64,000 nt of DNA from Luteitalea sp. TBR-22. GTDB lineage: Bacteria > Acidobacteriota > Vicinamibacteria > Vicinamibacterales > Vicinamibacteraceae. The translations under genes were made by a program, and so were the position numbers. How positions within the stretch are numbered: the first letter of the stretch is position 1; every line of letters starts with the position of its first letter. This document shows positions 1-64,000 of this stretch, one piece after another. The stretch is from positions 5,664,501 through 5,728,500 of the forward strand of contig NZ_AP024452.1 of the NCBI RefSeq assembly GCF_016865485.1, read 5' to 3'. Below the pieces are notes generated by a model, which was not told the DNA's origin, did not search any database, and worked only from the letters and a program-made list of their open reading frames with translations.

Positions 1-141
1 GGCGTACTTCCGGCCCGACGAGCGCTCGGATCCGGCCAGCCACGTGGCCTCGAACCACGGATGGTTGGCGAGCAACCGCACGAACTGCTGGCCCACCGTG
101 CCGGTGGCGCCGAGGACGCCCACTGCTACTCGAGACGACAT
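1..141 (-). CDS. asd: aspartate-semialdehyde dehydrogenase, N-terminal fragment
   Basis: The first 47 codons of a minus-strand gene that runs off the left edge. The start of the protein reads [18 protein letters not shown], with the GATGTVG dinucleotide-binding loop typical of aspartate-semialdehyde dehydrogenase, followed by a [12 protein letters not shown] helix as in family members. The enzyme reduces aspartyl phosphate to the semialdehyde at the branch leading to Lys, Met, Thr and Ile, in the cytoplasm. The ATG at 139-141 follows a GAGGAA ribosome binding site about 7 nt upstream. The gene sits behind a leader peptide and terminator hairpin, so its expression is probably attenuated by charged tRNA-Thr or tRNA-Ile. 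N-acetyl-glutamyl-phosphate reductase (ArgC) has a similar fold, but the Thr/Ile leader favours Asd. Confidence 0.85.
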
Positions 142-171
142 CGATTCCTCGTTTCGTCCGCCTTCAACGAC

Positions 172-205
172 AAAACCCGCCTGCGCGGGCCGCGCGGCGG
201 GTTTT
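172..205 (-). terminator. intrinsic terminator hairpin in the asd leader (attenuator)
   Basis: A perfect 10-bp stem (172-181 with 196-205) encloses a GC-rich loop that can pair further (183-186 with 192-195). Read on the minus strand, the 3' arm ends in a T-run (GGCGGGTTTTG). It lies between the leader peptide stop codon and the asd start, as expected for an attenuator. Confidence 0.75.
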
Positions 206-275
206 TGTGGAGCACGTACGCTTGTTGATGAGAGCTGCTCAGCTCAGGACGCGTACACGAGCCACCCGCGCGCGG
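190..275 (-). promoter_or_regulatory. predicted antiterminator of the asd attenuator
   Basis: On the minus strand, leader codons about 18-22 (complement of 264-275, CCGCGCGCGGGT) can pair with the 5' arm of the terminator (complement of 190-202, ACCCGCCGCGCGG). This gives about 12 GC-rich pairs with a single bulge, and the pairing excludes the terminator. A ribosome stalled on the Thr/Ile codons upstream would leave this segment free; a ribosome at the stop codon would cover it. A small hairpin (232-245) lies in the intervening loop. The pairing was found by eye, not by folding software. Confidence 0.6.
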
Positions 276-327
276 AATCGAGTTCCCGCTTTCGAGTGGT
301 CACGGTAATGGTAATGGTGCGCGTCAT
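244..327 (-). CDS. Thr/Ile-rich leader peptide of the asd attenuator
   Basis: A 27-residue ORF starts at ATG 325-327 and ends with TGA at 244-246. Its N-terminus, MTRTITITVTT, holds six Thr and two Ile codons among the first eleven, very like the E. coli thr operon leader. The remaining 16 residues, which include an SARGW stretch, look unselected except that their DNA forms one arm of the antiterminator. The ribosome binding site is weak, but a plausible promoter lies about 35 nt upstream. The ORF is followed by a terminator hairpin and then asd, an enzyme of the Thr/Ile/Met/Lys pathway. The arrangement predicts premature termination when Thr and Ile are plentiful and read-through when they are scarce. 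Confidence 0.75.
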   Translation of the reverse strand: MTRTITITVTTRKRELDSARGWLVYAS

Positions 328-361
328 GGGAGCGAGCCGTCGCGTGCGCGACAGCTCGAAT

Positions 362-391
362 AGGGTACGCGGCCCGCGCAACCGGTTGCAA
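362..391 (-). promoter_or_regulatory. predicted promoter of the asd leader, with overlapping palindrome
   Basis: On the minus strand, TTGCAA (386-391) and TACCCT (362-367) are spaced by 18 bp and would start transcription about 25-30 nt before the leader peptide. A perfect 12-bp palindrome, GCAACCGGTTGC (378-389), overlaps the -35 box and could be an operator. The divergent plus-strand gene starts at 419. Confidence 0.4.
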
Positions 392-418
392 GGGCGGGCG
401 CGTGTCATACTCCGGCCG

Positions 419-922
419 ATGAGCCGCACGACCTCGCCCGACCCCGCCGCGTTCGACTGCGTGGTGGAGATCGCGGCCCCGCCAGAGGCGGTGTTCGCGG
501 CGTTCTTCTCGCCCGACGACCTGCAGGCCTGGTGGGACGTGCTCAGGTCGGTGACCTCGCCACGGCCGCTCGGCATCTACGCGCTCGAATGGGCGACCAC
601 CGGGCACGCCGACCCGCTGCTCGGCCCCCTCGGCGGCGTCTTCCACGGCACGGTCATCGACGTCCGTCCGGGCCGCGAGTTCTTCCTGGCCGACGCCTAC
701 TGGCTGCCGCCGACGCGCGATCCCGTCGGCCCGATGGCGCTGCAGGTGCTCTGCGAGCCAATCGCAGCGGGCACGCGCCTCCGCTTCCAGCTCGATGGCT
801 GCGACGACAGCCCCCGCTGGCGGCGCTTCTACCGCATCGTGAACGCCGGCTGGAGCGCGGCCCTGGGCTCGCTGAAGGCGCTGGTGGAACGGCGTCAGTC
901 CGGCGAAGACGCGCCTCGATAG
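419..922 (+). CDS. SRPBCC (AHSA1-like) domain protein
   Basis: A 167-residue cytoplasmic protein of the START/Bet v 1-like superfamily. It begins with the family's VVEIAAPPEAVFAAFF strand-helix pattern, followed by the W-rich DLQAWW segment, then a central beta region around FHGTVIDVRPG, and ends in a long C-terminal helix (WRRFYRIVNAGWSAALGSLKALV). Members bind hydrophobic ligands or, as Aha1-like proteins, assist other proteins; the ligand cannot be told from sequence. The frame stays open further upstream, but the ATG at 419 is preferred because the domain starts right after it and the earlier codons fall in the asd leader. It is divergent from asd with no operon partner; the 150 nt after it hold nothing recognisable. 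Confidence 0.8.
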   Translation: MSRTTSPDPAAFDCVVEIAAPPEAVFAAFFSPDDLQAWWDVLRSVTSPRPLGIYALEWATTGHADPLLGPLGGVFHGTVIDVRPGREFFLADAYWLPPTRDPVGPMALQVLCEPIAAGTRLRFQLDGCDDSPRWRRFYRIVNAGWSAALGSLKALVERRQSGEDAPR

Positions 923-1072
923 GACCGCGTTGGGGCTGTTGAGCCAGGTCGGGCGGGGTGTCCCCTTGGACGCCGCTCAGGGCAAGCCACCCCGCCGTTG
1001 GCTGGCTGACGGCGCGGTCCACCTCCGCCAAGGCTCCGGTGGGACAAGTCGGAGAGGGCGCCCTACCTGCGG

Positions 1073-2497
1073 TCAGCCGACGCGGCGGATCCGCAGGAAG
1101 TTGGCGTCGCCGCGGGTCAGGTCGGCGTTGATGCTCACGAACACGATCGACGTGCCCGCCCGCAGCACGCCCCGCTCGAGCAGGTACCGCTCGACCTGGG
1201 CTTCGGCACCACCGGGGTTGCCGAGCAGGTCCGGGCCGACGGCGATGGGCTCCACCCCGCGGTGCAGCATCAGGCGGTGCGCCACGCGGTCGTCGGCCGT
1301 GACGGCGTAGACCGGCGTCTCCGGGCGCAAGGCCGCGAGCACGCGCGCCGTCTTGCCCTCACGGGTCACGGCGACGATCGCGGCGGCGTCGCCGGCGCGC
1401 GCGAGCGTGACGGCGGCCTCGCAGAGCGCGCGGTTGTGCGGCACGCCGAGCACGCCGGCGTTGAAGGTCGCGCGCGGCTTGACGCCCGTGCGCTCGGCGT
1501 CGCGGATCACGGCGTCGAGCACCTTGACGGCCTCCACCGGGTACTGCCCGCTGGCCGTCTCGCCCGACAGCATCACCGCGTCCACCGAGTCGTCCACCGC
1601 GTTGGCCGCATCGCTCACTTCGGCACGCGTCGGGCGTGGGTTGGTGCGCATCGACTCGAGCACCTGGGTGGCCACAATGACCGGCTTGCCCGCCTCCTGG
1701 GCGAGCTGCGTGATCACCTTCTGCGCCCGCGGCACGCTGTGCAGCGGCACCTCGTTGCCCAGGTCGCCTCGCGCCACCATCACGCCATCGCAGTGCGGCA
1801 GCAGCGACTCCAGGTGCTCGACGGCCTGTGGCCGCTCGATCTTGGCGATGAGTGAGGTCGCCGGGGCGCCGGCAGCGGCCAGGGCGGCGCGCGTCTGCGT
1901 GAGGTCCTCGGGCGTCTGCACGAAACTGAGCGCCACCAGGTCGACGCCGATCGAGGCGCCGAAGCGCAGGTCGGCGACGTCCTTCTCGGTGAGCGCCGAG
2001 GCCGGCAGCACGACGTCGGGCGCGTTGATGCCCTTGTGCTGCGCGAGCATGCCGCCGACGAGGACCGTGGTCTCGATCGACGTGCCGTCGGTACCCTCCA
2101 CCCGCAGCTCGAGGTTCCCATCGTCGAGCAGCAACCGCATGCCCGGGCCGACCGATTGCGCCAGGCCGGCGAACGTCGTGTAGACATGGCCTTCGCGGCC
2201 CTCGTCGTCGCCGGTGGTGATCCGGAGGCGCTGCCCCGCCACCAGCGGAATCGACTGCCCGCCGACCAGCCGCCCGGTGCGAATCTTCGGGCCGCTCAGA
2301 TCCTGGAGCACGGCGACCGCCCGCGAGGCCTTCGCCGCCGCGTCGCGGACCAGCCGCAGCGCGGTCGCGTGCTGCTCGTGCGTGCCGTGCGAAAAGTTCA
2401 GCCGGAAGATGTCGACACCGGCGGCGATGAGTGCGGGAACGCCGTCGGGTGTGGCGCTCGACGGGCCGAGCGTGGCGATGATGCGGGTCTGTCGCAT
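1073..2497 (-). CDS. pyk: pyruvate kinase
   Basis: The 474-residue glycolytic enzyme converts phosphoenolpyruvate and ADP to pyruvate and ATP in the cytosol. The N-terminus RQTRIIATLGPSS and the following FRLNFSHG are the family's first conserved blocks. LQDLSGPKIRTG provides metal and substrate contacts, SLIAKIERPQAVEHL carries the signature lysine and glutamate, and MVARGDLGNEVP and TQVLESM follow in order. The C-terminal third is the alpha/beta allosteric domain. Length is typical of bacterial PykF/PykA. It is monocistronic, and its upstream spacer holds the heptamer repeats. No terminator is obvious downstream. Confidence 0.97.
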   Translation of the reverse strand: MRQTRIIATLGPSSATPDGVPALIAAGVDIFRLNFSHGTHEQHATALRLVRDAAAKASRAVAVLQDLSGPKIRTGRLVGGQSIPLVAGQRLRITTGDDEGREGHVYTTFAGLAQSVGPGMRLLLDDGNLELRVEGTDGTSIETTVLVGGMLAQHKGINAPDVVLPASALTEKDVADLRFGASIGVDLVALSFVQTPEDLTQTRAALAAAGAPATSLIAKIERPQAVEHLESLLPHCDGVMVARGDLGNEVPLHSVPRAQKVITQLAQEAGKPVIVATQVLESMRTNPRPTRAEVSDAANAVDDSVDAVMLSGETASGQYPVEAVKVLDAVIRDAERTGVKPRATFNAGVLGVPHNRALCEAAVTLARAGDAAAIVAVTREGKTARVLAALRPETPVYAVTADDRVAHRLMLHRGVEPIAVGPDLLGNPGGAEAQVERYLLERGVLRAGTSIVFVSINADLTRGDANFLRIRRVG

Positions 2498-2548
2498 GCG
2501 GCTGTCGAGCAGTGTAGCAGTCGGGCTCGGGCGCCCGGCGCGGGGCTT

Positions 2549-2708
2549 CAGGGCTCAGGGCTCAGGGCTCAGACGGCGCAAGGCATACGGGATGAACGCG
2601 ACCGCCGCTGCTGCCCGCTGCCCGCTGCCCGACTCCCGACTCCCGATTCCCGATTCCCGACTCCCGACTCCCGACTCCCGCCCCCCGGTGCCCGGTGCCC
2701 GGTGCCCA
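2549..2708. repeat. 7-bp tandem repeat arrays in the pyk/AhpD-like spacer
   Basis: Two arrays with a 7-bp period. The first (2549-2572) is about three copies of CAGGGCT. The second (2611-2708) is 14 head-to-tail heptamers of the form NNNCCCG with no phase slip: three CTGCCCG, then seven ACTCCCG/ATTCCCG, one CCCCCCG, then three GTGCCC(G/A). It ends 22 bp before the ATG at 2731, so it probably lies in the promoter or 5' leader of that gene. No ORF of interest crosses it. Confidence 0.85.
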
Positions 2709-2730
2709 GCTTCTTGTATCGTGTTCCCCC

Positions 2731-3105
2731 ATGTCCGACCACCTGACGCGCTTCCGCGAGTTCCGCGAACGGATGAACGCCCGCATCCTCGAGGTCGGGC
2801 CACTCGAGACTAGGCGCTTCTTCGCGCTCGACACGCGCGCCTACGACGCGGGCGCCCTCGACGTCCCCACCAAGGAGCTCCTCGGGCTGGTGGCCTCCCT
2901 CGTGCTGCGCTGCGACGATTGCGTGACCTATCACCTGATCCGCTGCAAGGAGGAGAAGCTGTCAGACGAGCAGCTGCGCGAGGCGCTCCACATCGGCCTG
3001 GTGGTCGGTGGGTCGATCGTCATCCCGCACCTGCGGCGCGCGATGGCCACCCTCGACGAGATCGCCGCGGAGCGCGTGCCCGGCGAGACGGACGGAAAGG
3101 CGTAA
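2731..3105 (+). CDS. carboxymuconolactone decarboxylase / AhpD-like protein
   Basis: A 124-residue all-helical cytoplasmic protein. The core motif CDDCVTYHLIRC around residue 65 matches the AhpD-type C-x2-C-x3-H active site, which in characterised members acts in peroxide reduction or gamma-carboxymuconolactone decarboxylation. It is preceded by the usual Lys-Glu-Leu (TKELLGL) helix and followed by the E-x-L...GL-V-VGG(S) helix. The ATG at 2731 begins the conserved helix. Four nucleotides separate its TAA from the amidase start, so the two are probably co-transcribed. CxxC-containing members are usually thiol-disulfide active; the partner is unknown. Confidence 0.88.
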   Translation: MSDHLTRFREFRERMNARILEVGPLETRRFFALDTRAYDAGALDVPTKELLGLVASLVLRCDDCVTYHLIRCKEEKLSDEQLREALHIGLVVGGSIVIPHLRRAMATLDEIAAERVPGETDGKA

Positions 3106-3109
3106 GCGC

Positions 3110-4444
3110 ATGGCCATCCGCGACACCGCACGGGCCCTGCGTGAGGGCCGCACCCGCTCGCGCGCCCTCGTCGAGGCGTGTCTCGAGCAGATCCACACGT
3201 GGCAGCCGGCCACCAACGCCTTCATCCACCTCGACGAGCAGGCGGCCCGCCGGGAGGCCGACGCGGCCGACAAGGCGCTCCGGCAGGGGCACGATCGTGG
3301 ACTGCTGCACGGCATCCCGATCTCGCTGAAGGATCTCCTCGACCAGCAGGGCGTCGTGACGACCGCCGGTTCACGCTCGATGACGGCCGTGGCGCAGGCC
3401 GATGCGCCCTGCGTGGCCCACCTGCGCGCGCAGGGTGTCGTGTTCCTCGGGCGCACGAACATGCACGAGTTCGCGCTGGGCACGACCAGCGAGGACTCGG
3501 GGTTCGGCCCCGTGCGGCATCCGCGTGACGGTGGGCGTTCGGCCGGCGGCTCCAGCGGCGGCGCCGCCGTCGCCGTCGCCACCGGCATGAGCCACGTGGC
3601 CATCGGCTCTGACACCGGCGGGTCGATTCGCATCCCGGCTGCGGCCTGCGGCCTCGTCGGGCTCAAGCCGTCGTGGGGCGAGGTCTCCCTCCAGGGCGTG
3701 GTGCCGCTCAGTCCCACCGTCGATTGCGTGGGTCCGCTCGCCACCAGCGTCGACGACGCGTGGATCGCCCTGCAGGGCCTGAAGACCTCGGCAACCCTGG
3801 CCGCGCTCCCGGAGGCACGCCCCGTCCGCGGCCTGCGCATCGGCGTGTTGCGCGACTTCGGCTGGCGCGTCGTCGATCCGGGCATCGGTCGGCGCGTGGC
3901 GGAGGCAATCGCCCGCCTCACCGCGGCGGGCGCGGCGAGCGAGGACGTGCCGCTGGCGTCGGCGCCGCTGGTCGTGCCGACCTACGGGACGATCGTCATC
4001 AGCGAGGCGCTCGACTTCCACCGGCCACGGCTGCCCGTGCACGCCCAGGACTACACGCCCGCCGTGCGTGGTCGCCTCGAGACCGCCGCCCGCCCTTCGG
4101 ACGAGGAGCGGGCCCGTGCGCACGAGGCGCGGGCCCGCATCGAGGCCGACGTCGCGGACCTGCTGACCCGCGTCGACGTCCTCGCCCTGCCCGGCTCGGC
4201 GATCACGCCGCCGCGTCTCGGACAGGCGGACGTCCACTGGCCGCACGGCGACGAACCGACGCGGGCGGCGATGCTCCGGCTCACGCAGCCCTTCAACCTG
4301 TCGCGTTCGCCGGCGCTGGTGATGCCGGCCGGCGAGGTGGACGGCGGCTGGATGGCCAGCCTGCAGTTGGTAGGACGCGACACGGCATCGCTGGTCGCCA
4401 TCGCCCGCACCGTGGAGGCGGTCCTGGCCAACGGAGGCGCGTAG
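3110..4444 (+). CDS. amidase signature family hydrolase (GatA-like)
   Basis: A 444-residue amidase with the Ser-cisSer-Lys triad: Lys74 in ISLKDLLD, cis-Ser at 148/149 in AGGSSGGAAVAVA, and the nucleophile Ser172 in SDTGGSIRIPAAACG. The family hydrolyses amide bonds, and as GatA it supplies ammonia for tRNA-dependent Gln/Asn synthesis. The C-terminal third (RLTQPFNLSRSPALVMPAG) is as in amidases. No gatB or gatC is adjacent, so a catabolic amidase or a stand-alone allophanate/indoleacetamide-type hydrolase is more likely than GatA. The ATG at 3110 follows a GGAAAGG site, 4 nt after the AhpD-like gene. Confidence 0.9.
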   Translation: MAIRDTARALREGRTRSRALVEACLEQIHTWQPATNAFIHLDEQAARREADAADKALRQGHDRGLLHGIPISLKDLLDQQGVVTTAGSRSMTAVAQADAPCVAHLRAQGVVFLGRTNMHEFALGTTSEDSGFGPVRHPRDGGRSAGGSSGGAAVAVATGMSHVAIGSDTGGSIRIPAAACGLVGLKPSWGEVSLQGVVPLSPTVDCVGPLATSVDDAWIALQGLKTSATLAALPEARPVRGLRIGVLRDFGWRVVDPGIGRRVAEAIARLTAAGAASEDVPLASAPLVVPTYGTIVISEALDFHRPRLPVHAQDYTPAVRGRLETAARPSDEERARAHEARARIEADVADLLTRVDVLALPGSAITPPRLGQADVHWPHGDEPTRAAMLRLTQPFNLSRSPALVMPAGEVDGGWMASLQLVGRDTASLVAIARTVEAVLANGGA

Positions 4445-4448
4445 CCCG

Positions 4449-4736
4449 AGGGACAAGAGACGAGTGGACGAGTCACAAGGGTTGCGAGTGACAGGGGACA
4501 CGGACGACAAGGGACGAGGCAGGAGCCCCAGGGGATGAGCCGCACGGACGCGGCGTGACGCCCTGGCGCGTCTCGTCCCGTGTTGCCTCCCGTCGCTGTA
4601 CCCCCCGGGCGTCCCTGACCCCGCCGTCCCCGTCTGCGGGCTGTCTTGTCCCTCGTCACGTGCAGCCCTTGTGACTCGTCTCCTTGTCCCCGGTCACTTG
4701 CATCCCTTGTGACTCGTGCCTTGTCCCTCCTCCCTT
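4449..4736. repeat. long imperfect inverted repeat in intergenic space
   Basis: The 311-nt spacer after the amidase is low-complexity sequence built from GACAAGGG, ACGAGT and their complements. Its arms 4468-4500 and 4685-4717 are complementary over 33 positions with three mismatches, and shorter complementary words (for example ACAAGGGACGAG near 4506 and CTTGTCCCTCGT near 4644) nest inside. The transcript could form a very long hairpin. It is non-coding: the codons it adds to the next ORF (from 4684) are not conserved-looking, and the real gene starts at 4756. Confidence 0.8.
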
Positions 4737-4755
4737 GTTCACGTACGCTGACCCG

Positions 4756-5793
4756 GTGATCTTCCGCTGGGCCTTCCACCGCTGGGAGGAGGCGCTCCAC
4801 AACCGCAGCACCGACCGCATCGTCCGCGAGTTCGACTGGGGCCTCGATTGGCTCCACGACCTGCCGCACTCGCCGGGCGCGCCAGACACCGACGTCCCCA
4901 CCTCCGATCCCGCGGCCGTGCTGCGACGGTATGCGGAGTGGGCGGTGGCGCACAGCGACACGTTCTTCGCGAGCACCGACGCGCCCGAGTACGACCTCGA
5001 CCGGCAGGGCCACCTGCGGTACGCGAGCGAGATCGTCACGCCGCACGCGGAGAACAACGTGGTGCACGCGCGGCTGTACCGCGCCAGGGCCGACAAGGGC
5101 CGCGCCGTCGTCGTGATGCCGCAGTGGAACTCGGACGCCGAGGGCCACGTCGGGCTCTGCAAGTTGTTCAACCGCGCCGGGCTGACGGCGCTGCGCCTCA
5201 GCAAGCCGTACCACGACTGGCGCATGCCCCCGGAGCTGCAGCGCGCCGATTACATCGTGAGCAGCAACGTCGGGCGCACGCTCCAGGTGTGCCGGCAGGC
5301 CGTGCTCGACGCCCGGCGGGCGGTGGGATTCCTCCACCAGCAGGGCTACACGTCGATCGGCATCTGCGGCACGAGCCTGGGCTCCTGTCTCTCGATGCTC
5401 ACGGCGGCCCACGAGCCGCGCGTGAAGGCCGCGGCGCTGAACCACATCTCGCCGCACTTCGCCGACGTGGTGTGGGAAGGACTGTCGACCAGGCACGTGC
5501 GCGCCGGCCTGGACGGCCACGTCGACCTCGACACCCTGCGTCACATCTGGGCGCCGATCAGCCCGTATCCGTTCATGGATCGGATGCGCGGCACGCGCAC
5601 GCTGCTCGTGTACGCGCAGTACGACCTGACCTTCCCGCTGCGGCTGTCGAGGTCGTTCGTGCAGGAGTTCCGCGCCCGTGGCATCCCCCACGAGCTCGCC
5701 GTGCTGCCCTGCGGGCACTACAGCACCGGCAAGACGCCGTTCAAGTACCTGGATGGGTACTGGCTGACCAGGTTCCTGAGCCGATCCCTGTAA
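4756..5793 (+). CDS. alpha/beta hydrolase (ABHD18-like)
   Basis: A 345-residue alpha/beta hydrolase read from GTG 4756, chosen because the protein-like sequence (VIFRWAFHRWEEAL) begins there and the frame further upstream lies in the repeat. The nucleophile elbow GTSLGS places Ser at about residue 207. A late acidic segment (YAQYDLTFP) and GHYSTGKTPFKYLDG supply candidate Asp and His. The long N-terminal region before the elbow and VVMPQWNSDAEGHV resemble the alpha/beta hydrolase 18 family, but I cannot assign a substrate. There is no signal peptide, so it is cytosolic. It is flanked by palindromic repeats on both sides and has no operon partner. Confidence 0.78.
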   Translation: MIFRWAFHRWEEALHNRSTDRIVREFDWGLDWLHDLPHSPGAPDTDVPTSDPAAVLRRYAEWAVAHSDTFFASTDAPEYDLDRQGHLRYASEIVTPHAENNVVHARLYRARADKGRAVVVMPQWNSDAEGHVGLCKLFNRAGLTALRLSKPYHDWRMPPELQRADYIVSSNVGRTLQVCRQAVLDARRAVGFLHQQGYTSIGICGTSLGSCLSMLTAAHEPRVKAAALNHISPHFADVVWEGLSTRHVRAGLDGHVDLDTLRHIWAPISPYPFMDRMRGTRTLLVYAQYDLTFPLRLSRSFVQEFRARGIPHELAVLPCGHYSTGKTPFKYLDGYWLTRFLSRSL

Positions 5794-5917
5794 TTTGAAA
5801 TTGGAAAGTCGAAATTCCGGGCGGCTTGGCCTCCGGCCTTCGCTCGCACGCGGCATCCCGAGGCGCGTGGCCGAAGGCCCGCGCCTCGAGCATTTCGAAT
5901 TTCAAATTTCGAATTGT
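5790..5917. repeat. palindromic MITE/REP-like element
   Basis: AT-rich arms built from AATTTGAAATT (from 5791) and its complement (AATTTCAAATT near 5898-5911) bracket a GC-rich core. Inside the core, GGCCTTCG and CGAAGGCC form a second, nested stem. The element begins at the stop of the hydrolase and ends at the stop of the next, convergent gene. Its AT content is far from that of the surroundings. It could act as a bidirectional terminator, or it may be a miniature mobile element. Confidence 0.65.
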
Positions 5918-6120
5918 CAGAGGTAGTCGAGCAGTCCCCTGACGGCACTGCTCAGGATGCCCGCGAGCGCCGACATCAGCGGCGACACGTCGCCGCGCGC
6001 CACCGCATCGGCGACCGTCACCGGCTGGGTGAGCAGCAGCCACAGCGTGGCGACGGCGAGCGTCGTCGCAAGCGCGACAACGACGCCGGCGAGGCTCAGC
6101 GTGGTCCTCGCAAGGCTCAT
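5917..6120 (-). CDS. small membrane protein
   Basis: A 67-residue protein. A single hydrophobic helix (residues about 8-31, SLAGVVVALATTLAVATLW) is followed by a short soluble tail with an amphipathic C-terminus (LAGILSSAVRGLLDYL). The start at 6118-6120 is supported by a strong GGAAGGA site about 9 nt upstream. It lies about 80 nt downstream of the second M16 peptidase gene on the same strand, so it may be the last gene of that operon. I do not recognise a family. Confidence 0.6.
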   Translation of the reverse strand: MSLARTTLSLAGVVVALATTLAVATLWLLLTQPVTVADAVARGDVSPLMSALAGILSSAVRGLLDYL

Positions 6121-6200
6121 CGGGACAATCCTTCCACGACGTGGGGTGAGACGGAGCCCGGCCGCGCCAGGTTCACCCTCGGAGGGATAGTACTCCCGAC

Positions 6201-7568
6201 CTACCGGTGCGCGAGCACGTCGTCGGCCAGGCGATGCTCCGGGGCGCCGAGGCCGACCGCCCCGAGGCCCACCAGCGAGGTGGCGGGCTCGCCGACCACG
6301 ACCGCCTGCATGTCGTCGGCGCGCAGCCAGCGCCGCGCGACGCCGGTCACGTCCTCGACCGTCACGGCGGCGACCCGCTCCGAGAACCTGTCGAACGTGT
6401 CCTCGGGGAGCTCGTACAGGGCGAGTTGGGCGGCGGCGCGCGCCACCTGCTCCGCTGTCTCGAAGCCCCGCGCGTATCCGCGCGTCAGGGCGTCGCGGGC
6501 GCTCTCGAGTTCTTCCGGGGTGACGGGCCGGGAGGTCCCGAGGGCGTCGAGTTCGACCAGCACGTCGTGAACCGACTCTGCCGTGGCCTCGGACTGGATG
6601 CTGGCCTGCACCGAGAACGGCCCGGCTTGCCGCAGGAACTGGAACGACGAGCGGGCGCCATAGGTCACGCCCTTCTCCTCGCGCAGCTTCATGTTGATGC
6701 GGCTGACGAACGCTCCGCCGAGCAGCATGTTGGTGACGACGGCGGCATGGTAGTCGTCGGACTTGCGCGGCATCGCGACACGCCCGATGCGCAGCTCCGA
6801 CTGGGCGGCGCCCTCGCGCGGCACGAACAGCAGGCGATGCCCGTCGGTGGAGGAGGCGACCGGCGGATCGGCGTGGCCCACGCGCGGGGTGGCCGAGACG
6901 TGGCGCCCCACCAGGCGCATGGCCTCGTCGTGCGAGATGTCGCCGACGACGATGAGCGTGGCCGGCGTCGAGGCGAGTCGCGCGTGGAAGCTGCGCACGT
7001 CCTCGACCGTGAACTGCTGCAGCGACGACTCGGTGCCGATCCCGGGACGGCCGTACGGATGCGGCCCGTACAACCGGCGCATGAACAGCAGGTCGGCCAG
7101 GGCCGACGCCGAGTGCCGCAGTTGCCGCAGGCGGTTGAGCCGCAGTCCGCGCACCCGCGCCATGTCGGTGGCATCGAGCCTGGGCCGCTCGGCCATGTCG
7201 ACGAAGAGTTCCACCGCCCGTTCGCGGTGCCTGGACAGGGCCAACAGCGTGAGCACCGTCGCGTCGTGCCCGATGTCGGTGTCGAGCTGCCCGCCGATGC
7301 CCGCCAGGGCCTCGTGCAGTTGCGCCATCGACAGGGCGCTGGTGCCCTCGTCGAGGAGGTCGGCCGTCAACGCGGCCAGGCCTGGCGCCTCGTCGAGATC
7401 GGCCGACGTGCCGGCGTGCCACAGCCACAGCAGGCACACGAGCGGCAGGTCGCGCCGCTCGACGGTGAGCAACCGGAGGCCGGGGGCCAGTTCGCTGCGG
7501 GTCAGGTGCGGGAAGCGGATGCCCGGTGGCGGCTCGGGCACAGGGAGCGTCCGGCGGTCGACGCTCAC
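6201..7568 (-). CDS. M16 peptidase family protein, non-catalytic subunit
   Basis: A 455-residue insulinase-like protein with two M16 repeats. The first repeat lacks the zinc motif HxxEH; the equivalent region reads APGLAALTADLLDEGT. The second repeat keeps the Arg/Tyr-type motif (REEKGVTYGARSSF) that the inactive subunit contributes to the active site of heterodimeric M16B proteases. GTG 7566-7568 overlaps the TGA of the upstream M16 gene (GTGA), so translation is coupled and a 1:1 heterodimer is likely. No clear signal peptide is visible. Confidence 0.88.
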   Translation of the reverse strand: MSVDRRTLPVPEPPPGIRFPHLTRSELAPGLRLLTVERRDLPLVCLLWLWHAGTSADLDEAPGLAALTADLLDEGTSALSMAQLHEALAGIGGQLDTDIGHDATVLTLLALSRHRERAVELFVDMAERPRLDATDMARVRGLRLNRLRQLRHSASALADLLFMRRLYGPHPYGRPGIGTESSLQQFTVEDVRSFHARLASTPATLIVVGDISHDEAMRLVGRHVSATPRVGHADPPVASSTDGHRLLFVPREGAAQSELRIGRVAMPRKSDDYHAAVVTNMLLGGAFVSRINMKLREEKGVTYGARSSFQFLRQAGPFSVQASIQSEATAESVHDVLVELDALGTSRPVTPEELESARDALTRGYARGFETAEQVARAAAQLALYELPEDTFDRFSERVAAVTVEDVTGVARRWLRADDMQAVVVGEPATSLVGLGAVGLGAPEHRLADDVLAHR

Positions 7569-8869
7569 TGGACCACCGCCTGCGAAGCGTCCGCGAGGGC
7601 CAGGGCCACCTGGCCGGTCGGCACGACTCCGAGCGCGACGTACGGCTGCGACAGGCACCGGGCCGCGGCAGCCTGCAGGGTCGCCGGCGTGGCCCGTCCG
7701 TAGCGCGCCAGATCCTCGCCGACATAGCCCGGGTCGCCGCAATACGTGTTGTAGGCGTTCAACTGGTCCGACTTGCCGGAGAAGCCCCCGATGGTCTGCA
7801 GGCGATAGATGAAGTGCGCCTCGGCCTGCACCTGGCTCCGCTGCAGTTCGTCCTCGCGGATCGGCGCCTCGCGGACGTCGTCGAGGCAGGCCTGCACGGC
7901 GTCGTGAAGCCGGTCGAGCGTCACGTCGGGCCGGGCGGTGGCCACCACCTGGAACATGCCCGTCAGCTCGCGCGAATACTGCACCGCGGTGACCTCGGTG
8001 GCCAGTTCCTGCTCGACCACCAGCGCGCGGTACAGGCGGCTGGTCTTGCCGCCGCCGAGCACGTCGGCCAGCAGGTCGAGGTCGGCGTCGCCGTCGCCGA
8101 ACAGCGCCGGGGAGTGCCACGCGAGATAGAGCCGCGGCAGCTCGACGCGATCCTCGAGGTGCAGGCGTGCGTGCGAGGCCAGCGACGGCGCCGGCGCATC
8201 CACCGGCGGCACGACGGGGCCGGCCGCGACGTCACCGAAGTACCGGTCGGCGAGCGCGAAGGCGCGCTCGGCATCGATGTCGCCGGCGAGCACCAGCGAG
8301 GCGTTGGCCGGGTGGTAGTACGTGCGGAAGAATGCCTGCACGTCGTCGAGCGAGGCGGCGCGAAGGTCGTCCGGATAGCCGATGGTCGGCCAGCTGTACG
8401 GATGGTCCTCGTCGTAGAGGGCCTCGGCCAGGGCGATGCCGGCCATGCCGTACGGCCGGTTCTCGTAGTTCTGTCGGCGCTCGTTCAGGACGACGTCGCG
8501 CTGGTTGTCGAACTTGGCCTGGGTGAGCGCCGGCAGCAGGTGTCCCATGCGATCGGACTCGAGCCACAGGGCCAGGTCGAGCGCGCCCGCCGGGACCACC
8601 TCCCAGTAGTTGGTGCGGTCCGAGCTCGTGGAGCCGTTGAGCGACGCCCCGGCGCGCTGGAGAGGCGCGAAGAAGCCGTGATCGTGGTGCGCGGAGCCCT
8701 CGAACATGAGGTGCTCGAACAGGTGCGCGAACCCCGTCCGTCCGCGCCGCTCGTTCTTCGAGCCGACGTGATACCAGAGATTGACGGCCACGATCGGCAG
8801 GTCGTGGTCCTCGTGGACGATCACGTCCAGGCCGTTGGCGAGCGTGCGGCGGACGAAGGGAATGTGCAT
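7565..8869 (-). CDS. M16 zinc peptidase, catalytic subunit
   Basis: A 434-residue insulinase/mitochondrial-processing-peptidase-like protease. The inverted zinc motif HLFEH is at residues 49-53, inside FAHLFEHLMFEGS, and a downstream Glu in NERRQNYENRPYG is the expected third ligand. Two M16 domains give the usual length of the bacterial subunit. The start at ATG 8867-8869 is preferred over upstream codons because it overlaps the TGA of the DUF3347 gene by one base (TGATG) and leads straight into the conserved FVRRTLANGLDVIV strand. It pairs with the inactive subunit encoded downstream. No export signal is visible at this start. Confidence 0.92.
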   Translation of the reverse strand: MHIPFVRRTLANGLDVIVHEDHDLPIVAVNLWYHVGSKNERRGRTGFAHLFEHLMFEGSAHHDHGFFAPLQRAGASLNGSTSSDRTNYWEVVPAGALDLALWLESDRMGHLLPALTQAKFDNQRDVVLNERRQNYENRPYGMAGIALAEALYDEDHPYSWPTIGYPDDLRAASLDDVQAFFRTYYHPANASLVLAGDIDAERAFALADRYFGDVAAGPVVPPVDAPAPSLASHARLHLEDRVELPRLYLAWHSPALFGDGDADLDLLADVLGGGKTSRLYRALVVEQELATEVTAVQYSRELTGMFQVVATARPDVTLDRLHDAVQACLDDVREAPIREDELQRSQVQAEAHFIYRLQTIGGFSGKSDQLNAYNTYCGDPGYVGEDLARYGRATPATLQAAAARCLSQPYVALGVVPTGQVALALADASQAVVQ

Positions 8870-9333
8870 CACCTGGTGGCCGAGAGCTTCCGCTGGACGC
8901 TGCCGCACGTCGCCATGGACTTGCCGTAGTACGGGTTGGCCACGGCGCCGTCGGCCTGCACCCACGACTTGTTGACCATCGGGCAGAACGCGACGACCTT
9001 GCCCTCGATGGGCTGCCTGGTGCGGTCCGCGAAGGCGATCAGCGCGGTGCTGAGGTCGCCGAAGGCGGCGCGGGCCGTCTCCAGGCTCCTGGCCTCGCGC
9101 GCCTTGATCGCGGCGGCGACGATGGCGGCACCGTCGGCGCCGAGGGCCTCCGCGCCTTTCTGGACTGACGCTGCGGCCGCCGCCACGGGTGCGAGGTCGT
9201 CCTTGACCAGCGCCTCCTGGATGGCGAGGTATGGCGTGACCACCTCGGCGATGAGGTCGACCGCCGACGCCCCGAGGGGCAGGAAGGCAAGGGTGGCGGC
9301 CAGCACGGCCGCTGCGACTACGGGCATGCGCAT
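8869..9333 (-). CDS. secreted DUF3347 domain protein
   Basis: A 154-residue exported protein. After a signal peptide (MRMPVVAAAVLAA... to ALGASA) it carries the DUF3347 pattern, ending in FCPMVNKSWVQADG and VANPYYGKSMATCG, with the conserved C-P-M and YYG-x-M-x-TCG residues. DUF3347 is also found in copper-efflux and heavy-metal proteins, so metal binding in the periplasm is possible. The start at 9333 has a GGAG site; an in-frame ATG at 9354 would overlap the mrp stop as ATGA but lacks a good site. It lies in the mrp-M16 cluster. Confidence 0.8.
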   Translation of the reverse strand: MRMPVVAAAVLAATLAFLPLGASAVDLIAEVVTPYLAIQEALVKDDLAPVAAAAASVQKGAEALGADGAAIVAAAIKAREARSLETARAAFGDLSTALIAFADRTRQPIEGKVVAFCPMVNKSWVQADGAVANPYYGKSMATCGSVQRKLSATR

Positions 9334-9350
9334 CGAAGAAACTCCAGTCC

Positions 9351-10439
9351 TCATGACACCGGCGTCAGCGGAATGGTCCGGAACGCCTGGATGGACACCT
9401 GCGCCGCGACCCGCTCCGCGACGGCGTTGATCGCCCGCGCCACCGTGTGCTCGGGCGCGCTCAGCACGATCGGCATGCCGACGTCGCCTCCCGAACGCAC
9501 CGGCTCGGCCACGGGTACGGCTCCGAGAAAGGGCACCTGCAACTCCTCGGCCAGCCGCTGGCCGCCGCCGCGCCCGAACAGGTCGGTCTCGTGCTGGCAC
9601 GACGGGCACGCGAAGTAGCTCATGTTCTCCACGACGCCCAGCACCGGAATCTGGAGTTTCCGGTACATCTGGACGGCGCGGCGCGAATCGGCCACTGACA
9701 CCGTCTGTGGCGTGGTCACGACGACCGCGCCCGTCACCGCCGTGTGCTGGCTCAGGCTGAGCGCGACGTCACCGGTGCCCGGCGGCATGTCGATGATCAG
9801 ATAGTCCAGCGCCGGCCAGGCCACGTCCTGCAGAAACTGCCGCAGGACCCCGTGCAGCATCGGGCCGCGCCAGATGACCGGATCGGAGTCGCCGGCCAGA
9901 AACCCCATCGACACCGTCCAGAGGCCATGCCGCTCGATGGGCACGATCTTCTGGCCGTCGGTCTCGAGCGGCGCCTGCACGCCGAGCATGATCGGGACGT
10001 TCGGTCCGTAGATGTCGGCATCGAGCAGGCCGACGCGGCTGCCGCGCTGCGACAGCGCCAGCGCCAGGTTGACCGCCATGGTCGTCTTGCCGACGCCGCC
10101 CTTGCCGGCGCCGACCGCGATGATGTTCTTCACCCCGGGCAGCGCCTGTCGCTGCCCGCCGGGTCCGCCGGGCACGCTACTCGTGCGCACGCTGGAGGTC
10201 ATCTCGATGTCGACGGCCGAGACGCCGGGCAGGGCTGCCACCGCGTCGTGGGCCTGCTGCTTCAGCAGGTCCTTGACCGGGCAGGCGGGGGTGGTCAGCT
10301 CGATCGCGAACGACACGCGACCATCGGCGCCGATCACCACGTTCTTGACGAAATCGAGCGCCACGATGTCGCGGCGCAGGTCGGGGTCCTGCACCACGCG
10401 AAGCGCGTCCAGGACCTGTTCAGCGGACGGAAGGCTCAC
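9351..10439 (-). CDS. mrp: Mrp/ApbC family Fe-S cluster carrier ATPase
   Basis: A 362-residue cytosolic P-loop protein. Residues 1-90 are a DUF59/MIP18 domain with TTPACPVKDLL. From about residue 105 a MinD-like NTPase follows, with the deviant Walker A motif AGKGGVGKTT, LLDADIYGPNVP, and IIDMPPGTGD as Walker B. The CPSC pair (FACPSCQHE) is the dimer-bridging Fe-S site of ApbC/Nbp35 proteins. It probably loads or transfers Fe-S clusters. It heads a run of overlapping genes (mrp, DUF3347, two M16 peptidases); the biochemical link among them is not evident. Confidence 0.93.
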   Translation of the reverse strand: MSLPSAEQVLDALRVVQDPDLRRDIVALDFVKNVVIGADGRVSFAIELTTPACPVKDLLKQQAHDAVAALPGVSAVDIEMTSSVRTSSVPGGPGGQRQALPGVKNIIAVGAGKGGVGKTTMAVNLALALSQRGSRVGLLDADIYGPNVPIMLGVQAPLETDGQKIVPIERHGLWTVSMGFLAGDSDPVIWRGPMLHGVLRQFLQDVAWPALDYLIIDMPPGTGDVALSLSQHTAVTGAVVVTTPQTVSVADSRRAVQMYRKLQIPVLGVVENMSYFACPSCQHETDLFGRGGGQRLAEELQVPFLGAVPVAEPVRSGGDVGMPIVLSAPEHTVARAINAVAERVAAQVSIQAFRTIPLTPVS

Positions 10440-10453
10440 ACCCTGATTCTAAC

Positions 10454-10546
10454 GGCTCAGGGCTCGGAGGGGCCTCGAGGCTCAGGACTCAGGGCTCAGA
10501 GAGCACGCCGAAGCTTTCTGAGCCTTGGGCCCTGACGCGCGAGCCT
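10454..10546. repeat. GGCTCAG-word low-complexity spacer
   Basis: The spacer between mrp and the DUF4870 gene is made of repeated GGCTCAGG, CTCAGGACTCAGGGCTCAG and, further on, complementary CTGAGCC words. The same CAGGGCTCAG word occurs in the spacer near 2550. Local hairpins are possible. Confidence 0.65.
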
Positions 10547-10551
10547 TCTGA

Positions 10552-10932
10552 TCACAGGTTCGCGCTCTGCGCCTCGGCGATGTCGCCGATGTAGGGCAGC
10601 TTCCACTTCTCGTTCTGGAAGGCCTTGAGGATGGCCAGGACCCACACGACCAGCCCGCCCAGGCCGAGAGCCAGGTACACGAAGATGAGCGCGAACGACA
10701 CGATGATGCCGAGTACCGGAATCATCCCGAGCACGAAGCCCAGGATCGTGAGCGCGAAGTAGAGGACGAAGAACGCCACGGCCAGGAGCAGCGACTGCAC
10801 CGCGTGGAACTTCACGAAGCGGCTGCCCTTCTCGATGATGACGAAGACGAGCCCCACGATGGGGATGTACGAGATGGCGGCGGCGATGTTGGCGTCAAGG
10901 CCGGTGGACGACTTCTCGGCGACGGTGTTCAT
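10552..10932 (-). CDS. DUF4870 domain membrane protein
   Basis: A 126-residue membrane protein with three or four hydrophobic segments: ISYIPIVGLVFVIIEKGSR, then two long helices through ALTILGFVLGMIPVLGIIVSF. The arrangement A-A-L-S-Y-(I/L)-P with F-V-x-F-H-A-x-Q-S is the DUF4870 signature (RFVKFHAVQSLLLAV). The ATG at 10930-10932 was chosen because codons upstream are not protein-like. Function is unknown; homologues are small integral membrane proteins. Confidence 0.85.
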   Translation of the reverse strand: MNTVAEKSSTGLDANIAAAISYIPIVGLVFVIIEKGSRFVKFHAVQSLLLAVAFFVLYFALTILGFVLGMIPVLGIIVSFALIFVYLALGLGGLVVWVLAILKAFQNEKWKLPYIGDIAEAQSANL

Positions 10933-11088
10933 GCGGGTTGCGCTCCTTCCTGATTCAACGTGTTCGCGAGAGGGGACGAACAGCTGACGCGCCTCACCGT
11001 CCTGCCCTGGCCGGTGCCGACGCGACGCGAACACCGACAGCCCGCCGCGCGGACGGGCCGCACGTCGACGGGTCTGCAGACGCCGGCA

Positions 11089-11487
11089 TCATACTGCCGA
11101 ACCGCCGGCCTGGCCCCGCTCGAACAGGCGCTTGCCCCCTTCCTGCAGGAGCACCCAGCTGGCGTAGACCGACAGGGCCGTGCCGAACGGAATCACGAAC
11201 ACGTTGACGATGGCGAGCACGAGGGCGGCGGGACGCGCCCAGGGCTGGTACTGCGGGAGCCCCCACCCGACGTAAATGAGCACCCCCGCCCAGACCAGCG
11301 TGACGACGGCCGATCCGAAGAAGATGGCGGCGGCGAGGCTGGCTGCGACCTCGGGGCCAGCGCGGGAGGTGAGGCTGACGGCGCCGACGCCGAGCAGCAC
11401 GAGCGAGATCGACGCCAGCAGCGACAGCCAGCCGGCCACGACGTACAGGCGGCCCAGCAACTGGACGTGGAGCGCCGCGCGACTCAC
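11089..11487 (-). CDS. multi-pass membrane protein
   Basis: A 132-residue membrane protein with about three transmembrane helices: LYVVAGWLSLLASISLVLLG, IFFGSAVVTLVWAGVLIYVG, and ALVLAIVNVFVIPFGTALSV. The central YVGWGLPQYQPWAR and the C-terminal YASWVLLQ resemble small uncharacterised acidobacterial membrane proteins. GTG 11485-11487 overlaps the stop of the upstream zinc-finger gene as GTGA, so the two are coupled and may act together. No enzymatic motif is seen. Confidence 0.72.
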   Translation of the reverse strand: MSRAALHVQLLGRLYVVAGWLSLLASISLVLLGVGAVSLTSRAGPEVAASLAAAIFFGSAVVTLVWAGVLIYVGWGLPQYQPWARPAALVLAIVNVFVIPFGTALSVYASWVLLQEGGKRLFERGQAGGSAV

Positions 11488-12044
11488 CGGACCGCGAGGC
11501 GCACGTCGAGGCGCACGCGCGGGCCGTACGGCAAGGCGAGGCGATAGCGCAGCACCGTGTCGTGTGCCGAATGCGCCGGGACCCGCACCACCACGTAGCG
11601 CGTCGCGACGGTGGCGCCGGTGCCGCCGCAGTGGGTGCACGGGTCGTCCCACACCTCGCCACGGCCCCCGCACGGCTCGCACACGGCCGGCAGGTGCAGG
11701 CGCAGCGGCACGCGCGCGCTCCGACGCGCCTGCAGCGGCGTGAGCGCGAGGTCCACGTGCATGGCGACGCCCGGACCTTCGACGTCGTCGAAATCCCGGC
11801 GCGCCTGATCGATGGCCTGCCGCACCGACGGGAAGTCGAGCGCCACCTCGTCGCGAAGGGCACGCTCCGACGGACGCTCCGGCTCGAGCGCACGCACGAG
11901 GTGGAGCGTCGCACCCGCCGAGGCGCCTTCGGGGTTGCGGCGGGCCGGCGGCATGGCATGCAGGACGACCGCCCACGCGGGCACGGCGCGGGCCCGCGTG
12001 CGGCGCGCGCCCGAGATCTCGGCGATGCGGTAGTAGTCGTGCAT
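11484..12044 (-). CDS. DnaJ-like protein with a CxxCxGxG zinc finger
   Basis: A 186-residue protein starting MHDYYRIAEI, which resembles the opening of a J domain (DYYxIL), but no HPD motif follows. Residues about 119-141 contain CEPCGGRG and CTHCGGTG, two of the four CxxCxGxG units that make a DnaJ zinc finger. The C-terminal part (VRVPAHSAHDTVLRYRLALPYG) matches the substrate-binding beta domain of DnaJ. It looks like a shortened chaperone-like protein, probably unable to stimulate DnaK. It is translationally coupled to the downstream membrane protein (GTGA). Confidence 0.7.
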   Translation of the reverse strand: MHDYYRIAEISGARRTRARAVPAWAVVLHAMPPARRNPEGASAGATLHLVRALEPERPSERALRDEVALDFPSVRQAIDQARRDFDDVEGPGVAMHVDLALTPLQARRSARVPLRLHLPAVCEPCGGRGEVWDDPCTHCGGTGATVATRYVVVRVPAHSAHDTVLRYRLALPYGPRVRLDVRLAVR

Positions 12045-12149
12045 GACCTGCGGGGTGCCGTGCGGCAGTGCGTAGTGTGGGGAGCGCCCGCGCCGGTTGT
12101 CAAGGCGTGCGGGCCTGCTGCCGATAGGCCCATCAGGGAGGGAGTGCGC

Positions 12150-12356
12150 GTGGAGAAACAGGAATGCCCGATGTGCGGGGAGTCGATGCGTCTGGAGCCG
12201 ATCGAGCAGGTCAATCGCATCGCCGGCACGATGCAGACCTCGACGCGCCACGCGCTCGAGTGGCACTGCCCCGAGTGCGACTACTTCGAGGAAGCCGAGG
12301 GCGAGCTCGAAGGGCTCTCGCCGGAGCTGAAGAAGTGGATGGACGACAACAAGTGA
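12150..12356 (+). CDS. small zinc-ribbon protein
   Basis: A 68-residue protein with two CxxC knuckles (CPMCGESM near residue 6 and CPECDYFEE near residue 43), forming one zinc ribbon, and an acidic C-terminus. The GTG at 12150 is preferred over GTG 12144 because a GGGAGGGAG site lies at the right distance. Small CPMCG...CPECD proteins of this type are widespread but uncharacterised; they may be nucleic-acid or protein binding. It is transcribed divergently from the DnaJ-like gene. Confidence 0.75.
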   Translation: MEKQECPMCGESMRLEPIEQVNRIAGTMQTSTRHALEWHCPECDYFEEAEGELEGLSPELKKWMDDNK

Positions 12357-12385
12357 GCCCAGGGGCGCGCCGCCGTGCCTCGGCC

Positions 12386-15300
12386 TCAGTCGAACGGCAG
12401 CCGCGCGGCGCGCGGCGATGACGCGGCTGGCCGGCGCGCCGCGTACACCAACTGCCCCTCCACCTGTGCGCCGGGCAGCATCGCCCGCACCGCATCGACG
12501 TACAGCGCGAGCTGGCGGCGGTGCGACGGCTGCGGCTGCCCGGTCTTGAACTCCAGCACCCGCACTCCCGCGGCCGTCCTCACCAGGCAGTCCACCGTGC
12601 CGCGCACGAGGCACACCTCGCCTGCGTGCTCGTGGCGGAACACGATCGGCACCTCGAACCGCGCCGCGGGCGACGCCAGGGCGTCGCGCAGCGCGTGGTC
12701 GCCCCACACCCCTTGCACCAGGGCCGCGACGTCGTCGGCCAGCGCCGCCACGTCACGCACCGCCAGGCGCTCGTCCGGCTCGAGGTCGGCCAGCACCCGC
12801 TGCGCGAGCACGGCGGTCGACTCGCCGACGATCGCCCGGGCCAGCAGGCGATGCACGGCACGTCCGAGGACGAGTTCCTCGTCGACGGCAGGATGCCCGC
12901 CAGCGATCGACGTCGTGTCGAGGCGCCCCGCCGCCAGGCTGGTCACGCGCACGTGCCGGGCAGGCGGGTGGGCCGGCAGGGGCGCCAACGACGCCGGCAC
13001 CTCGTCGCTGATGCACACGACCGCGGCGGCGGCCTGCCCCTCGCCTTCGAGTGGCTCGACCGCGCCGGCTGGCTGACGGCACACGCGCAGCCGGTGCGCA
13101 TGGACCTGCCCCTGCCAGCTCACCTCGTCGACGCCGGAGGCCAACGCGGCCGTCATCGCCGCGAGCACGCCCTCGGGGCACACCGCAGCGAGGCTGCCGG
13201 GCCCGGCGACGACCTTCCCCTGCCGACCGGCAGCGGCGCTGAGATACAGGCGCTCGCGTGCACGGGTGACGGCGACGTACATCAGCCGCTTGCTCTCCTC
13301 GCGATCGCGCACCTGCTCGGCCTCGGTCGCACCGGGCTCGTACCGCGCCACGCCGACGATCGGGGCCTCGCCGCTGTCGCCCGCGAGCACGCGCAGCGGC
13401 GGGGGCACCCCGCCGGTGCCCCGCGTGAGGTTGACCAGGAACACGATCGGGAACTCGAGTCCCTTCGAGGCGTGCACCGTCATCAGGTTGACGGCGTCGG
13501 CGGCATCGACGGCGGCGTTGGACTCGTCGCCTGCCGACACGCGGTCGATGTGCCCCGCGATGCGCGCCATGGTCGCGTAGCCGCGGTTCTGGATGCGACG
13601 CACCAGCCCGCGGAACTTCTTCACGTTCTCGCGCGCCTGTGCCTGCCGAGGGCCGCGCAACGTCACGGCGTACGCCGACTGCTCGAGCACGTGATCGATC
13701 ACCTCGGCTGGCGGGAGGCGATCGACCAGGGCACGCCACCCGGGCCAGGCGGCGCGCAGTCGCGCGAGCGCCTCGGCATCGTCTGGCGACAGGCCGTCGA
13801 CGACGCGCCCCGCGGCGGCCGGTCGGTCCCCGGGACCCGCCGCGTCGGGCCCGTCGCTGCCCAACCATCCCGCGAGGTCGGGCGCGAGTCGACGCAGGCC
13901 GTCATCCGAAAGGCCCACGAACCCGGAGCGGAGGAACGCCGCCACGCGCAGGTGTGATTCGGGCGCCGCGAGCACCCGGACGAGCGCCACGAGGTCCTTG
14001 ATCTCGTCGGCGTCGTAGAAGCCGAGGCCCTTGTACACGTAGCCCGGCACGCCGCGCGCCGACAGGGCGCGCTCGAACTCCCGGTGACTCTCGCGCGATC
14101 GGAACAGGATCGCGATGTCGCCGGGCCGCACGCGCCGCGGTGCGTCGCCGCCGCGATCGGTGACGAGCCCCTCGGCGAGCAGCCGCACGATCTCGGCCGC
14201 CACGCCCGACGCGCAGGCCTCGACGTCGTCGCCAAGCACCAGGGCCAGGCGCGGCTCGGCCTCGGCGCCGGGCACGTGGCCGGCCGGCAGGGGGAAGCGG
14301 TCGTCGGGCCCGTAGCGGAAGGCGATGGCGGGCGGGGCGCCCGGAAGCACCATGCCGGCGGCCAGGTCGTTGGCGAAGGCGAGCAGGTCGGCGTGCGACC
14401 GGAAGCTCTGGGAGATCGCCTGTCGCACGGGCGCGTCGTCGGCAAGCGTGCGCACGAAGCCGACGGCCTCGTCGAGCAGCCCGACGTCGGCATCGCGGAA
14501 GCGGTAGATGGACTGCTTGCGGTCGCCGACGAGGAACAGCGACGGCGGCAGCGGCCCCTCGTGGCCGAGGCCGAGGCCGGCGCCCCACGCCTCGACGAGC
14601 GAGGCCACCAACTGCCACTGCAGCCGGCTGGTGTCCTGGAACTCGTCGACGAGCACGTGCTGGTACCGCGCCTCGAGCCTGAAGCGGCTGCGCGAGAACT
14701 CGTCCATGTTGGCGAGCAGTTGCACGGCACGCTGCAGCACCTCGGAGAAGTCAAGGGCGTCGTGCAGCAGCAACGTCTCGAGGTAGCGCCGGTACGCCAG
14801 CCGGAAGACGCGCCTGATGCCGCGGGCCAGCAGCACGTTCAGCGAGGCCTCGAAGCCGCGCCGGGCCGCGATGACGGCGTCGGCCACGTGCGGCAGCGCC
14901 TCGCGGTGCCGGTTCCAATCGCCCACCGACGCGAAGGCCGCCTTGACGGCCGCCGGCTTCTTGCGGGCGTCGCCCTCTCGCGTCAGCAGCCAGCGGGCGA
15001 GGCCGTCGAGCGCCGCGCGCACCTCGGCGGCGGTCATCGGCACGGCCACCGGGTCGGCGAGCAGGCGATCGAGGTCGAGGCGACACAGCGTCCAGAGCGG
15101 CACGTCGCCAGGGCCGCTGGCGATCCAGGCGGTGATCCCGCCGGGGATGGCGCCGAGGCGCAGGCGCAGATCCTGGCGGGCGCGCTCGGCCGAGGCCGCC
15201 TCCGAGCGCACCTGCCGCACCTGCGTCCGCAGGTACTGCCGCAAGGCGGCGGGCGCGACGAACCGTCGCTCGAGCAGGGCGCGCAGGCCCTCGAACAATC

Positions 15301-15790
15301 GCGGCAGCGTCAGCTGCGCCAGCACCAGCCGGATGCCCTCGTCGAACGGCGCGCGATCGCGGCACTCGCGCAGCGTGCGATCGAGCGACATCTCGACGAG
15401 CCGCGCCACCTCGGTCTCGTCGGCCAGCGTGAAGCCGGGGTCGAGCCCTGCCTCCAGCGGGAACTCGCGCAGCAGCGCGAAGCAGAACGCGTCGATTGTC
15501 GAGACCGCGATCTCGTCGGCGCGATCGCGCAGTCCCTGCCACACCTCCGGATAGCGCGCCTGCAGGTCGGTGACGATGCGCTCCCGCATCTCGGCGGCGG
15601 CCTTGCGCGTGAACGTGATGGCGAGCACGTGTCGCGGGTCGACGCCGGCCGCCAGCAGCGCGAGGTACCGGTCGACGAGCACGCGCGTCTTGCCGGTGCC
15701 GGCCGACGCCTCGAGCACGACGTGATGCCGCGGGTCGGTGGCGTAGGCGCGCGCGGCCTGGTCGACGGGGAGGACGACGGACTCACTCAT
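12386..15790 (-). CDS. addA: AddA-like helicase-nuclease
   Basis: A 1134-residue UvrD/PcrA-type helicase fused to a C-terminal PD-(D/E)XK nuclease. Walker A ASAGTGKT is at residues 28-35, ITFTRKAAAEMRER (motif Ia) follows, LVDEFQDTS (Walker B) is near 380, VHASKGLEFPIVFLV (motif V region) near 770, and VAVTRARERLYL (motif VI) near 840. The nuclease shows GTVDCLV and LEFKTGQ near 1080 and a QLALYV motif. Paired with AddB it processes DNA double-strand breaks for RecA-dependent repair. ATG 15788-15790 overlaps the end of addB by 8 nt. Confidence 0.93.
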   Translation of the reverse strand: MSESVVLPVDQAARAYATDPRHHVVLEASAGTGKTRVLVDRYLALLAAGVDPRHVLAITFTRKAAAEMRERIVTDLQARYPEVWQGLRDRADEIAVSTIDAFCFALLREFPLEAGLDPGFTLADETEVARLVEMSLDRTLRECRDRAPFDEGIRLVLAQLTLPRLFEGLRALLERRFVAPAALRQYLRTQVRQVRSEAASAERARQDLRLRLGAIPGGITAWIASGPGDVPLWTLCRLDLDRLLADPVAVPMTAAEVRAALDGLARWLLTREGDARKKPAAVKAAFASVGDWNRHREALPHVADAVIAARRGFEASLNVLLARGIRRVFRLAYRRYLETLLLHDALDFSEVLQRAVQLLANMDEFSRSRFRLEARYQHVLVDEFQDTSRLQWQLVASLVEAWGAGLGLGHEGPLPPSLFLVGDRKQSIYRFRDADVGLLDEAVGFVRTLADDAPVRQAISQSFRSHADLLAFANDLAAGMVLPGAPPAIAFRYGPDDRFPLPAGHVPGAEAEPRLALVLGDDVEACASGVAAEIVRLLAEGLVTDRGGDAPRRVRPGDIAILFRSRESHREFERALSARGVPGYVYKGLGFYDADEIKDLVALVRVLAAPESHLRVAAFLRSGFVGLSDDGLRRLAPDLAGWLGSDGPDAAGPGDRPAAAGRVVDGLSPDDAEALARLRAAWPGWRALVDRLPPAEVIDHVLEQSAYAVTLRGPRQAQARENVKKFRGLVRRIQNRGYATMARIAGHIDRVSAGDESNAAVDAADAVNLMTVHASKGLEFPIVFLVNLTRGTGGVPPPLRVLAGDSGEAPIVGVARYEPGATEAEQVRDREESKRLMYVAVTRARERLYLSAAAGRQGKVVAGPGSLAAVCPEGVLAAMTAALASGVDEVSWQGQVHAHRLRVCRQPAGAVEPLEGEGQAAAAVVCISDEVPASLAPLPAHPPARHVRVTSLAAGRLDTTSIAGGHPAVDEELVLGRAVHRLLARAIVGESTAVLAQRVLADLEPDERLAVRDVAALADDVAALVQGVWGDHALRDALASPAARFEVPIVFRHEHAGEVCLVRGTVDCLVRTAAGVRVLEFKTGQPQPSHRRQLALYVDAVRAMLPGAQVEGQLVYAARRPAASSPRAARLPFD

Positions 15791-18700
15791 CGCCCACGTA
15801 GTCCTTCCGGCACACGCCGGCGTAGTCGCAGAACTGGCAGCGGAACGGGCTGTGCGGGCGCACGGGGAACTCGCCACGCTCGATCTGCTCGACCGCCTCG
15901 ACCAACTGCCGTGCCTGATCGTCGGCGTCCCTGGCCGACCCCACCGACTCCACCCATGGCACGCCCTCGCGGAACGCCACGAAGCCGCTCGGGGCGATGG
16001 CCAGGACGCGTCCGGCATCACGCTCCTGCTGCACCACCGCATGCGCGTACACGCCCGGCTGGAGTGGGCGCGTCGGCTTGCGGCCCGACTTGTAGTCGAT
16101 GACCCGCACCCGGCCGTCGCGCGTCCAGTCCACCCGGTCGACGCGGCCGCGCAGGTGCACCTCCCGCTCGCCCTCAGGCCCCGGCAGGACGACACGGCGG
16201 TCGATCGGGTGCTCGAGCGCCCGACGGGTCACGTCGCCGAACGACTCGGCCTCGGTGCGGAGCATCTTCTCGATCACCCCGGTCGCGACGGCCGAGCCGA
16301 ACAATCGCGTCCGCTCGATGGCCCGGTCTGCTGGCGCCAGGCTGCGCAGCGCCCGCTCGGCCACCTCCGCGAACACCGCCCGCGCCTCGGGCAGGTCCTC
16401 CGGGCGGATCGCCACGTGCCCGCGCCGCTCCCAGGCCGTGATGCAGTCGTGCAGCACCTCGTGCAGCAGGACGCCCGCGTCGCGTGCCGGCAGTCCCGGC
16501 TCGTCGTCGGCTTCCTCGGTGAGGCCGAGGACTCGACCGGCGAAGTACTGGAACGGGCACTGCAGGTACGTCTCGACCGCCGTGACGCCGTACCGGTCCC
16601 CGGGCGTCCCCGCGGTGCGTCCGGGCTCCGGACGCGGTGGACGCGCCAGTCGCCAGCGCGCCCACGCCTGCGCCGCCTCGTCGAGCACGCCGGCACCCGG
16701 AACGGCCGGGACACCGAGCAGCGCGTCCTCGCGGCTCACGGGAAGGGTGCGCTCGTCGGCCGGCACCGGCTCGAGGCGCTCGAGGCCGATGGCCTGCAGT
16801 TCGTCGAGCAGCGACGACGGCCGGACGACCGCGTCCTGGTCCAGTTCGGGGACGGAGACGCCGACGGCCTCGGTCGGCAGCGACAGCAGATCGGCGAACC
16901 GGGCGCGCAGCGCGGCGGTGCGCGTGCGCTCCTCGGCCCACCCGAGGCGCTCCAGCATGAACGCCGGATAGAAGATCTCCCGGGCCGTCGGCTCGGGCCA
17001 CTCGCCCTCGAGCAGGCCGACCACGCGCACGTGCGCGAAGAGTCCGTACGGGGCCGCATCGGCGTCGACCAGGTGCACGCCGGCGTCGGCACGCGGCAGC
17101 GCGAAGGTGCGCTCCTCGATCCACCGCCGCACCAGGATGCAGGTGTCGCGCGCCGGTACCGGCGTGGCATCGTGGGCTGCCAGCGCCTGCTCCAGTTCCG
17201 ACAGCAGCAGGTCGACGGCGGCGCGCGTGCGGCGGGTCCGGCTGGCCTCCGGATCGTCGTCGGTCGGGATGCGCTCGCACGCCGCCCACGCCTCCCGCAG
17301 TGCACGGACGTGATCGGCGCCGGGGGCGACGCCCTGCAGCGGGACGAGCCGGGCGAGCCACGGCCGAATCGCGACCGCCACGGCTCGTCCCGCGCGCTCC
17401 TGTCGCCACTGCGCGGCGTGACGGCTCGTGCCGTCGGCGCCGTCGGGCGGCGTCGGCGACGGCGGCCTGGCGATCAGCGCATCGAGGTGGCCGAGGGTGC
17501 CGAGGAACCGTCCCTGCGCGAGCCAGGCGTCGAGGGCCGCGATGCCCGGACCATCCACCGCCACGCCGTCCTCCCGCGTGATCCGCACGTGGGGCGACCG
17601 CAGGAGCGTCACGATGCTGGCCCGCGTCAGGCCCGAGAGCGCGGCGTCCATGAGGAGGTCGAGACCGGCCGCCCAGGGCTCGGCGGCCAGCGGCAGCGTG
17701 CCCGACGACTGGTACGGGATGCCCGCGGCGCGGAGCAACTGCTGCGCCGCGTACAGGTACGGCAGCGGCCGGCGATAGACCAGCGCGCTGGCGTGCGGCG
17801 GCATCGGCTGGCGGGCCTTCACCCGCCTCGCGTAGGCGATCACTTCCTCGTCGCGATCGCGGCAGGCCAGCCAGCGCCGATCGGGCGTCCCGACCTCGAG
17901 CCGCGTCGACGGCGGGCGCTGCGGGCCCACCCGCACGTCGATCGCGCCGGGCCAGCGGCCGCGCAACCGCGCGAACAAGGGCGTCGCCATGCGTCGTGTC
18001 GCCACCACGTCGAGGCGGGCGATTCCCGGCGCCGCCGAGAGCAGGTCGAGGTCGCCTGGCCACAGGCCGCCCGCGTCGGCGTGATGGTCGGCCACGCTGA
18101 GGATCACGTGACGCGGGCACCACCGGAGCGGCGAGGCCGACAGCGTCGCGCGCAAGGCATGCTCGTCGAGGCCAGCGAGCGCCCCGACGCGCTCGCCGAA
18201 GATCCGGAACGCCTCGTGGAGGAAGAGGGTCTGCCGCAGCAGCCGCTCGGCGCCACGATCGGTGGTGGCCTCGTCACCGAGGCGCGCGGCCGCGTCCTCG
18301 AGCCACGCCGTGGGGACGTGGCCGAGCCGACTCACGTGATCGAAGAAGCGCACCATCTCGGCGATGAGGCCGGGCCGCAGCAGGAACGGCGGGGCGTGCC
18401 GGCGCGCCGCCTGCCGGGCGCTCGCGCCCATCAGCACCTCACGGGTGACGGCGGGCAGGCGAGGACGCTCCAGCCGTGCGGCCAGGTGGAAGGTCGCGTA
18501 GAGATCGTCGCGCGTCAGCATGCGGGGCAGCAGCAGCGCGGCCCGCGGGCCCGCGGCGACCTCGTGCCCGAGGGCACGCTGCAGCGCCGCCGGCGTCTGC
18601 CATTCCTCGACCAGCAGCCGTTGCTCCAGCGTGCGGCGCCATTGCTCGGCCGCGGCGCGCGACGGCACGACCACGACAGGTGCCTCGACCGGCTCCCCGT

Positions 18701-18794
18701 CGCCGACTTGCGCCGGCGGAAGGCACAGCACCAGCAGCGCCCGCTGCCAGGCGTCGAGGTCGTCAGCCTGGATGAGACGGATCTGGACCGGCAT
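15783..18794 (-). CDS. addB: AddB-like Fe-S nuclease subunit
   Basis: A 1003-residue partner of AddA with an inactive helicase-like N-terminal region and a C-terminal nuclease. It has the four cysteines that bind a [4Fe-4S] cluster in AddB nucleases: one in TYLQCPFQYF near residue 746, and three in CQFCDYAGVC (C-x2-C-x5-C) near residue 990. The catalytic VIDYKSGRKP lies near 900. No canonical Walker A was found, as in AddB of some groups. The gene starts 2 nt after the stop of the upstream secreted protein. Confidence 0.9.
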   Translation of the reverse strand: MPVQIRLIQADDLDAWQRALLVLCLPPAQVGDGEPVEAPVVVVPSRAAAEQWRRTLEQRLLVEEWQTPAALQRALGHEVAAGPRAALLLPRMLTRDDLYATFHLAARLERPRLPAVTREVLMGASARQAARRHAPPFLLRPGLIAEMVRFFDHVSRLGHVPTAWLEDAAARLGDEATTDRGAERLLRQTLFLHEAFRIFGERVGALAGLDEHALRATLSASPLRWCPRHVILSVADHHADAGGLWPGDLDLLSAAPGIARLDVVATRRMATPLFARLRGRWPGAIDVRVGPQRPPSTRLEVGTPDRRWLACRDRDEEVIAYARRVKARQPMPPHASALVYRRPLPYLYAAQQLLRAAGIPYQSSGTLPLAAEPWAAGLDLLMDAALSGLTRASIVTLLRSPHVRITREDGVAVDGPGIAALDAWLAQGRFLGTLGHLDALIARPPSPTPPDGADGTSRHAAQWRQERAGRAVAVAIRPWLARLVPLQGVAPGADHVRALREAWAACERIPTDDDPEASRTRRTRAAVDLLLSELEQALAAHDATPVPARDTCILVRRWIEERTFALPRADAGVHLVDADAAPYGLFAHVRVVGLLEGEWPEPTAREIFYPAFMLERLGWAEERTRTAALRARFADLLSLPTEAVGVSVPELDQDAVVRPSSLLDELQAIGLERLEPVPADERTLPVSREDALLGVPAVPGAGVLDEAAQAWARWRLARPPRPEPGRTAGTPGDRYGVTAVETYLQCPFQYFAGRVLGLTEEADDEPGLPARDAGVLLHEVLHDCITAWERRGHVAIRPEDLPEARAVFAEVAERALRSLAPADRAIERTRLFGSAVATGVIEKMLRTEAESFGDVTRRALEHPIDRRVVLPGPEGEREVHLRGRVDRVDWTRDGRVRVIDYKSGRKPTRPLQPGVYAHAVVQQERDAGRVLAIAPSGFVAFREGVPWVESVGSARDADDQARQLVEAVEQIERGEFPVRPHSPFRCQFCDYAGVCRKDYVGDE

Positions 18795-18796
18795 CC

Positions 18797-20224
18797 TCAG
18801 AGCCCGGTGACCGGAAGCGCTGGAGGACGGGCGAGGGCGGGCACGTCGGCCCGCAGTTGCTGCAGCAACAGCAGCGCGCCCGCCGCTGCCGCCGATGCTT
18901 CCCACGCCTGCTGCAGGTCGCCGCTCCTGATGGCCGCCCGGCGCACCTGCAACGCGCGCGCCGCGAGCTGTTGCGCAGACGTCCAGATGCCGTGAACGGC
19001 GCGTGCTTCGTCGGGGACCAGCGCGAGGCCGGCGTCGACCTTCGCGCGGGCGAGATGTGCCTCGGCCGCGAGCAATCCCTCGGGTCCCGGCCCGCTCAGG
19101 GCCTTGATCTCCTCGAGCGCTCGCACCAGCACCGACGAGGCGCCGAGCTGTCGGGTCACCGTCGCCGCGTACGCCTCCAGTTCCGGACGACGCTCCTGCC
19201 ACCGCTCGAGCAACAGCCGGTGCCGGCGCGCCGTCTCGAGCCGCGCGTCGAGCGTCGCCAGCAGCGATGCCACTTCGGCGGGCCGACGATGATCGAGCCG
19301 CGCGTCGCGTGCGAGCACGTCTGCGCGGATGCTCATGAGGCCGCGCACGTCGGCGGCTGCCAGCAGCCGGGCCGACCTGTCGAGCATCCACGTCCGCAGG
19401 TCTGCATACTTGCGGGTGACGCGTCCCTCGTCCTTGATCTGACGGCGCACCTGCCGGCGGGTTGCCGAGGCCCAGCGTCGGTCGGCGGTGGGTGCCACGG
19501 CCAGCAGCGCCTCGGCCGACTGCAGCAACAACAGCCGCTCGGCCGGGTCGCTGACCTTGGGTGCGAGGCCGAGCGCCTGCGACACCACGTCCTGCAGGGT
19601 CGGCGGCGGCAGCAACGGCACCGCCGGCGCGGCGGGCGCCGGTGCGCCCGTCGTGAGCGCCAGCGAGAAGGCCTTCTGTCCCGCCGCCGCGCGCATCCCG
19701 TTGAGGAGATCGTCGACGACCGACAGCGTTTGTGCCACGTCGTCGGCGCGATAGCCGTGATGGGCCGCGGGCCACTGCGCAAGACGCATCCGCGCGGCCT
19801 CGAGGCGGCGGATGCGTTCGAGGGGATCGGGCAGGAGCGCGACGTCGCGCAACGTCGCGGCCACTTCCTCGGTGAACGCCGCGTAGGCACGCTCGCCGCC
19901 GGCCTGCTCGAACTGCGCGCGGCGCATCGCCTCGCGGTACGCGTCGGTGCGGGTCCAGTCGACCCGCGAGGCCGGCAGCGTCACGGTGCGGGCCTCAGGC
20001 CATGCGCCATCGACCGGCACGCCGGTCGGCACCTGCAGCAGGACCACGTCGTCGACGCGGGTGTACTCGCCGACCGTCGTGAGGACGTGGCCATCGGCCA
20101 GGAAGATGCGGAACCAGGGGGACACCGGCGACGTCTGTGCCACCGACTGCGCGCCCGCGACGGCGGCCGACGCCCACAGGGCCAGCATCAGGCCCGCCAT
20201 CCGCCGCCGTGTGAGCGCCCGCAC
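18797..20224 (-). CDS. exported protein of unknown function
   Basis: A 475-residue protein. From GTG 20222-20224 the N-terminus has an Arg-rich n-region (RALTRRR), a hydrophobic stretch (MAGLMLALWASAAVAG), and a likely cleavage site near AQS. The mature protein begins with a short beta-rich segment (FRIFLADGHVLTTVGEYTRV) resembling a small sensor or SH3-like unit. The rest is Ala/Leu/Arg-rich and helical, with likely coiled coils (LLERWQERRPELEAYAATVT). An in-frame ATG at 20200 is an alternative start. It lies 2 nt upstream of addB and is presumably co-transcribed, though a periplasmic protein has no obvious role in break repair. No family is recognised. Confidence 0.7.
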   Translation of the reverse strand: MRALTRRRMAGLMLALWASAAVAGAQSVAQTSPVSPWFRIFLADGHVLTTVGEYTRVDDVVLLQVPTGVPVDGAWPEARTVTLPASRVDWTRTDAYREAMRRAQFEQAGGERAYAAFTEEVAATLRDVALLPDPLERIRRLEAARMRLAQWPAAHHGYRADDVAQTLSVVDDLLNGMRAAAGQKAFSLALTTGAPAPAAPAVPLLPPPTLQDVVSQALGLAPKVSDPAERLLLLQSAEALLAVAPTADRRWASATRRQVRRQIKDEGRVTRKYADLRTWMLDRSARLLAAADVRGLMSIRADVLARDARLDHRRPAEVASLLATLDARLETARRHRLLLERWQERRPELEAYAATVTRQLGASSVLVRALEEIKALSGPGPEGLLAAEAHLARAKVDAGLALVPDEARAVHGIWTSAQQLAARALQVRRAAIRSGDLQQAWEASAAAAGALLLLQQLRADVPALARPPALPVTGL

Positions 20225-20540
20225 GATCCTGCGATCTTCGCTGCTTCGAGGGGCGCGTGTCGAGCGCGGCCGCAGGGCCGCCGGAAACGCCCTCCGCGGC
20301 GCCGGATCGCCCCTGTGGAAAACCTGCGGACGGACGGTGGATTTCGTGTGCACGGCGGTGCAGGGACGGCTGCAAGCCGCTGCGTTCACGCACCTTGGCC
20401 GGTCACACACGCCGTGTGCACGGCGTTTCGCAGGCCTCTTCGCTTGCGTGGGTCCGGCAGTTCTCTACAATGACCGTCGCTTCCGGAATACCCGGGGGCT
20501 CCACAGCAGTCCGAGCACCGAAACGATCGTGGGTTGACGC

Positions 20541-20750
20541 GTGCACCGAATCGAGCAACACATCAACGGCCGGCTGTACTACATCGAGCTGTCGCAAGTG
20601 CAGCGCCAGCGCTGGCGCGCGCACGTGGTCACGGCGCAGGGCGCCCCGACGGCGCTCATGCCGTTCTACGACGACACCGCCGACGCCGCCGCGCAGCGCC
20701 TGTCGGAGTGGCTGTCACGGCTTCACCGACCGAGCGCCGCGCATGCGTGA
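20541..20750 (+). CDS. small protein upstream of asparaginase
   Basis: A 69-residue ORF from GTG 20541, MHRIEQHINGRLYYIELSQV onward, with a plausible beta-alpha pattern (LYYIEL, RWRAHVVT, then a helix ending AQRLSEWLSRL). It overlaps the first 8 nt of the asparaginase gene, which suggests translational coupling. Composition is less Arg/Pro-shuffled than that of antisense frames here. I know no family. Confidence 0.5.
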   Translation: MHRIEQHINGRLYYIELSQVQRQRWRAHVVTAQGAPTALMPFYDDTADAAAQRLSEWLSRLHRPSAAHA

Positions 20751-21846
20751 CGCGGTCCTGACCGCGGCACTGGTCCTGGCGGCCCTTCCGTGGGTCGCCG
20801 GGGCGCAGGCCCTCCCCACCCCTTCGCCCGCCCAGCCCGTCGCCACCGCACGTCCGGCGGAGCCGGCGCGCGCGCTGCCGCGCGTGCGGCTGGTCGCCAC
20901 GGGCGGCACGATCAGCAACCGCCGCGGCGGACGCCTCACCGCCGAGGAGCTCGTCGCCTCCGTGCCGGCGCTGGCCGAGCACGCGTCGCTGCAGGCCGAG
21001 CAGTTTGCCAACACCGGCAGTTCGCAGCTGACGCTCGAGCAGTGGCTCGCGATCTCGCGTCGCCTCAACGCCCTGTTCCGCGACGAGCCGGACCTGGCCG
21101 GCATCGTCGTCACCAGCGGCACGGACACACTCGAGGAACTCGCCTATTTCCTGCACCTCACGGTGCGTGACCGGCGGCCCGTGGTCGTGACGGGCTCGAT
21201 GCGCAACCCGAGCCAGGTGGGATACGAGGGGCAGGCCAACCTGCTGGCCGCCGTGCGCGTCGCGGCCGATCCGGCGGCGGCCGGGCGCGGCGTGCTGGTG
21301 GTGCTGAACGACGAGATCAACGGCGCGCGCGACGTCACCAAGACCGACGCGCTCCGCCTGCACACGTTCGCCTCGCGCGGCTTCGGCAGCCTCGGCGTCG
21401 TCGATGGCGACCGCGTCGTGTTCCGCCGCAGCGCCGAGGGACGGCACACCGCCGCGAGCGAGTTCGACGTGATGACGCTGGCCACGTTGCCGCGCGTCGA
21501 CGTGTTCCTGGTCTACCAGGGGGCGCCCGGCGATCTGATCAGGGCGGCCGTGGATCTCGGGGCGCGCGGCCTGGTGCTGGCCACCGCCGGTGCCGGCGCG
21601 ATCTCCGGGACACAGAACGAGGGGATCACGTACGCCCGCGACAAGGGCGTGCCGATCGTCGCCACGACCCGCACCGGCAGCGGCCGCATCGCGGTGACCC
21701 GCGAGCCGGTCACCGCCACCGTGGCGGCCCCGCCGCGCCTCGCCGGCGGCGACCTCTCGCCGGTCAAGGCCCGCATCCTGCTGATGCTGGCGCTGACCAG
21801 GACCAGCGACCCGGCCGATCTTCAACGCATCTTCAACGAATACTGA
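20743..21846 (+). CDS. exported type II L-asparaginase
   Basis: A 367-residue periplasmic asparaginase. A signal peptide (MRDAVLTAALVLAALPWVAG) precedes the enzyme. The first active-site motif is VATGGTISN, whose Thr is the nucleophile. The second is TSGTDTLEELAYFL, with the catalytic Thr-Asp pair. VVVTGSMRNPSQVGYEGQANL and GARDVTKTDALRLHTF follow as in type II enzymes. It hydrolyses asparagine to aspartate and ammonia. The ATG at 20743 gives a complete signal peptide. Confidence 0.93.
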   Translation: MRDAVLTAALVLAALPWVAGAQALPTPSPAQPVATARPAEPARALPRVRLVATGGTISNRRGGRLTAEELVASVPALAEHASLQAEQFANTGSSQLTLEQWLAISRRLNALFRDEPDLAGIVVTSGTDTLEELAYFLHLTVRDRRPVVVTGSMRNPSQVGYEGQANLLAAVRVAADPAAAGRGVLVVLNDEINGARDVTKTDALRLHTFASRGFGSLGVVDGDRVVFRRSAEGRHTAASEFDVMTLATLPRVDVFLVYQGAPGDLIRAAVDLGARGLVLATAGAGAISGTQNEGITYARDKGVPIVATTRTGSGRIAVTREPVTATVAAPPRLAGGDLSPVKARILLMLALTRTSDPADLQRIFNEY

Positions 21847-21977
21847 GCGCGCCCCGAGCGGCGTTCCTTCCCTGACGTGGCCCCTGACCGTCGGCCAGGG
21901 CCGACGTCAACGTCCTTCCCTGCCCCGCGGGCAGCCTCTCGGTCGAACGTCGGTCGTCAGGCGTCGAGCGTGACTCA

Positions 21978-22403
21978 TCACTTCCGCACGCCGACCAGGA
22001 CGACGATCGGCACCACGACGGCGGCCATCACGCCGGCCCACATGTGCATCGGGATGGTGAGGTGCGTGAAGCCCGGGGGCGTCGGCGTGCCGTCGGGCAT
22101 CACCGGCACGAACGTCGCCACGCACGAGACCGCGGCGGTCAGCAGGCTGCCCAGGACGTAGAGGGGCGTGGCGATGGTGAGCCCGCGCGACAGGAGCAGG
22201 TACACGCCTGCCGCGAGCAGCACCGACAGCACGGAAGCCAGCGCCACCGACGTGGGGTCGATGAGCGCTGGCACGGGCTGGCCGGTATACGAGGGGGCGG
22301 CCGAGCGCCAGGCGAGGTTGCCGGCCGCGGCGAGCGCCGCGGCCAGCATCCCCCCGAGGACGTAGCGCCAGGCCGGAGCTGCGGCGGCACGCGTCGGACG
22401 CAT
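21978..22403 (-). CDS. four-helix membrane protein (DUF6069-like)
   Basis: A 141-residue integral membrane protein with four hydrophobic helices: YVLGGMLAAALAAAGNLAW, VALASVLSVLLAAGVYLL, TPLYVLGSLLTAAVSC, and HMWAGVMAAVVVPIVVLVGV. The loop PVMPDGTPTPPGFTHLTIPMH before the last helix is like that of DUF6069 proteins. An upstream in-frame GTG (22436) would overlap the preceding stop as GTGA and add 11 residues. Function is unknown. It is downstream of, and probably co-transcribed with, the large PD40 protein. Confidence 0.65.
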   Translation of the reverse strand: MRPTRAAAAPAWRYVLGGMLAAALAAAGNLAWRSAAPSYTGQPVPALIDPTSVALASVLSVLLAAGVYLLLSRGLTIATPLYVLGSLLTAAVSCVATFVPVMPDGTPTPPGFTHLTIPMHMWAGVMAAVVVPIVVLVGVRK

Positions 22404-22432
22404 GCCGCCGGACTCCACGGGCGACCGCTCCG

Positions 22433-25400
22433 TCACGGAAGCGGCGTGCCCAGGGCGTTGGTGCCGACCTGGAACGTCACGCCGTTCACGTTGCGGTACA
22501 TCGCCCGCTCCACGACCAGCGGCAGGGCGCCCGTCTCCGACTCGATCAGCACGCCGGCCTGCAAGTCGGCCGGCAGGCCCGCCGCCTGGAGCAGCTCGCC
22601 GAGGAAGAACGTGGTGCGCGACTGCGCGGCGAGCGTCCGGCCGCTGATCACGCCGGTCTGGCCGTTGGGGCCGAGCAGGCGGATGCGGATCGAGCCCGCC
22701 GTCGTGCCGGTGTTGGCCACCAGGATGTAGGTGTTCCACCCCAGCGCGCCGCCGTTCTCGCCCTCGGCCACCACCCAGCGGCTCGACGTGCGCGTCGATC
22801 CCGGCGAGTTGTGCGCCTCGTACCAGGTGTTCGAGCTGCCCGGCCACCACATGGCGCGCTCGACGATGAGCGGCACGCCGTTGAGGGAGCGGATGCGTAC
22901 CGACACGTCGGTGTTGCCGGTGCGGAACGGACGGCTGCCCGGCGTGATCTCCTCCTCGTCCACCCAGATGTTGAAGCGCGAGTTGGGCGCGACGGTGTAC
23001 TGCTTCGAGTAGATGGTGCCGGGCACCAGCGAGGTTCCCTGGCTGCCGCCCACCACGAAGTCGGCCTGCACCAGCGCGGCGTTGCCGGTGGTGTTGCCGA
23101 TCAGCACGAACTCGTCGAAGAAGTCGCCGGCGTTGCCTTCGGCGAGGAACCACTCGGTCGAGAGCTCGTTGACGCCCGCGCTCTCGTGGCCGGCCTTGAA
23201 CAGCGGGTTCGAGCCGCGGTACATGGCGCGCTCCGCGATGATGTCGGCGCCGGCCGTGACGGTGAACTCGGCCGAGAGCTCGGCGTTGGCCAGCGGCGTC
23301 GCGCCGTTGATGTTCTCGACGTTGGCCCACACGTTGAAGCGGCTGTTGGCCGGCAGCGTGTAGGTCTTGCTGTACACGGCCCCGGTGCCGAGCAGGAACC
23401 GGCCCTCGACGGTCACCGGCGCCGACGACGGGTTCTGCAGCAGGTAGAACAGGTTGAACCCGCCGATGGTCGCTCCCTCGGCGAAGTACCACTTGCGCGA
23501 GGCGCTGACCACGCCGGTCTCGGCGTGCCCCGAGTACGTGCTCTTGTCCCACGTCATGGTGCGGTCGACGCCCACCGGCGCAGTCGCCTTCACGGTGGTC
23601 GAGAACTCGTACGAGACGTCGGGGCCGTTCTCGGCGATGCCGGGCTGCTCGTCGAGCAGGATGGTCTTGCGCTCGTAGGGCGCCAGCGTGAACGGCGTGG
23701 GCGGCACCGCGACGCCCGACGGCAGCTGGTAGGTCAGCTGGCCGCTGACCTGCTCGCCGCTCGGGTTGGCCACCGCGATGCGCGTGTCGAAGTTGAGGCC
23801 GGCCGTCTTGGTCGCGCCTTCCGCGAAGTAGCGCGTGAAGGTGCCGAGCACCGGGTCGGTGCCGTCGTTGCTCTCCTGCTCGTTGGTCTTGCCGTCGCCG
23901 TCGGGGTCGGCATAGGGCGAGCCGTTGTTGGTGCACGGGTCGAGCCCGTGCTGCTGCGCGAACGCGAGGTAGGCGGCCGGAATGTAGTCGCACTCGCCGT
24001 TGCCGAAGACGCCGGCGCGCACGAACGCATCGACGATGTAGTTCGTGTCGCTGGCCACGAGGTTCGAGAAGCCCGACTGGTAGACGATGGCGCGGGCGTT
24101 GCCGCTGATCTCGGGGTTCTCCGTGTCGAGACCGGTGCCGCCGGCGCCCTGCGTGTTGGCGCCGGCCACGCTGATGCGCACCGCCGTCCCGAAGGCCGTC
24201 GGGGGAGGCACCAGGATGGCGGTGCCACCGACGCCGGTCGTCACGCCGGCCGCGGCGCCGAGAATCTGGCGGGCATAGACGTCGGCGGCGCTGTTGGTGT
24301 CGTCACCCACGAGATCGGTGGCGTAGGAGCGGAACGCGAGGAACCGCCCGTACATGCTCAGGCTCGGGTCGTATGCGCCGCCATTGCCGGCCGCGCCCTC
24401 GGTCGGGCCGCTCAGCGGGCCACGCAGGCCCGTGCCGTCGGCCTTGACCACGTACACGTTGGAGGCGACGCTGGTCCCTTCCGACTGCTGCGACGCGGAG
24501 GCCAGGAACGCGACGCTGGTGCCGTCGGCCGACACGAACGGGTCGCGCATGAACACGCCCGCGGTGCCGTCGAGGCCGGCGCTCACGCGCGTGGTGGTGG
24601 CCGCGGTCAGGTTGCGCACGAACACGTCGGCGCGGGCGTTGGTGTCGGTGCTGCCGTCGGTGGCGAGGTTGGTGGCGCCCGAGACGAACGTCACGATGTT
24701 GCCGTCGCCGGAGATGGTCGGCGCGGTGGCGCCGGCATTGCCGCCGGCGGCGCCGCGGCTGACCAGCACCTGTGCGCCGGTGAGCCGATCCCACCGGTAC
24801 ACGTCGGGCGCGCTGTTGGTGTCGGCGGCGTCGAAAGCGGCATTGGTGAGGAAGGCCACGTAGCGGCCGCTGGCGCTGATGCGCGGCTGGGCGGCGAAGA
24901 CGGGGCCACCGCCGGGCGTGGCGGTGCTGATGAGCGTCGTCGTGCCGTTGTAGCGGTCGTAGAGGAACGCCGCGCCGCGGTTGTAGGCCACGAAGCGGCC
25001 GTCATGGCTGATGGTCACCCAGTCGGCGTCGTAGCCCTCGAAGCCCGGCGACACGGGCAGGCGCTCGGTGCTGCCGGTCGTGCGGTTGCGCACGAAGACG
25101 TCGATCCGGCCATTGCTGTCGCCCGACGCCAGTTGGGTGGTCGACGACAGGAACGCGACGATCGTGCCGTCGTAACTCGGCGCCGGCCGCGAGCTGTCGC
25201 CCGAGTACGATTCGGGCAGCCCGGAGGCCGGGAAGGTGTGGCGGACGATCGTCGCGCCGCCGTCGGAGGTGAAGACGTCGGTGTCGCCGTTGACGTCGCC
25301 GGCGACCAGGAGCGGCTCGTCGGACGAGAAGGCGACCCTGCCGGTGTCAGCGACGTCGGGGCTGGTCGAGTCCTGCGTGGTGGCGCCCGTGCCCACCGAG

Positions 25401-26554
25401 ATCCGGGTGAGGCCGCCCACCGTGACCGGCGAGCCCGCCGACAGCGTGGCGCGGAACACGTCGAACAGGTTGTCGAAGGTGCCGTCGATGGTGGTGGCCT
25501 GCGACGTGAACGCCACGTAGAGGCCGTTGGGGCTGATCTCGGGATCGACGCTCCCGCCGTTGCCGGCGGCGCCGCTCGCGGTGCGCGACACGAGCACCGT
25601 CGTCCCGGCCGTGCGGTCGCGCACGTAGACGTCGCTCAGCCCGTTGGTGTCGGCCGTCACGGCGGCCGCCAGCGTCTCGAAGACGACGCGATCGCCGGCG
25701 GCGTTGATCGAGGGATGCGTCGAGGCGGCGTTCAGCTGCCCGTTGTTGGCCGATCGGCTGACCCGCTCGGTGGTCGGCGATCCGCTCGTCGGGTTGTTGC
25801 GCACGAAGATGTCCGCGACGCCGTTGTTGTCGCCCGACACCAGCCCGACGCTTGACGAGGCGAATGCCACGGTGCCGTTGTCGGCCACGCTGGGTCGCGC
25901 GTCGCCCGTGCCCGGCGTCCCGGAGACGCCGCTGGCGCGCGAGACGAGGTAGGTGTTGCCATTGACCAGGTCACGCAGGTAGACCTGCGCGAGGCCCAGG
26001 GTGCCGCCGTCCCACGCGGCCTCGCTGAGGAAGGCGACCCACTGGCCGTTGGGGCTGATGGCCGCCGCGTAGCTGTCGGCGCCGGACGTGCTCTCGGCCT
26101 CGGCCGATGACAGCGACACGCGCGAGACGACCCCGGTGTTGCGATCGAGCAGGAAGACGTCGCTGGCGGAGTTGGTGTCGCCGGCCACGAGGTTGCTGGC
26201 GCAGGAGTCGAAGACCACGAACTGGCCGGAGGCCGACACGGACGGCCGCACCGATGCGCAGTTGGGCTGGACGCCGCCCGGCCCGGTGATGCGGGTGATC
26301 GTGCCGTTGGTGGCGACGAAGATGTCACTGGCGTAGTTGGTGTCGTTGGGCACCAGCGTGCTCAACGGGCTCTCGAACGCCCCCAACGTGCCGTCCGCGC
26401 TGATGCTGGGACGTGGCGTGTACTTGCCGCCGGTGGCCTGCGCGCCCGAGGCCGACAGGCTCACCCTTTCGGTGGTTTGCCCCCATACCGGCGCACCGGT
26501 CACTGCCAGGGCCACCACCATGAGGCCGCCCCACCCTGCTCGCCTGCTCTGCAT
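22433..26554 (-). CDS. large secreted PD40-repeat protein with C-terminal adhesin-like repeats
   Basis: A 1373-residue exported protein. The start at 26554 has a very strong GGGGAGGGGG site and is followed by a signal peptide (GGLMVVALAVTGAPVWG). About the first 850 residues are TolB-like beta-propeller repeats of roughly 60 residues, with the recurring pattern SxDGxxVAFxS...DTNxxxDVFVR(D/N)R. A thrombospondin-type-3-like calcium stretch (DPDGDGKTNEQESNDGTDP) then links to about four copies of a roughly 115-residue beta domain, each opening with YFAEGA or FLAEG and containing NSRFNVW. No enzyme motif is present. It is probably an extracellular or surface beta-propeller protein; the ligand is unknown. 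Confidence 0.85.
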   Translation of the reverse strand: MQSRRAGWGGLMVVALAVTGAPVWGQTTERVSLSASGAQATGGKYTPRPSISADGTLGAFESPLSTLVPNDTNYASDIFVATNGTITRITGPGGVQPNCASVRPSVSASGQFVVFDSCASNLVAGDTNSASDVFLLDRNTGVVSRVSLSSAEAESTSGADSYAAAISPNGQWVAFLSEAAWDGGTLGLAQVYLRDLVNGNTYLVSRASGVSGTPGTGDARPSVADNGTVAFASSSVGLVSGDNNGVADIFVRNNPTSGSPTTERVSRSANNGQLNAASTHPSINAAGDRVVFETLAAAVTADTNGLSDVYVRDRTAGTTVLVSRTASGAAGNGGSVDPEISPNGLYVAFTSQATTIDGTFDNLFDVFRATLSAGSPVTVGGLTRISVGTGATTQDSTSPDVADTGRVAFSSDEPLLVAGDVNGDTDVFTSDGGATIVRHTFPASGLPESYSGDSSRPAPSYDGTIVAFLSSTTQLASGDSNGRIDVFVRNRTTGSTERLPVSPGFEGYDADWVTISHDGRFVAYNRGAAFLYDRYNGTTTLISTATPGGGPVFAAQPRISASGRYVAFLTNAAFDAADTNSAPDVYRWDRLTGAQVLVSRGAAGGNAGATAPTISGDGNIVTFVSGATNLATDGSTDTNARADVFVRNLTAATTTRVSAGLDGTAGVFMRDPFVSADGTSVAFLASASQQSEGTSVASNVYVVKADGTGLRGPLSGPTEGAAGNGGAYDPSLSMYGRFLAFRSYATDLVGDDTNSAADVYARQILGAAAGVTTGVGGTAILVPPPTAFGTAVRISVAGANTQGAGGTGLDTENPEISGNARAIVYQSGFSNLVASDTNYIVDAFVRAGVFGNGECDYIPAAYLAFAQQHGLDPCTNNGSPYADPDGDGKTNEQESNDGTDPVLGTFTRYFAEGATKTAGLNFDTRIAVANPSGEQVSGQLTYQLPSGVAVPPTPFTLAPYERKTILLDEQPGIAENGPDVSYEFSTTVKATAPVGVDRTMTWDKSTYSGHAETGVVSASRKWYFAEGATIGGFNLFYLLQNPSSAPVTVEGRFLLGTGAVYSKTYTLPANSRFNVWANVENINGATPLANAELSAEFTVTAGADIIAERAMYRGSNPLFKAGHESAGVNELSTEWFLAEGNAGDFFDEFVLIGNTTGNAALVQADFVVGGSQGTSLVPGTIYSKQYTVAPNSRFNIWVDEEEITPGSRPFRTGNTDVSVRIRSLNGVPLIVERAMWWPGSSNTWYEAHNSPGSTRTSSRWVVAEGENGGALGWNTYILVANTGTTAGSIRIRLLGPNGQTGVISGRTLAAQSRTTFFLGELLQAAGLPADLQAGVLIESETGALPLVVERAMYRNVNGVTFQVGTNALGTPLP

Positions 26555-26731
26555 GCTTCCCCCTCCCCGAACGACGCCGGACGCGTCGCCCGGACTCACT
26601 GTGCCGACCGTCGGCGCGAGCCCGGCGCTTGCAATCGCCGGGCCGTTCCGTCGGTCGGCTCACGACCACCGGCCGGCGGCAGCTCAAGCCCGGCTCGGCC
26701 GTGGCCGATTCTCACCAGAGACTCGACCCGG

Positions 26732-27817
26732 ATGCCGTCCCGTCCCATCACCCTCGAACTCGCCAACGGCGCCTCATCGGCGACCTCGGACCATCGCCTG
26801 GCCCTGCAAGGCGTGGTCGAGGATCTGGTCGCCCTGCTCGAAGCGCAGTTCCCCATCGCCCCGGAATTCCCGTCCGACAGCCTGAAGACCCGACTCAACC
26901 AGGCCCGGGACCGCCTGCGCGCCGCCGAACAGGCCGACGAGGTCGCCAACGCGGGTCTCCGGCTGGTGGGAGATGCCTCGCAGGCGTATGCCCGGCTCAG
27001 CGGCCACGCCTCGGCACGGGAGGCCGAGTTCACCGGCGTCATCCGGCTGCTGCGAGAACTTGTCGACGGCCTGCGTGGCGACGCGATGGCGTTCCGCAAC
27101 GACCTCATGCGCAGCAGTGAGCGGGTGGCCGATCTCACCCAGATCGAGGACATCCGGACGCTTCGGCGCGCCCTCAACCGCGAGGTGGACCAGTTGCGGC
27201 AGTGCGTGGCGCAGGGGGAACGCCAGGAAGCGTCGCGCATGGCCCGGGTGGCCGGCGACCTGAAGAAGGTCGATCAGACCATCGTGCAGAGCGTCGCCGC
27301 CGAGACCCGGCCCGGGGGCCTGTTGCCCCGTCCGGCCCTGCTTTCGGACCTCGCCAGCGCCGATCACGCGTCTGCGTCCCTGGTCGTCTGCCGGATCGAC
27401 GAGCCGCAGGCGATTGTCGACGGGCACGGGGCCCAGGTGCTGGAGCGGGTGATCATCGCGCTGGCGCAACTGCTGAAGGACAGCTTCGGCAGCCAGACCA
27501 GAGTGTACCGGAGCAGTACGCACTGTGTCGCAATCTTCCTCCCGGGAGCCCTCCCGAAGCAGGTGGGGTCGCAGGTCCGGAAGGTGCAGGCGCGGGTCGC
27601 TCCCGAGTACGAGTACGAGCGCAACGGCGTGACGCGGCGCGTCGTCTTCACGTTCAGCAGCGTGGTCACCCACAGCCCTGGCCGGACCGACCGCGACGCC
27701 ACCGACGCCCTGATGCGGGCCGAACAGCAGGCCGAGGCGCTCGAGGGCCTGTCGCAGCTGCAGGCCGAGTCGAGCGGGCTCGGTCGCCTGGTGGGTTGGC
27801 TTTCGTCGGCGGGATAG
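26732..27817 (+). CDS. degenerate GGDEF-like protein with helical N-terminal domain
   Basis: A 361-residue soluble protein. Residues 1-200 are helical, with likely coiled coil (QADEVANAGLRLVGDASQ, LRRALNREVDQLRQCV). Residues about 204-345 have the fold pattern of a diguanylate cyclase (RPALLSDL; ASLVVCRIDEPQAIVDGHG; a late VVFTFSSVV strand), but the GG(D/E)EF turn is replaced by RSSTHCVAIFL (around residue 260), so it is almost certainly not catalytic. It may be a regulatory or nucleotide-binding remnant. ATG 26732 was chosen where protein-like sequence begins. It ends 23 nt before the tRNA-Ala gene and is probably transcribed alone. Confidence 0.7.
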   Translation: MPSRPITLELANGASSATSDHRLALQGVVEDLVALLEAQFPIAPEFPSDSLKTRLNQARDRLRAAEQADEVANAGLRLVGDASQAYARLSGHASAREAEFTGVIRLLRELVDGLRGDAMAFRNDLMRSSERVADLTQIEDIRTLRRALNREVDQLRQCVAQGERQEASRMARVAGDLKKVDQTIVQSVAAETRPGGLLPRPALLSDLASADHASASLVVCRIDEPQAIVDGHGAQVLERVIIALAQLLKDSFGSQTRVYRSSTHCVAIFLPGALPKQVGSQVRKVQARVAPEYEYERNGVTRRVVFTFSSVVTHSPGRTDRDATDALMRAEQQAEALEGLSQLQAESSGLGRLVGWLSSAG

Positions 27818-27825
27818 GGTATACT
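27796..27825 (+). promoter_or_regulatory. predicted promoter of tRNA-Ala
   Basis: TTGGCT (27796-27801) and TATACT (27820-27825) spaced by 18 bp end 15 nt before the mature tRNA 5' end. The promoter overlaps the 3' end of the GGDEF-like gene. Confidence 0.55.
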
Positions 27826-27840
27826 CCGCTGTCTTTGCGT

Positions 27841-27916
27841 GGGCCTGTAGCGCAGCTGGGAGCGCGCCTGAATGGCATTCAGGAGGTCACCGGTTCGATC
27901 CCGGTCAGGTCCACCA
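27841..27916 (+). tRNA. tRNA-Ala(GGC)
   Basis: A 76-nt tRNA with encoded CCA. The acceptor stem GGGCCTG pairs with CAGGTCC (one G-U). The D arm is GCGC/GCGC, the anticodon stem is CCTGA/TCAGG, and its loop ATGGCAT carries anticodon GGC, reading Ala codon GCC. The T arm is ACCGG/CCGGT with TTCGATC. The gene is the likely integration site of the adjoining island: the serine recombinase ORF on the other strand ends inside it. Confidence 0.97.
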
Positions 27917-29397
27917 ACCTTTCATCTCCCCCCTCAATCGGCTGCAAGTAGTTGAACGCCCGTGTAGTTACGGCGGTTCCAACGAAGTCGCGGCCGTCGA
28001 ACGTCATTCCCTCGGGAAAGAACAGCTGTTGGAACCGCTGGCGCTGGTCCAGTGAGGCCTGCACCCACAGGTCTGCGGCGCGGGGCAGCACCCGCTCGGC
28101 AAACGCCAGGATCCCTTCCACGTCGAGCTCTTCGAGCTCCGTGGCGTGCCTGTCGATGCGGAGCAGCGTGAGCTCCTCGCGCAGCTTCTCGGCGTGCCGG
28201 TCGTAGACGTCGATATCGATCGAGCGCTCGAACAGGAACGCCTCGTCCAGACGGTCGAGCTTCTTCTGGATGGCTTCGGCCTGGCGTGCGGCGCGCGCGA
28301 GGTCGGCGCGGGCAGACTCCTTGCGCGCCTTCCAGATCTGGAGGACCGACTCCTTCAGCAGCCGCATGTAGCCGGCGGTCGGCTGCAGCCGGGCCAGCTC
28401 CTTCTCGAACAAGGATTCGAGCCTGGCCTTGGTCACGTTGACGCCGCGACAGCCCGGACGGCAGTGATAGTAGGCGTAGTAGCTGCTTCGCCCCTTCGAC
28501 CAACTGCCGGTGAGGCCGCGGCCGCAGGACTCGCACCGCACGAAGCCACGCAGCGGGAAATCCGGGTGTCCCTGTAGTTGGGGCGCCAGGCTGGGTGTGC
28601 GGCCCGACAGCACGGCCTGAACGCGATAGAAGGTGTCCTCACTGACGAGCGGCTCGAAGTCTCCACGCTTGCCGCGGACCCCGTACTCGGCGACGTCCAC
28701 GACGCCGGCGTAGAGCTGATTGCGCAGCAGCATCCCGATCGCCTGCGAGCTGAGAGGCTGGCCGCGCCGGTTGCGCAGTCCCCAGGCCGTCACCTGCTGC
28801 AGCAACTGCTGCTTCGTGAACCGTCCGGTGGCGTACTCCTCGAAGGCCCGTCGCACGAGCGGCGCGCGTTCGGGATCTGGCATCAGGCTCTTGCCCAACG
28901 CGCGCGGCGCATTCATGTAGCCGATCGGCGCCAGGAACACCCAGCGTCCGAGTTCGAGCGCCGCCTTCATGCCGGCCCGTGTGCGGTCCGAGCGCACGTC
29001 GTTGTCGAACTGCGCGAACGCCGCCAGCACGCCTTCCATCAACTTGCCGGTGGACGTGTCGTCGATCGGCTCCGTCGCGGACCGCAAACGAAATGCCGAG
29101 CGATTTCAGGAGCGAGCGCAACGCGAAATGGTCGTACTTGTCGCGCGCGAATCGCGTCAGGTTGAAGACGACCACGAAGTGCACGCGGCCCTTGTTCGTG
29201 CGGCAGAACGTGAGCAGTCGCTGCAGTTCGGTGCGGTCCGCAGTCTTGGCGCTCTCGCCCTCTTCCTTGAAGCGCTCGAGAACGTCGAGGCCTTCGCGGC
29301 GGCAGTACTCCTCACAGGCCCGGAGCTGGGTCGGCAGGCTCAGGTTCTCCGTCTGCTCCTTCGTGCTGACGCGGATGTAGATGACGGCGCCGGCCAT
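27879..29397 (-). pseudogene. large serine recombinase (site-specific integrase), frameshifted
   Basis: The serine-recombinase N-terminal catalytic domain starts at ATG 29395-29397 with AGAVIYIRVSTKEQ (nucleophile Ser11), then RACEEYCRREGLDV, FVVVFNLTRFARDKYDHF. The frame then leaves the family pattern at a TTT (complement of 29086-29088). Removing one T joins it to RSATEPIDDTSTGKLMEGVL in the next frame, which continues through a recombinase domain, a zinc ribbon (CESCGRG...YYHCRPGC), a coiled coil (AIQKKLDRLDEAFLFER) and on to the end. The last residues, GGDERLVDLTGIEPVTS, are encoded by the tRNA-Ala 3' half. It may be an inactive integrase, a sequencing error or a slippage site; the sequence alone cannot tell. 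Confidence 0.85.
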
Positions 29398-29429
29398 GGC
29401 TGGCAGCGTAGTCCCGTCGCCGAGCGCGT

Positions 29430-29645
29430 TCAAGGCGTTTGTGGTCGGGCGCATCGGTTCACTCGGCCTTGGGCACGCCGGTGCAGGAACACCTCCAGCA
29501 GTGCGTGGGCGAGCACATGCGCGTGGCGGCGCAGCTCCTCGACCTCGGCGTCGGTCAGGTCGGTGGCCTCGTCGCCCAGCAGTTGACGGCAACGCAGAAT
29601 CGGCAGCACGTCTCGCGCGCCTTGCGGTTCGACCATGTCGTCCAT
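29430..29645 (-). CDS. small protein upstream of the recombinase
   Basis: A 71-residue ORF starting MDDMVEPQGARDVLPILRCR, with an acidic helical segment (LTDAEVEELRRHAHVLAHAL) that looks selected. It lies 32 nt upstream of the recombinase on the same strand, probably in one transcript. The start is chosen at the ATG of the protein-like segment. Function is unknown; a recombination accessory role is conceivable but unsupported. Confidence 0.55.
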   Translation of the reverse strand: MDDMVEPQGARDVLPILRCRQLLGDEATDLTDAEVEELRRHAHVLAHALLEVFLHRRAQGRVNRCARPQTP

Positions 29646-30510
29646 GGCGGCGTCCTGTCCTGACACGACCCGCGCCAGGCATGAGCACGGGACCGGTCTC
29701 GGACCATCACGCAGTTGCCGGTCTCCGGCTCGTTCGAGGGTCCCGTCAAGGCCGAAGCCGCGCCGGCGGCGCGGGCCGAGCGCCAGCGAGGCGCCTTGAC
29801 GGGCACGAGAACGGGCCGACCATCGAGCGCGTGATGGTCCTGCTCGTCGAACTGTTCTGGCTGGCGCCACTGGGGCGCTTGCGGCGGGAGCGCCCGGGCC
29901 ATCGCGGCGCGGGCGGTGGCGACCACTCAGGTCGACCAGAGGTGAGACCGATGGCTCCCGGGGGAGATGACCGCCGGGTGGGTGGCGCCGTGCGGCACGC
30001 TCCACGAACGCAGCGCCGGTGAGGCGGTGCGCGACGACACTGCTCTGCACGGGTTCGGGCATGCAGCGCCGTACTGGTCTCTGCTTACCTGAACTCGCGT
30101 TCGCGGCGGAAGCTTACAAAGGGCCCGTGATGCGGCGCTCTGCTTCCCGTCTGGAGGTGCCACCAGCTGGGTCAGGCAGCTGCACCTGCAGCGGGGCGTG
30201 AACGACCCCGTCGGGGCGGGGTGCGGGACCGGGTCCCGCACTCTTTGAGGGGGTCGTTCACGCCCCTACCTCTCCTCTGTGTCGTGGATGCTTGTCTCGA
30301 GATCGGCGGCACAGAGCGCCGCCTCCGGGTCCGGGGCCACCGTGCGCAACCCGTTGCGTCATGGGCCTTTGCAGGCCGACGCTGCGCCGATCGCCAGCGT
30401 GCGAGCCGTAGTCGGGAGGGCACGGACCGATGGGTCGCCATGGGGCCAATAGCCCCCCGGAGCGTTAGCTCCCCCGGTGGCTCCCCTTGGCCCGCGACAT
30501 CACCGTTCCA
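29646..30510. other. 865-nt island segment without a supported gene
   Basis: No frame here has protein-like composition. The DNA holds the nested inverted repeat at 30193-30266 and otherwise looks like decayed island sequence. Confidence 0.5.
30193..30266. repeat. nested perfect inverted repeat
   Basis: A 17-bp perfect inverted repeat (GGGGCGTGAACGACCCC at 30193-30209, complement at 30250-30266) encloses a second perfect 9-bp palindrome (GTGCGGGAC at 30221-30229, GTCCCGCAC at 30233-30241). This gives a 74-nt double-stem structure. It could be an island att core, a terminator, or the end pair of a small element; there is no T-run after it. Confidence 0.75.
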
Positions 30511-30717
30511 TCACGCCGTGCCGACCAGGGTAGAGAGGTGCAGGTAGGGGCGCGTCAGCACCTCGCATTCGATGCGGCCGGTGCCGCGCTCCATCGCGTC
30601 CGCGAGGATGGGAGAGACCGCGCTGTCGATGACGTAGTCGCCCCACGACTGGTAGAGCGCGCGGAACCTGGGAGACGCGAAGGCCCGCGATGCCCTGGCC
30701 CAACGTTCGCTCTCCTC
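30511..30717 (-). pseudogene. 3' fragment of the gene split by the IS21 element
   Basis: A 67-codon minus-strand remnant (EESERWARASRAFASP, then FRALYQSWGDYVID, then SPILADAMERGTGRIECEVL, stop at 30511). Its 5' end is cut by the IS end at 30718. It most simply continues the reading frame of the ORF on the other side of the IS (33249-34247), but the exact junction and any target duplication are not clear. No domain is recognised. Confidence 0.5.
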
Positions 30718-30795
30718 GGTGGACGGGTCAAAACCGGCCATTTCGTGGACGTCCAAAACCGGCCATTCCCGCCGGGCGTCGAGACGGTCTGAGTT

Positions 30796-31557
30796 CTACT
30801 GCGCGGCTGCCTCCGGACGCAAGTCGGTGTGCACCTTGGTTCGCCAGCTGCGGGGGCCGCACTTGAGCACGTGGGCGTGGTGCAGCAGGCGATCGAGCAG
30901 CGCCGTGACGGCGGCGGTGTCGCCGAGCAGCTTGCCCCAGTCATCGACCGGCCGATTGGACGTCAGCAGCGTCGAGGCGCGTTCGTAGCGCCGCATGATC
31001 ACCTCGAGCAGGTCCTCGGCGGCCGTGTGCGGTAGCTTGCGCATGCCGAGGTCGTCGATGATCAGCAGCGGCACGGTGGTCAGCTCCAGCATCAGCGCTT
31101 TGCGCGTCCCTTCCACGCTGGCCTCGGTGATCTCCTCGAGCAGGATGTGCGCTTCGCGATACAGCACGCGATAGCCCTGCAGGATGGCCGCACGCCCGAT
31201 GGCCTGCGCGAGATGGCTCTTGCCGGTGCCGGGCGGGCCGAGGAGCAGCACGTCTTCTCGCTGCGCCACGAAGCGCGCGGTGGCGAGCTCGTGGATCAGC
31301 GCCTGCGGCATCTTCCGGTTGAAGCCAAAGTCAAAGGTGTCGAGGGTCCGCTCGGCATCACGAAAGCCGGCCTGCTGCAGCCGGCGTGCGAGGAGCCGGT
31401 CCTGGCGGCGCAGCAGCTCGTCGCCGACCAGCGCCGAGAGCAGATCGATCGGGGCCTGGCGTTCCTGCTGCGCCTGGCGCAGGCGGGCCTCGAGGACATC
31501 GGCCATCCCGGAGAGGCGCAGCTTGCGCAGGGCGGCATCGAGTTCGGGCAGCGTCAT
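30796..31557 (-). CDS. istB: IS21 ATPase helper protein
   Basis: A 253-residue AAA+ ATPase that assists the IstA transposase in target capture. It begins with the IstB helical domain (LPELDAALRKLRLSGMADVL) and has Walker A LLLGPPGTGKSHLAQA and Walker B VPLLIIDDLGM, followed by TLLTSNRPVDDWGKLLGD as in IstB. Full length for the family. It starts at ATG 31555-31557, overlapping the istA stop as ATGA. Confidence 0.95.
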   Translation of the reverse strand: MTLPELDAALRKLRLSGMADVLEARLRQAQQERQAPIDLLSALVGDELLRRQDRLLARRLQQAGFRDAERTLDTFDFGFNRKMPQALIHELATARFVAQREDVLLLGPPGTGKSHLAQAIGRAAILQGYRVLYREAHILLEEITEASVEGTRKALMLELTTVPLLIIDDLGMRKLPHTAAEDLLEVIMRRYERASTLLTSNRPVDDWGKLLGDTAAVTALLDRLLHHAHVLKCGPRSWRTKVHTDLRPEAAAQ

Positions 31558-33104
31558 GTGGGATCTCCTGTGGTGCGATCGATCAGATCGCGATAGACGG
31601 TCAGTTGACGGATCAGCGGGTCGACCTGCCGCAGCGTGAGCGGCGGCCGTCGCTCCAGGTAGCGGCGGAGGAAGCGGTAATTGAGGACGCGCAGCTCGAG
31701 CGCCGCCTTGGCCGCGTCCTCGAGGGCGATCGGGCCGTAGCGCTTCGCGAGGGCGAGCGCGCCGAGGATGCGGCGTGTGCCGGCCGCGCCGTCGTGCGTG
31801 TGGATGTGCGTGCACAGCGTGTGCAGCGCGGGACCGATCCGGCGGGCGCGCGCCAGGAGCGCGAGCGTCGTCGCCGGCGTCTTGGCGGGCCGGTCCGCCT
31901 CCGCGATGCGGTGATGCCCCCGCGGCCCACGCACATGCTCGCGCAGCAGTTGGCCGTCGAGCGTGAGCAGGCGCACGACCCCATCGGTCCACTGCACCTG
32001 GACACGCTGGCCGATCCAGCCGGGCGGCGCCGAGTAGTAGGCGGCCTCGACCTCGACGCAGCCATCGAGATGCACGGTGCGCGTGCCGTACCGGTAATAG
32101 CGAAACGGCGTGACGGGAAGCGCCTGCAGCACGGGCTGCTCCTCGGCAAACATCGCGGCCACCTGCCGCTTCGTCGTGCCGTGGATGCGGGTGTCCGCCC
32201 AGTGGGCCGTCCAGCGATCGAGGTAGGCCTGCGCGTCCTCGAGGGACTCGAAGCGCTGCCCCTTGAGCGGCGTCTGCTTCGCGTGGCCGACGCTGCGTTC
32301 GACCTTGCCCTTGCGATCGGGATCGCGCACGCGACACGGCAGCGCCGTGACGCCGTAGTGCGCGAGCACATCGCGATAGAGCGGATTGATCGTCGGGTCG
32401 TAGACGTCCGGCGTCAGCACGCCTTCGCGCAGGTTGTCGAGGACCAGCACGCGCGGGGCGCCGCCCAGCTGACGAAGCGCCTGCTCGTGCAGCGTGGCCC
32501 AGATCGCCGCGCTCGACTGCCACGTGAGGAGGTAGACGGCCTTACGCGAGTAGCCGAGCGTCAGCACAAACAGGCGTGTGCGCCGGTGTTTGCCCCCGCC
32601 CGGCGGCCGCACCATCGGCCCCTCGCCGTAATCGACCTGGGCCTCCTCGCCCGGCGCGGTGACGATCACCACGCGCGCCTCCGGCGTCGCGGCACCACGC
32701 AGCCGGCCGACGAAGCGCCGGACGCTCGCGTAGCCGGCCGTGAAGCCGTGGTCGTCGACCAGGTCCTGCCAGATCGCGCGGGCGTTCCGCCCGCGACCGA
32801 CCGCCTCGGTGATCAGGTCGCGGTACGGCGTGCAGGCGCTCGCACTCGAGGCGCGGGACGGTGTGGGGTCGGTGGACACCCCCGTCGGCGAAATGGCCGG
32901 ATTTGCCGCCGCTTCGCTCGGCGGCGCGGGCGCGTCGGCCCGCGGCCGCCCGCGGCCCCGCACGGCGACACCGGCGGCCCGGAGATAGCCGCTGATGGTC
33001 TCGCGGCGCACGCCGGTCGCCTGCTCGATGCGGCGCAGCGACCAGCCCAGGCGCCCCAGCGCCACCACCTGCTGCTGTTTTTGTGGGTCCAAGACGTTCC
33101 CCAT
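31554..33104 (-). CDS. istA: IS21 transposase
   Basis: A 516-residue DDE transposase. An N-terminal helix-turn-helix (GRLGWSLRRIEQATGVRRET) is followed by an Ala/Pro linker, then the RNase H-like core with QVDYGEGP (first Asp), RVLVLDNLREG (second Asp) and GKVERSVGH (Glu). The C-terminal HTH/beta-barrel region follows. An in-frame ATG at 33143 is an alternative, but the N-terminus MGNVLDPQKQQQV is the form I expect for the family. The gene looks intact. Confidence 0.92.
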   Translation of the reverse strand: MGNVLDPQKQQQVVALGRLGWSLRRIEQATGVRRETISGYLRAAGVAVRGRGRPRADAPAPPSEAAANPAISPTGVSTDPTPSRASSASACTPYRDLITEAVGRGRNARAIWQDLVDDHGFTAGYASVRRFVGRLRGAATPEARVVIVTAPGEEAQVDYGEGPMVRPPGGGKHRRTRLFVLTLGYSRKAVYLLTWQSSAAIWATLHEQALRQLGGAPRVLVLDNLREGVLTPDVYDPTINPLYRDVLAHYGVTALPCRVRDPDRKGKVERSVGHAKQTPLKGQRFESLEDAQAYLDRWTAHWADTRIHGTTKRQVAAMFAEEQPVLQALPVTPFRYYRYGTRTVHLDGCVEVEAAYYSAPPGWIGQRVQVQWTDGVVRLLTLDGQLLREHVRGPRGHHRIAEADRPAKTPATTLALLARARRIGPALHTLCTHIHTHDGAAGTRRILGALALAKRYGPIALEDAAKAALELRVLNYRFLRRYLERRPPLTLRQVDPLIRQLTVYRDLIDRTTGDPT

Positions 33105-33248
33105 GGCGCTCACGGACGCACAGGGCGTCCGGGCGCGGTTCACGTCTCGGCGCCGGCCTCAGGAAATGGCCGGTTTTGAGGTGTCGCTAATGGCCGGATT
33201 TGGGTATGGCCGGTTTTGAGGTGTCGCTAAATGGCCGGATTTGGGTGT

Positions 33249-34247
33249 TCACCGAGGGCTCTCGCCTGGCAGCCTCGTCGCCGCGCCCGCCTTTCGCGCC
33301 CGGCACCACCAACGGAACTCGTCGGCCATGTGGGGCGCCAACCGCGTCCCGAGCTCCAGGCGCAGGGCCCGGATGTAGGAATCACGCGCCTTGAACAGGT
33401 GCGGCGGCAGCAGCACCCGCACCGTCCATCGCCGGACAGTGCGTAACAGCTCCGCGTGCCGCTGCAGGAACGTGTAGAGGTCCACCGTCGACGGCTTCGA
33501 GGCGAGGTACAGGAACGTGTACGCCTCGCCGGGCTCGACGATGCCGATGGGCTGACGGTCGGGGAAGTAGCGCACCGTGACGTGCGGCGGGGTGCCGAAC
33601 CGGAGTTGTGGCAGCCACTCGATCGTCAACGCGGTGCCGAAGGCGCGGATGAAGTGCGTCCACTTGTCGCCCTCGGTCGCAAGCCACGGGATAGAGGGCT
33701 GGTCGAGGACGGCGTCCAGCATCATCAGCCGCTCCATGGCGCGACCGGTCGGCAGCGGCTTGCGATAGCGGCTATGGGGCTCGCCGATGGCGGCGTACAG
33801 CCGTCGATGGTGGATGTGATAGAGCCGCGCCCGGGCATGGAGCGCCGAGTACGGCGTGGCGATGCGCCGTTCGACCAGACGCGCGAATAACTCGCGCGCG
33901 TTATGGCCGTGAGCGATGCCGGCGAACGTGCAGTACTGCCGCACCATGCAGACGCCAGCGTGCAACATCACGGTCACGAGGAAGGCCGCCTGGCGCTCTG
34001 TGAAGCCCTCGGTCTGCAGAGTTGCGACGCGCGCCTCGAAGGTCAGCGAAGAGGCGAGTGACCGGGCGGGGCGGCCCCCGCCACTGCGTAGGACTCGAGG
34101 GCTCGTTCGGCCAGCGCCGCCAACTGATTCGACCGAGGTAGCGGCTCGACGCGATCCAGCGCCCAGTAGGTCATGCTGCGACGGAACGGATCCGTCTTGA
34201 TGCTCCGGCACGGCGTTCGTCTCCGGCGAGGTCGATGTGTCCTGCAC
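33249..34247 (-). pseudogene. 5' part of an island gene interrupted by IS21
   Basis: A 332-codon ORF from GTG 34247 whose stop (33249-33251) lies in the IS terminus, so the native C-terminus has been replaced. A winged-helix-like pattern runs through FTERQAAFLVTVMLHAGVC and YCTFAGIAHGHNARELFARL, with a later RARLYHIHHRRLYAAIG. Such helix-rich proteins often neighbour recombinases in acidobacterial islands, but I have no function for it. In another frame at 34043-34174, MTYWALDRVEPLPRSNQLA looks more like the true N-terminus, so an additional frameshift near 34050 is likely. Confidence 0.55.
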
Positions 34248-34249
34248 AT

Positions 34250-34660
34250 TCGTCCTGCACGAAGTAGAACCCGCGAAGTGCCTTCGACCTTACTGAGCGG
34301 TAGCGAATCGCGACATCGCTCGGTAGCCAGGACATCGCCCGGTTGAAATCGCCGTCCGGGACGCGTCGCACGCTCGTTCAGGTCGGCCATGGAGTCTCCG
34401 AACGACCACCCACTGCCAGAGCGGACTCGTCGAGGCCAGGTCTAGGCCGACGAAAGCGGGGGGAGGCTTACCAGGGAGAGAGACCGGGATTGCCGCGAGG
34501 CGAGTCGCTCGCGGGCGTGTAGGCCTGGCAGCGACTGTCGCGCCAGACCCTGCTGCTCCAATCAGGCAATTGCCCCTTGGCTTGGTCGCAACACTCTACT
34601 CCGGACAGCTCATCCGCACGCCGTCACGGCGAACTACCGACAGGTGGTCATACTCCTTAA
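34250..34660. other. 411-nt gap between the IS-split gene and the cyclase-like gene
   Basis: No ORF with protein-like sequence and no clear promoter or repeat was seen. Base composition drops in GC from here rightward. Confidence 0.4.
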
Positions 34661-35644
34661 CTAATCAAGCAGCTCGCGGAACGACTGGTACTTCGGTACG
34701 CGCCTACCGTGAGCGGCGTGATGACACTGGACTGCGTGACGTATGGCTGCTTGAGAATGCTTTGAGACGTCGAGAGAGGCGTCGAAGTTCTGAGGTGAGT
34801 AGAACTCGCGAACGCTCTTGTCCCAGACCTGGAGAAATGTCTGGATTGCCGCGTCGGCGTCTTCATTGTGCGCTCCCCACACCTGTCCTGATTCGTCTTG
34901 CAGGGGTCTCATCAGCAGCCAGGGCACGTCAAGCACCCGACGGCGATGAAACAACACTTCTCCCTTGGCAACTGCTTCTGCGTTCCCGACCTGCGCTACC
35001 CACCGGCGCAGACCGTTCGTCACGCGGCCATTGTCACCGCGAACCTGGAGAACGCGGAGCGCGTCGATCCCGCTCTCATCAATAGTCACAAGGCCGCCGG
35101 CCGAATGCCGTTCCAATTGGTAGGCCCGAACGATTGCTGAGCCCGCCAAGACGCTGCGAGGATCGATCCCATTGTATCGAGGGTGGGACGCGTCTGTTGG
35201 CAGGAGTAAGACCTGGCCGTTGGCGATGGTGACCCGGGGGGCGATCAGGTGAATGAAGAAAGGCTTGGTACCGCGGTTGAGGAACTCACGATTGAACGCC
35301 AGGCACGTATGCGAAAGAGCAACCCCGAAAGCCAGCGCCTGATGAAAGCTCTCGGCAATGGCAAACGTGGCGTCAGAGAACCTCCGTACCGCGATCTGCG
35401 GGACTTCTGCAGCGACGAGCGTAGAGGCGCGGTCGAAGCGTACGATGTTGTTCAGTACGACGGGCTCTGATCGAAGAGCGCGGGACGCGAAAGCAACGAG
35501 ATCAGCGTACACAACCCATCTTTGGGCCCACTCTTCCTTCCACTCACGCGAATTGATAATACCGAGTCGTTTGGACGCGATGTGCTCGGTCAGAGCAGTC
35601 GACGACCGAAAATGATGTGGCTGCGGAGCTTTTCGGCGCGGCAT
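34661..35644 (-). CDS. divergent class III nucleotidyl cyclase-like protein
   Basis: A 327-residue cytosolic protein. Its motifs match, in order and spacing, the catalytic domain of class III nucleotidyl cyclases such as Pycsar-type cyclases: YADLVAF (Asp48 as the first metal ligand), RRFSDATFAIAES (Asp91 as the second), an A-P-R-V-T-I-A-N-G block (residues 135-143) where related proteins have R-G-(G/A)-I-x-x-G, and AGSAIVRAYQLER (167-179) for the G-x-A-(L/V)-x-x-A-Y-x-L-E motif, then GGLVTID. The changed R-G-G-I block weakens catalysis as a conclusion. It is the third and last gene of the STAND cluster. Could be an inactive sensor. Confidence 0.6.
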   Translation of the reverse strand: MPRRKAPQPHHFRSSTALTEHIASKRLGIINSREWKEEWAQRWVVYADLVAFASRALRSEPVVLNNIVRFDRASTLVAAEVPQIAVRRFSDATFAIAESFHQALAFGVALSHTCLAFNREFLNRGTKPFFIHLIAPRVTIANGQVLLLPTDASHPRYNGIDPRSVLAGSAIVRAYQLERHSAGGLVTIDESGIDALRVLQVRGDNGRVTNGLRRWVAQVGNAEAVAKGEVLFHRRRVLDVPWLLMRPLQDESGQVWGAHNEDADAAIQTFLQVWDKSVREFYSPQNFDASLDVSKHSQAAIRHAVQCHHAAHGRRVPKYQSFRELLD

Positions 35645-35851
35645 GATCACGGCATGATACCCGCGCTCTTCGCGATTTGAGGAGCTACTCGATGGGGATT
35701 CGGCACGGCGAGCATCTCCATCATGTCTAGAGGGATTCGGCCGCGCGGATCGGCGTCAGCGCCTGCACGCGCAGACCTTTGCCTCGGAGCTCAACACGTG
35801 GCGCAACTCATTCACTTGCCGCATGCGGTTTCGCACAGTGGGCGAGACACT

Positions 35852-36670
35852 CTACTTCGCCCGAGCTCCTGATCGCTTTCTGGCTTGCTTCCCCTTCGTC
35901 GCTCGCGCTTCTGGCTTAGATCTGTTCTCCTGCAGACTTCCATCGCCTAGAACCGCTGCCAGAGCGAACCGCGCTGCTATCGCATTCACCATCGCGTTAC
36001 ACAAGATCTGCCGATTGATCGCTATATTGCTTGGGTCCACTGAAGCCAGCCGCGGCAGCAGCTTCAGAACAGGCTTGCTCAAATCAGACATCTGTTCGTC
36101 CCGCCTGCCGAACACAATGACGACTTCGTCTTCCCGGCCAGAAGCTGTGGTGCCGGCGGTCTTCTTCGCCTCACTCAGGGCAAGCAGATAGCGGCGAAAG
36201 AGACCCTCGGCATGTGCGAGCCAGCCAAGAACCGCGTCAGACAGTTCCAGAGAAATGCCATTGATGTTCTGCGGGTTTTCAAGGAGCGGCCGCAAAAGAG
36301 CTGCCGTCTCGTCGTCAATCTCTTGAACGCGTCTCTCCCACCAGTCCACCTGCGCACGAACGTGGAGCGCGTCTCGCGCAAGCTGAAGTTCCCATAGGGC
36401 CGGAACCAGTTCTGCAATCTCGGCACGAACAGCGGTGCGCGATGCGCCGGTGGTCCTCCTCTCTCTCTCAAGCAGCTCGGCAAGATACGCCGCCATCCAA
36501 CGCTCAAGGAACCCTGGACGCTCGGCGCGCCCGCGGTCCGCCGCGATCGGTTTCTTGAAGATTTGCGCTAGCTCCTTCGCCTTCTGGCGAAGCAAGTCGT
36601 CTTCCGCTTGTTGCGACACCTCCACTCGGCGACCCATCCTAGAGTGCCCGTCCCAACAAACCGACTCCAT
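35852..36670 (-). CDS. helical protein between the STAND NTPase and the cyclase-like gene
   Basis: A 272-residue protein, highly charged and helical (RQKAKELAQIFKKP, ELLERERRTTGASRTAV, VPALWELQLARDALHVR), with a basic tail (KPEARATKGKQARKR). It has no signal peptide, membrane segment or recognised enzyme motif. It starts 27 nt after the STAND stop codon, so it should be in one operon. ATG 36637 is an alternative start; neither has a strong ribosome binding site. Its position next to a STAND NTPase suggests an accessory or regulatory subunit; this is inference from context only. Confidence 0.6.
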   Translation of the reverse strand: MESVCWDGHSRMGRRVEVSQQAEDDLLRQKAKELAQIFKKPIAADRGRAERPGFLERWMAAYLAELLERERRTTGASRTAVRAEIAELVPALWELQLARDALHVRAQVDWWERRVQEIDDETAALLRPLLENPQNINGISLELSDAVLGWLAHAEGLFRRYLLALSEAKKTAGTTASGREDEVVIVFGRRDEQMSDLSKPVLKLLPRLASVDPSNIAINRQILCNAMVNAIAARFALAAVLGDGSLQENRSKPEARATKGKQARKRSGARAK

Positions 36671-36697
36671 ATGACATCGGGAGATGAATCTTCATCG

Positions 36698-39600
36698 CTA
36701 CACGATCCCGTTGGAGATCTGACTCCAGAGGAACACCCGGCCTGACCCCATGTCCAATTGGCCGACTCGATCACTGCCACGTCTCTCCTCGCGCCTGAGC
36801 CGAACCTGAACGATGAGATCAAGCGGGCCATCGCTGCCGCCAGCGAGCAGCGTTTCCCCAACTTGGTCCGCTCGAATGATCAGTCGCTGTCCGCTTGCCG
36901 ACCTACCTCTTCGTTCAACGTGCCACGTCTCGTACTTCGCCACCTCGGCGCCCGACGAGTCCCGCCATGACGGCTGCCCGAATGCGCGGCGCCAGCCAAG
37001 AGTATCCGCGATTCTCGGCGAAGGCAGGATGTAGCGCCGACTTGTCCCGGGCCAGCTGGAGTCACTGCTGTGTAACGGCAGCTCCTGACTGAATCCGATG
37101 TCTGTGGTGAACAGACGAAACCGCCCGTTGCGGCCTGCGTGTTCACCTTTCACATGCGCCAGGTCAGAGCCTGTACAACATGCCTCATAAGCCTCCAATA
37201 CAGTGCAATCGTAGTGAGGCTCCCAGAACGGCAGATATCCATGAGCATCTTGATCTGGATCCTCGAGAAGGCGTACCAGCGAACACGCCGTGCGGGCGTC
37301 CACTAAGGCGGCGTCAACGGTATAGGAGTAGCTCCAATTCCATTCCGATGCCTGACGGCTGCCGCTGAGTACGAACCACCCCTTCGGGACACCGGCAGTG
37401 AGTTCTCGCAGGTATGCTTCCTCCTTGCGGTTCTTGCACCACTCTACGATCGGCTCACGTACGATGCCATAGTTATCCGGCACCGCCGGCGGAGCATCGA
37501 CCCAGCGGCCCGTAAGCTCAGGATCTGCACCCCGCGCGCGATATCTCATGAAAGATGGCCAGCGGTCAAACCAATCCCCGCTGCGGACCGGAATTTGATC
37601 GATTAGGTCACCAGCAAGGAGGAAGAGGGCCTGACGCGCTCCATGCATCTCCAAGAGCTCGACCCGTGGTTCTTGCCCTTGCCGATTGTCGATATCCGAC
37701 CATTCGTACCGGTCGCGCATGTTCGCGCGCTGCGTATCAGCCCCTAGTTTAGTCACGCCCACTCGCGCCGACCACTTCTTGGCCGCCAACTGAACAGACT
37801 CTGCAAGCTCTCTTGGTTCAACCGGGAAGCTCTCCATCATCGGCTGATACCAGTACCTCTTTGTGTCCCAGTCGTCGATCTCGATGCCATCGCTCTCAAG
37901 TAGCCCTCGCGCCAGTAGCGGCGCGGCGACGAACGCGGCATCCTTATGAACTTCACCCTGAGGACGATTGATTGCTTCCAGCGCGCGTAGCGTGTCTGGA
38001 GACAGCTCCAGGGCGGCAGCTGCATTGGCGGCTCTAATCGCCCCAGACAGGTGCGCTCGAATCTTCACGTGAGGAAAGTCGGCTGACAGAGCGTGCCGGA
38101 GCAGGCTATCTGCGAATGGCTTCAGCATCTTAGGACTGCGACCAGCCACGTGGAGCAATGCAAACGCCAGCCACTCCCGAGCCGCGGCCCACATCGGCTG
38201 AGATTCGTCGTCGAACTCGCGCATCAAGCCCTCAAGCAACGTGACGCCCCCAGCACGCTGGCCCTCGGCGCTCTCAGAGGATCCGAGAACCCCCTGAGAG
38301 TCACAGAGCCCGCTGACGACACCGTACAAGGCGGCCCACCGAGCGCTCAAACTCGGATGAGAGAGACATCGGGCAAGAAGTACCGCAGTCGTCCGTTGTG
38401 GCGCTACGCCAACAGGCACGGCACGATACTGATACGGCGCAGAGTTCATGGTCTCCTGCACCACACTCTCGACGGTCCTGACTGCGGCTGAAGGATCCAG
38501 GAGCGACGCAACACGCGCGAATACCCGAAACAGAGAGCCCGCTGGCAAGTCCGTCAAACTTACCGCGACCTTCTCCATCAGGGTCCGTCTTCGTTCCTCC
38601 TGCGACGCCCAGCTACCGGAAAAGATCGCTGCAGAGAGGCGAGGCTCCCAGTCGAAGGAGGCGCGCTCGATGACATCTGGGTTCAGCAGGTGAGCCAGCG
38701 CATTTGCAACGTCCAGCCTCACGTCCTCAGGAACAACTGAGTCAGAGGCCTGCTCGACTAGCGCATTGAGCAGGACGACGGCTTCGTCGATGCGGTACGC
38801 CCCCGTGCCGGCCCATCGCTCGATCACCTGGGCAACTCGACGTCGATCGCCTATAGGGAGGTCGCGCGCGAGCGTAGCGACGAGCCTTCCAAACTGCGCC
38901 GTAGCGATTGACGCCAACTCCTCCGACGTTGCTGCTTCGAGAACCTCGAGCGCCCGCCTTGCAGAGTGTCTGTTCAGGGACAGCACTCTGGAGACGATCT
39001 CGGGTTCCGCGTTCTCATTCTCGCCTGGCCACGATGGCCCATCCTGCCGCGATTGCGTCGTATCGATGTCGGCACCGATTGCATCAGCTATCGCCCTCAG
39101 ACCGTTGGCTTCGCCAGTCTCACCGAGTGCTTCCACCCAGGACGCACACTCTATGAGTTCACGGAGGCCGTCCGAGCGGCCTTCTGCCGCTCTGATGCGA
39201 ATGAGCCTCGACACGGATCTGAGCGCAACACCGGCGACTCCATTGCGCTCCCCGAATAGACCTTCGATGACATTCTTGGCTACCTTGGGAAACTCACGCG
39301 TCTCAGCGCCAATCTCTAGCAGCGGCCAGAGTTCGCCACGACTGCCCACCCCTGTGCTCAATGCTCCCGAAACGATCGCCATCGATGCCCGGGAGATGGG
39401 GTACAGTCCGTCACGATCGAGAATGGAGGCTCTTTCGACTGCCGCGACCGGATCCCGCCCCGCCAGACGTTCGATCGCCCAGTGGACGGAGACGCCCTCC
39501 TGCGATATCCCGAGCCAATACCCTGTCAGTGCGCAGATTCGATCCAGCAGCGTCGCGTCTGGTCCCGAATCGGACAACGAGCATGCCGCAGCCGTAATCC

Positions 39601-42600
39601 GCTCAAGTGCCGCTGCACGGTCAGGGGCCAGACTGTCTACTTCTCCGGCCACATCACGTGCTTGCTCAATAACCTGTCGGGCAAGTTCTTGGTCAATCCG
39701 ACGGGCTGGCTTGTAAAGGGCCAAGAGCCGTCCGACGGCTTCGGGTCCAGGGACGGATGGCGGCCTGCAGCGAGCCAGCTCTTCACGTACGAGCCGGTCG
39801 GCGACACCGAGGTACCTGGAGTCTTGAGAGAGCACCTCTGGCATGAGGACGTCGAGATCATCGCGCCGTCCTCGCCTGCCGCGCTCTAGAGCGTCCAAGA
39901 TCTCTTGGACAAGCTTGTCGTCGCGCTTCTGCAACGCGATCACACCTTCCAGGAGGCGAGCTGCAGTCGTTGACTGAGAAATCACGTAGGCCTGATCTAC
40001 GTGGTGTTCCTGGGACAATGCAGCGCGAATGGCCGCCGTTGCGTCTCTCGCGCCGGCCCAGGCGAGAGCCCGCGCACGAAGCGCTGGATACAACGCCTTC
40101 ATCTCGCGACGCAGCCGCTGATGCTCGGAGTCATCCGGCTTCTTCTCGCTGGCGACGGCCCCCCTAGGCGGGTGCTCGTTCGCATCGGGATCGAACTTCG
40201 TGACACCGAGGGCCTCACTGAGCGCATGCCATCGCAGGTAGGGCTCGACGATGCTTGGAAGCCAATCCAACGGCTTTGGTGGCGCCCACACCTGCAGAAG
40301 TGACCGCGCGTCGACCATCAGGTTGGCAGCTGTCAACTGCTCAACCGCATCGAGAAAGGCAGACGCGAGAACGTTGGAATGCGGTAGTGTGTGTCCGCCG
40401 CTGAACTCAGTACGAAGCGCTGGACTTCTGCCCAGCTGTCTCTTAATAGTCCTAACCGAGCGCCGGACCCAGGCGGACTTCAGGTCGCTAAGGCCACTGC
40501 CCGCCGGGCTATCGGCAGGGCGCGCAGAGAGAACGCCCAGCAGCGCGCCACACTTCGCCGGTCCATTGATCCGGGCGACATTGATGATTCCGAATGGGTC
40601 GCTGACTTGGCCAGCCCGCCAATCGGCAGCAGCCACCGCCGCCATTTGCCACGACCATGGCCTGGAGGAGGAGCGCGTTGCCCAACGCAAAGCGCGTTCC
40701 AAACCATTCACACGCACGTGATAGCGAGCTACTGCCGCCCACACATCCATATACAACCGCCCGCCAGATTGAGGATGGGCAGCGTACTCTTCCTGCTTCA
40801 CAGCTGCCGCACGATGAAACAGGCGTGCGGCATCTTCCCGTCGTTCCGGGCGACGCGCCAGCGCTGACGCGAGGCGAAAGTCCTCGTCAGCATTCGCGCG
40901 GCGCCCCGTCCGTCGCCGATGTGGGGAACCGCCTCGTCCGGCAGCAGGCCGCGTTGCCCCCGCCGTGACTTCGTCATCGAGTAGTCCAACAAGATCCGCG
41001 TCCACGGCCACTTCCACGTTGCTAGAAAGCGCATCACTGAAGGCATCTCTCCCACCGGCCAAAGCAGCCGCCCTGAAGAGCCACAGGATCGCATCCTCAT
41101 CGCGCCCAAGTCTGACCGCCGCGGTGATGACGGCACGGATATCCTCCAGAACCCGTTCCTCGTGCGGCTGCGCGGCGAGCTTCTGGGCTTCGATACGACC
41201 AGGCGTACTCCACCACTGAAGAAGCTCGTCGTGCCGACCAGCTGCGAGAAAGTGGTACGAGAGATTCCAGCGCGCGTACGCGTCGACAGCAAATCGCCCG
41301 ATGCAATAGTCGGCAATGCGCTGCTGGGCGGTCGTGCGCTCCCCTTTCAGCCGCTCCCCGACCCAATCGAGGAAGTCCTGGTCGTTCCATCGGACTGTGT
41401 CGACGTCAGTCACATGAACGCCGAAGCTAAGAGCTCCCAACCCTCGTCGTAGATCAGCCTCCGCCCGTCCGAGGGCCGCCGCCAGTGTGTCCAGCGCTGG
41501 AGGCTGGCGCAACTCGTATAGCACCGCCAGAGCAGCCCGAAGATCTGCGGCCGCGAGTCTCCGGCCGAGCTCCTGCTCGTAGTAATCGAATGCGGTGGCA
41601 CGTGCGGTTGATTCGATCAGCTGGCGAGCTGAGACGTTCGGGGCTTCGGCAAGTTCGTCGAGGACCTTTGCAGCGACGCGTGGATTCCCTCGCGTGCGCT
41701 GGTGCAGAAAGGCAATGTCACCTGAGGGGATTACGGCGGATCGAGTCGTAGCGAGCTTAGACAGCTCGGGCTCACTGAAACCGAGCACCTCAACCCGCTT
41801 AGCCGGCGATACGCCGGGAGGGACTACGTCGCCCTCATTCTCAGTCCGAAAGGACAACGCGATCGCACAGTTCTTTGGCCAAACGACTTCCCAGAGCAGT
41901 GGTAAGAACGGATCGTCATTTGAGATGCTTCGGCGTCTCTGTTCGATTGCGTTATCAACCGCATCGATCGCGACCACCAACCGCTTGCCTTCAGAACTCG
42001 CGACAGACGCTGCAGCGCGAACAGCCTCTTCAAAGCGCCTCAGTAGTGGGCGATAGCTAAGTTGTGTAGTCGCAAGAATGCTAGTTCGAAATCGACGCTC
42101 AAGCTCGTTGATCAATTGCACGAGGCAGACGGTGTACCCGAATCTCTCATGCCCCGGCCGCAAGCCTGCGCCACCTGCATAGCAATCGAAGACAACGGCA
42201 GCGCCATGCTCACGGAGGGCAACTTGCAGCGCACTAGTCTTGCCCACACCCGCGCGGCCATGAACGACGACGATCCCGTCCACACCTTCGAGCGTCCGTC
42301 TTAGCTCTCGACTCGCAACCGTTGAAAACAAGTTGCCGTCATCCGGAAGAACGGGAGGCGCCGGAAACAGCTCGTCTTCGCGAAGTCGCAAGAACGCCAA
42401 GACGTCCGAACGGCTGATATCGACTCTGCGGCCTGGCGTCGAGGCCGTTTGGAGATGCGAGAGCAGAGCTTCAACGCGAATCGAAGCGTCGGGAAACGCC
42501 CCGGCGATTCCCGAGAAAATCTGCGATTCCTCAGCCGCGAGCATGGCCTGATCGAACGAGTGCAAGTCCCAACACGCCATGAGCTGCCGAAAGCGCGGCC

Positions 42601-43228
42601 AACTCAAGCCAGATGCCTTCTGCAGTCGAACCGCTGTGCTCCGCGGTTTTGCTGGCAATTGGGACGCGCGGCGACCAGCCGCTCGTGGAGACTGACTGAA
42701 CGCGAGACGAATAGCTTGAAGCTCTGCTCGGAGCCCACTACTGAGCGGCTGATTCGTGAGCAATCGAAGAGTCACTCCCGGTGTGCCAGCCGCGCCTCCG
42801 GGTGCCATCGCATCGAACATGTCTGCGAGCTTCCGAAAGACCGACGATCGGGCCTTCGCTCTTCCCCCAGCGTGGTCTTCTGACACGAGGCGAGACAGCG
42901 TCCAAGGGGTCGAAGGACGCAAAGGGCTGTACTTGACTTGCACCAGCACGATCGCTTCGGCCGAGTGAGCGTCTGTTCCTCCGTAGTACTCGGTCAGGTC
43001 GGCGGCAAGAAACGTGCGCTCGTCGCGCTGCAAGCTTTGGTCGGCCGGTGCCACGCCCTCGATGGCGATAGACTTGAGATGCGACGACGGATGGAGCATC
43101 TCGAGTGCGCGTCGCGCGGCATAGGCAAGGTGGTAGCGATCTCCAGCGTTCGATGCACGTGCATCGAACGAGGATGAGTGTCGCTTCTTGCGCCGAATGG
43201 GGCGCTGTTTCGTCGTATGTTTTGCCAC
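36698..43228 (-). CDS. Avs-like STAND NTPase with N-terminal Cap4/DUF4297-like nuclease domain
   Basis: About 2176 residues from GTG 43228; an upstream in-frame start at 43462 would add 78 non-conserved-looking residues. Residues about 25-110 match the Cap4/DUF4297 dsDNA nuclease: GDRYHLAYAARRAL, IAIEG, a LTEYYGG segment and VQVKYSPL...PWTLSRL, keeping the E...Q-x-K pattern. A STAND P-loop VVHGRAGVGKTSA lies near residue 325, with Walker B LVVAIDAVDN near 420. The remaining roughly 1500 residues are helical (TPR/HEAT-like) with a few beta-rich stretches, as in Avs sensor regions. In characterised Avs proteins this part recognises phage terminase or portal and activates the nuclease. It leads a three-gene cluster. 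Confidence 0.78.
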   Translation of the reverse strand: MAKHTTKQRPIRRKKRHSSSFDARASNAGDRYHLAYAARRALEMLHPSSHLKSIAIEGVAPADQSLQRDERTFLAADLTEYYGGTDAHSAEAIVLVQVKYSPLRPSTPWTLSRLVSEDHAGGRAKARSSVFRKLADMFDAMAPGGAAGTPGVTLRLLTNQPLSSGLRAELQAIRLAFSQSPRAAGRRASQLPAKPRSTAVRLQKASGLSWPRFRQLMACWDLHSFDQAMLAAEESQIFSGIAGAFPDASIRVEALLSHLQTASTPGRRVDISRSDVLAFLRLREDELFPAPPVLPDDGNLFSTVASRELRRTLEGVDGIVVVHGRAGVGKTSALQVALREHGAAVVFDCYAGGAGLRPGHERFGYTVCLVQLINELERRFRTSILATTQLSYRPLLRRFEEAVRAAASVASSEGKRLVVAIDAVDNAIEQRRRSISNDDPFLPLLWEVVWPKNCAIALSFRTENEGDVVPPGVSPAKRVEVLGFSEPELSKLATTRSAVIPSGDIAFLHQRTRGNPRVAAKVLDELAEAPNVSARQLIESTARATAFDYYEQELGRRLAAADLRAALAVLYELRQPPALDTLAAALGRAEADLRRGLGALSFGVHVTDVDTVRWNDQDFLDWVGERLKGERTTAQQRIADYCIGRFAVDAYARWNLSYHFLAAGRHDELLQWWSTPGRIEAQKLAAQPHEERVLEDIRAVITAAVRLGRDEDAILWLFRAAALAGGRDAFSDALSSNVEVAVDADLVGLLDDEVTAGATRPAAGRGGSPHRRRTGRRANADEDFRLASALARRPERREDAARLFHRAAAVKQEEYAAHPQSGGRLYMDVWAAVARYHVRVNGLERALRWATRSSSRPWSWQMAAVAAADWRAGQVSDPFGIINVARINGPAKCGALLGVLSARPADSPAGSGLSDLKSAWVRRSVRTIKRQLGRSPALRTEFSGGHTLPHSNVLASAFLDAVEQLTAANLMVDARSLLQVWAPPKPLDWLPSIVEPYLRWHALSEALGVTKFDPDANEHPPRGAVASEKKPDDSEHQRLRREMKALYPALRARALAWAGARDATAAIRAALSQEHHVDQAYVISQSTTAARLLEGVIALQKRDDKLVQEILDALERGRRGRRDDLDVLMPEVLSQDSRYLGVADRLVREELARCRPPSVPGPEAVGRLLALYKPARRIDQELARQVIEQARDVAGEVDSLAPDRAAALERITAAACSLSDSGPDATLLDRICALTGYWLGISQEGVSVHWAIERLAGRDPVAAVERASILDRDGLYPISRASMAIVSGALSTGVGSRGELWPLLEIGAETREFPKVAKNVIEGLFGERNGVAGVALRSVSRLIRIRAAEGRSDGLRELIECASWVEALGETGEANGLRAIADAIGADIDTTQSRQDGPSWPGENENAEPEIVSRVLSLNRHSARRALEVLEAATSEELASIATAQFGRLVATLARDLPIGDRRRVAQVIERWAGTGAYRIDEAVVLLNALVEQASDSVVPEDVRLDVANALAHLLNPDVIERASFDWEPRLSAAIFSGSWASQEERRRTLMEKVAVSLTDLPAGSLFRVFARVASLLDPSAAVRTVESVVQETMNSAPYQYRAVPVGVAPQRTTAVLLARCLSHPSLSARWAALYGVVSGLCDSQGVLGSSESAEGQRAGGVTLLEGLMREFDDESQPMWAAAREWLAFALLHVAGRSPKMLKPFADSLLRHALSADFPHVKIRAHLSGAIRAANAAAALELSPDTLRALEAINRPQGEVHKDAAFVAAPLLARGLLESDGIEIDDWDTKRYWYQPMMESFPVEPRELAESVQLAAKKWSARVGVTKLGADTQRANMRDRYEWSDIDNRQGQEPRVELLEMHGARQALFLLAGDLIDQIPVRSGDWFDRWPSFMRYRARGADPELTGRWVDAPPAVPDNYGIVREPIVEWCKNRKEEAYLRELTAGVPKGWFVLSGSRQASEWNWSYSYTVDAALVDARTACSLVRLLEDPDQDAHGYLPFWEPHYDCTVLEAYEACCTGSDLAHVKGEHAGRNGRFRLFTTDIGFSQELPLHSSDSSWPGTSRRYILPSPRIADTLGWRRAFGQPSWRDSSGAEVAKYETWHVERRGRSASGQRLIIRADQVGETLLAGGSDGPLDLIVQVRLRREERRGSDRVGQLDMGSGRVFLWSQISNGIV

Positions 43229-44463
43229 GGCCGCACGTATTCTTCCACATTCATGGGAACTTGTAGGTGCAGCCTTCGCGTCCGTTGCTGTCCGCGCGGG
43301 CACAAGTGACACTCGGCGCCGCTCGCGGCCCGAGGCAGGTCCGCTCCTGTCTAGTTCTTGTTGGGTGCAGCAGCTTTGGGCGGCGGACGACGCCGACCTC
43401 GCGTGACTCTTTCCGATGCCGGTCACTTGCAGGGCAGGTTGGCTCCGCAGGGTTGCTCCCACGCTCGCCCTCCCTCACGGTCATGCAGTCTCTGCGGCGG
43501 CGGGCACTTTCAGAGCGATGCACAGAACCGTAGGAGCGGAGTGCGACGTGCCGACCTGAAACCTGCGATGGTCGGGCACGACGTAGTTGCGGGCCGATGT
43601 GGCCCGGAAGCAAAGCGCGTTTCCTTGCTGATAGCAGGGGCCAGATGTCCGTTAGGGACGAGCTCCGTGCCGCGGCCGCAATTGATCTGTGTCCGCCTCA
43701 ATCGCGGTCGTCACTTCGGTAGTCTTGCGAGGCACGCGCGCGGCCGGACTGATGCGGTTCGCCATAGCCGCGTGGAGAAGCAATTCCATCCGGAACCTGC
43801 CGAGGACATGGCGGTTGCGCTCCAGCCACCAACCCTGCTGGCGGGGACGTCCGCTCAGCGTCGGCACCATCTCACTTCTGAGGTCAGGCTGCACGTCGCA
43901 TCTGTTGGAGACTATGAAGCCAACTCCGGACTCGGTTCCAACTGGCGCTGTTCAGGTCCACCATCCTTCGCTCTTGATCCAGGCGAAGGATGCCCACCAT
44001 AGCGCCAAAGGCGCGACGGTGGGCCCCACGCTGTCACCGAACGAGCTTCGGATGGCAGGCCCCGGTCCCCCTCCACAACCATGCAGGGCCGCTGTCGACA
44101 GGCGCAGTCGCGTTGGTTGACTGATCAGGTCGATGGTTCGCAGAAGCTGCGCCGCCGCCCTGGCATCTACGTCACCGCCTGCCTGCGGTTCGCCACGAGC
44201 CGAGCGCGGGTGGGAGCTGGTTGTCGGGCCAGTCCGTCACGTCACGCCACGACGATGGGATGGGCCGGGCGACGGCTGTGGGCCCGCGAGCACCCGGGGG
44301 TCGACTGCACCAACGTCCGCGATCTCGCCCATCAGCGCGCGGGCCTGGCGCCGGCATGGCCGATAGTTCCCACGATGCTGCGCCAAGGGGAGGCACTGGT
44401 GGAGGTCGGGGACAAGCTTCGCTGAGGGCAGAAAGACAGAGCCTCTGGTCCGGTCGATTCCGC
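43229..44463. other. 1.2-kb decayed island segment
   Basis: Several short frames are open, but none has convincing coding composition. One minus-strand frame near 43652-43894 (SGRPRQQGWWLERNRHVLGR) could be an old gene fragment of unknown type. The segment precedes the recombinase remnant, and a 12-nt match to the tRNA-Ala 3' end lies at 43952-43963. A roughly 200-nt stretch after the remnant (44635-44849) is also gene-free. Confidence 0.5.
43952..43963 (+). repeat. possible att remnant matching the tRNA-Ala 3' end
   Basis: TCAGGTCCACCA at 43952-43963 repeats the last 12 nt of the tRNA gene (27905-27916), in the same orientation. This could be the right attachment repeat of the island. A 12-mer can recur by chance, and the flanking bases do not match, so the call is weak. 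Confidence 0.3.
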
Positions 44464-44634
44464 TCAGGCATCGCTGGGGATGGCAACGTCGCTCGCCTGA
44501 GACGCCGCTCTGGTCGGTCCGGCGGGTCCGACGAAGTCGCGGCCGTCGACCGTCATTCCCTCGAGAAAGAACGCTGTTCGGAACCGCCGGCGATGTGCCA
44601 GTGAAGCCCGCACCCGCAGGTCTGCGCCGCGGCA
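44464..44634 (-). pseudogene. 3' remnant of a second serine recombinase
   Basis: On the minus strand, RGADLRVRASLAHRRRFRTA, then FFLEGMTVDGRDFVG, matches the C-terminal region of the recombinase at 27.9 kb (RAADLWVQASLDQRQRF, FFPEGMTFDGRDFVG). After that the sequences diverge, and the frame ends in TGA at 44464-44466. It has no catalytic domain and no upstream continuation. The remnant has the same orientation as the left recombinase. Confidence 0.8.
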
Positions 44635-44849
44635 CGCCTCGCTGAGGCGGTTCGGTTCGACTCGGCTCAGCGCAGCATGGAGGATGGCGACGTCGCTGTT
44701 CTGGAACCGTCAAGTCGCCTCGGCCACAGTCCGACCCGATTCGAACGCTCGTTGCTCGGGTCCATCGTCGCGGAGCCCTCGATCGTCAGGTCGAGGCCAG
44801 GGAGCTCGCTCGCCCCTCAGCTGGTAGCAGGTCTCTCGGAGATGGACGT

Positions 44850-45263
44850 TCACGCTGCGGCTCCCGCGACATTCACCTGCGGACGCGTCAGGAGCCAGGC
44901 GAGCGCGCCCGCAGCTCCGACGTCGTAGGCGAGGCACCACGCAGGCCACCACGCCGGCACACCCGCGTTCGCGATGATGTGGCCGTGAACGGCGTCCTGC
45001 AGGCCGTGTGCTGCCAGCCCGGCCACGATGACCCACTGGCTTCCCTTGAATCCGACAACGGCCGCGATCACGAAGGGAGCCATGACGATCGATTCGAGGA
45101 GCGCGCCTTCGACCGAGCCGACCATCGCCGCGAAGAGCACGTAGTACGACGCAATGACGATCAGGACGATTGGATAGAACGCTCGATCGCGATCGAGTCC
45201 CACCCACCTCGCAAACACGGCCACGCCGAGCGAGAGCCCGATTCCGACAACGTATGGCAGCAT
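44850..45263 (-). CDS. multi-pass membrane protein
   Basis: A 137-residue protein with four likely helices: PYVVGIGLSLGVAVFARWVG, FYPIVLIVIASYYVLFAAMVG, LESIVMAPFVIAAVVGF, and AAHGLQDAVHGHI onward to the C-terminus. The His-rich AAHGLQDAVHGHI segment is distinctive. The start at ATG 45261-45263 is backed by a GAGGAG site 7 nt upstream. It lies downstream of the metallothionein-like gene on the same strand. Function is unknown. Confidence 0.75.
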   Translation of the reverse strand: MLPYVVGIGLSLGVAVFARWVGLDRDRAFYPIVLIVIASYYVLFAAMVGSVEGALLESIVMAPFVIAAVVGFKGSQWVIVAGLAAHGLQDAVHGHIIANAGVPAWWPAWCLAYDVGAAGALAWLLTRPQVNVAGAAA

Positions 45264-45277
45264 GAAGGACTCCTCGA

Positions 45278-45367
45278 TCACCAGCGAGCGGCGTCAACCA
45301 TGGCGTGCGCCAGGTACCATGCGCCTCCCCCATATCCGACCGTGGTGGCGGTGAAGCCGGCCACCAT
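45278..45367 (-). CDS. possible small membrane peptide
   Basis: A 29-residue ORF (MVAGFTATTVGYGGGAWYLA onward, one hydrophobic helix) between the metallothionein-like gene and the membrane protein. The start is uncertain because the frame stays open upstream without a good start codon. It may be a small partner of the adjacent genes, or not a gene. Confidence 0.3.
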   Translation of the reverse strand: MVAGFTATTVGYGGGAWYLAHAMVDAARW

Positions 45368-45425
45368 CAGCGCACCGAACGGCGTCGCCGGATGCTGCGG
45401 CGGGTCCGGCTTCAGGGCGAGTGCA

Positions 45426-45611
45426 TCAGCGGCTCGCCACCTTCGGCACGTTCGCGTGCTGGCACCCTTCGCAGGTGCACGTCGGCCCGCAGTTGCACAC
45501 CTCGCCGCACGCGCACGCGGTGGCGGGAGCCGGCGCGACACTCCGACAGCCGCAGGTGCACCGGGCTCCCACGCAGGTACGGCATCCACAGACGTTCGAT
45601 TGAATGGTCAT
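45426..45611 (-). CDS. two-cluster metallothionein-like protein
   Basis: A 61-residue protein with 13 cysteines and one His, starting at ATG 45609-45611 after an AAGGAG site. Cysteines fall in two groups: residues 8-22 (CGCRTC, CTCGC; six Cys) and residues 33-50 (CACGEVCNCG, CTCEGC; seven Cys), joined by a cysteine-free linker (RSVAPAPATA). The CxC/CxxC density and length match metallothioneins, which bind Zn, Cu or Cd in the cytoplasm. The two-domain layout recalls animal metallothioneins rather than the single-fold bacterial SmtA. A palindrome lies 19 nt upstream, and an AraC regulator gene is next. Confidence 0.8.
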   Translation of the reverse strand: MTIQSNVCGCRTCVGARCTCGCRSVAPAPATACACGEVCNCGPTCTCEGCQHANVPKVASR

Positions 45612-45629
45612 GACGAGCTCCTTTTCGAT

Positions 45630-45646
45630 GTTGACGCCATGTCAAC
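45630..45646. promoter_or_regulatory. operator-like inverted repeat
   Basis: GTTGAC-N5-GTCAAC, a perfect 6-bp inverted repeat, lies 19 nt upstream of the metallothionein-like start and downstream of the AraC gene. It is placed where a regulator would control this gene. The protein binding it is unknown. Confidence 0.5.
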
Positions 45647-45719
45647 GACGAAATGGAGTGTCCCACCCGGAGCGGCAGCGCGGATTGGACGCAGCGGCTG
45701 TTGTCGTTGAACGAATCGG

Positions 45720-46541
45720 CTATCCGGCCGATCGCGGCGCCACGGGCCGGGCGACATCCCCCGACAACGTGGCGAACGGTGAGGGGATCTCGATGAAGTC
45801 GCCACGCATCAACACCGAGGGCGCCATGCCGACCATCTGGTAGAACGTCCGCGTCAGGTGCGCAGCATCTGCGAAGTCGGGGGCGTGTGCCGCCGCCGCA
45901 ATCGTCCTTTCGGAGGCGACGGCGACCATGGCTCGCGTCAGCTTGCGCCACAGCATGTACCGGCTGAACGGGAGGCCGACCTGCTCCTTGAACAGGTGCG
46001 CGAAACGCGTCGACGAAAGGCAGGCCTTGTCGGCCGCCTGTTCGAGCGACATCCTGAGGTCGTCGGACGCCCGAATGACGTCGATCACCGTCGTCACGCG
46101 CGCATCCAGCCGGCGAGCCGGCGCCAGTCCGGGTCTCAAGCCGTGTATGCACCGCCGGATGAGCGCCGCGACGTCGGGGAACTCGTCGGGTCGTTCTGCG
46201 AACGTACGAAGCTCCGGCACCATCGCGTCCAGCCGGGTGCCAGCGACGATCGTGATGTCCTGGCGAAGCGACGTCGACAACCAGGCGCCTTCAGTGGACT
46301 CGGGATCCACGAACAGCATCACCCCGAGGGCGCCGTTGCAGTCGAAGGAGTGTTCGGCGTCGGGCCGAACGACGAGGCCCTGGGCCTCATGCCACTGCCT
46401 GTCGCTGCCGCAGATCGCCGCGGTGCCGTCGAGGGCGATCACGATCTGGATCGCGTGATGCGCGTGCGCGGGCACGATCCCTCGCGCTCTGGCCGTGAGC
46501 AGGAAGCCACCCTCCCACAAGTACCAGCGGGGAACGCTCAA
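45720..46541 (-). CDS. AraC family transcriptional regulator
   Basis: A 273-residue regulator. The N-terminal cupin-like domain (PAHAHHAIQIVIALDGTAAIC, FDCNGALGVMLFV) is followed by a C-terminal double helix-turn-helix: EQAADKACLSSTRFAHLFKE and, for the second, DAAHLTRTFYQMVGMAPSVL. The start is a TTG at 46539-46541; no ATG or GTG is available after the upstream in-frame stop, so a TTG start is accepted. It is on the same strand as the metallothionein-like and membrane genes, 109 nt upstream, and a likely regulator of them. Confidence 0.85.
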   Translation of the reverse strand: MSVPRWYLWEGGFLLTARARGIVPAHAHHAIQIVIALDGTAAICGSDRQWHEAQGLVVRPDAEHSFDCNGALGVMLFVDPESTEGAWLSTSLRQDITIVAGTRLDAMVPELRTFAERPDEFPDVAALIRRCIHGLRPGLAPARRLDARVTTVIDVIRASDDLRMSLEQAADKACLSSTRFAHLFKEQVGLPFSRYMLWRKLTRAMVAVASERTIAAAAHAPDFADAAHLTRTFYQMVGMAPSVLMRGDFIEIPSPFATLSGDVARPVAPRSAG

Positions 46542-47235
46542 CCAGCGATACGGCGCCTCGTTCGGTTCGTAGGGCAGGCCGCCATTCTACCAGCCGGCGC
46601 GCCGCCAGCGTCGGCCCGGGCAGTCCGGCCGATTCGTTCAAGCGCCCCGGCTTCTCCGTTCAATCCCCGACCACGCTGACACCGTTACTGTTCGAATCAC
46701 ACCGCCGCGATCACCGCCGCGCCGACACTCGGACACGGCGATGAGCACACACCCTGCGCACCGACACGTCGATCGTCCGGCGAACCGTGATCACGCGTGC
46801 GCCCCTGGCAGTGGCGATCAGCGTCGCCGCGCGCCGGCACGCGATGACGGCCATTCACGGCACGGGCGCGACGAGGCTGGCGTCGGACGTCTTCGGGCTG
46901 GATCTCCGTTCCTCGACCGCCGGATGTCACGTCGACACGCCGAGGTGTTTCCACGGGCGCTGAGCGCTCCCGTCGACGTCTCATCGCAACCGATGGCAAC
47001 CACATCGCGATGTGCCTGGTCGCCTGCACGCGCCCCCGGTGGTGCAATTTCGAACAGCGCCAGCCGGGCGTCTCCGTCATAGTCCGGGTGTCGATCACGC
47101 AGCGACCGCCTGCGTGCGACCTCCCTCCCGATCCCCACGCCCGCGCGGCGGTCCGCCGCTGGAGTCGCGAGCGGCCGCGCTGGTGGCGCGCGGTGGATGG
47201 AGGCGTGCCGCGCCACACAGCCAAGGAGACGCCAA
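46542..47235. other. 694-nt region between divergent transcription units
   Basis: No supported gene; open frames here are Arg/Pro-rich and lack ribosome binding sites. It should hold the promoters of the AraC gene (leftward) and the histidine kinase gene (rightward), but no consensus box stood out. Confidence 0.5.
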
Positions 47236-48345
47236 GTGCTCTACGAGTTCCTCGAGGACCACCACGACGCCATCGTCGCGCGCGCGAGGTCCAGGGCGGA
47301 CGCGAGCCGATCGCACGCCGCCCCCGCCGATCCTGCCCCAGGCGTCCCGGCCTTCCTGGCGCAGCTGTCCGAGATGCTCCGGTTGCCGCGAGCCGATGAC
47401 GATGACACCGCCGCGCACGCCGGACTGGCGACCGCCGCCGCGCAACACGGGCGCGACCTGCTCGGCATCGGCTACACCATCTCGGACGTGGTGCACGACT
47501 ACGGCAACGTGTGCCAGGCCATCACCGAACTGGCCGACGAGCTCGACGCACCGCTGACGACCGCGGAGTTCAACACCCTCAACTGGTGCCTCGACGTCTC
47601 GATCGCCACGGCCGTCACCGAGCACGTGCGCGTCACCGACGAGGAGCGCACGGCCGACGAGTTCCTGCGCCTGGGCGAGTTCGCGCACGAGATGCGCAAC
47701 ATGCTCAACACCGCCACGCTCGCGCTCGCCGTCGTGCAGCGCGGGACGGTCGGGTTGAACGGCAGCACCGGCGCCGTGCTCAGTCGCAGTCTCGCCGGGC
47801 TGCGTGACCTGATCGACAGCGCCCTTGCCGACATCCGCGCCGCGGCCGGCCACCCGCAACCGGAGGTGTTGCTGGTGTCGGTGGCGCTCGACGAGTTCGG
47901 CGCAGCGGCTCGCCTGCGCGCCGAGGAACAGGGCCTGCACTTCACCCTGGACCCGGTGGACGGCGACCTCGCGGTCCGGGTCGATCCCCAGTTGCTCGCC
48001 TCCGCGGTGACCAACCTGCTGAGCAACGCCTTCAAGTACACGCAGCGCGGCGGGCACGTGGTGATGCGCGCGCATCTGCGCGGCGGACGGGTCGTGATCG
48101 AGGTGCAGGATCAGTGCGGCGGCATCGTCGGCAGCCTCGGCGACGTGTTCCAGCCCTTCGGGCAGCGCCGGGCCGCCGACAGTTCCGGGCTGGGATTGGG
48201 CCTCTCCATCGCCCGGAAGGCGGTCAGGGTCCACGGCGGCGACATCACCGTGCGCAACACACCCGGCGTCGGCTGCACGTTCTCGATCGACCTCGCCAAC
48301 GCCGCCATGACCACGGCCGCGCCGGGACCGGCAGCCGGCGGTTGA
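47236..48345 (+). CDS. soluble histidine kinase
   Basis: A 369-residue kinase without transmembrane segments. The N-terminal domain (LYEFLEDHHDAIVARAR; a helical RsbR-N-like sensor) is followed by the H box FAHEMRNML (His151) and the ATPase region: N box NLLSNAFKYT near residue 262, DQCGGI (G1), and GLGLGLSIARKAVRVHGGDI. The start at GTG 47236 has an AAGGAG site 7 nt upstream. No response regulator is adjacent; the next gene is a Crp/Fnr regulator. Confidence 0.9.
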   Translation: MLYEFLEDHHDAIVARARSRADASRSHAAPADPAPGVPAFLAQLSEMLRLPRADDDDTAAHAGLATAAAQHGRDLLGIGYTISDVVHDYGNVCQAITELADELDAPLTTAEFNTLNWCLDVSIATAVTEHVRVTDEERTADEFLRLGEFAHEMRNMLNTATLALAVVQRGTVGLNGSTGAVLSRSLAGLRDLIDSALADIRAAAGHPQPEVLLVSVALDEFGAAARLRAEEQGLHFTLDPVDGDLAVRVDPQLLASAVTNLLSNAFKYTQRGGHVVMRAHLRGGRVVIEVQDQCGGIVGSLGDVFQPFGQRRAADSSGLGLGLSIARKAVRVHGGDITVRNTPGVGCTFSIDLANAAMTTAAPGPAAGG

Positions 48346-48451
48346 CCGCCCGGCACGAGGGCCGCAATGGCGGGCCGTCCTCCACCAGAATGCGGCGAGT
48401 CCTTGGCGGAGCCCATCGGCCGTGACACGCTTACCGCGGAGGCGCTACACC

Positions 48452-49150
48452 ATGCCGACGCAGGAACGCCGTTCAGGCCGCAATCACGGCGCGACGTCCG
48501 CCCCGAAGGAATCCGGGCGGGTGCAGGTCGTGCCGACCATCGACTGGGCCGGGATGGAGGTCGCCCGTGTCGAGCATCCGCCCGGGATCACGCTCTTCGC
48601 GCAGGGCGATCCGGCCAGTAGCGTGATGTACGTCGAACAGGGGACGGTCCGCATCTCGGTCCTGTCGCAGGCCGGCAAGGAAGCGGTCATCGCGCTCCTC
48701 GGCGCCGGCTACTTCTTCGGCGAAGGCTGCCTGGCCGGCCAGCGCCTGCGCATGGCGACCGCGGCGACCATCTCCGACTGCACCATCACGGTCGTCGATC
48801 GGGCCGAGATGGCTCGGCACTTGCGCGACGACCCGGATTTCGCCAGCCGCTTCCTCCTGCACATGCTGACACGCAACATCCGGATCGAGGCCGACCTCGT
48901 CGACCAGCTCTTCAACTCGAGCGAGAAGCGCCTGGCGCGCACACTGCTCCTGCTGGCGCGGTATGGCGAACCCGAAGCCACGCACCGGGTGCTGCCGAAG
49001 GTCTCACAGGAGACGTTGGCCGAGATGGTGGGCACGACGCGCTCGCGCGTGAACTTCTTCATGAACAAGTTCCGCAAGCTCGGGTTCATCGAATACAACG
49101 GCGTCCTGAAGGTCAACAACTCGCTGCTGAGCGTGGTGCTGCGCGACTAG
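48452..49150 (+). CDS. Crp/Fnr family transcriptional regulator
   Basis: A 232-residue regulator with a cNMP-binding-like sensor barrel (ARVEHPPGITLFAQGDPAS, VEQGTVRISVLSQAGKEAV, FFGEGCLAG) and a C-terminal HTH (VSQETLAEMVGTTRSRVNFF). It lacks the N-terminal cysteine cluster of FNR, so O2 sensing by an Fe-S cluster is unlikely. ATG 48452 follows a GGAGG site at 9 nt. It is separated from the histidine kinase gene by about 100 nt on the same strand. Confidence 0.9.
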   Translation: MPTQERRSGRNHGATSAPKESGRVQVVPTIDWAGMEVARVEHPPGITLFAQGDPASSVMYVEQGTVRISVLSQAGKEAVIALLGAGYFFGEGCLAGQRLRMATAATISDCTITVVDRAEMARHLRDDPDFASRFLLHMLTRNIRIEADLVDQLFNSSEKRLARTLLLLARYGEPEATHRVLPKVSQETLAEMVGTTRSRVNFFMNKFRKLGFIEYNGVLKVNNSLLSVVLRD

Positions 49151-49223
49151 GCGCGCCGCGGATCAGCGCTCCGTGTGCAGTTACGGACAGCCTGTGGCTG
49201 CCGGGCGCCGGTACCCTTGCAAG

Positions 49224-50606
49224 ATGACCAACGCCGAGCTCGACGCCACGCGACGGGGCATCGCGCTCGAAGCCAGCCGTCGACGGTCGGTGCCGACGGC
49301 CGATACCCGCGCGCCGGACATGACCACGGTCCGCGCAGCGCGCGAGGCGCCCGGCAACCCGACGCACGCCTATCCCCGTGACCTCGCGCGGTTGGTGCGC
49401 GTCGCCTGGCGCCAGCGCCGCGCCAGCGGCCAGGCCCCACCGGTGCCGCACCTGGCCGCGCTCGAGTCGTTGCTGTCGGTCTGTTACCAGGCGAGCCTGT
49501 TGCGCGAGGAAGGGCGTGGCGTCACCTTCCGCCTGGTCGTCGGCAGCGCCGCGCAGTTCCCCGAGAACGCCGGCCCACCCGACGGGCTGCACCGGCTGGT
49601 CTTCGCCCGCAGGCGCTGGCTCGACGCCCAGGAACTCCGCCGGCTCGCCCCGGCCGCCGACGCGGCACGGGCGCTCATCGGCGTCCGTCTGTCGAGCAAG
49701 GGCGTCCAGGTGTGGGGCCTGCTGCACGCCGGCGTGCAGTGGCTCGCCGACGCCGACCAGGTGGGTTCGCTGCTCCTCGTCTCGGTCGCCAGCCCGGGGC
49801 ACCTCGTGGTCACGCTCGGCGGCACGACGCTGGCCGAGCTCGGGCACGGCCGGCTCGGCACCTCGGAGGTAGACGCCCTCGAGAGTCCCGTGCTCCTGGC
49901 GAGTTTCGGGGGGCTTGCCGGGGCACTCGCGGCGGCCAGTCCGGCCAGCGCCTCGCACGACGCCGGTGAGTTCGCATCCGGACTCGCCGGGCATGTGCTC
50001 CGCCGCGCCGTCGCCATCATGCGTGAGGGACGCCACGGTGGCACGCTCGTCGTCATCCCGGCGCATCGGATGGCCGCGCTGACCGTCGACGGCTCGCTGC
50101 GCACCAAGTACCGGTTCGCCGAGGATCACGGCGGGCGGCGGGCCCTGACGATCGCCGCCGGCATCATGCGCGACATCGCCGCAAGGGCCGGCGAGCCTCC
50201 GTGCCCGGCATGGCGCACCTTCCTGGCCGGCCGCGCCGGGGCCTTCCGCGATCAGGACCTCGCGCTGCTCGAGCTCTCGCAACTGGTCTCCGGACTCTCA
50301 CAGGTGGACGGCGCGGTCGTGCTCACCGACGCCCTCGACATCGTCGGCTTCGGCGCCGAGATCGGCGGGCACCTGCAGTCGGTGCAGCGAGTCGCCCATG
50401 CGCTGGACCTGGCAGGCACCTCTCGCCAGTGGGTCCGCGCCGACCGCGTCGGCACGCGCCACCGGGCCGCCTATCGGCTCTGCCAGGCGGTTCACGAGGC
50501 CCTCGTGCTCGTCGTGTCCCAGGACGGCGGGCTGCGCCTCGTGCGATGGCAGGACGAGGCGGTGACGTACTGGGCGCAGGTCGCCCGCCGCCACTGGGAG
50601 AGCTAG
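49224..50606 (+). CDS. DACNV-DAC diadenylate cyclase-type protein
   Basis: A 460-residue cytosolic protein. The N-terminal half resembles the DACNV sensor domain. The C-terminal half is a DAC domain: DGAVVLTDALDIVGFGAEIG provides the DGA motif (near residue 362), and GTRHRAAYRL provides RHR (near residue 412). These motifs bind ATP and metal in DisA/CdaA, which make c-di-AMP. The fold length and spacing look functional. No receptor or phosphodiesterase gene is adjacent. Homologues with this architecture are poorly studied, so the product (c-di-AMP or another dinucleotide) is inferred. Confidence 0.8.
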   Translation: MTNAELDATRRGIALEASRRRSVPTADTRAPDMTTVRAAREAPGNPTHAYPRDLARLVRVAWRQRRASGQAPPVPHLAALESLLSVCYQASLLREEGRGVTFRLVVGSAAQFPENAGPPDGLHRLVFARRRWLDAQELRRLAPAADAARALIGVRLSSKGVQVWGLLHAGVQWLADADQVGSLLLVSVASPGHLVVTLGGTTLAELGHGRLGTSEVDALESPVLLASFGGLAGALAAASPASASHDAGEFASGLAGHVLRRAVAIMREGRHGGTLVVIPAHRMAALTVDGSLRTKYRFAEDHGGRRALTIAAGIMRDIAARAGEPPCPAWRTFLAGRAGAFRDQDLALLELSQLVSGLSQVDGAVVLTDALDIVGFGAEIGGHLQSVQRVAHALDLAGTSRQWVRADRVGTRHRAAYRLCQAVHEALVLVVSQDGGLRLVRWQDEAVTYWAQVARRHWES

Positions 50607-50634
50607 GCGCGACACGCCGGGCGGTCGCGCTGCG

Positions 50635-51519
50635 CTACTTCGCGGAGGCGGCCATCTCCTTCAGGAACTTGAGCGCGGGCCCGCAGTCGCCGGCGACGTC
50701 GGAGGAGTTCGCCTCGATGCTCAGGCGGCCCTTGTAGCCGATCTTTGCCAGGTTGTCGAAAAACCGGCGGTAGCGCGGCTCACCGGTGTCCTGCATCGGG
50801 AACCCGCGCCTGGCGGGGTCGGCGATCTGCAGATGGACGATCAGGTCCCTGGCCCCGAGGATGACGTCGGGATCCTCGTTCTCGAACGTCAGGTGATAGA
50901 AGTCGACGATGATCTTCACCTTCGGGTGATTCACCTCGCGGGCCAGCCTGGCAGCCTCGGCAACGGTGTTGATGATGTTGCTCTCGGGCTTGCGGAGGTG
51001 CTCGATGCCGATCACCATCCCGTAGTTGTGCGACTCGATGATGCCGGCCGCGGTGCGCAGGAAGGTCTTCAGCTGATCCCAGGCCTGCTCGCGCGGGAAT
51101 CCTTCGGGGAACGAACGCGCGCCGGGGCTCCCGAACACGATGACCCGGGCGCCGAGCCGCTGCGCGAGTTCGAGCGAGCGCTCGAGGAAGTCCCTCACCT
51201 TCACCTGGTCGACGGCCGGCCCGGTGAGCTTGATGTCGGCGCCGGGCAGGAACCAGTTCATCGTCTCGACCCGGAGCCTGGCCGCCGCCATCTTGCGCAG
51301 CTGCTCCTGCCGGTCGGCCTCGGGCAGCGCGAGCGTCTTGGCCAGCCCCGGCTCGATGTAGTCGTAGCCACACGCGCCGAGCGTCGTGGCGTCGCGGAGC
51401 GGCTCGACGTCGCCGAAGGTGGCCACCCCGTACCGGAGCGACAGGCCCTGGGCGCGTGCGAGCGAAGGCGCCGCGACGACGAGCAGGGCAAGGACCGGGA
51501 ACAGCTTCGCGAGTCTCAT
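50635..51519 (-). CDS. exported sugar phosphate isomerase/epimerase-like TIM barrel
   Basis: A 294-residue protein. A signal peptide (MRLAKLFPVLALLVVAAPSL) precedes an AP-endonuclease-2-type TIM barrel: DYIEPGLAKTL, LGARVIVFGSPGAR, NYGMVIGIEHL (Glu ligand), KVKIIVDFYHL (Asp and His ligands), LIVHLQIADPARRGFP and a late LSIEAN (Glu). The metal site of the family is complete. The substrate is probably a sugar; the isomerase versus epimerase role is undecided. It stands alone and is convergent with the DAC gene. Confidence 0.85.
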   Translation of the reverse strand: MRLAKLFPVLALLVVAAPSLARAQGLSLRYGVATFGDVEPLRDATTLGACGYDYIEPGLAKTLALPEADRQEQLRKMAAARLRVETMNWFLPGADIKLTGPAVDQVKVRDFLERSLELAQRLGARVIVFGSPGARSFPEGFPREQAWDQLKTFLRTAAGIIESHNYGMVIGIEHLRKPESNIINTVAEAARLAREVNHPKVKIIVDFYHLTFENEDPDVILGARDLIVHLQIADPARRGFPMQDTGEPRYRRFFDNLAKIGYKGRLSIEANSSDVAGDCGPALKFLKEMAASAK

Positions 51520-51694
51520 CGAAGGGCCACTCTGCGCAGGACCGGTTCAAAAGTCAAACGTGCGGGGGCTCTGGCAGCCGCCTGCGCCCGGCTCACGGCT
51601 CCCGCGTTCTCATCCAGATGTCACTCGTCCTGCCAGGAGACGCCGACAGACTGGGTGTCGGAGATCGCGTGACGAGGGTGGAGACGCATGGTGA

Positions 51695-52762
51695 CTACGG
51701 GCGACGCGTTGCGGCGGGCGGCGTGTCGCGGTAGGTGGACCACCCGGCGAGCAGGGCGTCCACGACGGCCGCGCCGACGCGGTACGCGTTCTCGATCGCC
51801 GGACCGTACGCCGCGTACTGGCCGATCTTCGTGCGGGCGAGCGCCTCGGCCGCCGATCGGCCCGGCGGCGGCAGGTCGTGGTCGCTGCCGGCACGCAGCA
51901 CGAGGACGCGACGCACGTCGGCCTTGCCCGCCCTGGCCAGCCAGGTGATCGACTGCAACGTGCCACTGTCCTCCATGGCGGATGTCACGAAGTTGCCCTG
52001 CCCGTCGGTGTGGTACCGGACCCAGGCGTTGGCCCAGTCGGTGAGCCTGGCGCCGATCCAGAACGTGCTCGACGACAGGTTGTCGCCCTTCAGCACGAAC
52101 GGCGGACGCCTGGCGACGCCCTCGGGGTAACGAGCGCGCTCCTCACGCATCTCCGGCGACTCGGTGAGCGGCACGTCGCGCGTGAGCTGCCAGGCCCATT
52201 CGGTGAGGCCGGCGTCCAGCCGGAACACCTGCGCGGTGTCGCCGCGTTCCCGCGGTGATTCGTACGGCACCGACTTGCGCAGGGGCACCATGCCGGTCGG
52301 CCAGTCGGACGGGATCTCGCGGGCATCGATCTCGTGCTTCAGGTCGCCGTCGACGATCCACTCGGCCCACGCGACCGAGCCGAGCGACGCGTCCTCCGCG
52401 TCGATGCCGGCGATCCCCGCGATCACCCAGTACGCCCGCGAGAGATCGAAACGCGGATCCATGCCGAGCGCCATGATGGTGGCCGCGGCGCGCACCGTGC
52501 CGACCCCGGTGACCACGCCGAGCACGCCCTCGTCGTTCATCCGCAGGTCGCTGTAGCCCTGCGGGAACGGCAGCACGCGATCGAGCCGCCGGCGCTCGAC
52601 CCAGTGCTGGAACTCCCCGGCCCGGTCGCCGCTGTCCTCACCCAGCTCGAACATCGCGACCACGACCACCTTCACCGGGATCGGCACGGTCTGGGCCACG
52701 GCGGGGCGGGCAGCGCTCACCAGCAGGAGCACCGTCAGGATTCGGACGAGTCGACCAACCAC
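51695..52762 (-). CDS. purine nucleoside permease-like exported protein
   Basis: A 355-residue protein from GTG 52762, which gives a signal peptide (VVGRLVRILTVLLLVSAARP). The mature part matches the purine nucleoside permease family, related to nucleoside phosphorylases: IPVKVVVVAMFELGEDSGDR, GVLGVVTGVGTVRAAATIMA, YWVIAGIAGIDAEDASLGSV, and NFVTSAMEDSGTLQSI near the C-terminus. It may bind or process nucleosides in the periplasm. There is no ATG near the start. Confidence 0.85.
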   Translation of the reverse strand: MVGRLVRILTVLLLVSAARPAVAQTVPIPVKVVVVAMFELGEDSGDRAGEFQHWVERRRLDRVLPFPQGYSDLRMNDEGVLGVVTGVGTVRAAATIMALGMDPRFDLSRAYWVIAGIAGIDAEDASLGSVAWAEWIVDGDLKHEIDAREIPSDWPTGMVPLRKSVPYESPRERGDTAQVFRLDAGLTEWAWQLTRDVPLTESPEMREERARYPEGVARRPPFVLKGDNLSSSTFWIGARLTDWANAWVRYHTDGQGNFVTSAMEDSGTLQSITWLARAGKADVRRVLVLRAGSDHDLPPPGRSAAEALARTKIGQYAAYGPAIENAYRVGAAVVDALLAGWSTYRDTPPAATRRP

Positions 52763-52831
52763 GCCTCGTATGCTAGCCCGTTGCGGGCCGGGCCGCTGGC
52801 ATTCGGGCGCCGACGCGCCTACCCTGCTGGC

Positions 52832-53917
52832 GTGGACCACATCCATCGGCCATCTCCGGGGCGTACACGCCGCGACTTCCTCATAGGCGCCGCGACATTG
52901 GCTGCTGTCGCCACGTCGCGCGTCAGCGGCTCGGCCGCGCCCATGACGGTGCTCGTGCTCGGCGGCACCGGCTTCATCGGGCCGCACCTGGTGCGGATGG
53001 CCGTCGAGCGCGGGCATCGCGTGTCGATCTTCACGCGCGGGCGGCGACAGGCCGACCTGCCCGCTGGCGTCGAGCGCCTCGTCGGGGATCGCGACGGCAA
53101 GCTGGAGGCGCTCGACGGCCGGAAGTGGGATGCGGTCATCGACGACTCGGCGACCAATCCCGACTGGGTGCGCCAATCGACCGCGCGACTCTCCACGTCC
53201 GGTCGCTACCTGTTCACCTCGTCGACGGGCGTGTACTACCCGTACCTGCGTCGCGGGTTGGTCGAGGCCGACCCGGTGCACACGGAAGCGGCGGACCCGA
53301 AGGACGGCTCGGAGACATTCGGGACACGCAAGGCGACGTGCGAGGCGATCGTCGTGAAGGCCTTCGGCGACCGCGGCGCGATCGTGCGCCCGACCTACAT
53401 CGCCGGGCCAGGCGATCCCACCGATCGCTTCACGTACTGGCCCGTGCGCCTTGCCGAGGGCGGCGACGTGCTCGTGCCTGGCGCGCCCACCGACCCGGGC
53501 CAGTTCATCGACGTCCGCGATCTCGCGGCGTTCATGCTGACGCTCGTCGAATCGGGCGCGTCGGGCATCTTCAACGCCATCGGGCCGGGTGCACCGATGA
53601 CGATGGAGCGCTTCCTGCGGGAGGCGTGCGCCGCGCTCGACGTGTCACCCCACCTGACGTGGTTCGGCGACGAGGCGGTGCTCGCCGCCCGGGGCATCGA
53701 CGGCGTCGTGCCGTGGATCCTCGCGCGCGGCAAGGACCTCGGGCACACGACCGTCGCGACCACGCGCGCGTTCGACGCGGGCCTTCGCCACCGCCCGATC
53801 GGCGACACCGTCCGCGACACGCTCGCCTGGTTCAGGGGCCTGCCGGCCGAGCGCCAGGCGAACGCGAAGTGGGCGATCCCGCGTGACGTCGAGCGCGAAC
53901 TGCTCGCAAGGCGGTAA
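52832..53917 (+). CDS. Tat-exported NAD-dependent epimerase/dehydratase-like protein
   Basis: A 361-residue protein from GTG 52832. The N-terminus has a twin-arginine signal (RTRRDFLIGAATLAAV), so it should be exported folded with its cofactor. A Rossmann start MTVLVLGGTGFIGPHLV (GxxGxxG) follows, with FTSSTGVYYP in place of the classical YxxxK and a family-like FIDVRDLAAFML. The fold is that of extended SDRs such as those acting on sugar nucleotides, but export argues for a different substrate. Divergent from the purine nucleoside permease gene. Confidence 0.85.
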   Translation: MDHIHRPSPGRTRRDFLIGAATLAAVATSRVSGSAAPMTVLVLGGTGFIGPHLVRMAVERGHRVSIFTRGRRQADLPAGVERLVGDRDGKLEALDGRKWDAVIDDSATNPDWVRQSTARLSTSGRYLFTSSTGVYYPYLRRGLVEADPVHTEAADPKDGSETFGTRKATCEAIVVKAFGDRGAIVRPTYIAGPGDPTDRFTYWPVRLAEGGDVLVPGAPTDPGQFIDVRDLAAFMLTLVESGASGIFNAIGPGAPMTMERFLREACAALDVSPHLTWFGDEAVLAARGIDGVVPWILARGKDLGHTTVATTRAFDAGLRHRPIGDTVRDTLAWFRGLPAERQANAKWAIPRDVERELLARR

Positions 53918-53976
53918 GGCGAGGCGTCCCACCGCGCGGCTGTCGGTGAGCGGCCGGCTCGAAGTCCGCCTGACGC

Positions 53977-55479
53977 TCAGCGACGAGTGACGCGCGCGCC
54001 GTCGAAGTAGCGATACTCCCGCCCGCCGACGCGCACGCTGGAGAACTGCGCGGTGACCGCATAGTCCCCCGAGGGCGTGCGCGCGGTGTGTTCGTGCGAG
54101 CGCGCCGCATCGCCGGCCGGCATCGGCTGGCCTGCGAGTCCCTCGGCCAGCACGCGTCCCTGCATCGTCGAGGGCGCCGACAGTCCCAGGAGCCGCAGCA
54201 TCGTCGGCGCGAGGTCGACGTTGGCGCTCGGCAGGTCGATCCGCGCGCCCTTCCTGATGTCGGGACCGGCAGCGATCAGGGTGTTGTGGATGTCCCAGGG
54301 ACTGGCGCTGCCGTGCCCGGCAGTGCCGCCAGCCGCGACCGTCCCACGCATGCCTGCGGCGTTCGGCTCGTCGGTCCAGTCCGGCGAGAACAGGATCTGG
54401 GCAGATCTGTCGTGCTGCCAGCGGATCGCCTCGAACGAGAGCGTGCCCGCAACATGGCCGTCGAGCGCGCCGGCCTTCGGCGACTTCGTGAAGATTGCGC
54501 CCACGCCGGGCGTGCGCTGCAGCGCCGCGACGATGCCGGCGATGACGACAGGGTCGGCGTCGCGCACGTGGATGGCGCCGCCGGAGTGCACCACGCGTGG
54601 CGAGCCGTCGGGCAGCGTGCCGGCGAACGGACGCAGCAGCGCCGCGATGTCGGGCCCGCCGGTGTGCGTGGAGAAGCCGTGGTCGGAGGTCACCCAGATG
54701 TCGTAGGCGTCGAGCAGGCCGGCCGCGGCCAGGCCCTCCTGCAGGCGCGCGATCTGCGCGTCCACGTGCCGCAGCACCTCGCGCGTCTCCGCCGTCCCGA
54801 CGCCTTTCGCGTGGGCGGTCGCGTCGAGCGCGCCCAGCCACAGCACGGTGACCGTCGGGTCGACGCGCGGCACGCCGACCTTCAGGAACGCATCGACGGC
54901 GTAGCGGTCACGCTCGTGCGCCGGCGCCGCCTTGCCCGGCAGCGGCCCCAGGGCCTCGACGGCGGGACGCAGCGATGCGGGGACGACGAACTCGGCGTGC
55001 AGCATGGCGCCGCCAGCCACGGTGTGGTTGTTCAACCAGGCCGCGCCTGCCGATCCCGAGCCGACCACCAGCATCCGCTTGCCGACCCCCTGCAGTACCT
55101 CGCCAAGCGTCGGCGCGGTGAGCAGGCGCCCCTCCGCCGCCTCGATGCGCAGCAGGGCGTCGCGATCGGCCGTGTCGAGGAATCGCGCCGAATCGACGCG
55201 CGGGAAGAAGACGCTGTTGCCGAGCAGCCCGTGGCCTTCCGGGTACGCACCCGTCGAGAAGGACGAGGCGTTGACACGGGTGACGCTCGGGTACACGGCG
55301 TGGTGCCGCGTGAACACCACGCCGCGCGCCCCGAGCGCGACCAGGTGCGGCATCAGCTCCGGCGTCACGTAGTCGGGCCTGAGGCCATCGACGACCACCA
55401 CGAGGTGGCGGCGGGGTGATGACGGCGCGGCCCACGCGCTGAGCGTGGCCGCGAGCAACAGGGCAAGGACGGCGCGCAC
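53977..55479 (-). CDS. exported nucleotide pyrophosphatase/phosphodiesterase-like protein
   Basis: A 500-residue alkaline-phosphatase superfamily enzyme of the NPP type. A short signal (VLALLLAATLSAWA) precedes LVVVVDGLRPDY (first metal Asp), YPSVTRVNASSFSTG (nucleophile Thr), GYPEGHGLLGN-like AYPEGHGLLGN, WLGALDATAHAKG, and TSDHGFS with the Asp-His metal pair, then GTAGHGS for the last His. It may hydrolyse nucleotides or phosphodiesters in the periplasm. It starts at GTG 55477-55479, 7 nt after the SGNH hydrolase gene's stop, so the two are likely in one operon. Confidence 0.88.
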   Translation of the reverse strand: MRAVLALLLAATLSAWAAPSSPRRHLVVVVDGLRPDYVTPELMPHLVALGARGVVFTRHHAVYPSVTRVNASSFSTGAYPEGHGLLGNSVFFPRVDSARFLDTADRDALLRIEAAEGRLLTAPTLGEVLQGVGKRMLVVGSGSAGAAWLNNHTVAGGAMLHAEFVVPASLRPAVEALGPLPGKAAPAHERDRYAVDAFLKVGVPRVDPTVTVLWLGALDATAHAKGVGTAETREVLRHVDAQIARLQEGLAAAGLLDAYDIWVTSDHGFSTHTGGPDIAALLRPFAGTLPDGSPRVVHSGGAIHVRDADPVVIAGIVAALQRTPGVGAIFTKSPKAGALDGHVAGTLSFEAIRWQHDRSAQILFSPDWTDEPNAAGMRGTVAAGGTAGHGSASPWDIHNTLIAAGPDIRKGARIDLPSANVDLAPTMLRLLGLSAPSTMQGRVLAEGLAGQPMPAGDAARSHEHTARTPSGDYAVTAQFSSVRVGGREYRYFDGARVTRR

Positions 55480-55485
55480 GCGGCT

Positions 55486-56505
55486 TTACCTCTGCGCGCC
55501 GAGCAGGCGCTCCAGCGTCGGCGCCATCGCGTCGGCCCACAACCGGTAGCCCCTCGCCGTGGGGTGCAGGAAGTCGCCCATCACGTCCTTGGCAATCGTG
55601 CCATCGGGGCTCAGGAACACCTGCCCGATGTCGAGGTAGGTGATGCCGTGACGGCCTTCGAGCTTCGCGAGGCGCGCGTTGATCTCGGCCACTGCGTCGC
55701 GCGCCGGATTGGGCTTCTCTCCGCGCGGGAAGATCGCGAGCAGCAGGATGCGCGTCGACGGCGACGCCTCGTGAACCGTGGCGCAGATCCGCTCGACGCC
55801 GGTCGCGATCTCGTCAGGCGTGTTGCGCCCGACGTTGTTGGTGCCGATCATCACGACCGCCACCTGCGGCGTCGCCCCCTCGAACTCGCCGTTGGCCAAC
55901 CGCCACAGCACGTTCTCGGTGCGGTCCCAGCCATAGCCGAGGTTCACGACGGACCGGCCGGCGAACAGGCGCTCCCAGGAGTCGGCGCCGGCGCGGCGCT
56001 GATCGAACGGATCGCCGGCCCAGAAGTGCGTGATCGAGTCGCCGATCAGCACGATCTCGGGTCGACGCTCCCTCATGAGCGCGGCGGCCGCCGCGTGGCG
56101 ATCCACCCAGTCGTAAGTGCGCCAGTCGCGGTTCTGGGTCACCGGCACGAGCGTGGACGGCGTGCGCGTCGCGCCCGCGGGCAGCGGCACCTCGTGCGTC
56201 ACGATCTCGCCGACGGGCGACCCGCCCGGCTTGAACAGGCGCGCCTTCAGCACGTACCCGGCGGGCACCTGCACCGGCCCGAGCCAGGCGCCCGCGTCGT
56301 GGGTGGGGTCGGACCCGTCGAGGGTGTAGCGCACGACGAGCGGTGCCGCCGGCGGCACGACGTCGACGTGGCCGGCCGCGCGCGGCACGAGGGTGGGCGT
56401 CGGCGCCTGCGCGATCGCGGGCGGGGCGGAGGCGAGCAGGCCCGCGACGAGGAGGCCGGCAGCCCCCGCAAGGGCGGCGCGGCGAGGCATGGACGACAGT
56501 CGCAT
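55486..56505 (-). CDS. exported SGNH/GDSL hydrolase with N-terminal chitobiase-like domain
   Basis: A 339-residue protein. A signal (RAALAGAAGLLVAGLLASAP) precedes a roughly 70-residue beta domain with YTLDGSDPTHDAGAW, as in chitobiase/hexosaminidase C-terminal domains. The SGNH catalytic domain follows: IVLIGDSITHF with Ser157, NLGYGWDRTENVLW for the Gly block, MIGTNNVGRN with Asn near 223, and DFLHPT with Asp311 and His314. It resembles platelet-activating-factor acetylhydrolase-type esterases acting on acylated carbohydrates. Co-transcribed with the pyrophosphatase-like gene. Confidence 0.9.
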   Translation of the reverse strand: MRLSSMPRRAALAGAAGLLVAGLLASAPPAIAQAPTPTLVPRAAGHVDVVPPAAPLVVRYTLDGSDPTHDAGAWLGPVQVPAGYVLKARLFKPGGSPVGEIVTHEVPLPAGATRTPSTLVPVTQNRDWRTYDWVDRHAAAAALMRERRPEIVLIGDSITHFWAGDPFDQRRAGADSWERLFAGRSVVNLGYGWDRTENVLWRLANGEFEGATPQVAVVMIGTNNVGRNTPDEIATGVERICATVHEASPSTRILLLAIFPRGEKPNPARDAVAEINARLAKLEGRHGITYLDIGQVFLSPDGTIAKDVMGDFLHPTARGYRLWADAMAPTLERLLGAQR

Positions 56506-56522
56506 GCCGGTGAGGATACCGC

Positions 56523-56792
56523 TCAGGAGGTCGTGCGCGGGGCGTCGGCCTCGTCGAGATCGGCGAGGTCTCCCATCTCGGAGAGGTAGGCCAGGACCCG
56601 CGTCGCCTCGTCCTCGTCCACCTTCGCGATGGCGAACCCGACGTGCACCATCACGTAGTCGCCGACGACGGCCTCGGGCACGTACGCCAGGTTGACCTGC
56701 TTGACGATGCCGGAGAAGTCGACGCGGCCCGATCGCAGGAGCGGGTCATCGCCCTCGATGTCGAGCAGGCGGCCGGGAACGGCGAGACACAT
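56523..56792 (-). CDS. hypC: hydrogenase maturation chaperone HypC
   Basis: An 89-residue HypC/HupF protein. The start MCLAVPGRLLDI carries the conserved Cys2 (after Met removal) that binds the Fe(CN)2CO precursor with HypD. YVPEAVVGDYVMVHVGFAI is the usual beta-barrel. It delivers the iron moiety to the large subunit precursor. Last gene of the hydrogenase operon. No hypA, B, D, E or F is in the window. Confidence 0.95.
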   Translation of the reverse strand: MCLAVPGRLLDIEGDDPLLRSGRVDFSGIVKQVNLAYVPEAVVGDYVMVHVGFAIAKVDEDEATRVLAYLSEMGDLADLDEADAPRTTS

Positions 56793-56802
56793 GCGGAGGA
56801 CC

Positions 56803-57282
56803 TCAGGCCGCGGGCGCGCCGGTGAGCGCCCCCTGCGGCGACAGCGCCGCGCGCACCTGGCGCCGCACGTCGGGCAGGGCCGCGGCCACTGCGGGCGACA
56901 AGGCGAGCTCCATGGGCTGCACGGACGCGATGGACACCGTGATCAGTGTAATCGTCGGCAGCGCCCGCGTGAGCTGCGTGGCCTCCACCATGTCGCGCAG
57001 CCCGATGTCGTGCGCCGAGAGGGACCGCGGGAAGTCCGACGCGTACGTCGGACGGAGCACGGTCACCGTCCCCGGCTCCTGCCCGTCCATCGTCGCGTCG
57101 ATCATCACGATCTCGCCGTGGGTGTGCAGCACCTCGAGCAGGTGGAAGCCGCCGGTGCCGCCGTCGAGCAGCGCGACGTCCGCAGGCCAGGCCTCGGCGG
57201 CGAGCGTCTCGATCGCGTGGACGCCGACGCCTTCGTCGCCCATCAGCAGGTTGCCGATGCCGAGCACGAGTCGCTGGCTCAC
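56803..57282 (-). CDS. hydrogenase maturation endopeptidase (HyaD/HupD type)
   Basis: A 159-residue protease that removes the C-terminal peptide of the large subunit after nickel insertion. VLGIGNLLMGDEGVGVHAIE carries Glu17 of the nickel-sensing site, IVMIDATMDG the Asp, and LSAHDIGLRDMV the His. GTG 57280-57282 overlaps the upstream cytochrome gene's stop as GTGA. Its target is the 15-residue tail of the neighbouring large subunit. Confidence 0.93.
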   Translation of the reverse strand: MSQRLVLGIGNLLMGDEGVGVHAIETLAAEAWPADVALLDGGTGGFHLLEVLHTHGEIVMIDATMDGQEPGTVTVLRPTYASDFPRSLSAHDIGLRDMVEATQLTRALPTITLITVSIASVQPMELALSPAVAAALPDVRRQVRAALSPQGALTGAPAA

Positions 57283-57977
57283 CGGCCGGGCTCTCCCGGC
57301 GCCTCGTCGACGACGAAGCGCGAGCCGCCGACCATCGACGACATCTCCCCGCGCGACTCGACGACGTCGTGGAACACGACGAGGTACACGTGGACGATGG
57401 CAAACAGCAGGATGGCCCACATGCCGACGTGGTGCCAGAGGCGAAGGCCGCCGTCACCGCCCAACAGCGACGTCGCCCAGGCGAACAGGCGCGGGAACCA
57501 CGCGCCGCTCATCGGTGCGTAGAGCGCGAATCCGGTCACGATCTGGAACAGGCTGATCACGAACACCGCCAGGTACGCCGTGCCGGCCGCCGGGTTGTGG
57601 CCCAGGGTGTCCAGCGGCTGCTTCTGCAGCTGCAGCACGTCGACGCGGAACACCTGCCACAGGTCGCCGAGGTGCTCGCGCATCCGGCCCACCGGGATGA
57701 AGGCACGCCAGTGCGCGAAGCGGTTGCCGACCAGCATCCAGTACATGCGGAGCAGGAACACGAAGGTGAACACGTACGCCGTGGTGAAGTGCACCAGGCG
57801 CACGGTGCCGAACCAGTACTGGTTCCACGCCTCTCCCGAGGCGAGCAGCGCCGGCGGATCCCCGATCAGCACGCCGGTCACCGACAGCACGACGACGCAG
57901 CCGGCGGTCATCCAGTGGTAGAAGCGGACCGGCCACTCCCAGAGGTAGACACGACGGAAGATGTGAGGCGATGGCAT
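57279..57977 (-). CDS. Ni-Fe hydrogenase cytochrome b subunit
   Basis: A 232-residue membrane protein with four helices and several His residues at heme positions: WPVRFYHWMTAGCVVVLSV, VRLVHFTTAYVFTFVFLLRM, FVISLFQIVTGFAL, and GLRLWHHVGMWAILLFAIVHVY. The HyaC/HupC-type subunit anchors the hydrogenase and passes electrons to quinone. It lies 10 nt after the large subunit gene and overlaps the protease gene. Confidence 0.93.
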   Translation of the reverse strand: MPSPHIFRRVYLWEWPVRFYHWMTAGCVVVLSVTGVLIGDPPALLASGEAWNQYWFGTVRLVHFTTAYVFTFVFLLRMYWMLVGNRFAHWRAFIPVGRMREHLGDLWQVFRVDVLQLQKQPLDTLGHNPAAGTAYLAVFVISLFQIVTGFALYAPMSGAWFPRLFAWATSLLGGDGGLRLWHHVGMWAILLFAIVHVYLVVFHDVVESRGEMSSMVGGSRFVVDEAPGEPGR

Positions 57978-57987
57978 GGGCCGCTCC

Positions 57988-59706
57988 TCAGAAGGCGTCC
58001 ACCCGGTGCACGTGGCTGCCGTGCTCGTCGTGCAGGTGCACCGCGCACGCGAGGCAGGGGTCGAACGAGTGCACGGTGCGCAGCACTTCGACCGGCTGCT
58101 CGGCATTGGCCACCGGCGTGCCGATCAGCGCCGACTCGTACGCCGACAGCTGCCCGTTGGCGTCGCGCGGCGACGCGTTCCAGGTGCTCGGCACCACCAG
58201 CTGGTAGTTGTCGATCTTCGCGTCCTTGATGACGATCCAGTGGGCGAGCGCGCCGCGCGGCGCCTCGGTGAGGCCGACGCCCTTCGCCTCGGCGGGCCAC
58301 GTCGCCGGATCCCAGCGCTCCGTGTTGGCGGTCCTGGTGTCGCCGGCCTTGATGTTGGCGAGCAGTTGCCCGTAGAACTCGAGGGCCCAGCCGGCCACGA
58401 GCCTGGTCTCGAGCCCACGCGCCGCCGTGCGGCCGAGCGTCGAGAACAACGCCGTCACGGGCACGTCGAGCGCCTTCAGCGTCGCGTCGACGGCGTCCTT
58501 GACGTCGGTCCGCCCGGCGGCATAGGCCACCAGCAGCCGCGCCAGGGGGCCGACCTCCATCGGATGGCCCTTCCAGCGCGGCGTCTTGAGCCACGAGTAC
58601 TTCTGCTCGACGTCGAGGTGCTCGTACGGCGGCTTCGGCCCCGAGTACTTGAGCGTCGTCTCGCCCTCCCACGGGTGCAGGCCCGTGGCATCCCCGCCCG
58701 TGTACTCGTACCAGGAGTGCGACACGTACTCCTGCACCTGCATCGGATCCTTGCCGTCGATCGGGTGCACCTCGGCGAGGTTGCGGTCGAGGATCACGCC
58801 GCGCGGGAACTTGAACGAGGCGACGTCGCCGTACCCCTTCACGGGCAGGTCGCCGTACGACATGTAGTTGCTCAGCCCGCCGCCGATCGCGCCCCAGTCC
58901 TTGTAGAACGGCGCGATGGCCATCAGGTCGGGCAGGTAGACCTGCTCGACGAACTGCTGCGCCTGCTCGAACAGCTGGCCGACCAGCCCGAGGCGCTCGG
59001 CGTTGATGCTGTTGGCCTCGTTGACGTTGAGCGAGCACGGCACGCCGCCCACGAGGTAGTTGGGATGCGGGTTCTTGCCGCCGAAGATCGCGTGGACCTT
59101 GACGATCTCCTTCTGCCACTCGAGCGCCTCGAGGTAGTGCGCCACCCCCATCAGGTTGGCCTCGGCCGGCAGCTTGTACGCCGGATGGCCCCAGTAGGCG
59201 TTGGCGAAGATCCCGAGCTGCCCGCTGTCGACGAACGTCTTGAGCCGCTTCTGCAGGTCGGAGAAGTAGCCCGGCGACGACTTCGGCCACGACGAGATCG
59301 ACTGCGCCAGCTCCGCGGTCTTCTTCGGATCGGCCGACAGCGCACTCACCACGTCCACCCAGTCGAGCGCGTGCAGGTGGTAGAAGTGCACCACGTGGTC
59401 CTGCAGGTACTGCGCGCAGAACATCAGGTTGCGAATCAACTCGGCGTTGGCAGGCACCGTGATGCCGAGCGCGTCCTCCACCGACCGCACCGACGCCAGC
59501 GCGTGCACCGTGGTGCACACGCCGCAGGTCCGCTCGGTGAACGCCCACGCGTCGCGCGGATCACGGCCCTTGAGGATGCGCTCGAAGCCGCGCACCATCG
59601 TGCCGGAGCTGTAGGCGTCGACCACCTTGCCGTCCTGCACCTCCACCTCGAGCCGGAGGTGCCCCTCGATGCGCGTCACGGGATCGATGACGATGCGGTT
59701 GGCCAT
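57988..59706 (-). CDS. Ni-Fe uptake hydrogenase large subunit
   Basis: A 572-residue large subunit. L1 motif ERTCGVCTTVH has Cys61 and Cys64; L2 motif DPCLACAVH has Cys551, Cys554 and His557. These four cysteines hold the Ni-Fe centre. After His557 comes a 15-residue C-terminal tail (LHDEHGSHVHRVDAF) for removal by the maturation protease. The N-terminus RIVIDPVTRIEGHLRLEVEV is standard. It follows the small subunit gene with a 3-nt gap. H2 oxidation occurs on the periplasmic side with quinone as acceptor through cytochrome b. Confidence 0.96.
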   Translation of the reverse strand: MANRIVIDPVTRIEGHLRLEVEVQDGKVVDAYSSGTMVRGFERILKGRDPRDAWAFTERTCGVCTTVHALASVRSVEDALGITVPANAELIRNLMFCAQYLQDHVVHFYHLHALDWVDVVSALSADPKKTAELAQSISSWPKSSPGYFSDLQKRLKTFVDSGQLGIFANAYWGHPAYKLPAEANLMGVAHYLEALEWQKEIVKVHAIFGGKNPHPNYLVGGVPCSLNVNEANSINAERLGLVGQLFEQAQQFVEQVYLPDLMAIAPFYKDWGAIGGGLSNYMSYGDLPVKGYGDVASFKFPRGVILDRNLAEVHPIDGKDPMQVQEYVSHSWYEYTGGDATGLHPWEGETTLKYSGPKPPYEHLDVEQKYSWLKTPRWKGHPMEVGPLARLLVAYAAGRTDVKDAVDATLKALDVPVTALFSTLGRTAARGLETRLVAGWALEFYGQLLANIKAGDTRTANTERWDPATWPAEAKGVGLTEAPRGALAHWIVIKDAKIDNYQLVVPSTWNASPRDANGQLSAYESALIGTPVANAEQPVEVLRTVHSFDPCLACAVHLHDEHGSHVHRVDAF

Positions 59707-59709
59707 GGG

Positions 59710-60876
59710 TCAGCGCTCCTGCGCGTCCTGCTTCGCGGTCCTGGCGGCGTCGGCCTCCGCCTCCTCGGCCTCGATCAACGCGAGACCGGCCTTGGCTTCC
59801 TTCTCCTCGGTGGCGATCACCTGGCCCTTGCGGATGCCCGTGAGCACGGCGTGGGCGCCGATGCCGGCCGCGGTCGCCACTGCGGCGATCGTCCCGACGC
59901 GATCGGCGGTCGCCTCGATGGGCAGCCCCGGGAGGTTGGTGAGGCGGCTGTAGAACGGCCCGTTGTCCCAGAAGTTCTCTTCACTGCAGCCGATGCAGCC
60001 GTGGCCCGACCTGATCGGGAAGCTGGTGCCGCCGTTCCACTGGGTGACCGCGCAGGCGTTGTAGGTGAGCGGCCCGCGGCAGCCCATCTTGTAGAGGCAG
60101 TACCCCTTGCGCGCGTTCTCGTCGTCCCACGACTCCACGAAGAGGCCGGCGTCGTAGTTGGGGCGGCGATAGCACGTGTCATGCACACGGCGCGAGTAGA
60201 ACGCCATCGGGCGACCGACGCGATCGAGTTGCGGGATGGTGCCGAATGTCAGCAGGTGGACGATGGTCGCGGCCATCACCTCGCCGATCGGCGGGCAGCC
60301 TGGCACCTTGATGATGGGCACGCCGGAGATCAGCTTGTGGATGGGTGTCGCGCTGGTGGGATTGGGCCTGGCGGCCTGGATGCAGCCGTTGGAGGCGCAG
60401 CTGCCCCACGCGACGACGGCCTTGGCGCCCGCTGCGGCTTCCGTCGCGATGTCGAGCGCCGTGCGCCCGCCGATGCAGCAGTAGACACCGTCCTCAGCGG
60501 TCGGAATGGAGCCCTCGACGAGCATCAGGTACTCGCCGCGGCGCCTGGTCATGGTGTCCTGCAGCGCCGCGTGCGCCTGGTGGCCGGCGGCCGCCTGCAG
60601 CGTCTCGGTGTAGTCCAGCGAGATCCGGTCGAGGATGACGTCGGCGACGATCGGGTGCGACGAGCGCAGGAAGGACTCGCTGCAGCAGGTGCACTCCTGG
60701 AAGTGGAACCAGAGGACGGGGATGCGCGGCCGGGTCTCGAGCGCATGCACCACTGCGGGCACCTGCGTGGCCTCGAGCCCTGCGTAGGCGGCCAGCCAGG
60801 AGCAGAACCTCAGGAAGTCCCGCCGCGAGTGCCCGAGCAACTCGGCGTGTTCCCAGATCGTGGGTGGCCTGTTCAT
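59710..60876 (-). CDS. Ni-Fe uptake hydrogenase small subunit, O2-tolerant type
   Basis: A 388-residue iron-sulfur subunit with a Tat signal ([10 protein letters not shown]). The proximal-cluster region reads ECTCCSES (Cys62, Cys64, Cys65) and GSCASNGC (Cys160, Cys165). Cys64 and Cys165 match the two extra cysteines (19 and 120) of [4Fe-3S] clusters in O2-tolerant enzymes. [27 protein letters not shown] and [12 protein letters not shown] serve the other clusters, and a C-terminal hydrophobic segment ([17 protein letters not shown]) anchors it. ATG 60874-60876 has an AGGAGG site. Confidence 0.95.
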
Positions 60877-60937
60877 GGACCCTCCTGGGGCGCCAGGGGG
60901 CGCCGGAGACGCACGAATCCGCAGTGAGGGTGGCCAC

Positions 60938-60953
60938 AGCACGGGCCGTGCCA
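60938..60953 (-). promoter_or_regulatory. sigma-54 promoter of the hydrogenase operon
   Basis: On the minus strand the 16-mer TGGCACGGCCCGTGCT fits the sigma-54 consensus (TGGCACG-r-N3-TTGCW) at all but one base, with the GG and GC doublets 10 nt apart. The -12 box lies about 62 nt before the small subunit ATG. Confidence 0.75.
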
Positions 60954-61020
60954 CGGCCGGGTCGTAAGGGTTTGGCCACGAGATCGACTCGTCGCGCCCC
61001 GTCGGGACATGGGCAGGCCC

Positions 61021-61049
61021 GGAATTCCCCGGCCCGTGGGGAATATTCC
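61021..61049. promoter_or_regulatory. candidate upstream activator site for the sigma-54 promoter
   Basis: GGAATTCCCC and GGGGAATATTCC form an imperfect inverted pair around GGCCCGT, 68 nt or more upstream of the -24 box. The position suits an enhancer-binding protein of the NtrC/HoxA type. The pair also sits just after the TonB receptor gene's stop, so it could instead be a hairpin. Confidence 0.4.
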
Positions 61050-61062
61050 TGCCTGGCCGCCG

Positions 61063-64000
61063 TCAGAACCGGAGCTTCACGGCCAGCTGGATGACGCGCG
61101 GGTCGCCGGCCGACGTGATGGTCCCGAACGCTGGCGTGCCGAACACGCCATTGGGAAGCCCCAGCGGCGGCGTGTTGGTCGCGTTGAACACCTCGGCACG
61201 AATCTCGATCGCGCGCAGCCCGCCCAGCGCCACGGTGCGCGCCAGCGCGACGTTCAGGGCGCGGTACCCGGGCCCGCGCACCGGATTGCGCGACGCCGAC
61301 CCCAGTGTGAACTGCGGCGCCACGGCGAAGGCCGACGTGTCGAACCAGCGTGCCGTGGTGCGCTGCGCGGCGGCTGACGAGGGATCCCTCAGGAGGTTCG
61401 GCCGCTGCGTCCCGAAACCGGCGAATGCATTGAAGTTGGTGGCCTGCGTGACCGGCACCGGCGTGCCCGACTGCGCCTGCGCGGTTGCCGACAGCGACCA
61501 GTCGCGCGCCAGGGCGCCGACCCATCCGCCGGGCTGCCATCGCCGTCCCGCGCCGACCGGCACCTCCCACACCACCGCGCCCGTGAGCACGTGGGGAATG
61601 TCGCCCGTCGAGACGTCCCGCTCGCGGCGGCGATCGTACGCATCGGCCACCGGAGCGTTGGCGATCGGCCCGGTGAGCACCGAGGCGTCGAACACCGACG
61701 AGGCATCGTCGACGAGCCGCGAGCGCGTGTAGGCCAGGTGTCCGGTGACGCCCCGCGAGAAGCGGCGCTCGACCCTCGCCGTGGCGCCCCAGTACCTGGT
61801 GGAGCCGACGTTGTTCCGGTAGAGACTCACCGTCGTGAAGCGCGGGTATGGCTTCAGGAGTTGCGCGACGGGGAGGGACGGATCGCCGAGCGACGAGGAC
61901 CGCGGAATCTCGCCGAACCAGGGGTTGGCGACGCGGGTCAGCAGCGGCGGGCCGATCGCCAGTTGCTCCGCGGTCAGCTGATTCAGGTTCGAGTCGGGCA
62001 GCCCCACCCGCGTGATGTGCGAGCCGACGTAGGCCACCTCCACCGACCAGTGCTGGCCGATCGCGCGCTGCATCGACGCCTGCCACTGCTGGACGTATCC
62101 GGACCCCAGATCGCGATCGACCGCGAACACCCCTTGCCCGAGGCCGGCATCCGGCGTCGGGCCGACGGGCACGATGGTCGGGCCGTCGGCGAGCGTGAAG
62201 GCGGGAGCCAGGCCGTCGAGGGTCCGCTGCGACACCGTCTGCACGAACGGGAAGGCGGGCGTGGTGAACGGCGTGGTGATCCCGGCCTGCTCGATCCACA
62301 CGAGGCCGTAGCCGGCGCGCACGGCCGTCCGATCGTCCAGCCGCCAGGAGAACCCGAGCCGGGGACCGAGGTTCAGGTGGTGCAGCCGACGCGCCGCGCG
62401 GGGCTCGCCGTCACGCCCCAGGTACACGAGGCGCTCGCTCGCCAGATCGAACACGGCGGCCTGGTCGTCGCGTTCGACCGACGGGAAGTTGAGCGTGTAG
62501 CGCACCCCCGCGCTGATCGTGAGCTTCGACGAGGGCCGCCAGTCGTCCTGGACGAAGTACTCCTGCACATGGGCGCGGTTGCGAATCGGCCTTCGCTGCA
62601 GGTCGATCGAGAACTGCTGGACCTGCCCGAGCAGGAAGCTCGCCAGCGGAGCTCCCGTGCCGGCCAGGCCCGGCTGATCGGTGAACAGGCTCGTGAAGGT
62701 GAACGCCCCCGTCGGCGAGGCGGGCTGAACCACGTCGAGGCGACTCCACCGCAGGTCGGCGCCTGCCTTGAACGTGTGGGCACGACTGGTCCAGGTGAGC
62801 GTGTCGACCAGGTGCGTGACACCGGTTTCGAAATCCGTCGCCGTGCCCGGCGGCGAGCCGAGCGCCTGGTACCCCGCAATGGCGATCGACGGCACGGTGT
62901 CGGCAAACGCCAGCGCGGGCAACCCGGGCAGGCCCAGTGCCTCGCCGGCGGTCGCCCCCAGCGCGACGGCGCGACGCTCCACGGCACGCCGCGTGTCGCC
63001 GATGCGGAGTTCGTGCAGCACGCGCGGGGAGAGCAAGGCCTGCCACGCCGAGGCGAAGGCCCGGACCCGCGTGTGCTGCGGGCCGAGCGTCCCGGTCGCC
63101 AGCCCGCTGCCGTCAGGGAGGGGACTCACGGGGGCGATCCGTTCGTCGAAGCGGACGAGCCGCACGAAGGCACGGTCGCCACGCACGCCCAGTCGCTGGT
63201 CGACGCGCAGGCCCGCGAGGTCGCTGTCGGTGCGCTCGTCGGCGGTTCGGCGGTAGTTGTTGGCCGTGCCGGGGGAAGTGGGCAGTGGAAACCGCTCCAG
63301 GAGCCTGCGCGCGACGGGATCGATGCGCGGCTCCGGAATCGCATTGCCGACGAACGGCTGCCGCACCGTGTCGCCATCGACGATCGTGGCCGTCGCAGGA
63401 TCGAAGATGGCCGCCACGCGGCCGGCCACGGGCTCGGTGAAGACACCCGAGCGCTGCAACGCCGTCGGAACCGTGGACACGGCGGTGCGTCCGATCGTCT
63501 GGCGCAGCCCTTCGTAGTCCGCGAAGACGAAGGTGCGACCGGCCGAGACGGGCCCGCCGAGCACGCCACCGAACTGCTGCCGCCGGAACCGCGGCCGCGC
63601 CCCGCTCCGGGGCGCGAAGGCGTTGCGGGCGTTGAGCGCCTCATGGCGCGCGAAGTCGAAGAGGCTGCCGCGCCAGTCAGCGCCGCCGGCCCGGGTGGTG
63701 AGGTTCACGACGCCGCCATTGAAGCGGCCGAACTCGGCGGGCGGGCTGTTGGTCTCGACGCGAAATTCCTCGATCGCATCGATGTTGGGCAGGTACGCCA
63801 CCTGCCCGGGCTCCGGCTGCAACACGGAGATGCCGTCGAACAGGTACTCGTTGGTGCGAGGGCGGCCGCCGTTGATGCGCGGGAGCGCCGCCCCCGGTGG
63901 CAGGGCGACGCCTGGCGCGAGGGCCACGAGCGAAAGGAAGGATCGGCCGTTGAGCGGCAGCGCCGTGGCCGTCGTCCGGTCAACGACGTGCCCGAGCCCC
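61063..64000 (-). CDS. TonB-dependent receptor (Oar-like), N-terminus outside the window
   Basis: At least 979 residues of an outer membrane receptor; the gene extends past the right edge. The plug domain region reads TALPLNGRSFLSLVALAPGV and RPRTNEYLFDGISVLQPEPG, and the barrel part continues in aromatic strands to the C-terminal AVKLRF, the usual terminal phenylalanine of outer membrane proteins. The size and the LPLNGRSF motif fit the Oar/carboxypeptidase-regulatory type abundant in Acidobacteriota. The substrate is unknown. Its 3' end is 186 nt upstream of the hydrogenase small subunit gene. Confidence 0.9.
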   Translation of the reverse strand, partial: GLGHVVDRTTATALPLNGRSFLSLVALAPGVALPPGAALPRINGGRPRTNEYLFDGISVLQPEPGQVAYLPNIDAIEEFRVETNSPPAEFGRFNGGVVNLTTRAGGADWRGSLFDFARHEALNARNAFAPRSGARPRFRRQQFGGVLGGPVSAGRTFVFADYEGLRQTIGRTAVSTVPTALQRSGVFTEPVAGRVAAIFDPATATIVDGDTVRQPFVGNAIPEPRIDPVARRLLERFPLPTSPGTANNYRRTADERTDSDLAGLRVDQRLGVRGDRAFVRLVRFDERIAPVSPLPDGSGLATGTLGPQHTRVRAFASAWQALLSPRVLHELRIGDTRRAVERRAVALGATAGEALGLPGLPALAFADTVPSIAIAGYQALGSPPGTATDFETGVTHLVDTLTWTSRAHTFKAGADLRWSRLDVVQPASPTGAFTFTSLFTDQPGLAGTGAPLASFLLGQVQQFSIDLQRRPIRNRAHVQEYFVQDDWRPSSKLTISAGVRYTLNFPSVERDDQAAVFDLASERLVYLGRDGEPRAARRLHHLNLGPRLGFSWRLDDRTAVRAGYGLVWIEQAGITTPFTTPAFPFVQTVSQRTLDGLAPAFTLADGPTIVPVGPTPDAGLGQGVFAVDRDLGSGYVQQWQASMQRAIGQHWSVEVAYVGSHITRVGLPDSNLNQLTAEQLAIGPPLLTRVANPWFGEIPRSSSLGDPSLPVAQLLKPYPRFTTVSLYRNNVGSTRYWGATARVERRFSRGVTGHLAYTRSRLVDDASSVFDASVLTGPIANAPVADAYDRRRERDVSTGDIPHVLTGAVVWEVPVGAGRRWQPGGWVGALARDWSLSATAQAQSGTPVPVTQATNFNAFAGFGTQRPNLLRDPSSAAAQRTTARWFDTSAFAVAPQFTLGSASRNPVRGPGYRALNVALARTVALGGLRAIEIRAEVFNATNTPPLGLPNGVFGTPAFGTITSAGDPRVIQLAVKLRF

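What the first reader, a model, noticed from the sequence alone, without database searches (positions are those of the whole stretch)
34661..43228. Candidate new antiphage system: Cap4-STAND NTPase, helical partner and cyclase-like protein
Three same-strand genes of lower GC lie in an integrase island. The first looks like an Avs-type sensor with a Cap4/DUF4297-like nuclease. The second is unrecognised and only 27 nt away. The third has the motif order of Pycsar-type cyclases. I know of no described system that joins a nuclease-bearing STAND protein with a cyclase-like gene. The cyclase-like protein could make a second signal, or be an inactive regulator.
Basis: inference. Interest (0 to 1): 0.86.

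Follow-up and report, generated by a model that had tools for sequence, protein, structure and literature searches.

The report
Divergent Avs3 phage-defence pair, orphan neighbour
Two of the three genes are a distant version of a known bacterial anti-phage system (Avs3, a nuclease-bearing sensor and its helper) carried on a mobile island, and the third is an unexplained gene beside them with no good evidence that it belongs to the system.

Summary
The three low-GC, same-strand genes are real but not a new three-gene system. Gene 1 is a divergent Avs3a of AVAST type 3: PADLOC E 3.8e-50, NCBIfam 7.4e-68, solved SeAvs3 2.6e-29. Gene 2, called unrecognised, is the known partner Avs3b: a profile built without it finds it at 2.1e-10, and Avs3b-like genes follow the Avs3a-like gene in 19 of 22 relative loci. 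Both score far below NCBI's equivalog cut-offs, so they are outlying members. Gene 3 is an orphan: no family and no convincing relative in the searches made (and others). Its cyclase resemblance is two Asp motifs 43 residues apart. A Pycsar-cyclase profile gives it 0.2% while true cyclases left out score 97.7-100%. Its fold prediction is unusable. All three genes sit in a roughly 16-kb serine-recombinase island at tRNA-Ala, bounded by a 12-base repeat; a same-genus genome has other cargo at that site. Verdict: a divergent AVAST type 3 member plus an unplaced cargo gene. Interest is low to moderate.

The parts
36698..43228 (-). Gene 1: divergent Avs3a (N-terminal Cap4-like nuclease region, STAND NTPase, long C-terminal region)
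   Evidence: PADLOC Avs3a E 3.8e-50; NCBIfam NF041816 E 7.4e-68, 229 bits against a cut-off of 2800; PDB 8dgc SeAvs3 E 2.6e-29; alignment of 10 sequences with invariant E57, D77, Q97, K99, G327, G329, K330, D422, D425, N426
35852..36670 (-). Gene 2: divergent Avs3b, predicted all-helical
   Evidence: PADLOC Avs3b E 7.6e-6; NCBIfam NF041817 E 2.8e-4, 20.9 bits against a cut-off of 200; profile from 19 relatives without the window finds it at E 2.1e-10; helical model, mean pLDDT 58.2
34661..35650 (-). Gene 3: orphan, no family; two Asp motifs spaced nearly as in class III cyclases; co-inherited cargo
   Evidence: no match in NCBIfam, PADLOC or PHROGs; two Pfam matches below cut-off, E 0.028 and 0.11; no convincing relative; coding signal by one of two codon models
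27841..27916 (+). tRNA-Ala (GGC), integration site
   Evidence: ARAGORN; Rfam tRNA 62.4 bits
27905..27916 (+). left attachment repeat (last 12 bases of the tRNA)
43952..43963 (+). right attachment repeat, identical 12 bases; a mean of 0.02 matches per window in 100 shuffles
27879..29688 (-). serine recombinase region of the island (two overlapping frames listed: 27879-29087 and 28639-29688)
   Evidence: Pfam Recombinase, Zn_ribbon_recom and Resolvase on 27879-29087; frames
30796..33143 (-). insertion element in the island: transposase (31554-33143) and an ATPase frame (30796-31554 as scanned)
   Evidence: Pfam rve and Mu-transpos_C_2; ATPase-type PADLOC matches; ORFs; naming as IS21/IstB is recalled
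44506..44632 (-). remnant of a second, related recombinase just outside the island
   Evidence: 81% identical over 127 nt to 27957-28083

Best explanation
Genes 1 and 2 form a divergent AVAST type 3 (Avs3a-Avs3b) anti-phage system, carried as cargo on a serine-recombinase island at tRNA-Ala. By homology, the large C-terminal part of gene 1 binds a conserved phage protein (the large terminase in studied Avs3; this link of type to ligand is recalled). The STAND domain then brings N-terminal nuclease domains together, and these cut phage and host DNA, stopping the infection at the cost of the cell. Gene 2 is the conserved small helical partner, whose role in the complex I do not know. Gene 3 arrived on the same island and is a separate or accessory cargo gene of unknown activity, not a required component. 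Shown here: homology, gene order, conserved residues, island ends. Inferred from the family: ligand, multimerisation, nuclease activity. Unknown: gene 3.
For: Gene 1 matches Avs3a models and SeAvs3 and aligns along its length with nine relatives, among them an annotated Klebsiella Avs3a. An Avs3b-like gene follows the Avs3a-like gene in 19 of 22 relative loci; gene 2 is found at 2.1e-10 by a profile that excludes it. No gene 3 relative among the loci's frames (only the window and its own genome's copy L001 among 3,772 frames) and no believable match in 11 whole genomes that hold the pair. Island ends: identical 12-base repeats. The same 12 bases stand at the tRNA and at the start of a second recombinase copy in a same-genus genome with mostly other cargo. 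Mechanism of Avs1-4 and of Avs3 nuclease dimerisation: passages in PMC12931631 and PMC12198126.
Against: Both genes fall far below the NCBIfam equivalog cut-offs (229 of 2800 and 20.9 of 200 bits), so ligand and activity may differ. Pfam shows only AAA/NACHT-type matches for gene 1, all below cut-off, and no nuclease family; the nuclease assignment rests on alignment with Avs3a. Three of 22 relatives lack a recognised Avs3b-like gene (L004, L006, L008). Gene 3 shares strand, GC and codon-position pattern with genes 1-2 and lies 201 nt downstream, so a local accessory role is not excluded.
Confidence: 0.88

Rival explanations
1. The three genes form one new system in which gene 3 is a cyclase-like protein that makes a nucleotide signal or regulates the STAND nuclease.
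For: Same strand, same lowered GC and codon-position pattern, 201-nt gap. Two Asp motifs 43 residues apart; PycC catalytic Asp pairs are 44 apart (D102/D146, D62/D106; passages of PMC11224242). A motif written from gene 3 occurs in 15 of 20,000 shuffles of it, and among 3,772 frames finds gene 3 (twice, as window and L001) and one true PycC-like frame, L024:7899-8726. AVAST systems are known to gain extra gene pairs (passages of PMC12799240).
Against: The motif was chosen after the fact; it also hits a NiFe hydrogenase and misses 4 of 8 true PycC. No PADLOC model matches gene 3 up to E 10, while a true PycC matches 13 PycC models up to E 1. Profile comparison gives gene 3 0.2%, matched or beaten by 28 of 100 shuffles; eight true PycC, each left out in turn, score 97.7-100% and a divergent one 86%. 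Adding gene 3 to the PycC alignment does not bring its Asp residues onto theirs. No relative of the pair was found with gene 3.
Confidence: 0.06
2. Gene 3 is an independent small defence, counter-defence or element-maintenance gene on the island, unrelated in function to genes 1-2 (compatible with the best explanation of genes 1-2).
For: Orphan; not found beside the pair elsewhere; the island site carries mostly different cargo in a same-genus genome.
Against: No positive evidence of any function; the shared codon-position pattern suggests that the three travelled together.
Confidence: 0.5
3. Genes 1-2 are no longer a working system (decayed cargo).
For: Decay occurs in relatives: L024's Avs3-like frame is interrupted by a TAG and L016's is in pieces with another ORF between.
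Against: In the window both frames are open, the positions invariant in the family are kept, and the two genes share a codon-position pattern.
Confidence: 0.06

Closest known systems
AVAST type 3 (Avs3a + Avs3b), e.g. SeAvs3 (PDB 8dgc) and Klebsiella avs3a/avs3b on NZ_CP089387.1
   Same: Large protein co-linear with the nuclease-region and P-loop residues kept; small Avs3b-like gene directly downstream
   Different: Only 16-29% identity to the nine relatives in the alignment; below NCBIfam equivalog cut-offs; a 27-nt gap where the two annotated genes overlap in five of five relative loci with both annotated; an extra orphan gene downstream
Avs3-like pair in an Acidobacteria MAG (L015/L019, QHVT01000018.1)
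   Same: Closest relative found: 40% identity over the N-terminal 740 residues, with an Avs3b-like gene
   Different: No gene 3 there; I did not look for a recombinase island at that locus
Pycsar (PycC cyclase + PycTM/PycTIR)
   Same: Two Asp motifs in gene 3 with nearly the spacing of the PycC metal-binding pair
   Different: No PycC profile match, no PycTM-like ORF in the window, no PF18967 match in the whole genome

Membership tests
AVAST type 3 (Avs3) | Avs3a-type large protein, homologous along its length | tested here: met
AVAST type 3 (Avs3) | N-terminal Cap4-like nuclease site | tested here: met
   E57, D77, Q97 and K99 invariant in 10 of 10 aligned, including an annotated Avs3a; no Pfam nuclease model matched; that these are the catalytic residues is inference; activity untested
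AVAST type 3 (Avs3) | STAND NTPase with P-loop and Walker B | tested here: met
   G327, G329, K330 and D422, D425, N426 invariant in 10 of 10 aligned; AAA_16 E 1.3e-6, below its cut-off
AVAST type 3 (Avs3) | Adjacent Avs3b | tested here: met
AVAST type 3 (Avs3) | NCBIfam equivalog cut-offs (2800 and 200 bits) | tested here: not met
   229 and 20.9 bits: a divergent family member, not an equivalog by that rule
AVAST type 3 (Avs3) | Triggered by a phage packaging protein, cuts DNA | not testable with these tools
   needs phage and co-expression assays
Pycsar | PycC cyclase (gene 3) | tested here: not met
   No PADLOC match up to E 10 although a true PycC matches 13 PycC models up to E 1; hhalign 0.2%, reached by 28 of 100 shuffles, with left-out true PycC at 97.7-100%
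Pycsar | Two metal-binding Asp about 44 residues apart (gene 3) | tested here: inconclusive
   D50 and D93 present; motif weakly specific
Pycsar | Cyclic-nucleotide-gated effector beside the cyclase | tested here: not met
   No PycTM-like ORF in the window up to E 1; no PF18967 match in the genome; PycTIR not searched separately

The most novel reading that the evidence does not exclude
Gene 3 is a very fast-evolving, cyclase-fold third component unique to this lineage's Avs3, acting as a signal maker or a catalytically reduced regulator that modulates the STAND nuclease.
Probability: 0.05. Interest if true: 0.65.

Novelty: new member of a known kind. Interest (0 to 1): 0.2.

Why it matters
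It extends the Avs3 pair to a divergent branch in a high-GC genome whose phylum is, by inference, Acidobacteriota. The same comparison showed an Avs3b-like partner in 19 of 22 diverged relative loci, which argues that it is a core part of the system. It also shows a tRNA-Ala site with changing island cargo in one genus. The new three-gene system with a cyclase, which would have been important, is not supported.

Tried and rejected
Gene 3 as a Pycsar cyclase: rejected as unsupported. Gene 3 relatives: plasmids at E 1e-3 (none) and E 10 (four records at E 7-8, none credible); phages at E 0.1 (none); genome contigs (none) and viral contigs twice (none), which by their design find close relatives only; own genome (itself); own phylum 396 genomes (itself only), order 162 (itself only), class 193, 11 genomes that hold the pair, 259 genomes of the phylum of L030 and 261 of the phylum of L020. 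The samples overlap. Weak hits: 20 of 193 genomes have a match at E up to 1, one being the window's own and the best other E 0.0012. I looked at seven of these loci (L036-L040, L043, L044, L036) and judged them chance: short, patchy, or not found again by phmmer. L041, L042 and the rows without loci were not inspected. In one search two hits (E 0.0026 and 0.008; L074, L075) look like chance. L072 and L073 have stop codons inside.

Single-sequence structure of gene 3: mean pLDDT 36.6, not used. Gene 2 model from 13 sequences: mean pLDDT 58.2, helical only, not searched against fold libraries. Promoter and terminator scan over 34400-37000: 0 promoter-like sites (0.5 expected) and 2 terminator-like sites (1.8 expected). 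Papers: the listings of full-text searches showed no title or abstract on an Avs3 system with a cyclase-like gene. The lists were capped at 25 of 9,819, 15 of 358 and 10 of 403 papers, so this is weak. I saw passages only of PMC11224242, PMC12931631, PMC12198126 and PMC12799240. Two papers asked for by recalled ids are not held.

Rows dropped before the 22-locus count: L001 and L010 (own), L011-L014 (short versions of loci refetched), L018 (contig end, N-terminal match only), L019 (same contig as L015), and plasmid hits H7, H8, H9 and H12 of 12, which were not fetched. L004 is counted among the 22 although phmmer with whole gene 1 did not find it at 1e-5; tblastn did. L020 holds only some 680 bases beyond its Avs3b-like gene; its whole genome was searched.
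Full report
What is there. Three minus-strand genes lie at 43228-36698, 36670-35852 and 35650-34661. They have lower GC than the rest of the window. Their codon-position GC is alike and unlike most neighbouring genes. A codon model trained on gene 1 prefers the annotated frame of gene 3; one trained on five other genes of the window does not, but it also misses the annotated frames of genes 1 and 2. The gap is 27 nt between genes 1 and 2 and 201 nt between genes 2 and 3.

Gene 1 is an Avs3a. It matches the PADLOC Avs3a model at E 3.8e-50 and Avs1b at 6.2e-6, the NCBIfam Avs3a model at 7.4e-68 (229 bits; the equivalog cut-off is 2800), and the sequence of the solved SeAvs3, 8dgc, at 2.6e-29 in two stretches, residues 19-742 and, more weakly, 1584-1989. 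Pfam gives only AAA/NACHT-type matches, all below cut-off. An alignment with nine relatives (16-29% identity), including a Klebsiella protein annotated as Avs3a, runs the whole length. In 10 of 10 rows it keeps E57, D77, Q97 and K99 in the nuclease region, G327, G329 and K330 of the P-loop, and D422, D425 and N426. Reading these as a PD-(D/E)xK-type site and as Walker A and B is recalled knowledge.

Gene 2 is an Avs3b. Direct matches are weak (PADLOC 7.6e-6; NCBIfam 2.8e-4, 20.9 of 200 bits). In 19 of 22 relative loci an Avs3b-like gene follows the Avs3a-like gene; the three without a recognised one are L004, L006 and L008. In the five of these loci where both genes are annotated the two overlap. 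A profile built from the 19 without the window finds gene 2 at 2.1e-10 among the window's 573 frames. The predicted fold is all helical but of low confidence (mean pLDDT 58.2).

Gene 3 is an orphan. There is nothing in NCBIfam, PADLOC or PHROGs, and in Pfam only two matches below cut-off, E 0.028 and 0.11. I found no convincing relative in plasmids, phages, viral contigs, genome contigs or sampled genomes; the weak hits that I inspected are short and look like chance. Among 3,772 frames from the loci held at that point, only gene 3 itself matches, in the window and in the same genome's stretch L001. Eleven whole genomes that carry the Avs3 pair have no believable match (one hit at E 0.07 has stop codons inside). 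Relatives below the sensitivity of these searches would be missed.

The cyclase idea. Gene 3 has D50 and D93 in motifs that resemble the metal-binding pair of class III cyclases; in PycC structures the two Asp are 44 apart (passages of PMC11224242). But a true PycC matches 13 PADLOC PycC models up to E 1, and gene 3 none up to E 10. Profile comparison with eight PycC gives gene 3 0.2% probability; 28 of 100 shuffles reach that, the best 1.81%, while the eight true PycC, each left out in turn, score 97.7-100% and a divergent cyclase from L024 scores 86%. A motif written from gene 3 occurs in 15 of 20,000 shuffles. Among 3,772 frames it picks gene 3 (twice), the divergent L024 cyclase and a hydrogenase of this window, and it misses four of eight true PycC. 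By eye, the later cyclase positions (an Asn and a basic residue in PycC) seem to be missing in gene 3; that is my inference, and the automatic alignment did not place the Asp residues together. The structure prediction was unusable. So cyclase-like remains a guess.

A cautionary parallel. In Mucilaginibacter psychrotolerans (L024) a genuine Pycsar module (PycTM, PycC and a second, weaker PycC match) lies directly upstream of the Avs3-like gene, with a Septu-like ATPase downstream. A Mucilaginibacter flavidus locus (L025) with the pair shows no Pycsar genes in the stretch held; of the 24 sources scanned (the window and 23 loci), only L024 did. So an Avs3 pair and a cyclase system can be neighbours without, as far as seen, being one conserved system.

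The island. tRNA-Ala lies at 27841-27916. Its last 12 bases recur exactly at 43952-43963, where shuffling expects 0.02 matches per window. A serine recombinase lies next to the tRNA, and a remnant of a related one lies just beyond the right repeat. In the same-genus genome G125 the tRNA and recombinase are conserved (87% over 26810-30327). Of the island beyond that, only 33520-34276 finds a match in the 19.9 kb fetched. The same 12 bases stand again at the start of a second recombinase copy. The three genes are therefore cargo of an island of about 16 kb at a re-used site. The window's phylum is inferred as Acidobacteriota, because the same-phylum contig G286:C31 (122,466 bases) is QHVT01000018.1, an Acidobacteria MAG.

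How it likely works. From passages of PMC12931631 and PMC12198126: the nuclease activity of Avs1-Avs4 cleaves phage and host genomes upon recognition of phage packaging proteins or another phage protein, and in Avs3 the STAND domain mediates dimerisation of the N-terminal nuclease. I infer the same for gene 1, with gene 2 as conserved partner of unknown role. Its ligand may differ given the divergence. Gene 3 is left without an assigned function; the most likely reading is independent or accessory cargo. AVAST systems elsewhere have gained extra gene pairs (passages of PMC12799240), so an accessory role is possible in principle.

Verdict. A new, divergent member of AVAST type 3, plus an orphan gene. 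The claim of a new nuclease-STAND-cyclase system is not supported.

Noticed in passing
L024:7381-9739 (Mucilaginibacter psychrotolerans): A Pycsar module (PycTM, a PycC and a weaker second PycC match) lies directly upstream of an Avs3-like pair, with a Septu/PDC-M01A-like ATPase at 18576-20558 downstream; a same-genus locus (L025) shows no Pycsar genes.
   Followed up: partly
G286 (L015 on contig C31, L034 on contig C41): The genome that holds the closest Avs3 pair also holds a PycTM-PycC pair, on another contig.
   Followed up: no
L024:9932-16348: The Avs3-like frame of this locus is interrupted by an in-frame TAG at 13370-13372, so it reads as two consecutive frames.
   Followed up: no
L016:3538-11751: Avs3-like gene in pieces, with a 458-aa frame that looks like a transposase (9266-10642, by eye) between the pieces.
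   Followed up: no
window 33249-34247 and L069:13524-14280: A gene of unknown family (weak PADLOC ZorG match, E 0.0088) near the island's insertion element has a 76% identical DNA relative ahead of the second recombinase copy in a same-genus genome.
   Followed up: partly
L069:5807-8104: The relative's cargo at the same tRNA-Ala site includes a frame with subtilase (E 1.5e-19) and IetS (E 2.6e-9) matches in PADLOC, possibly other defence cargo.
   Followed up: partly
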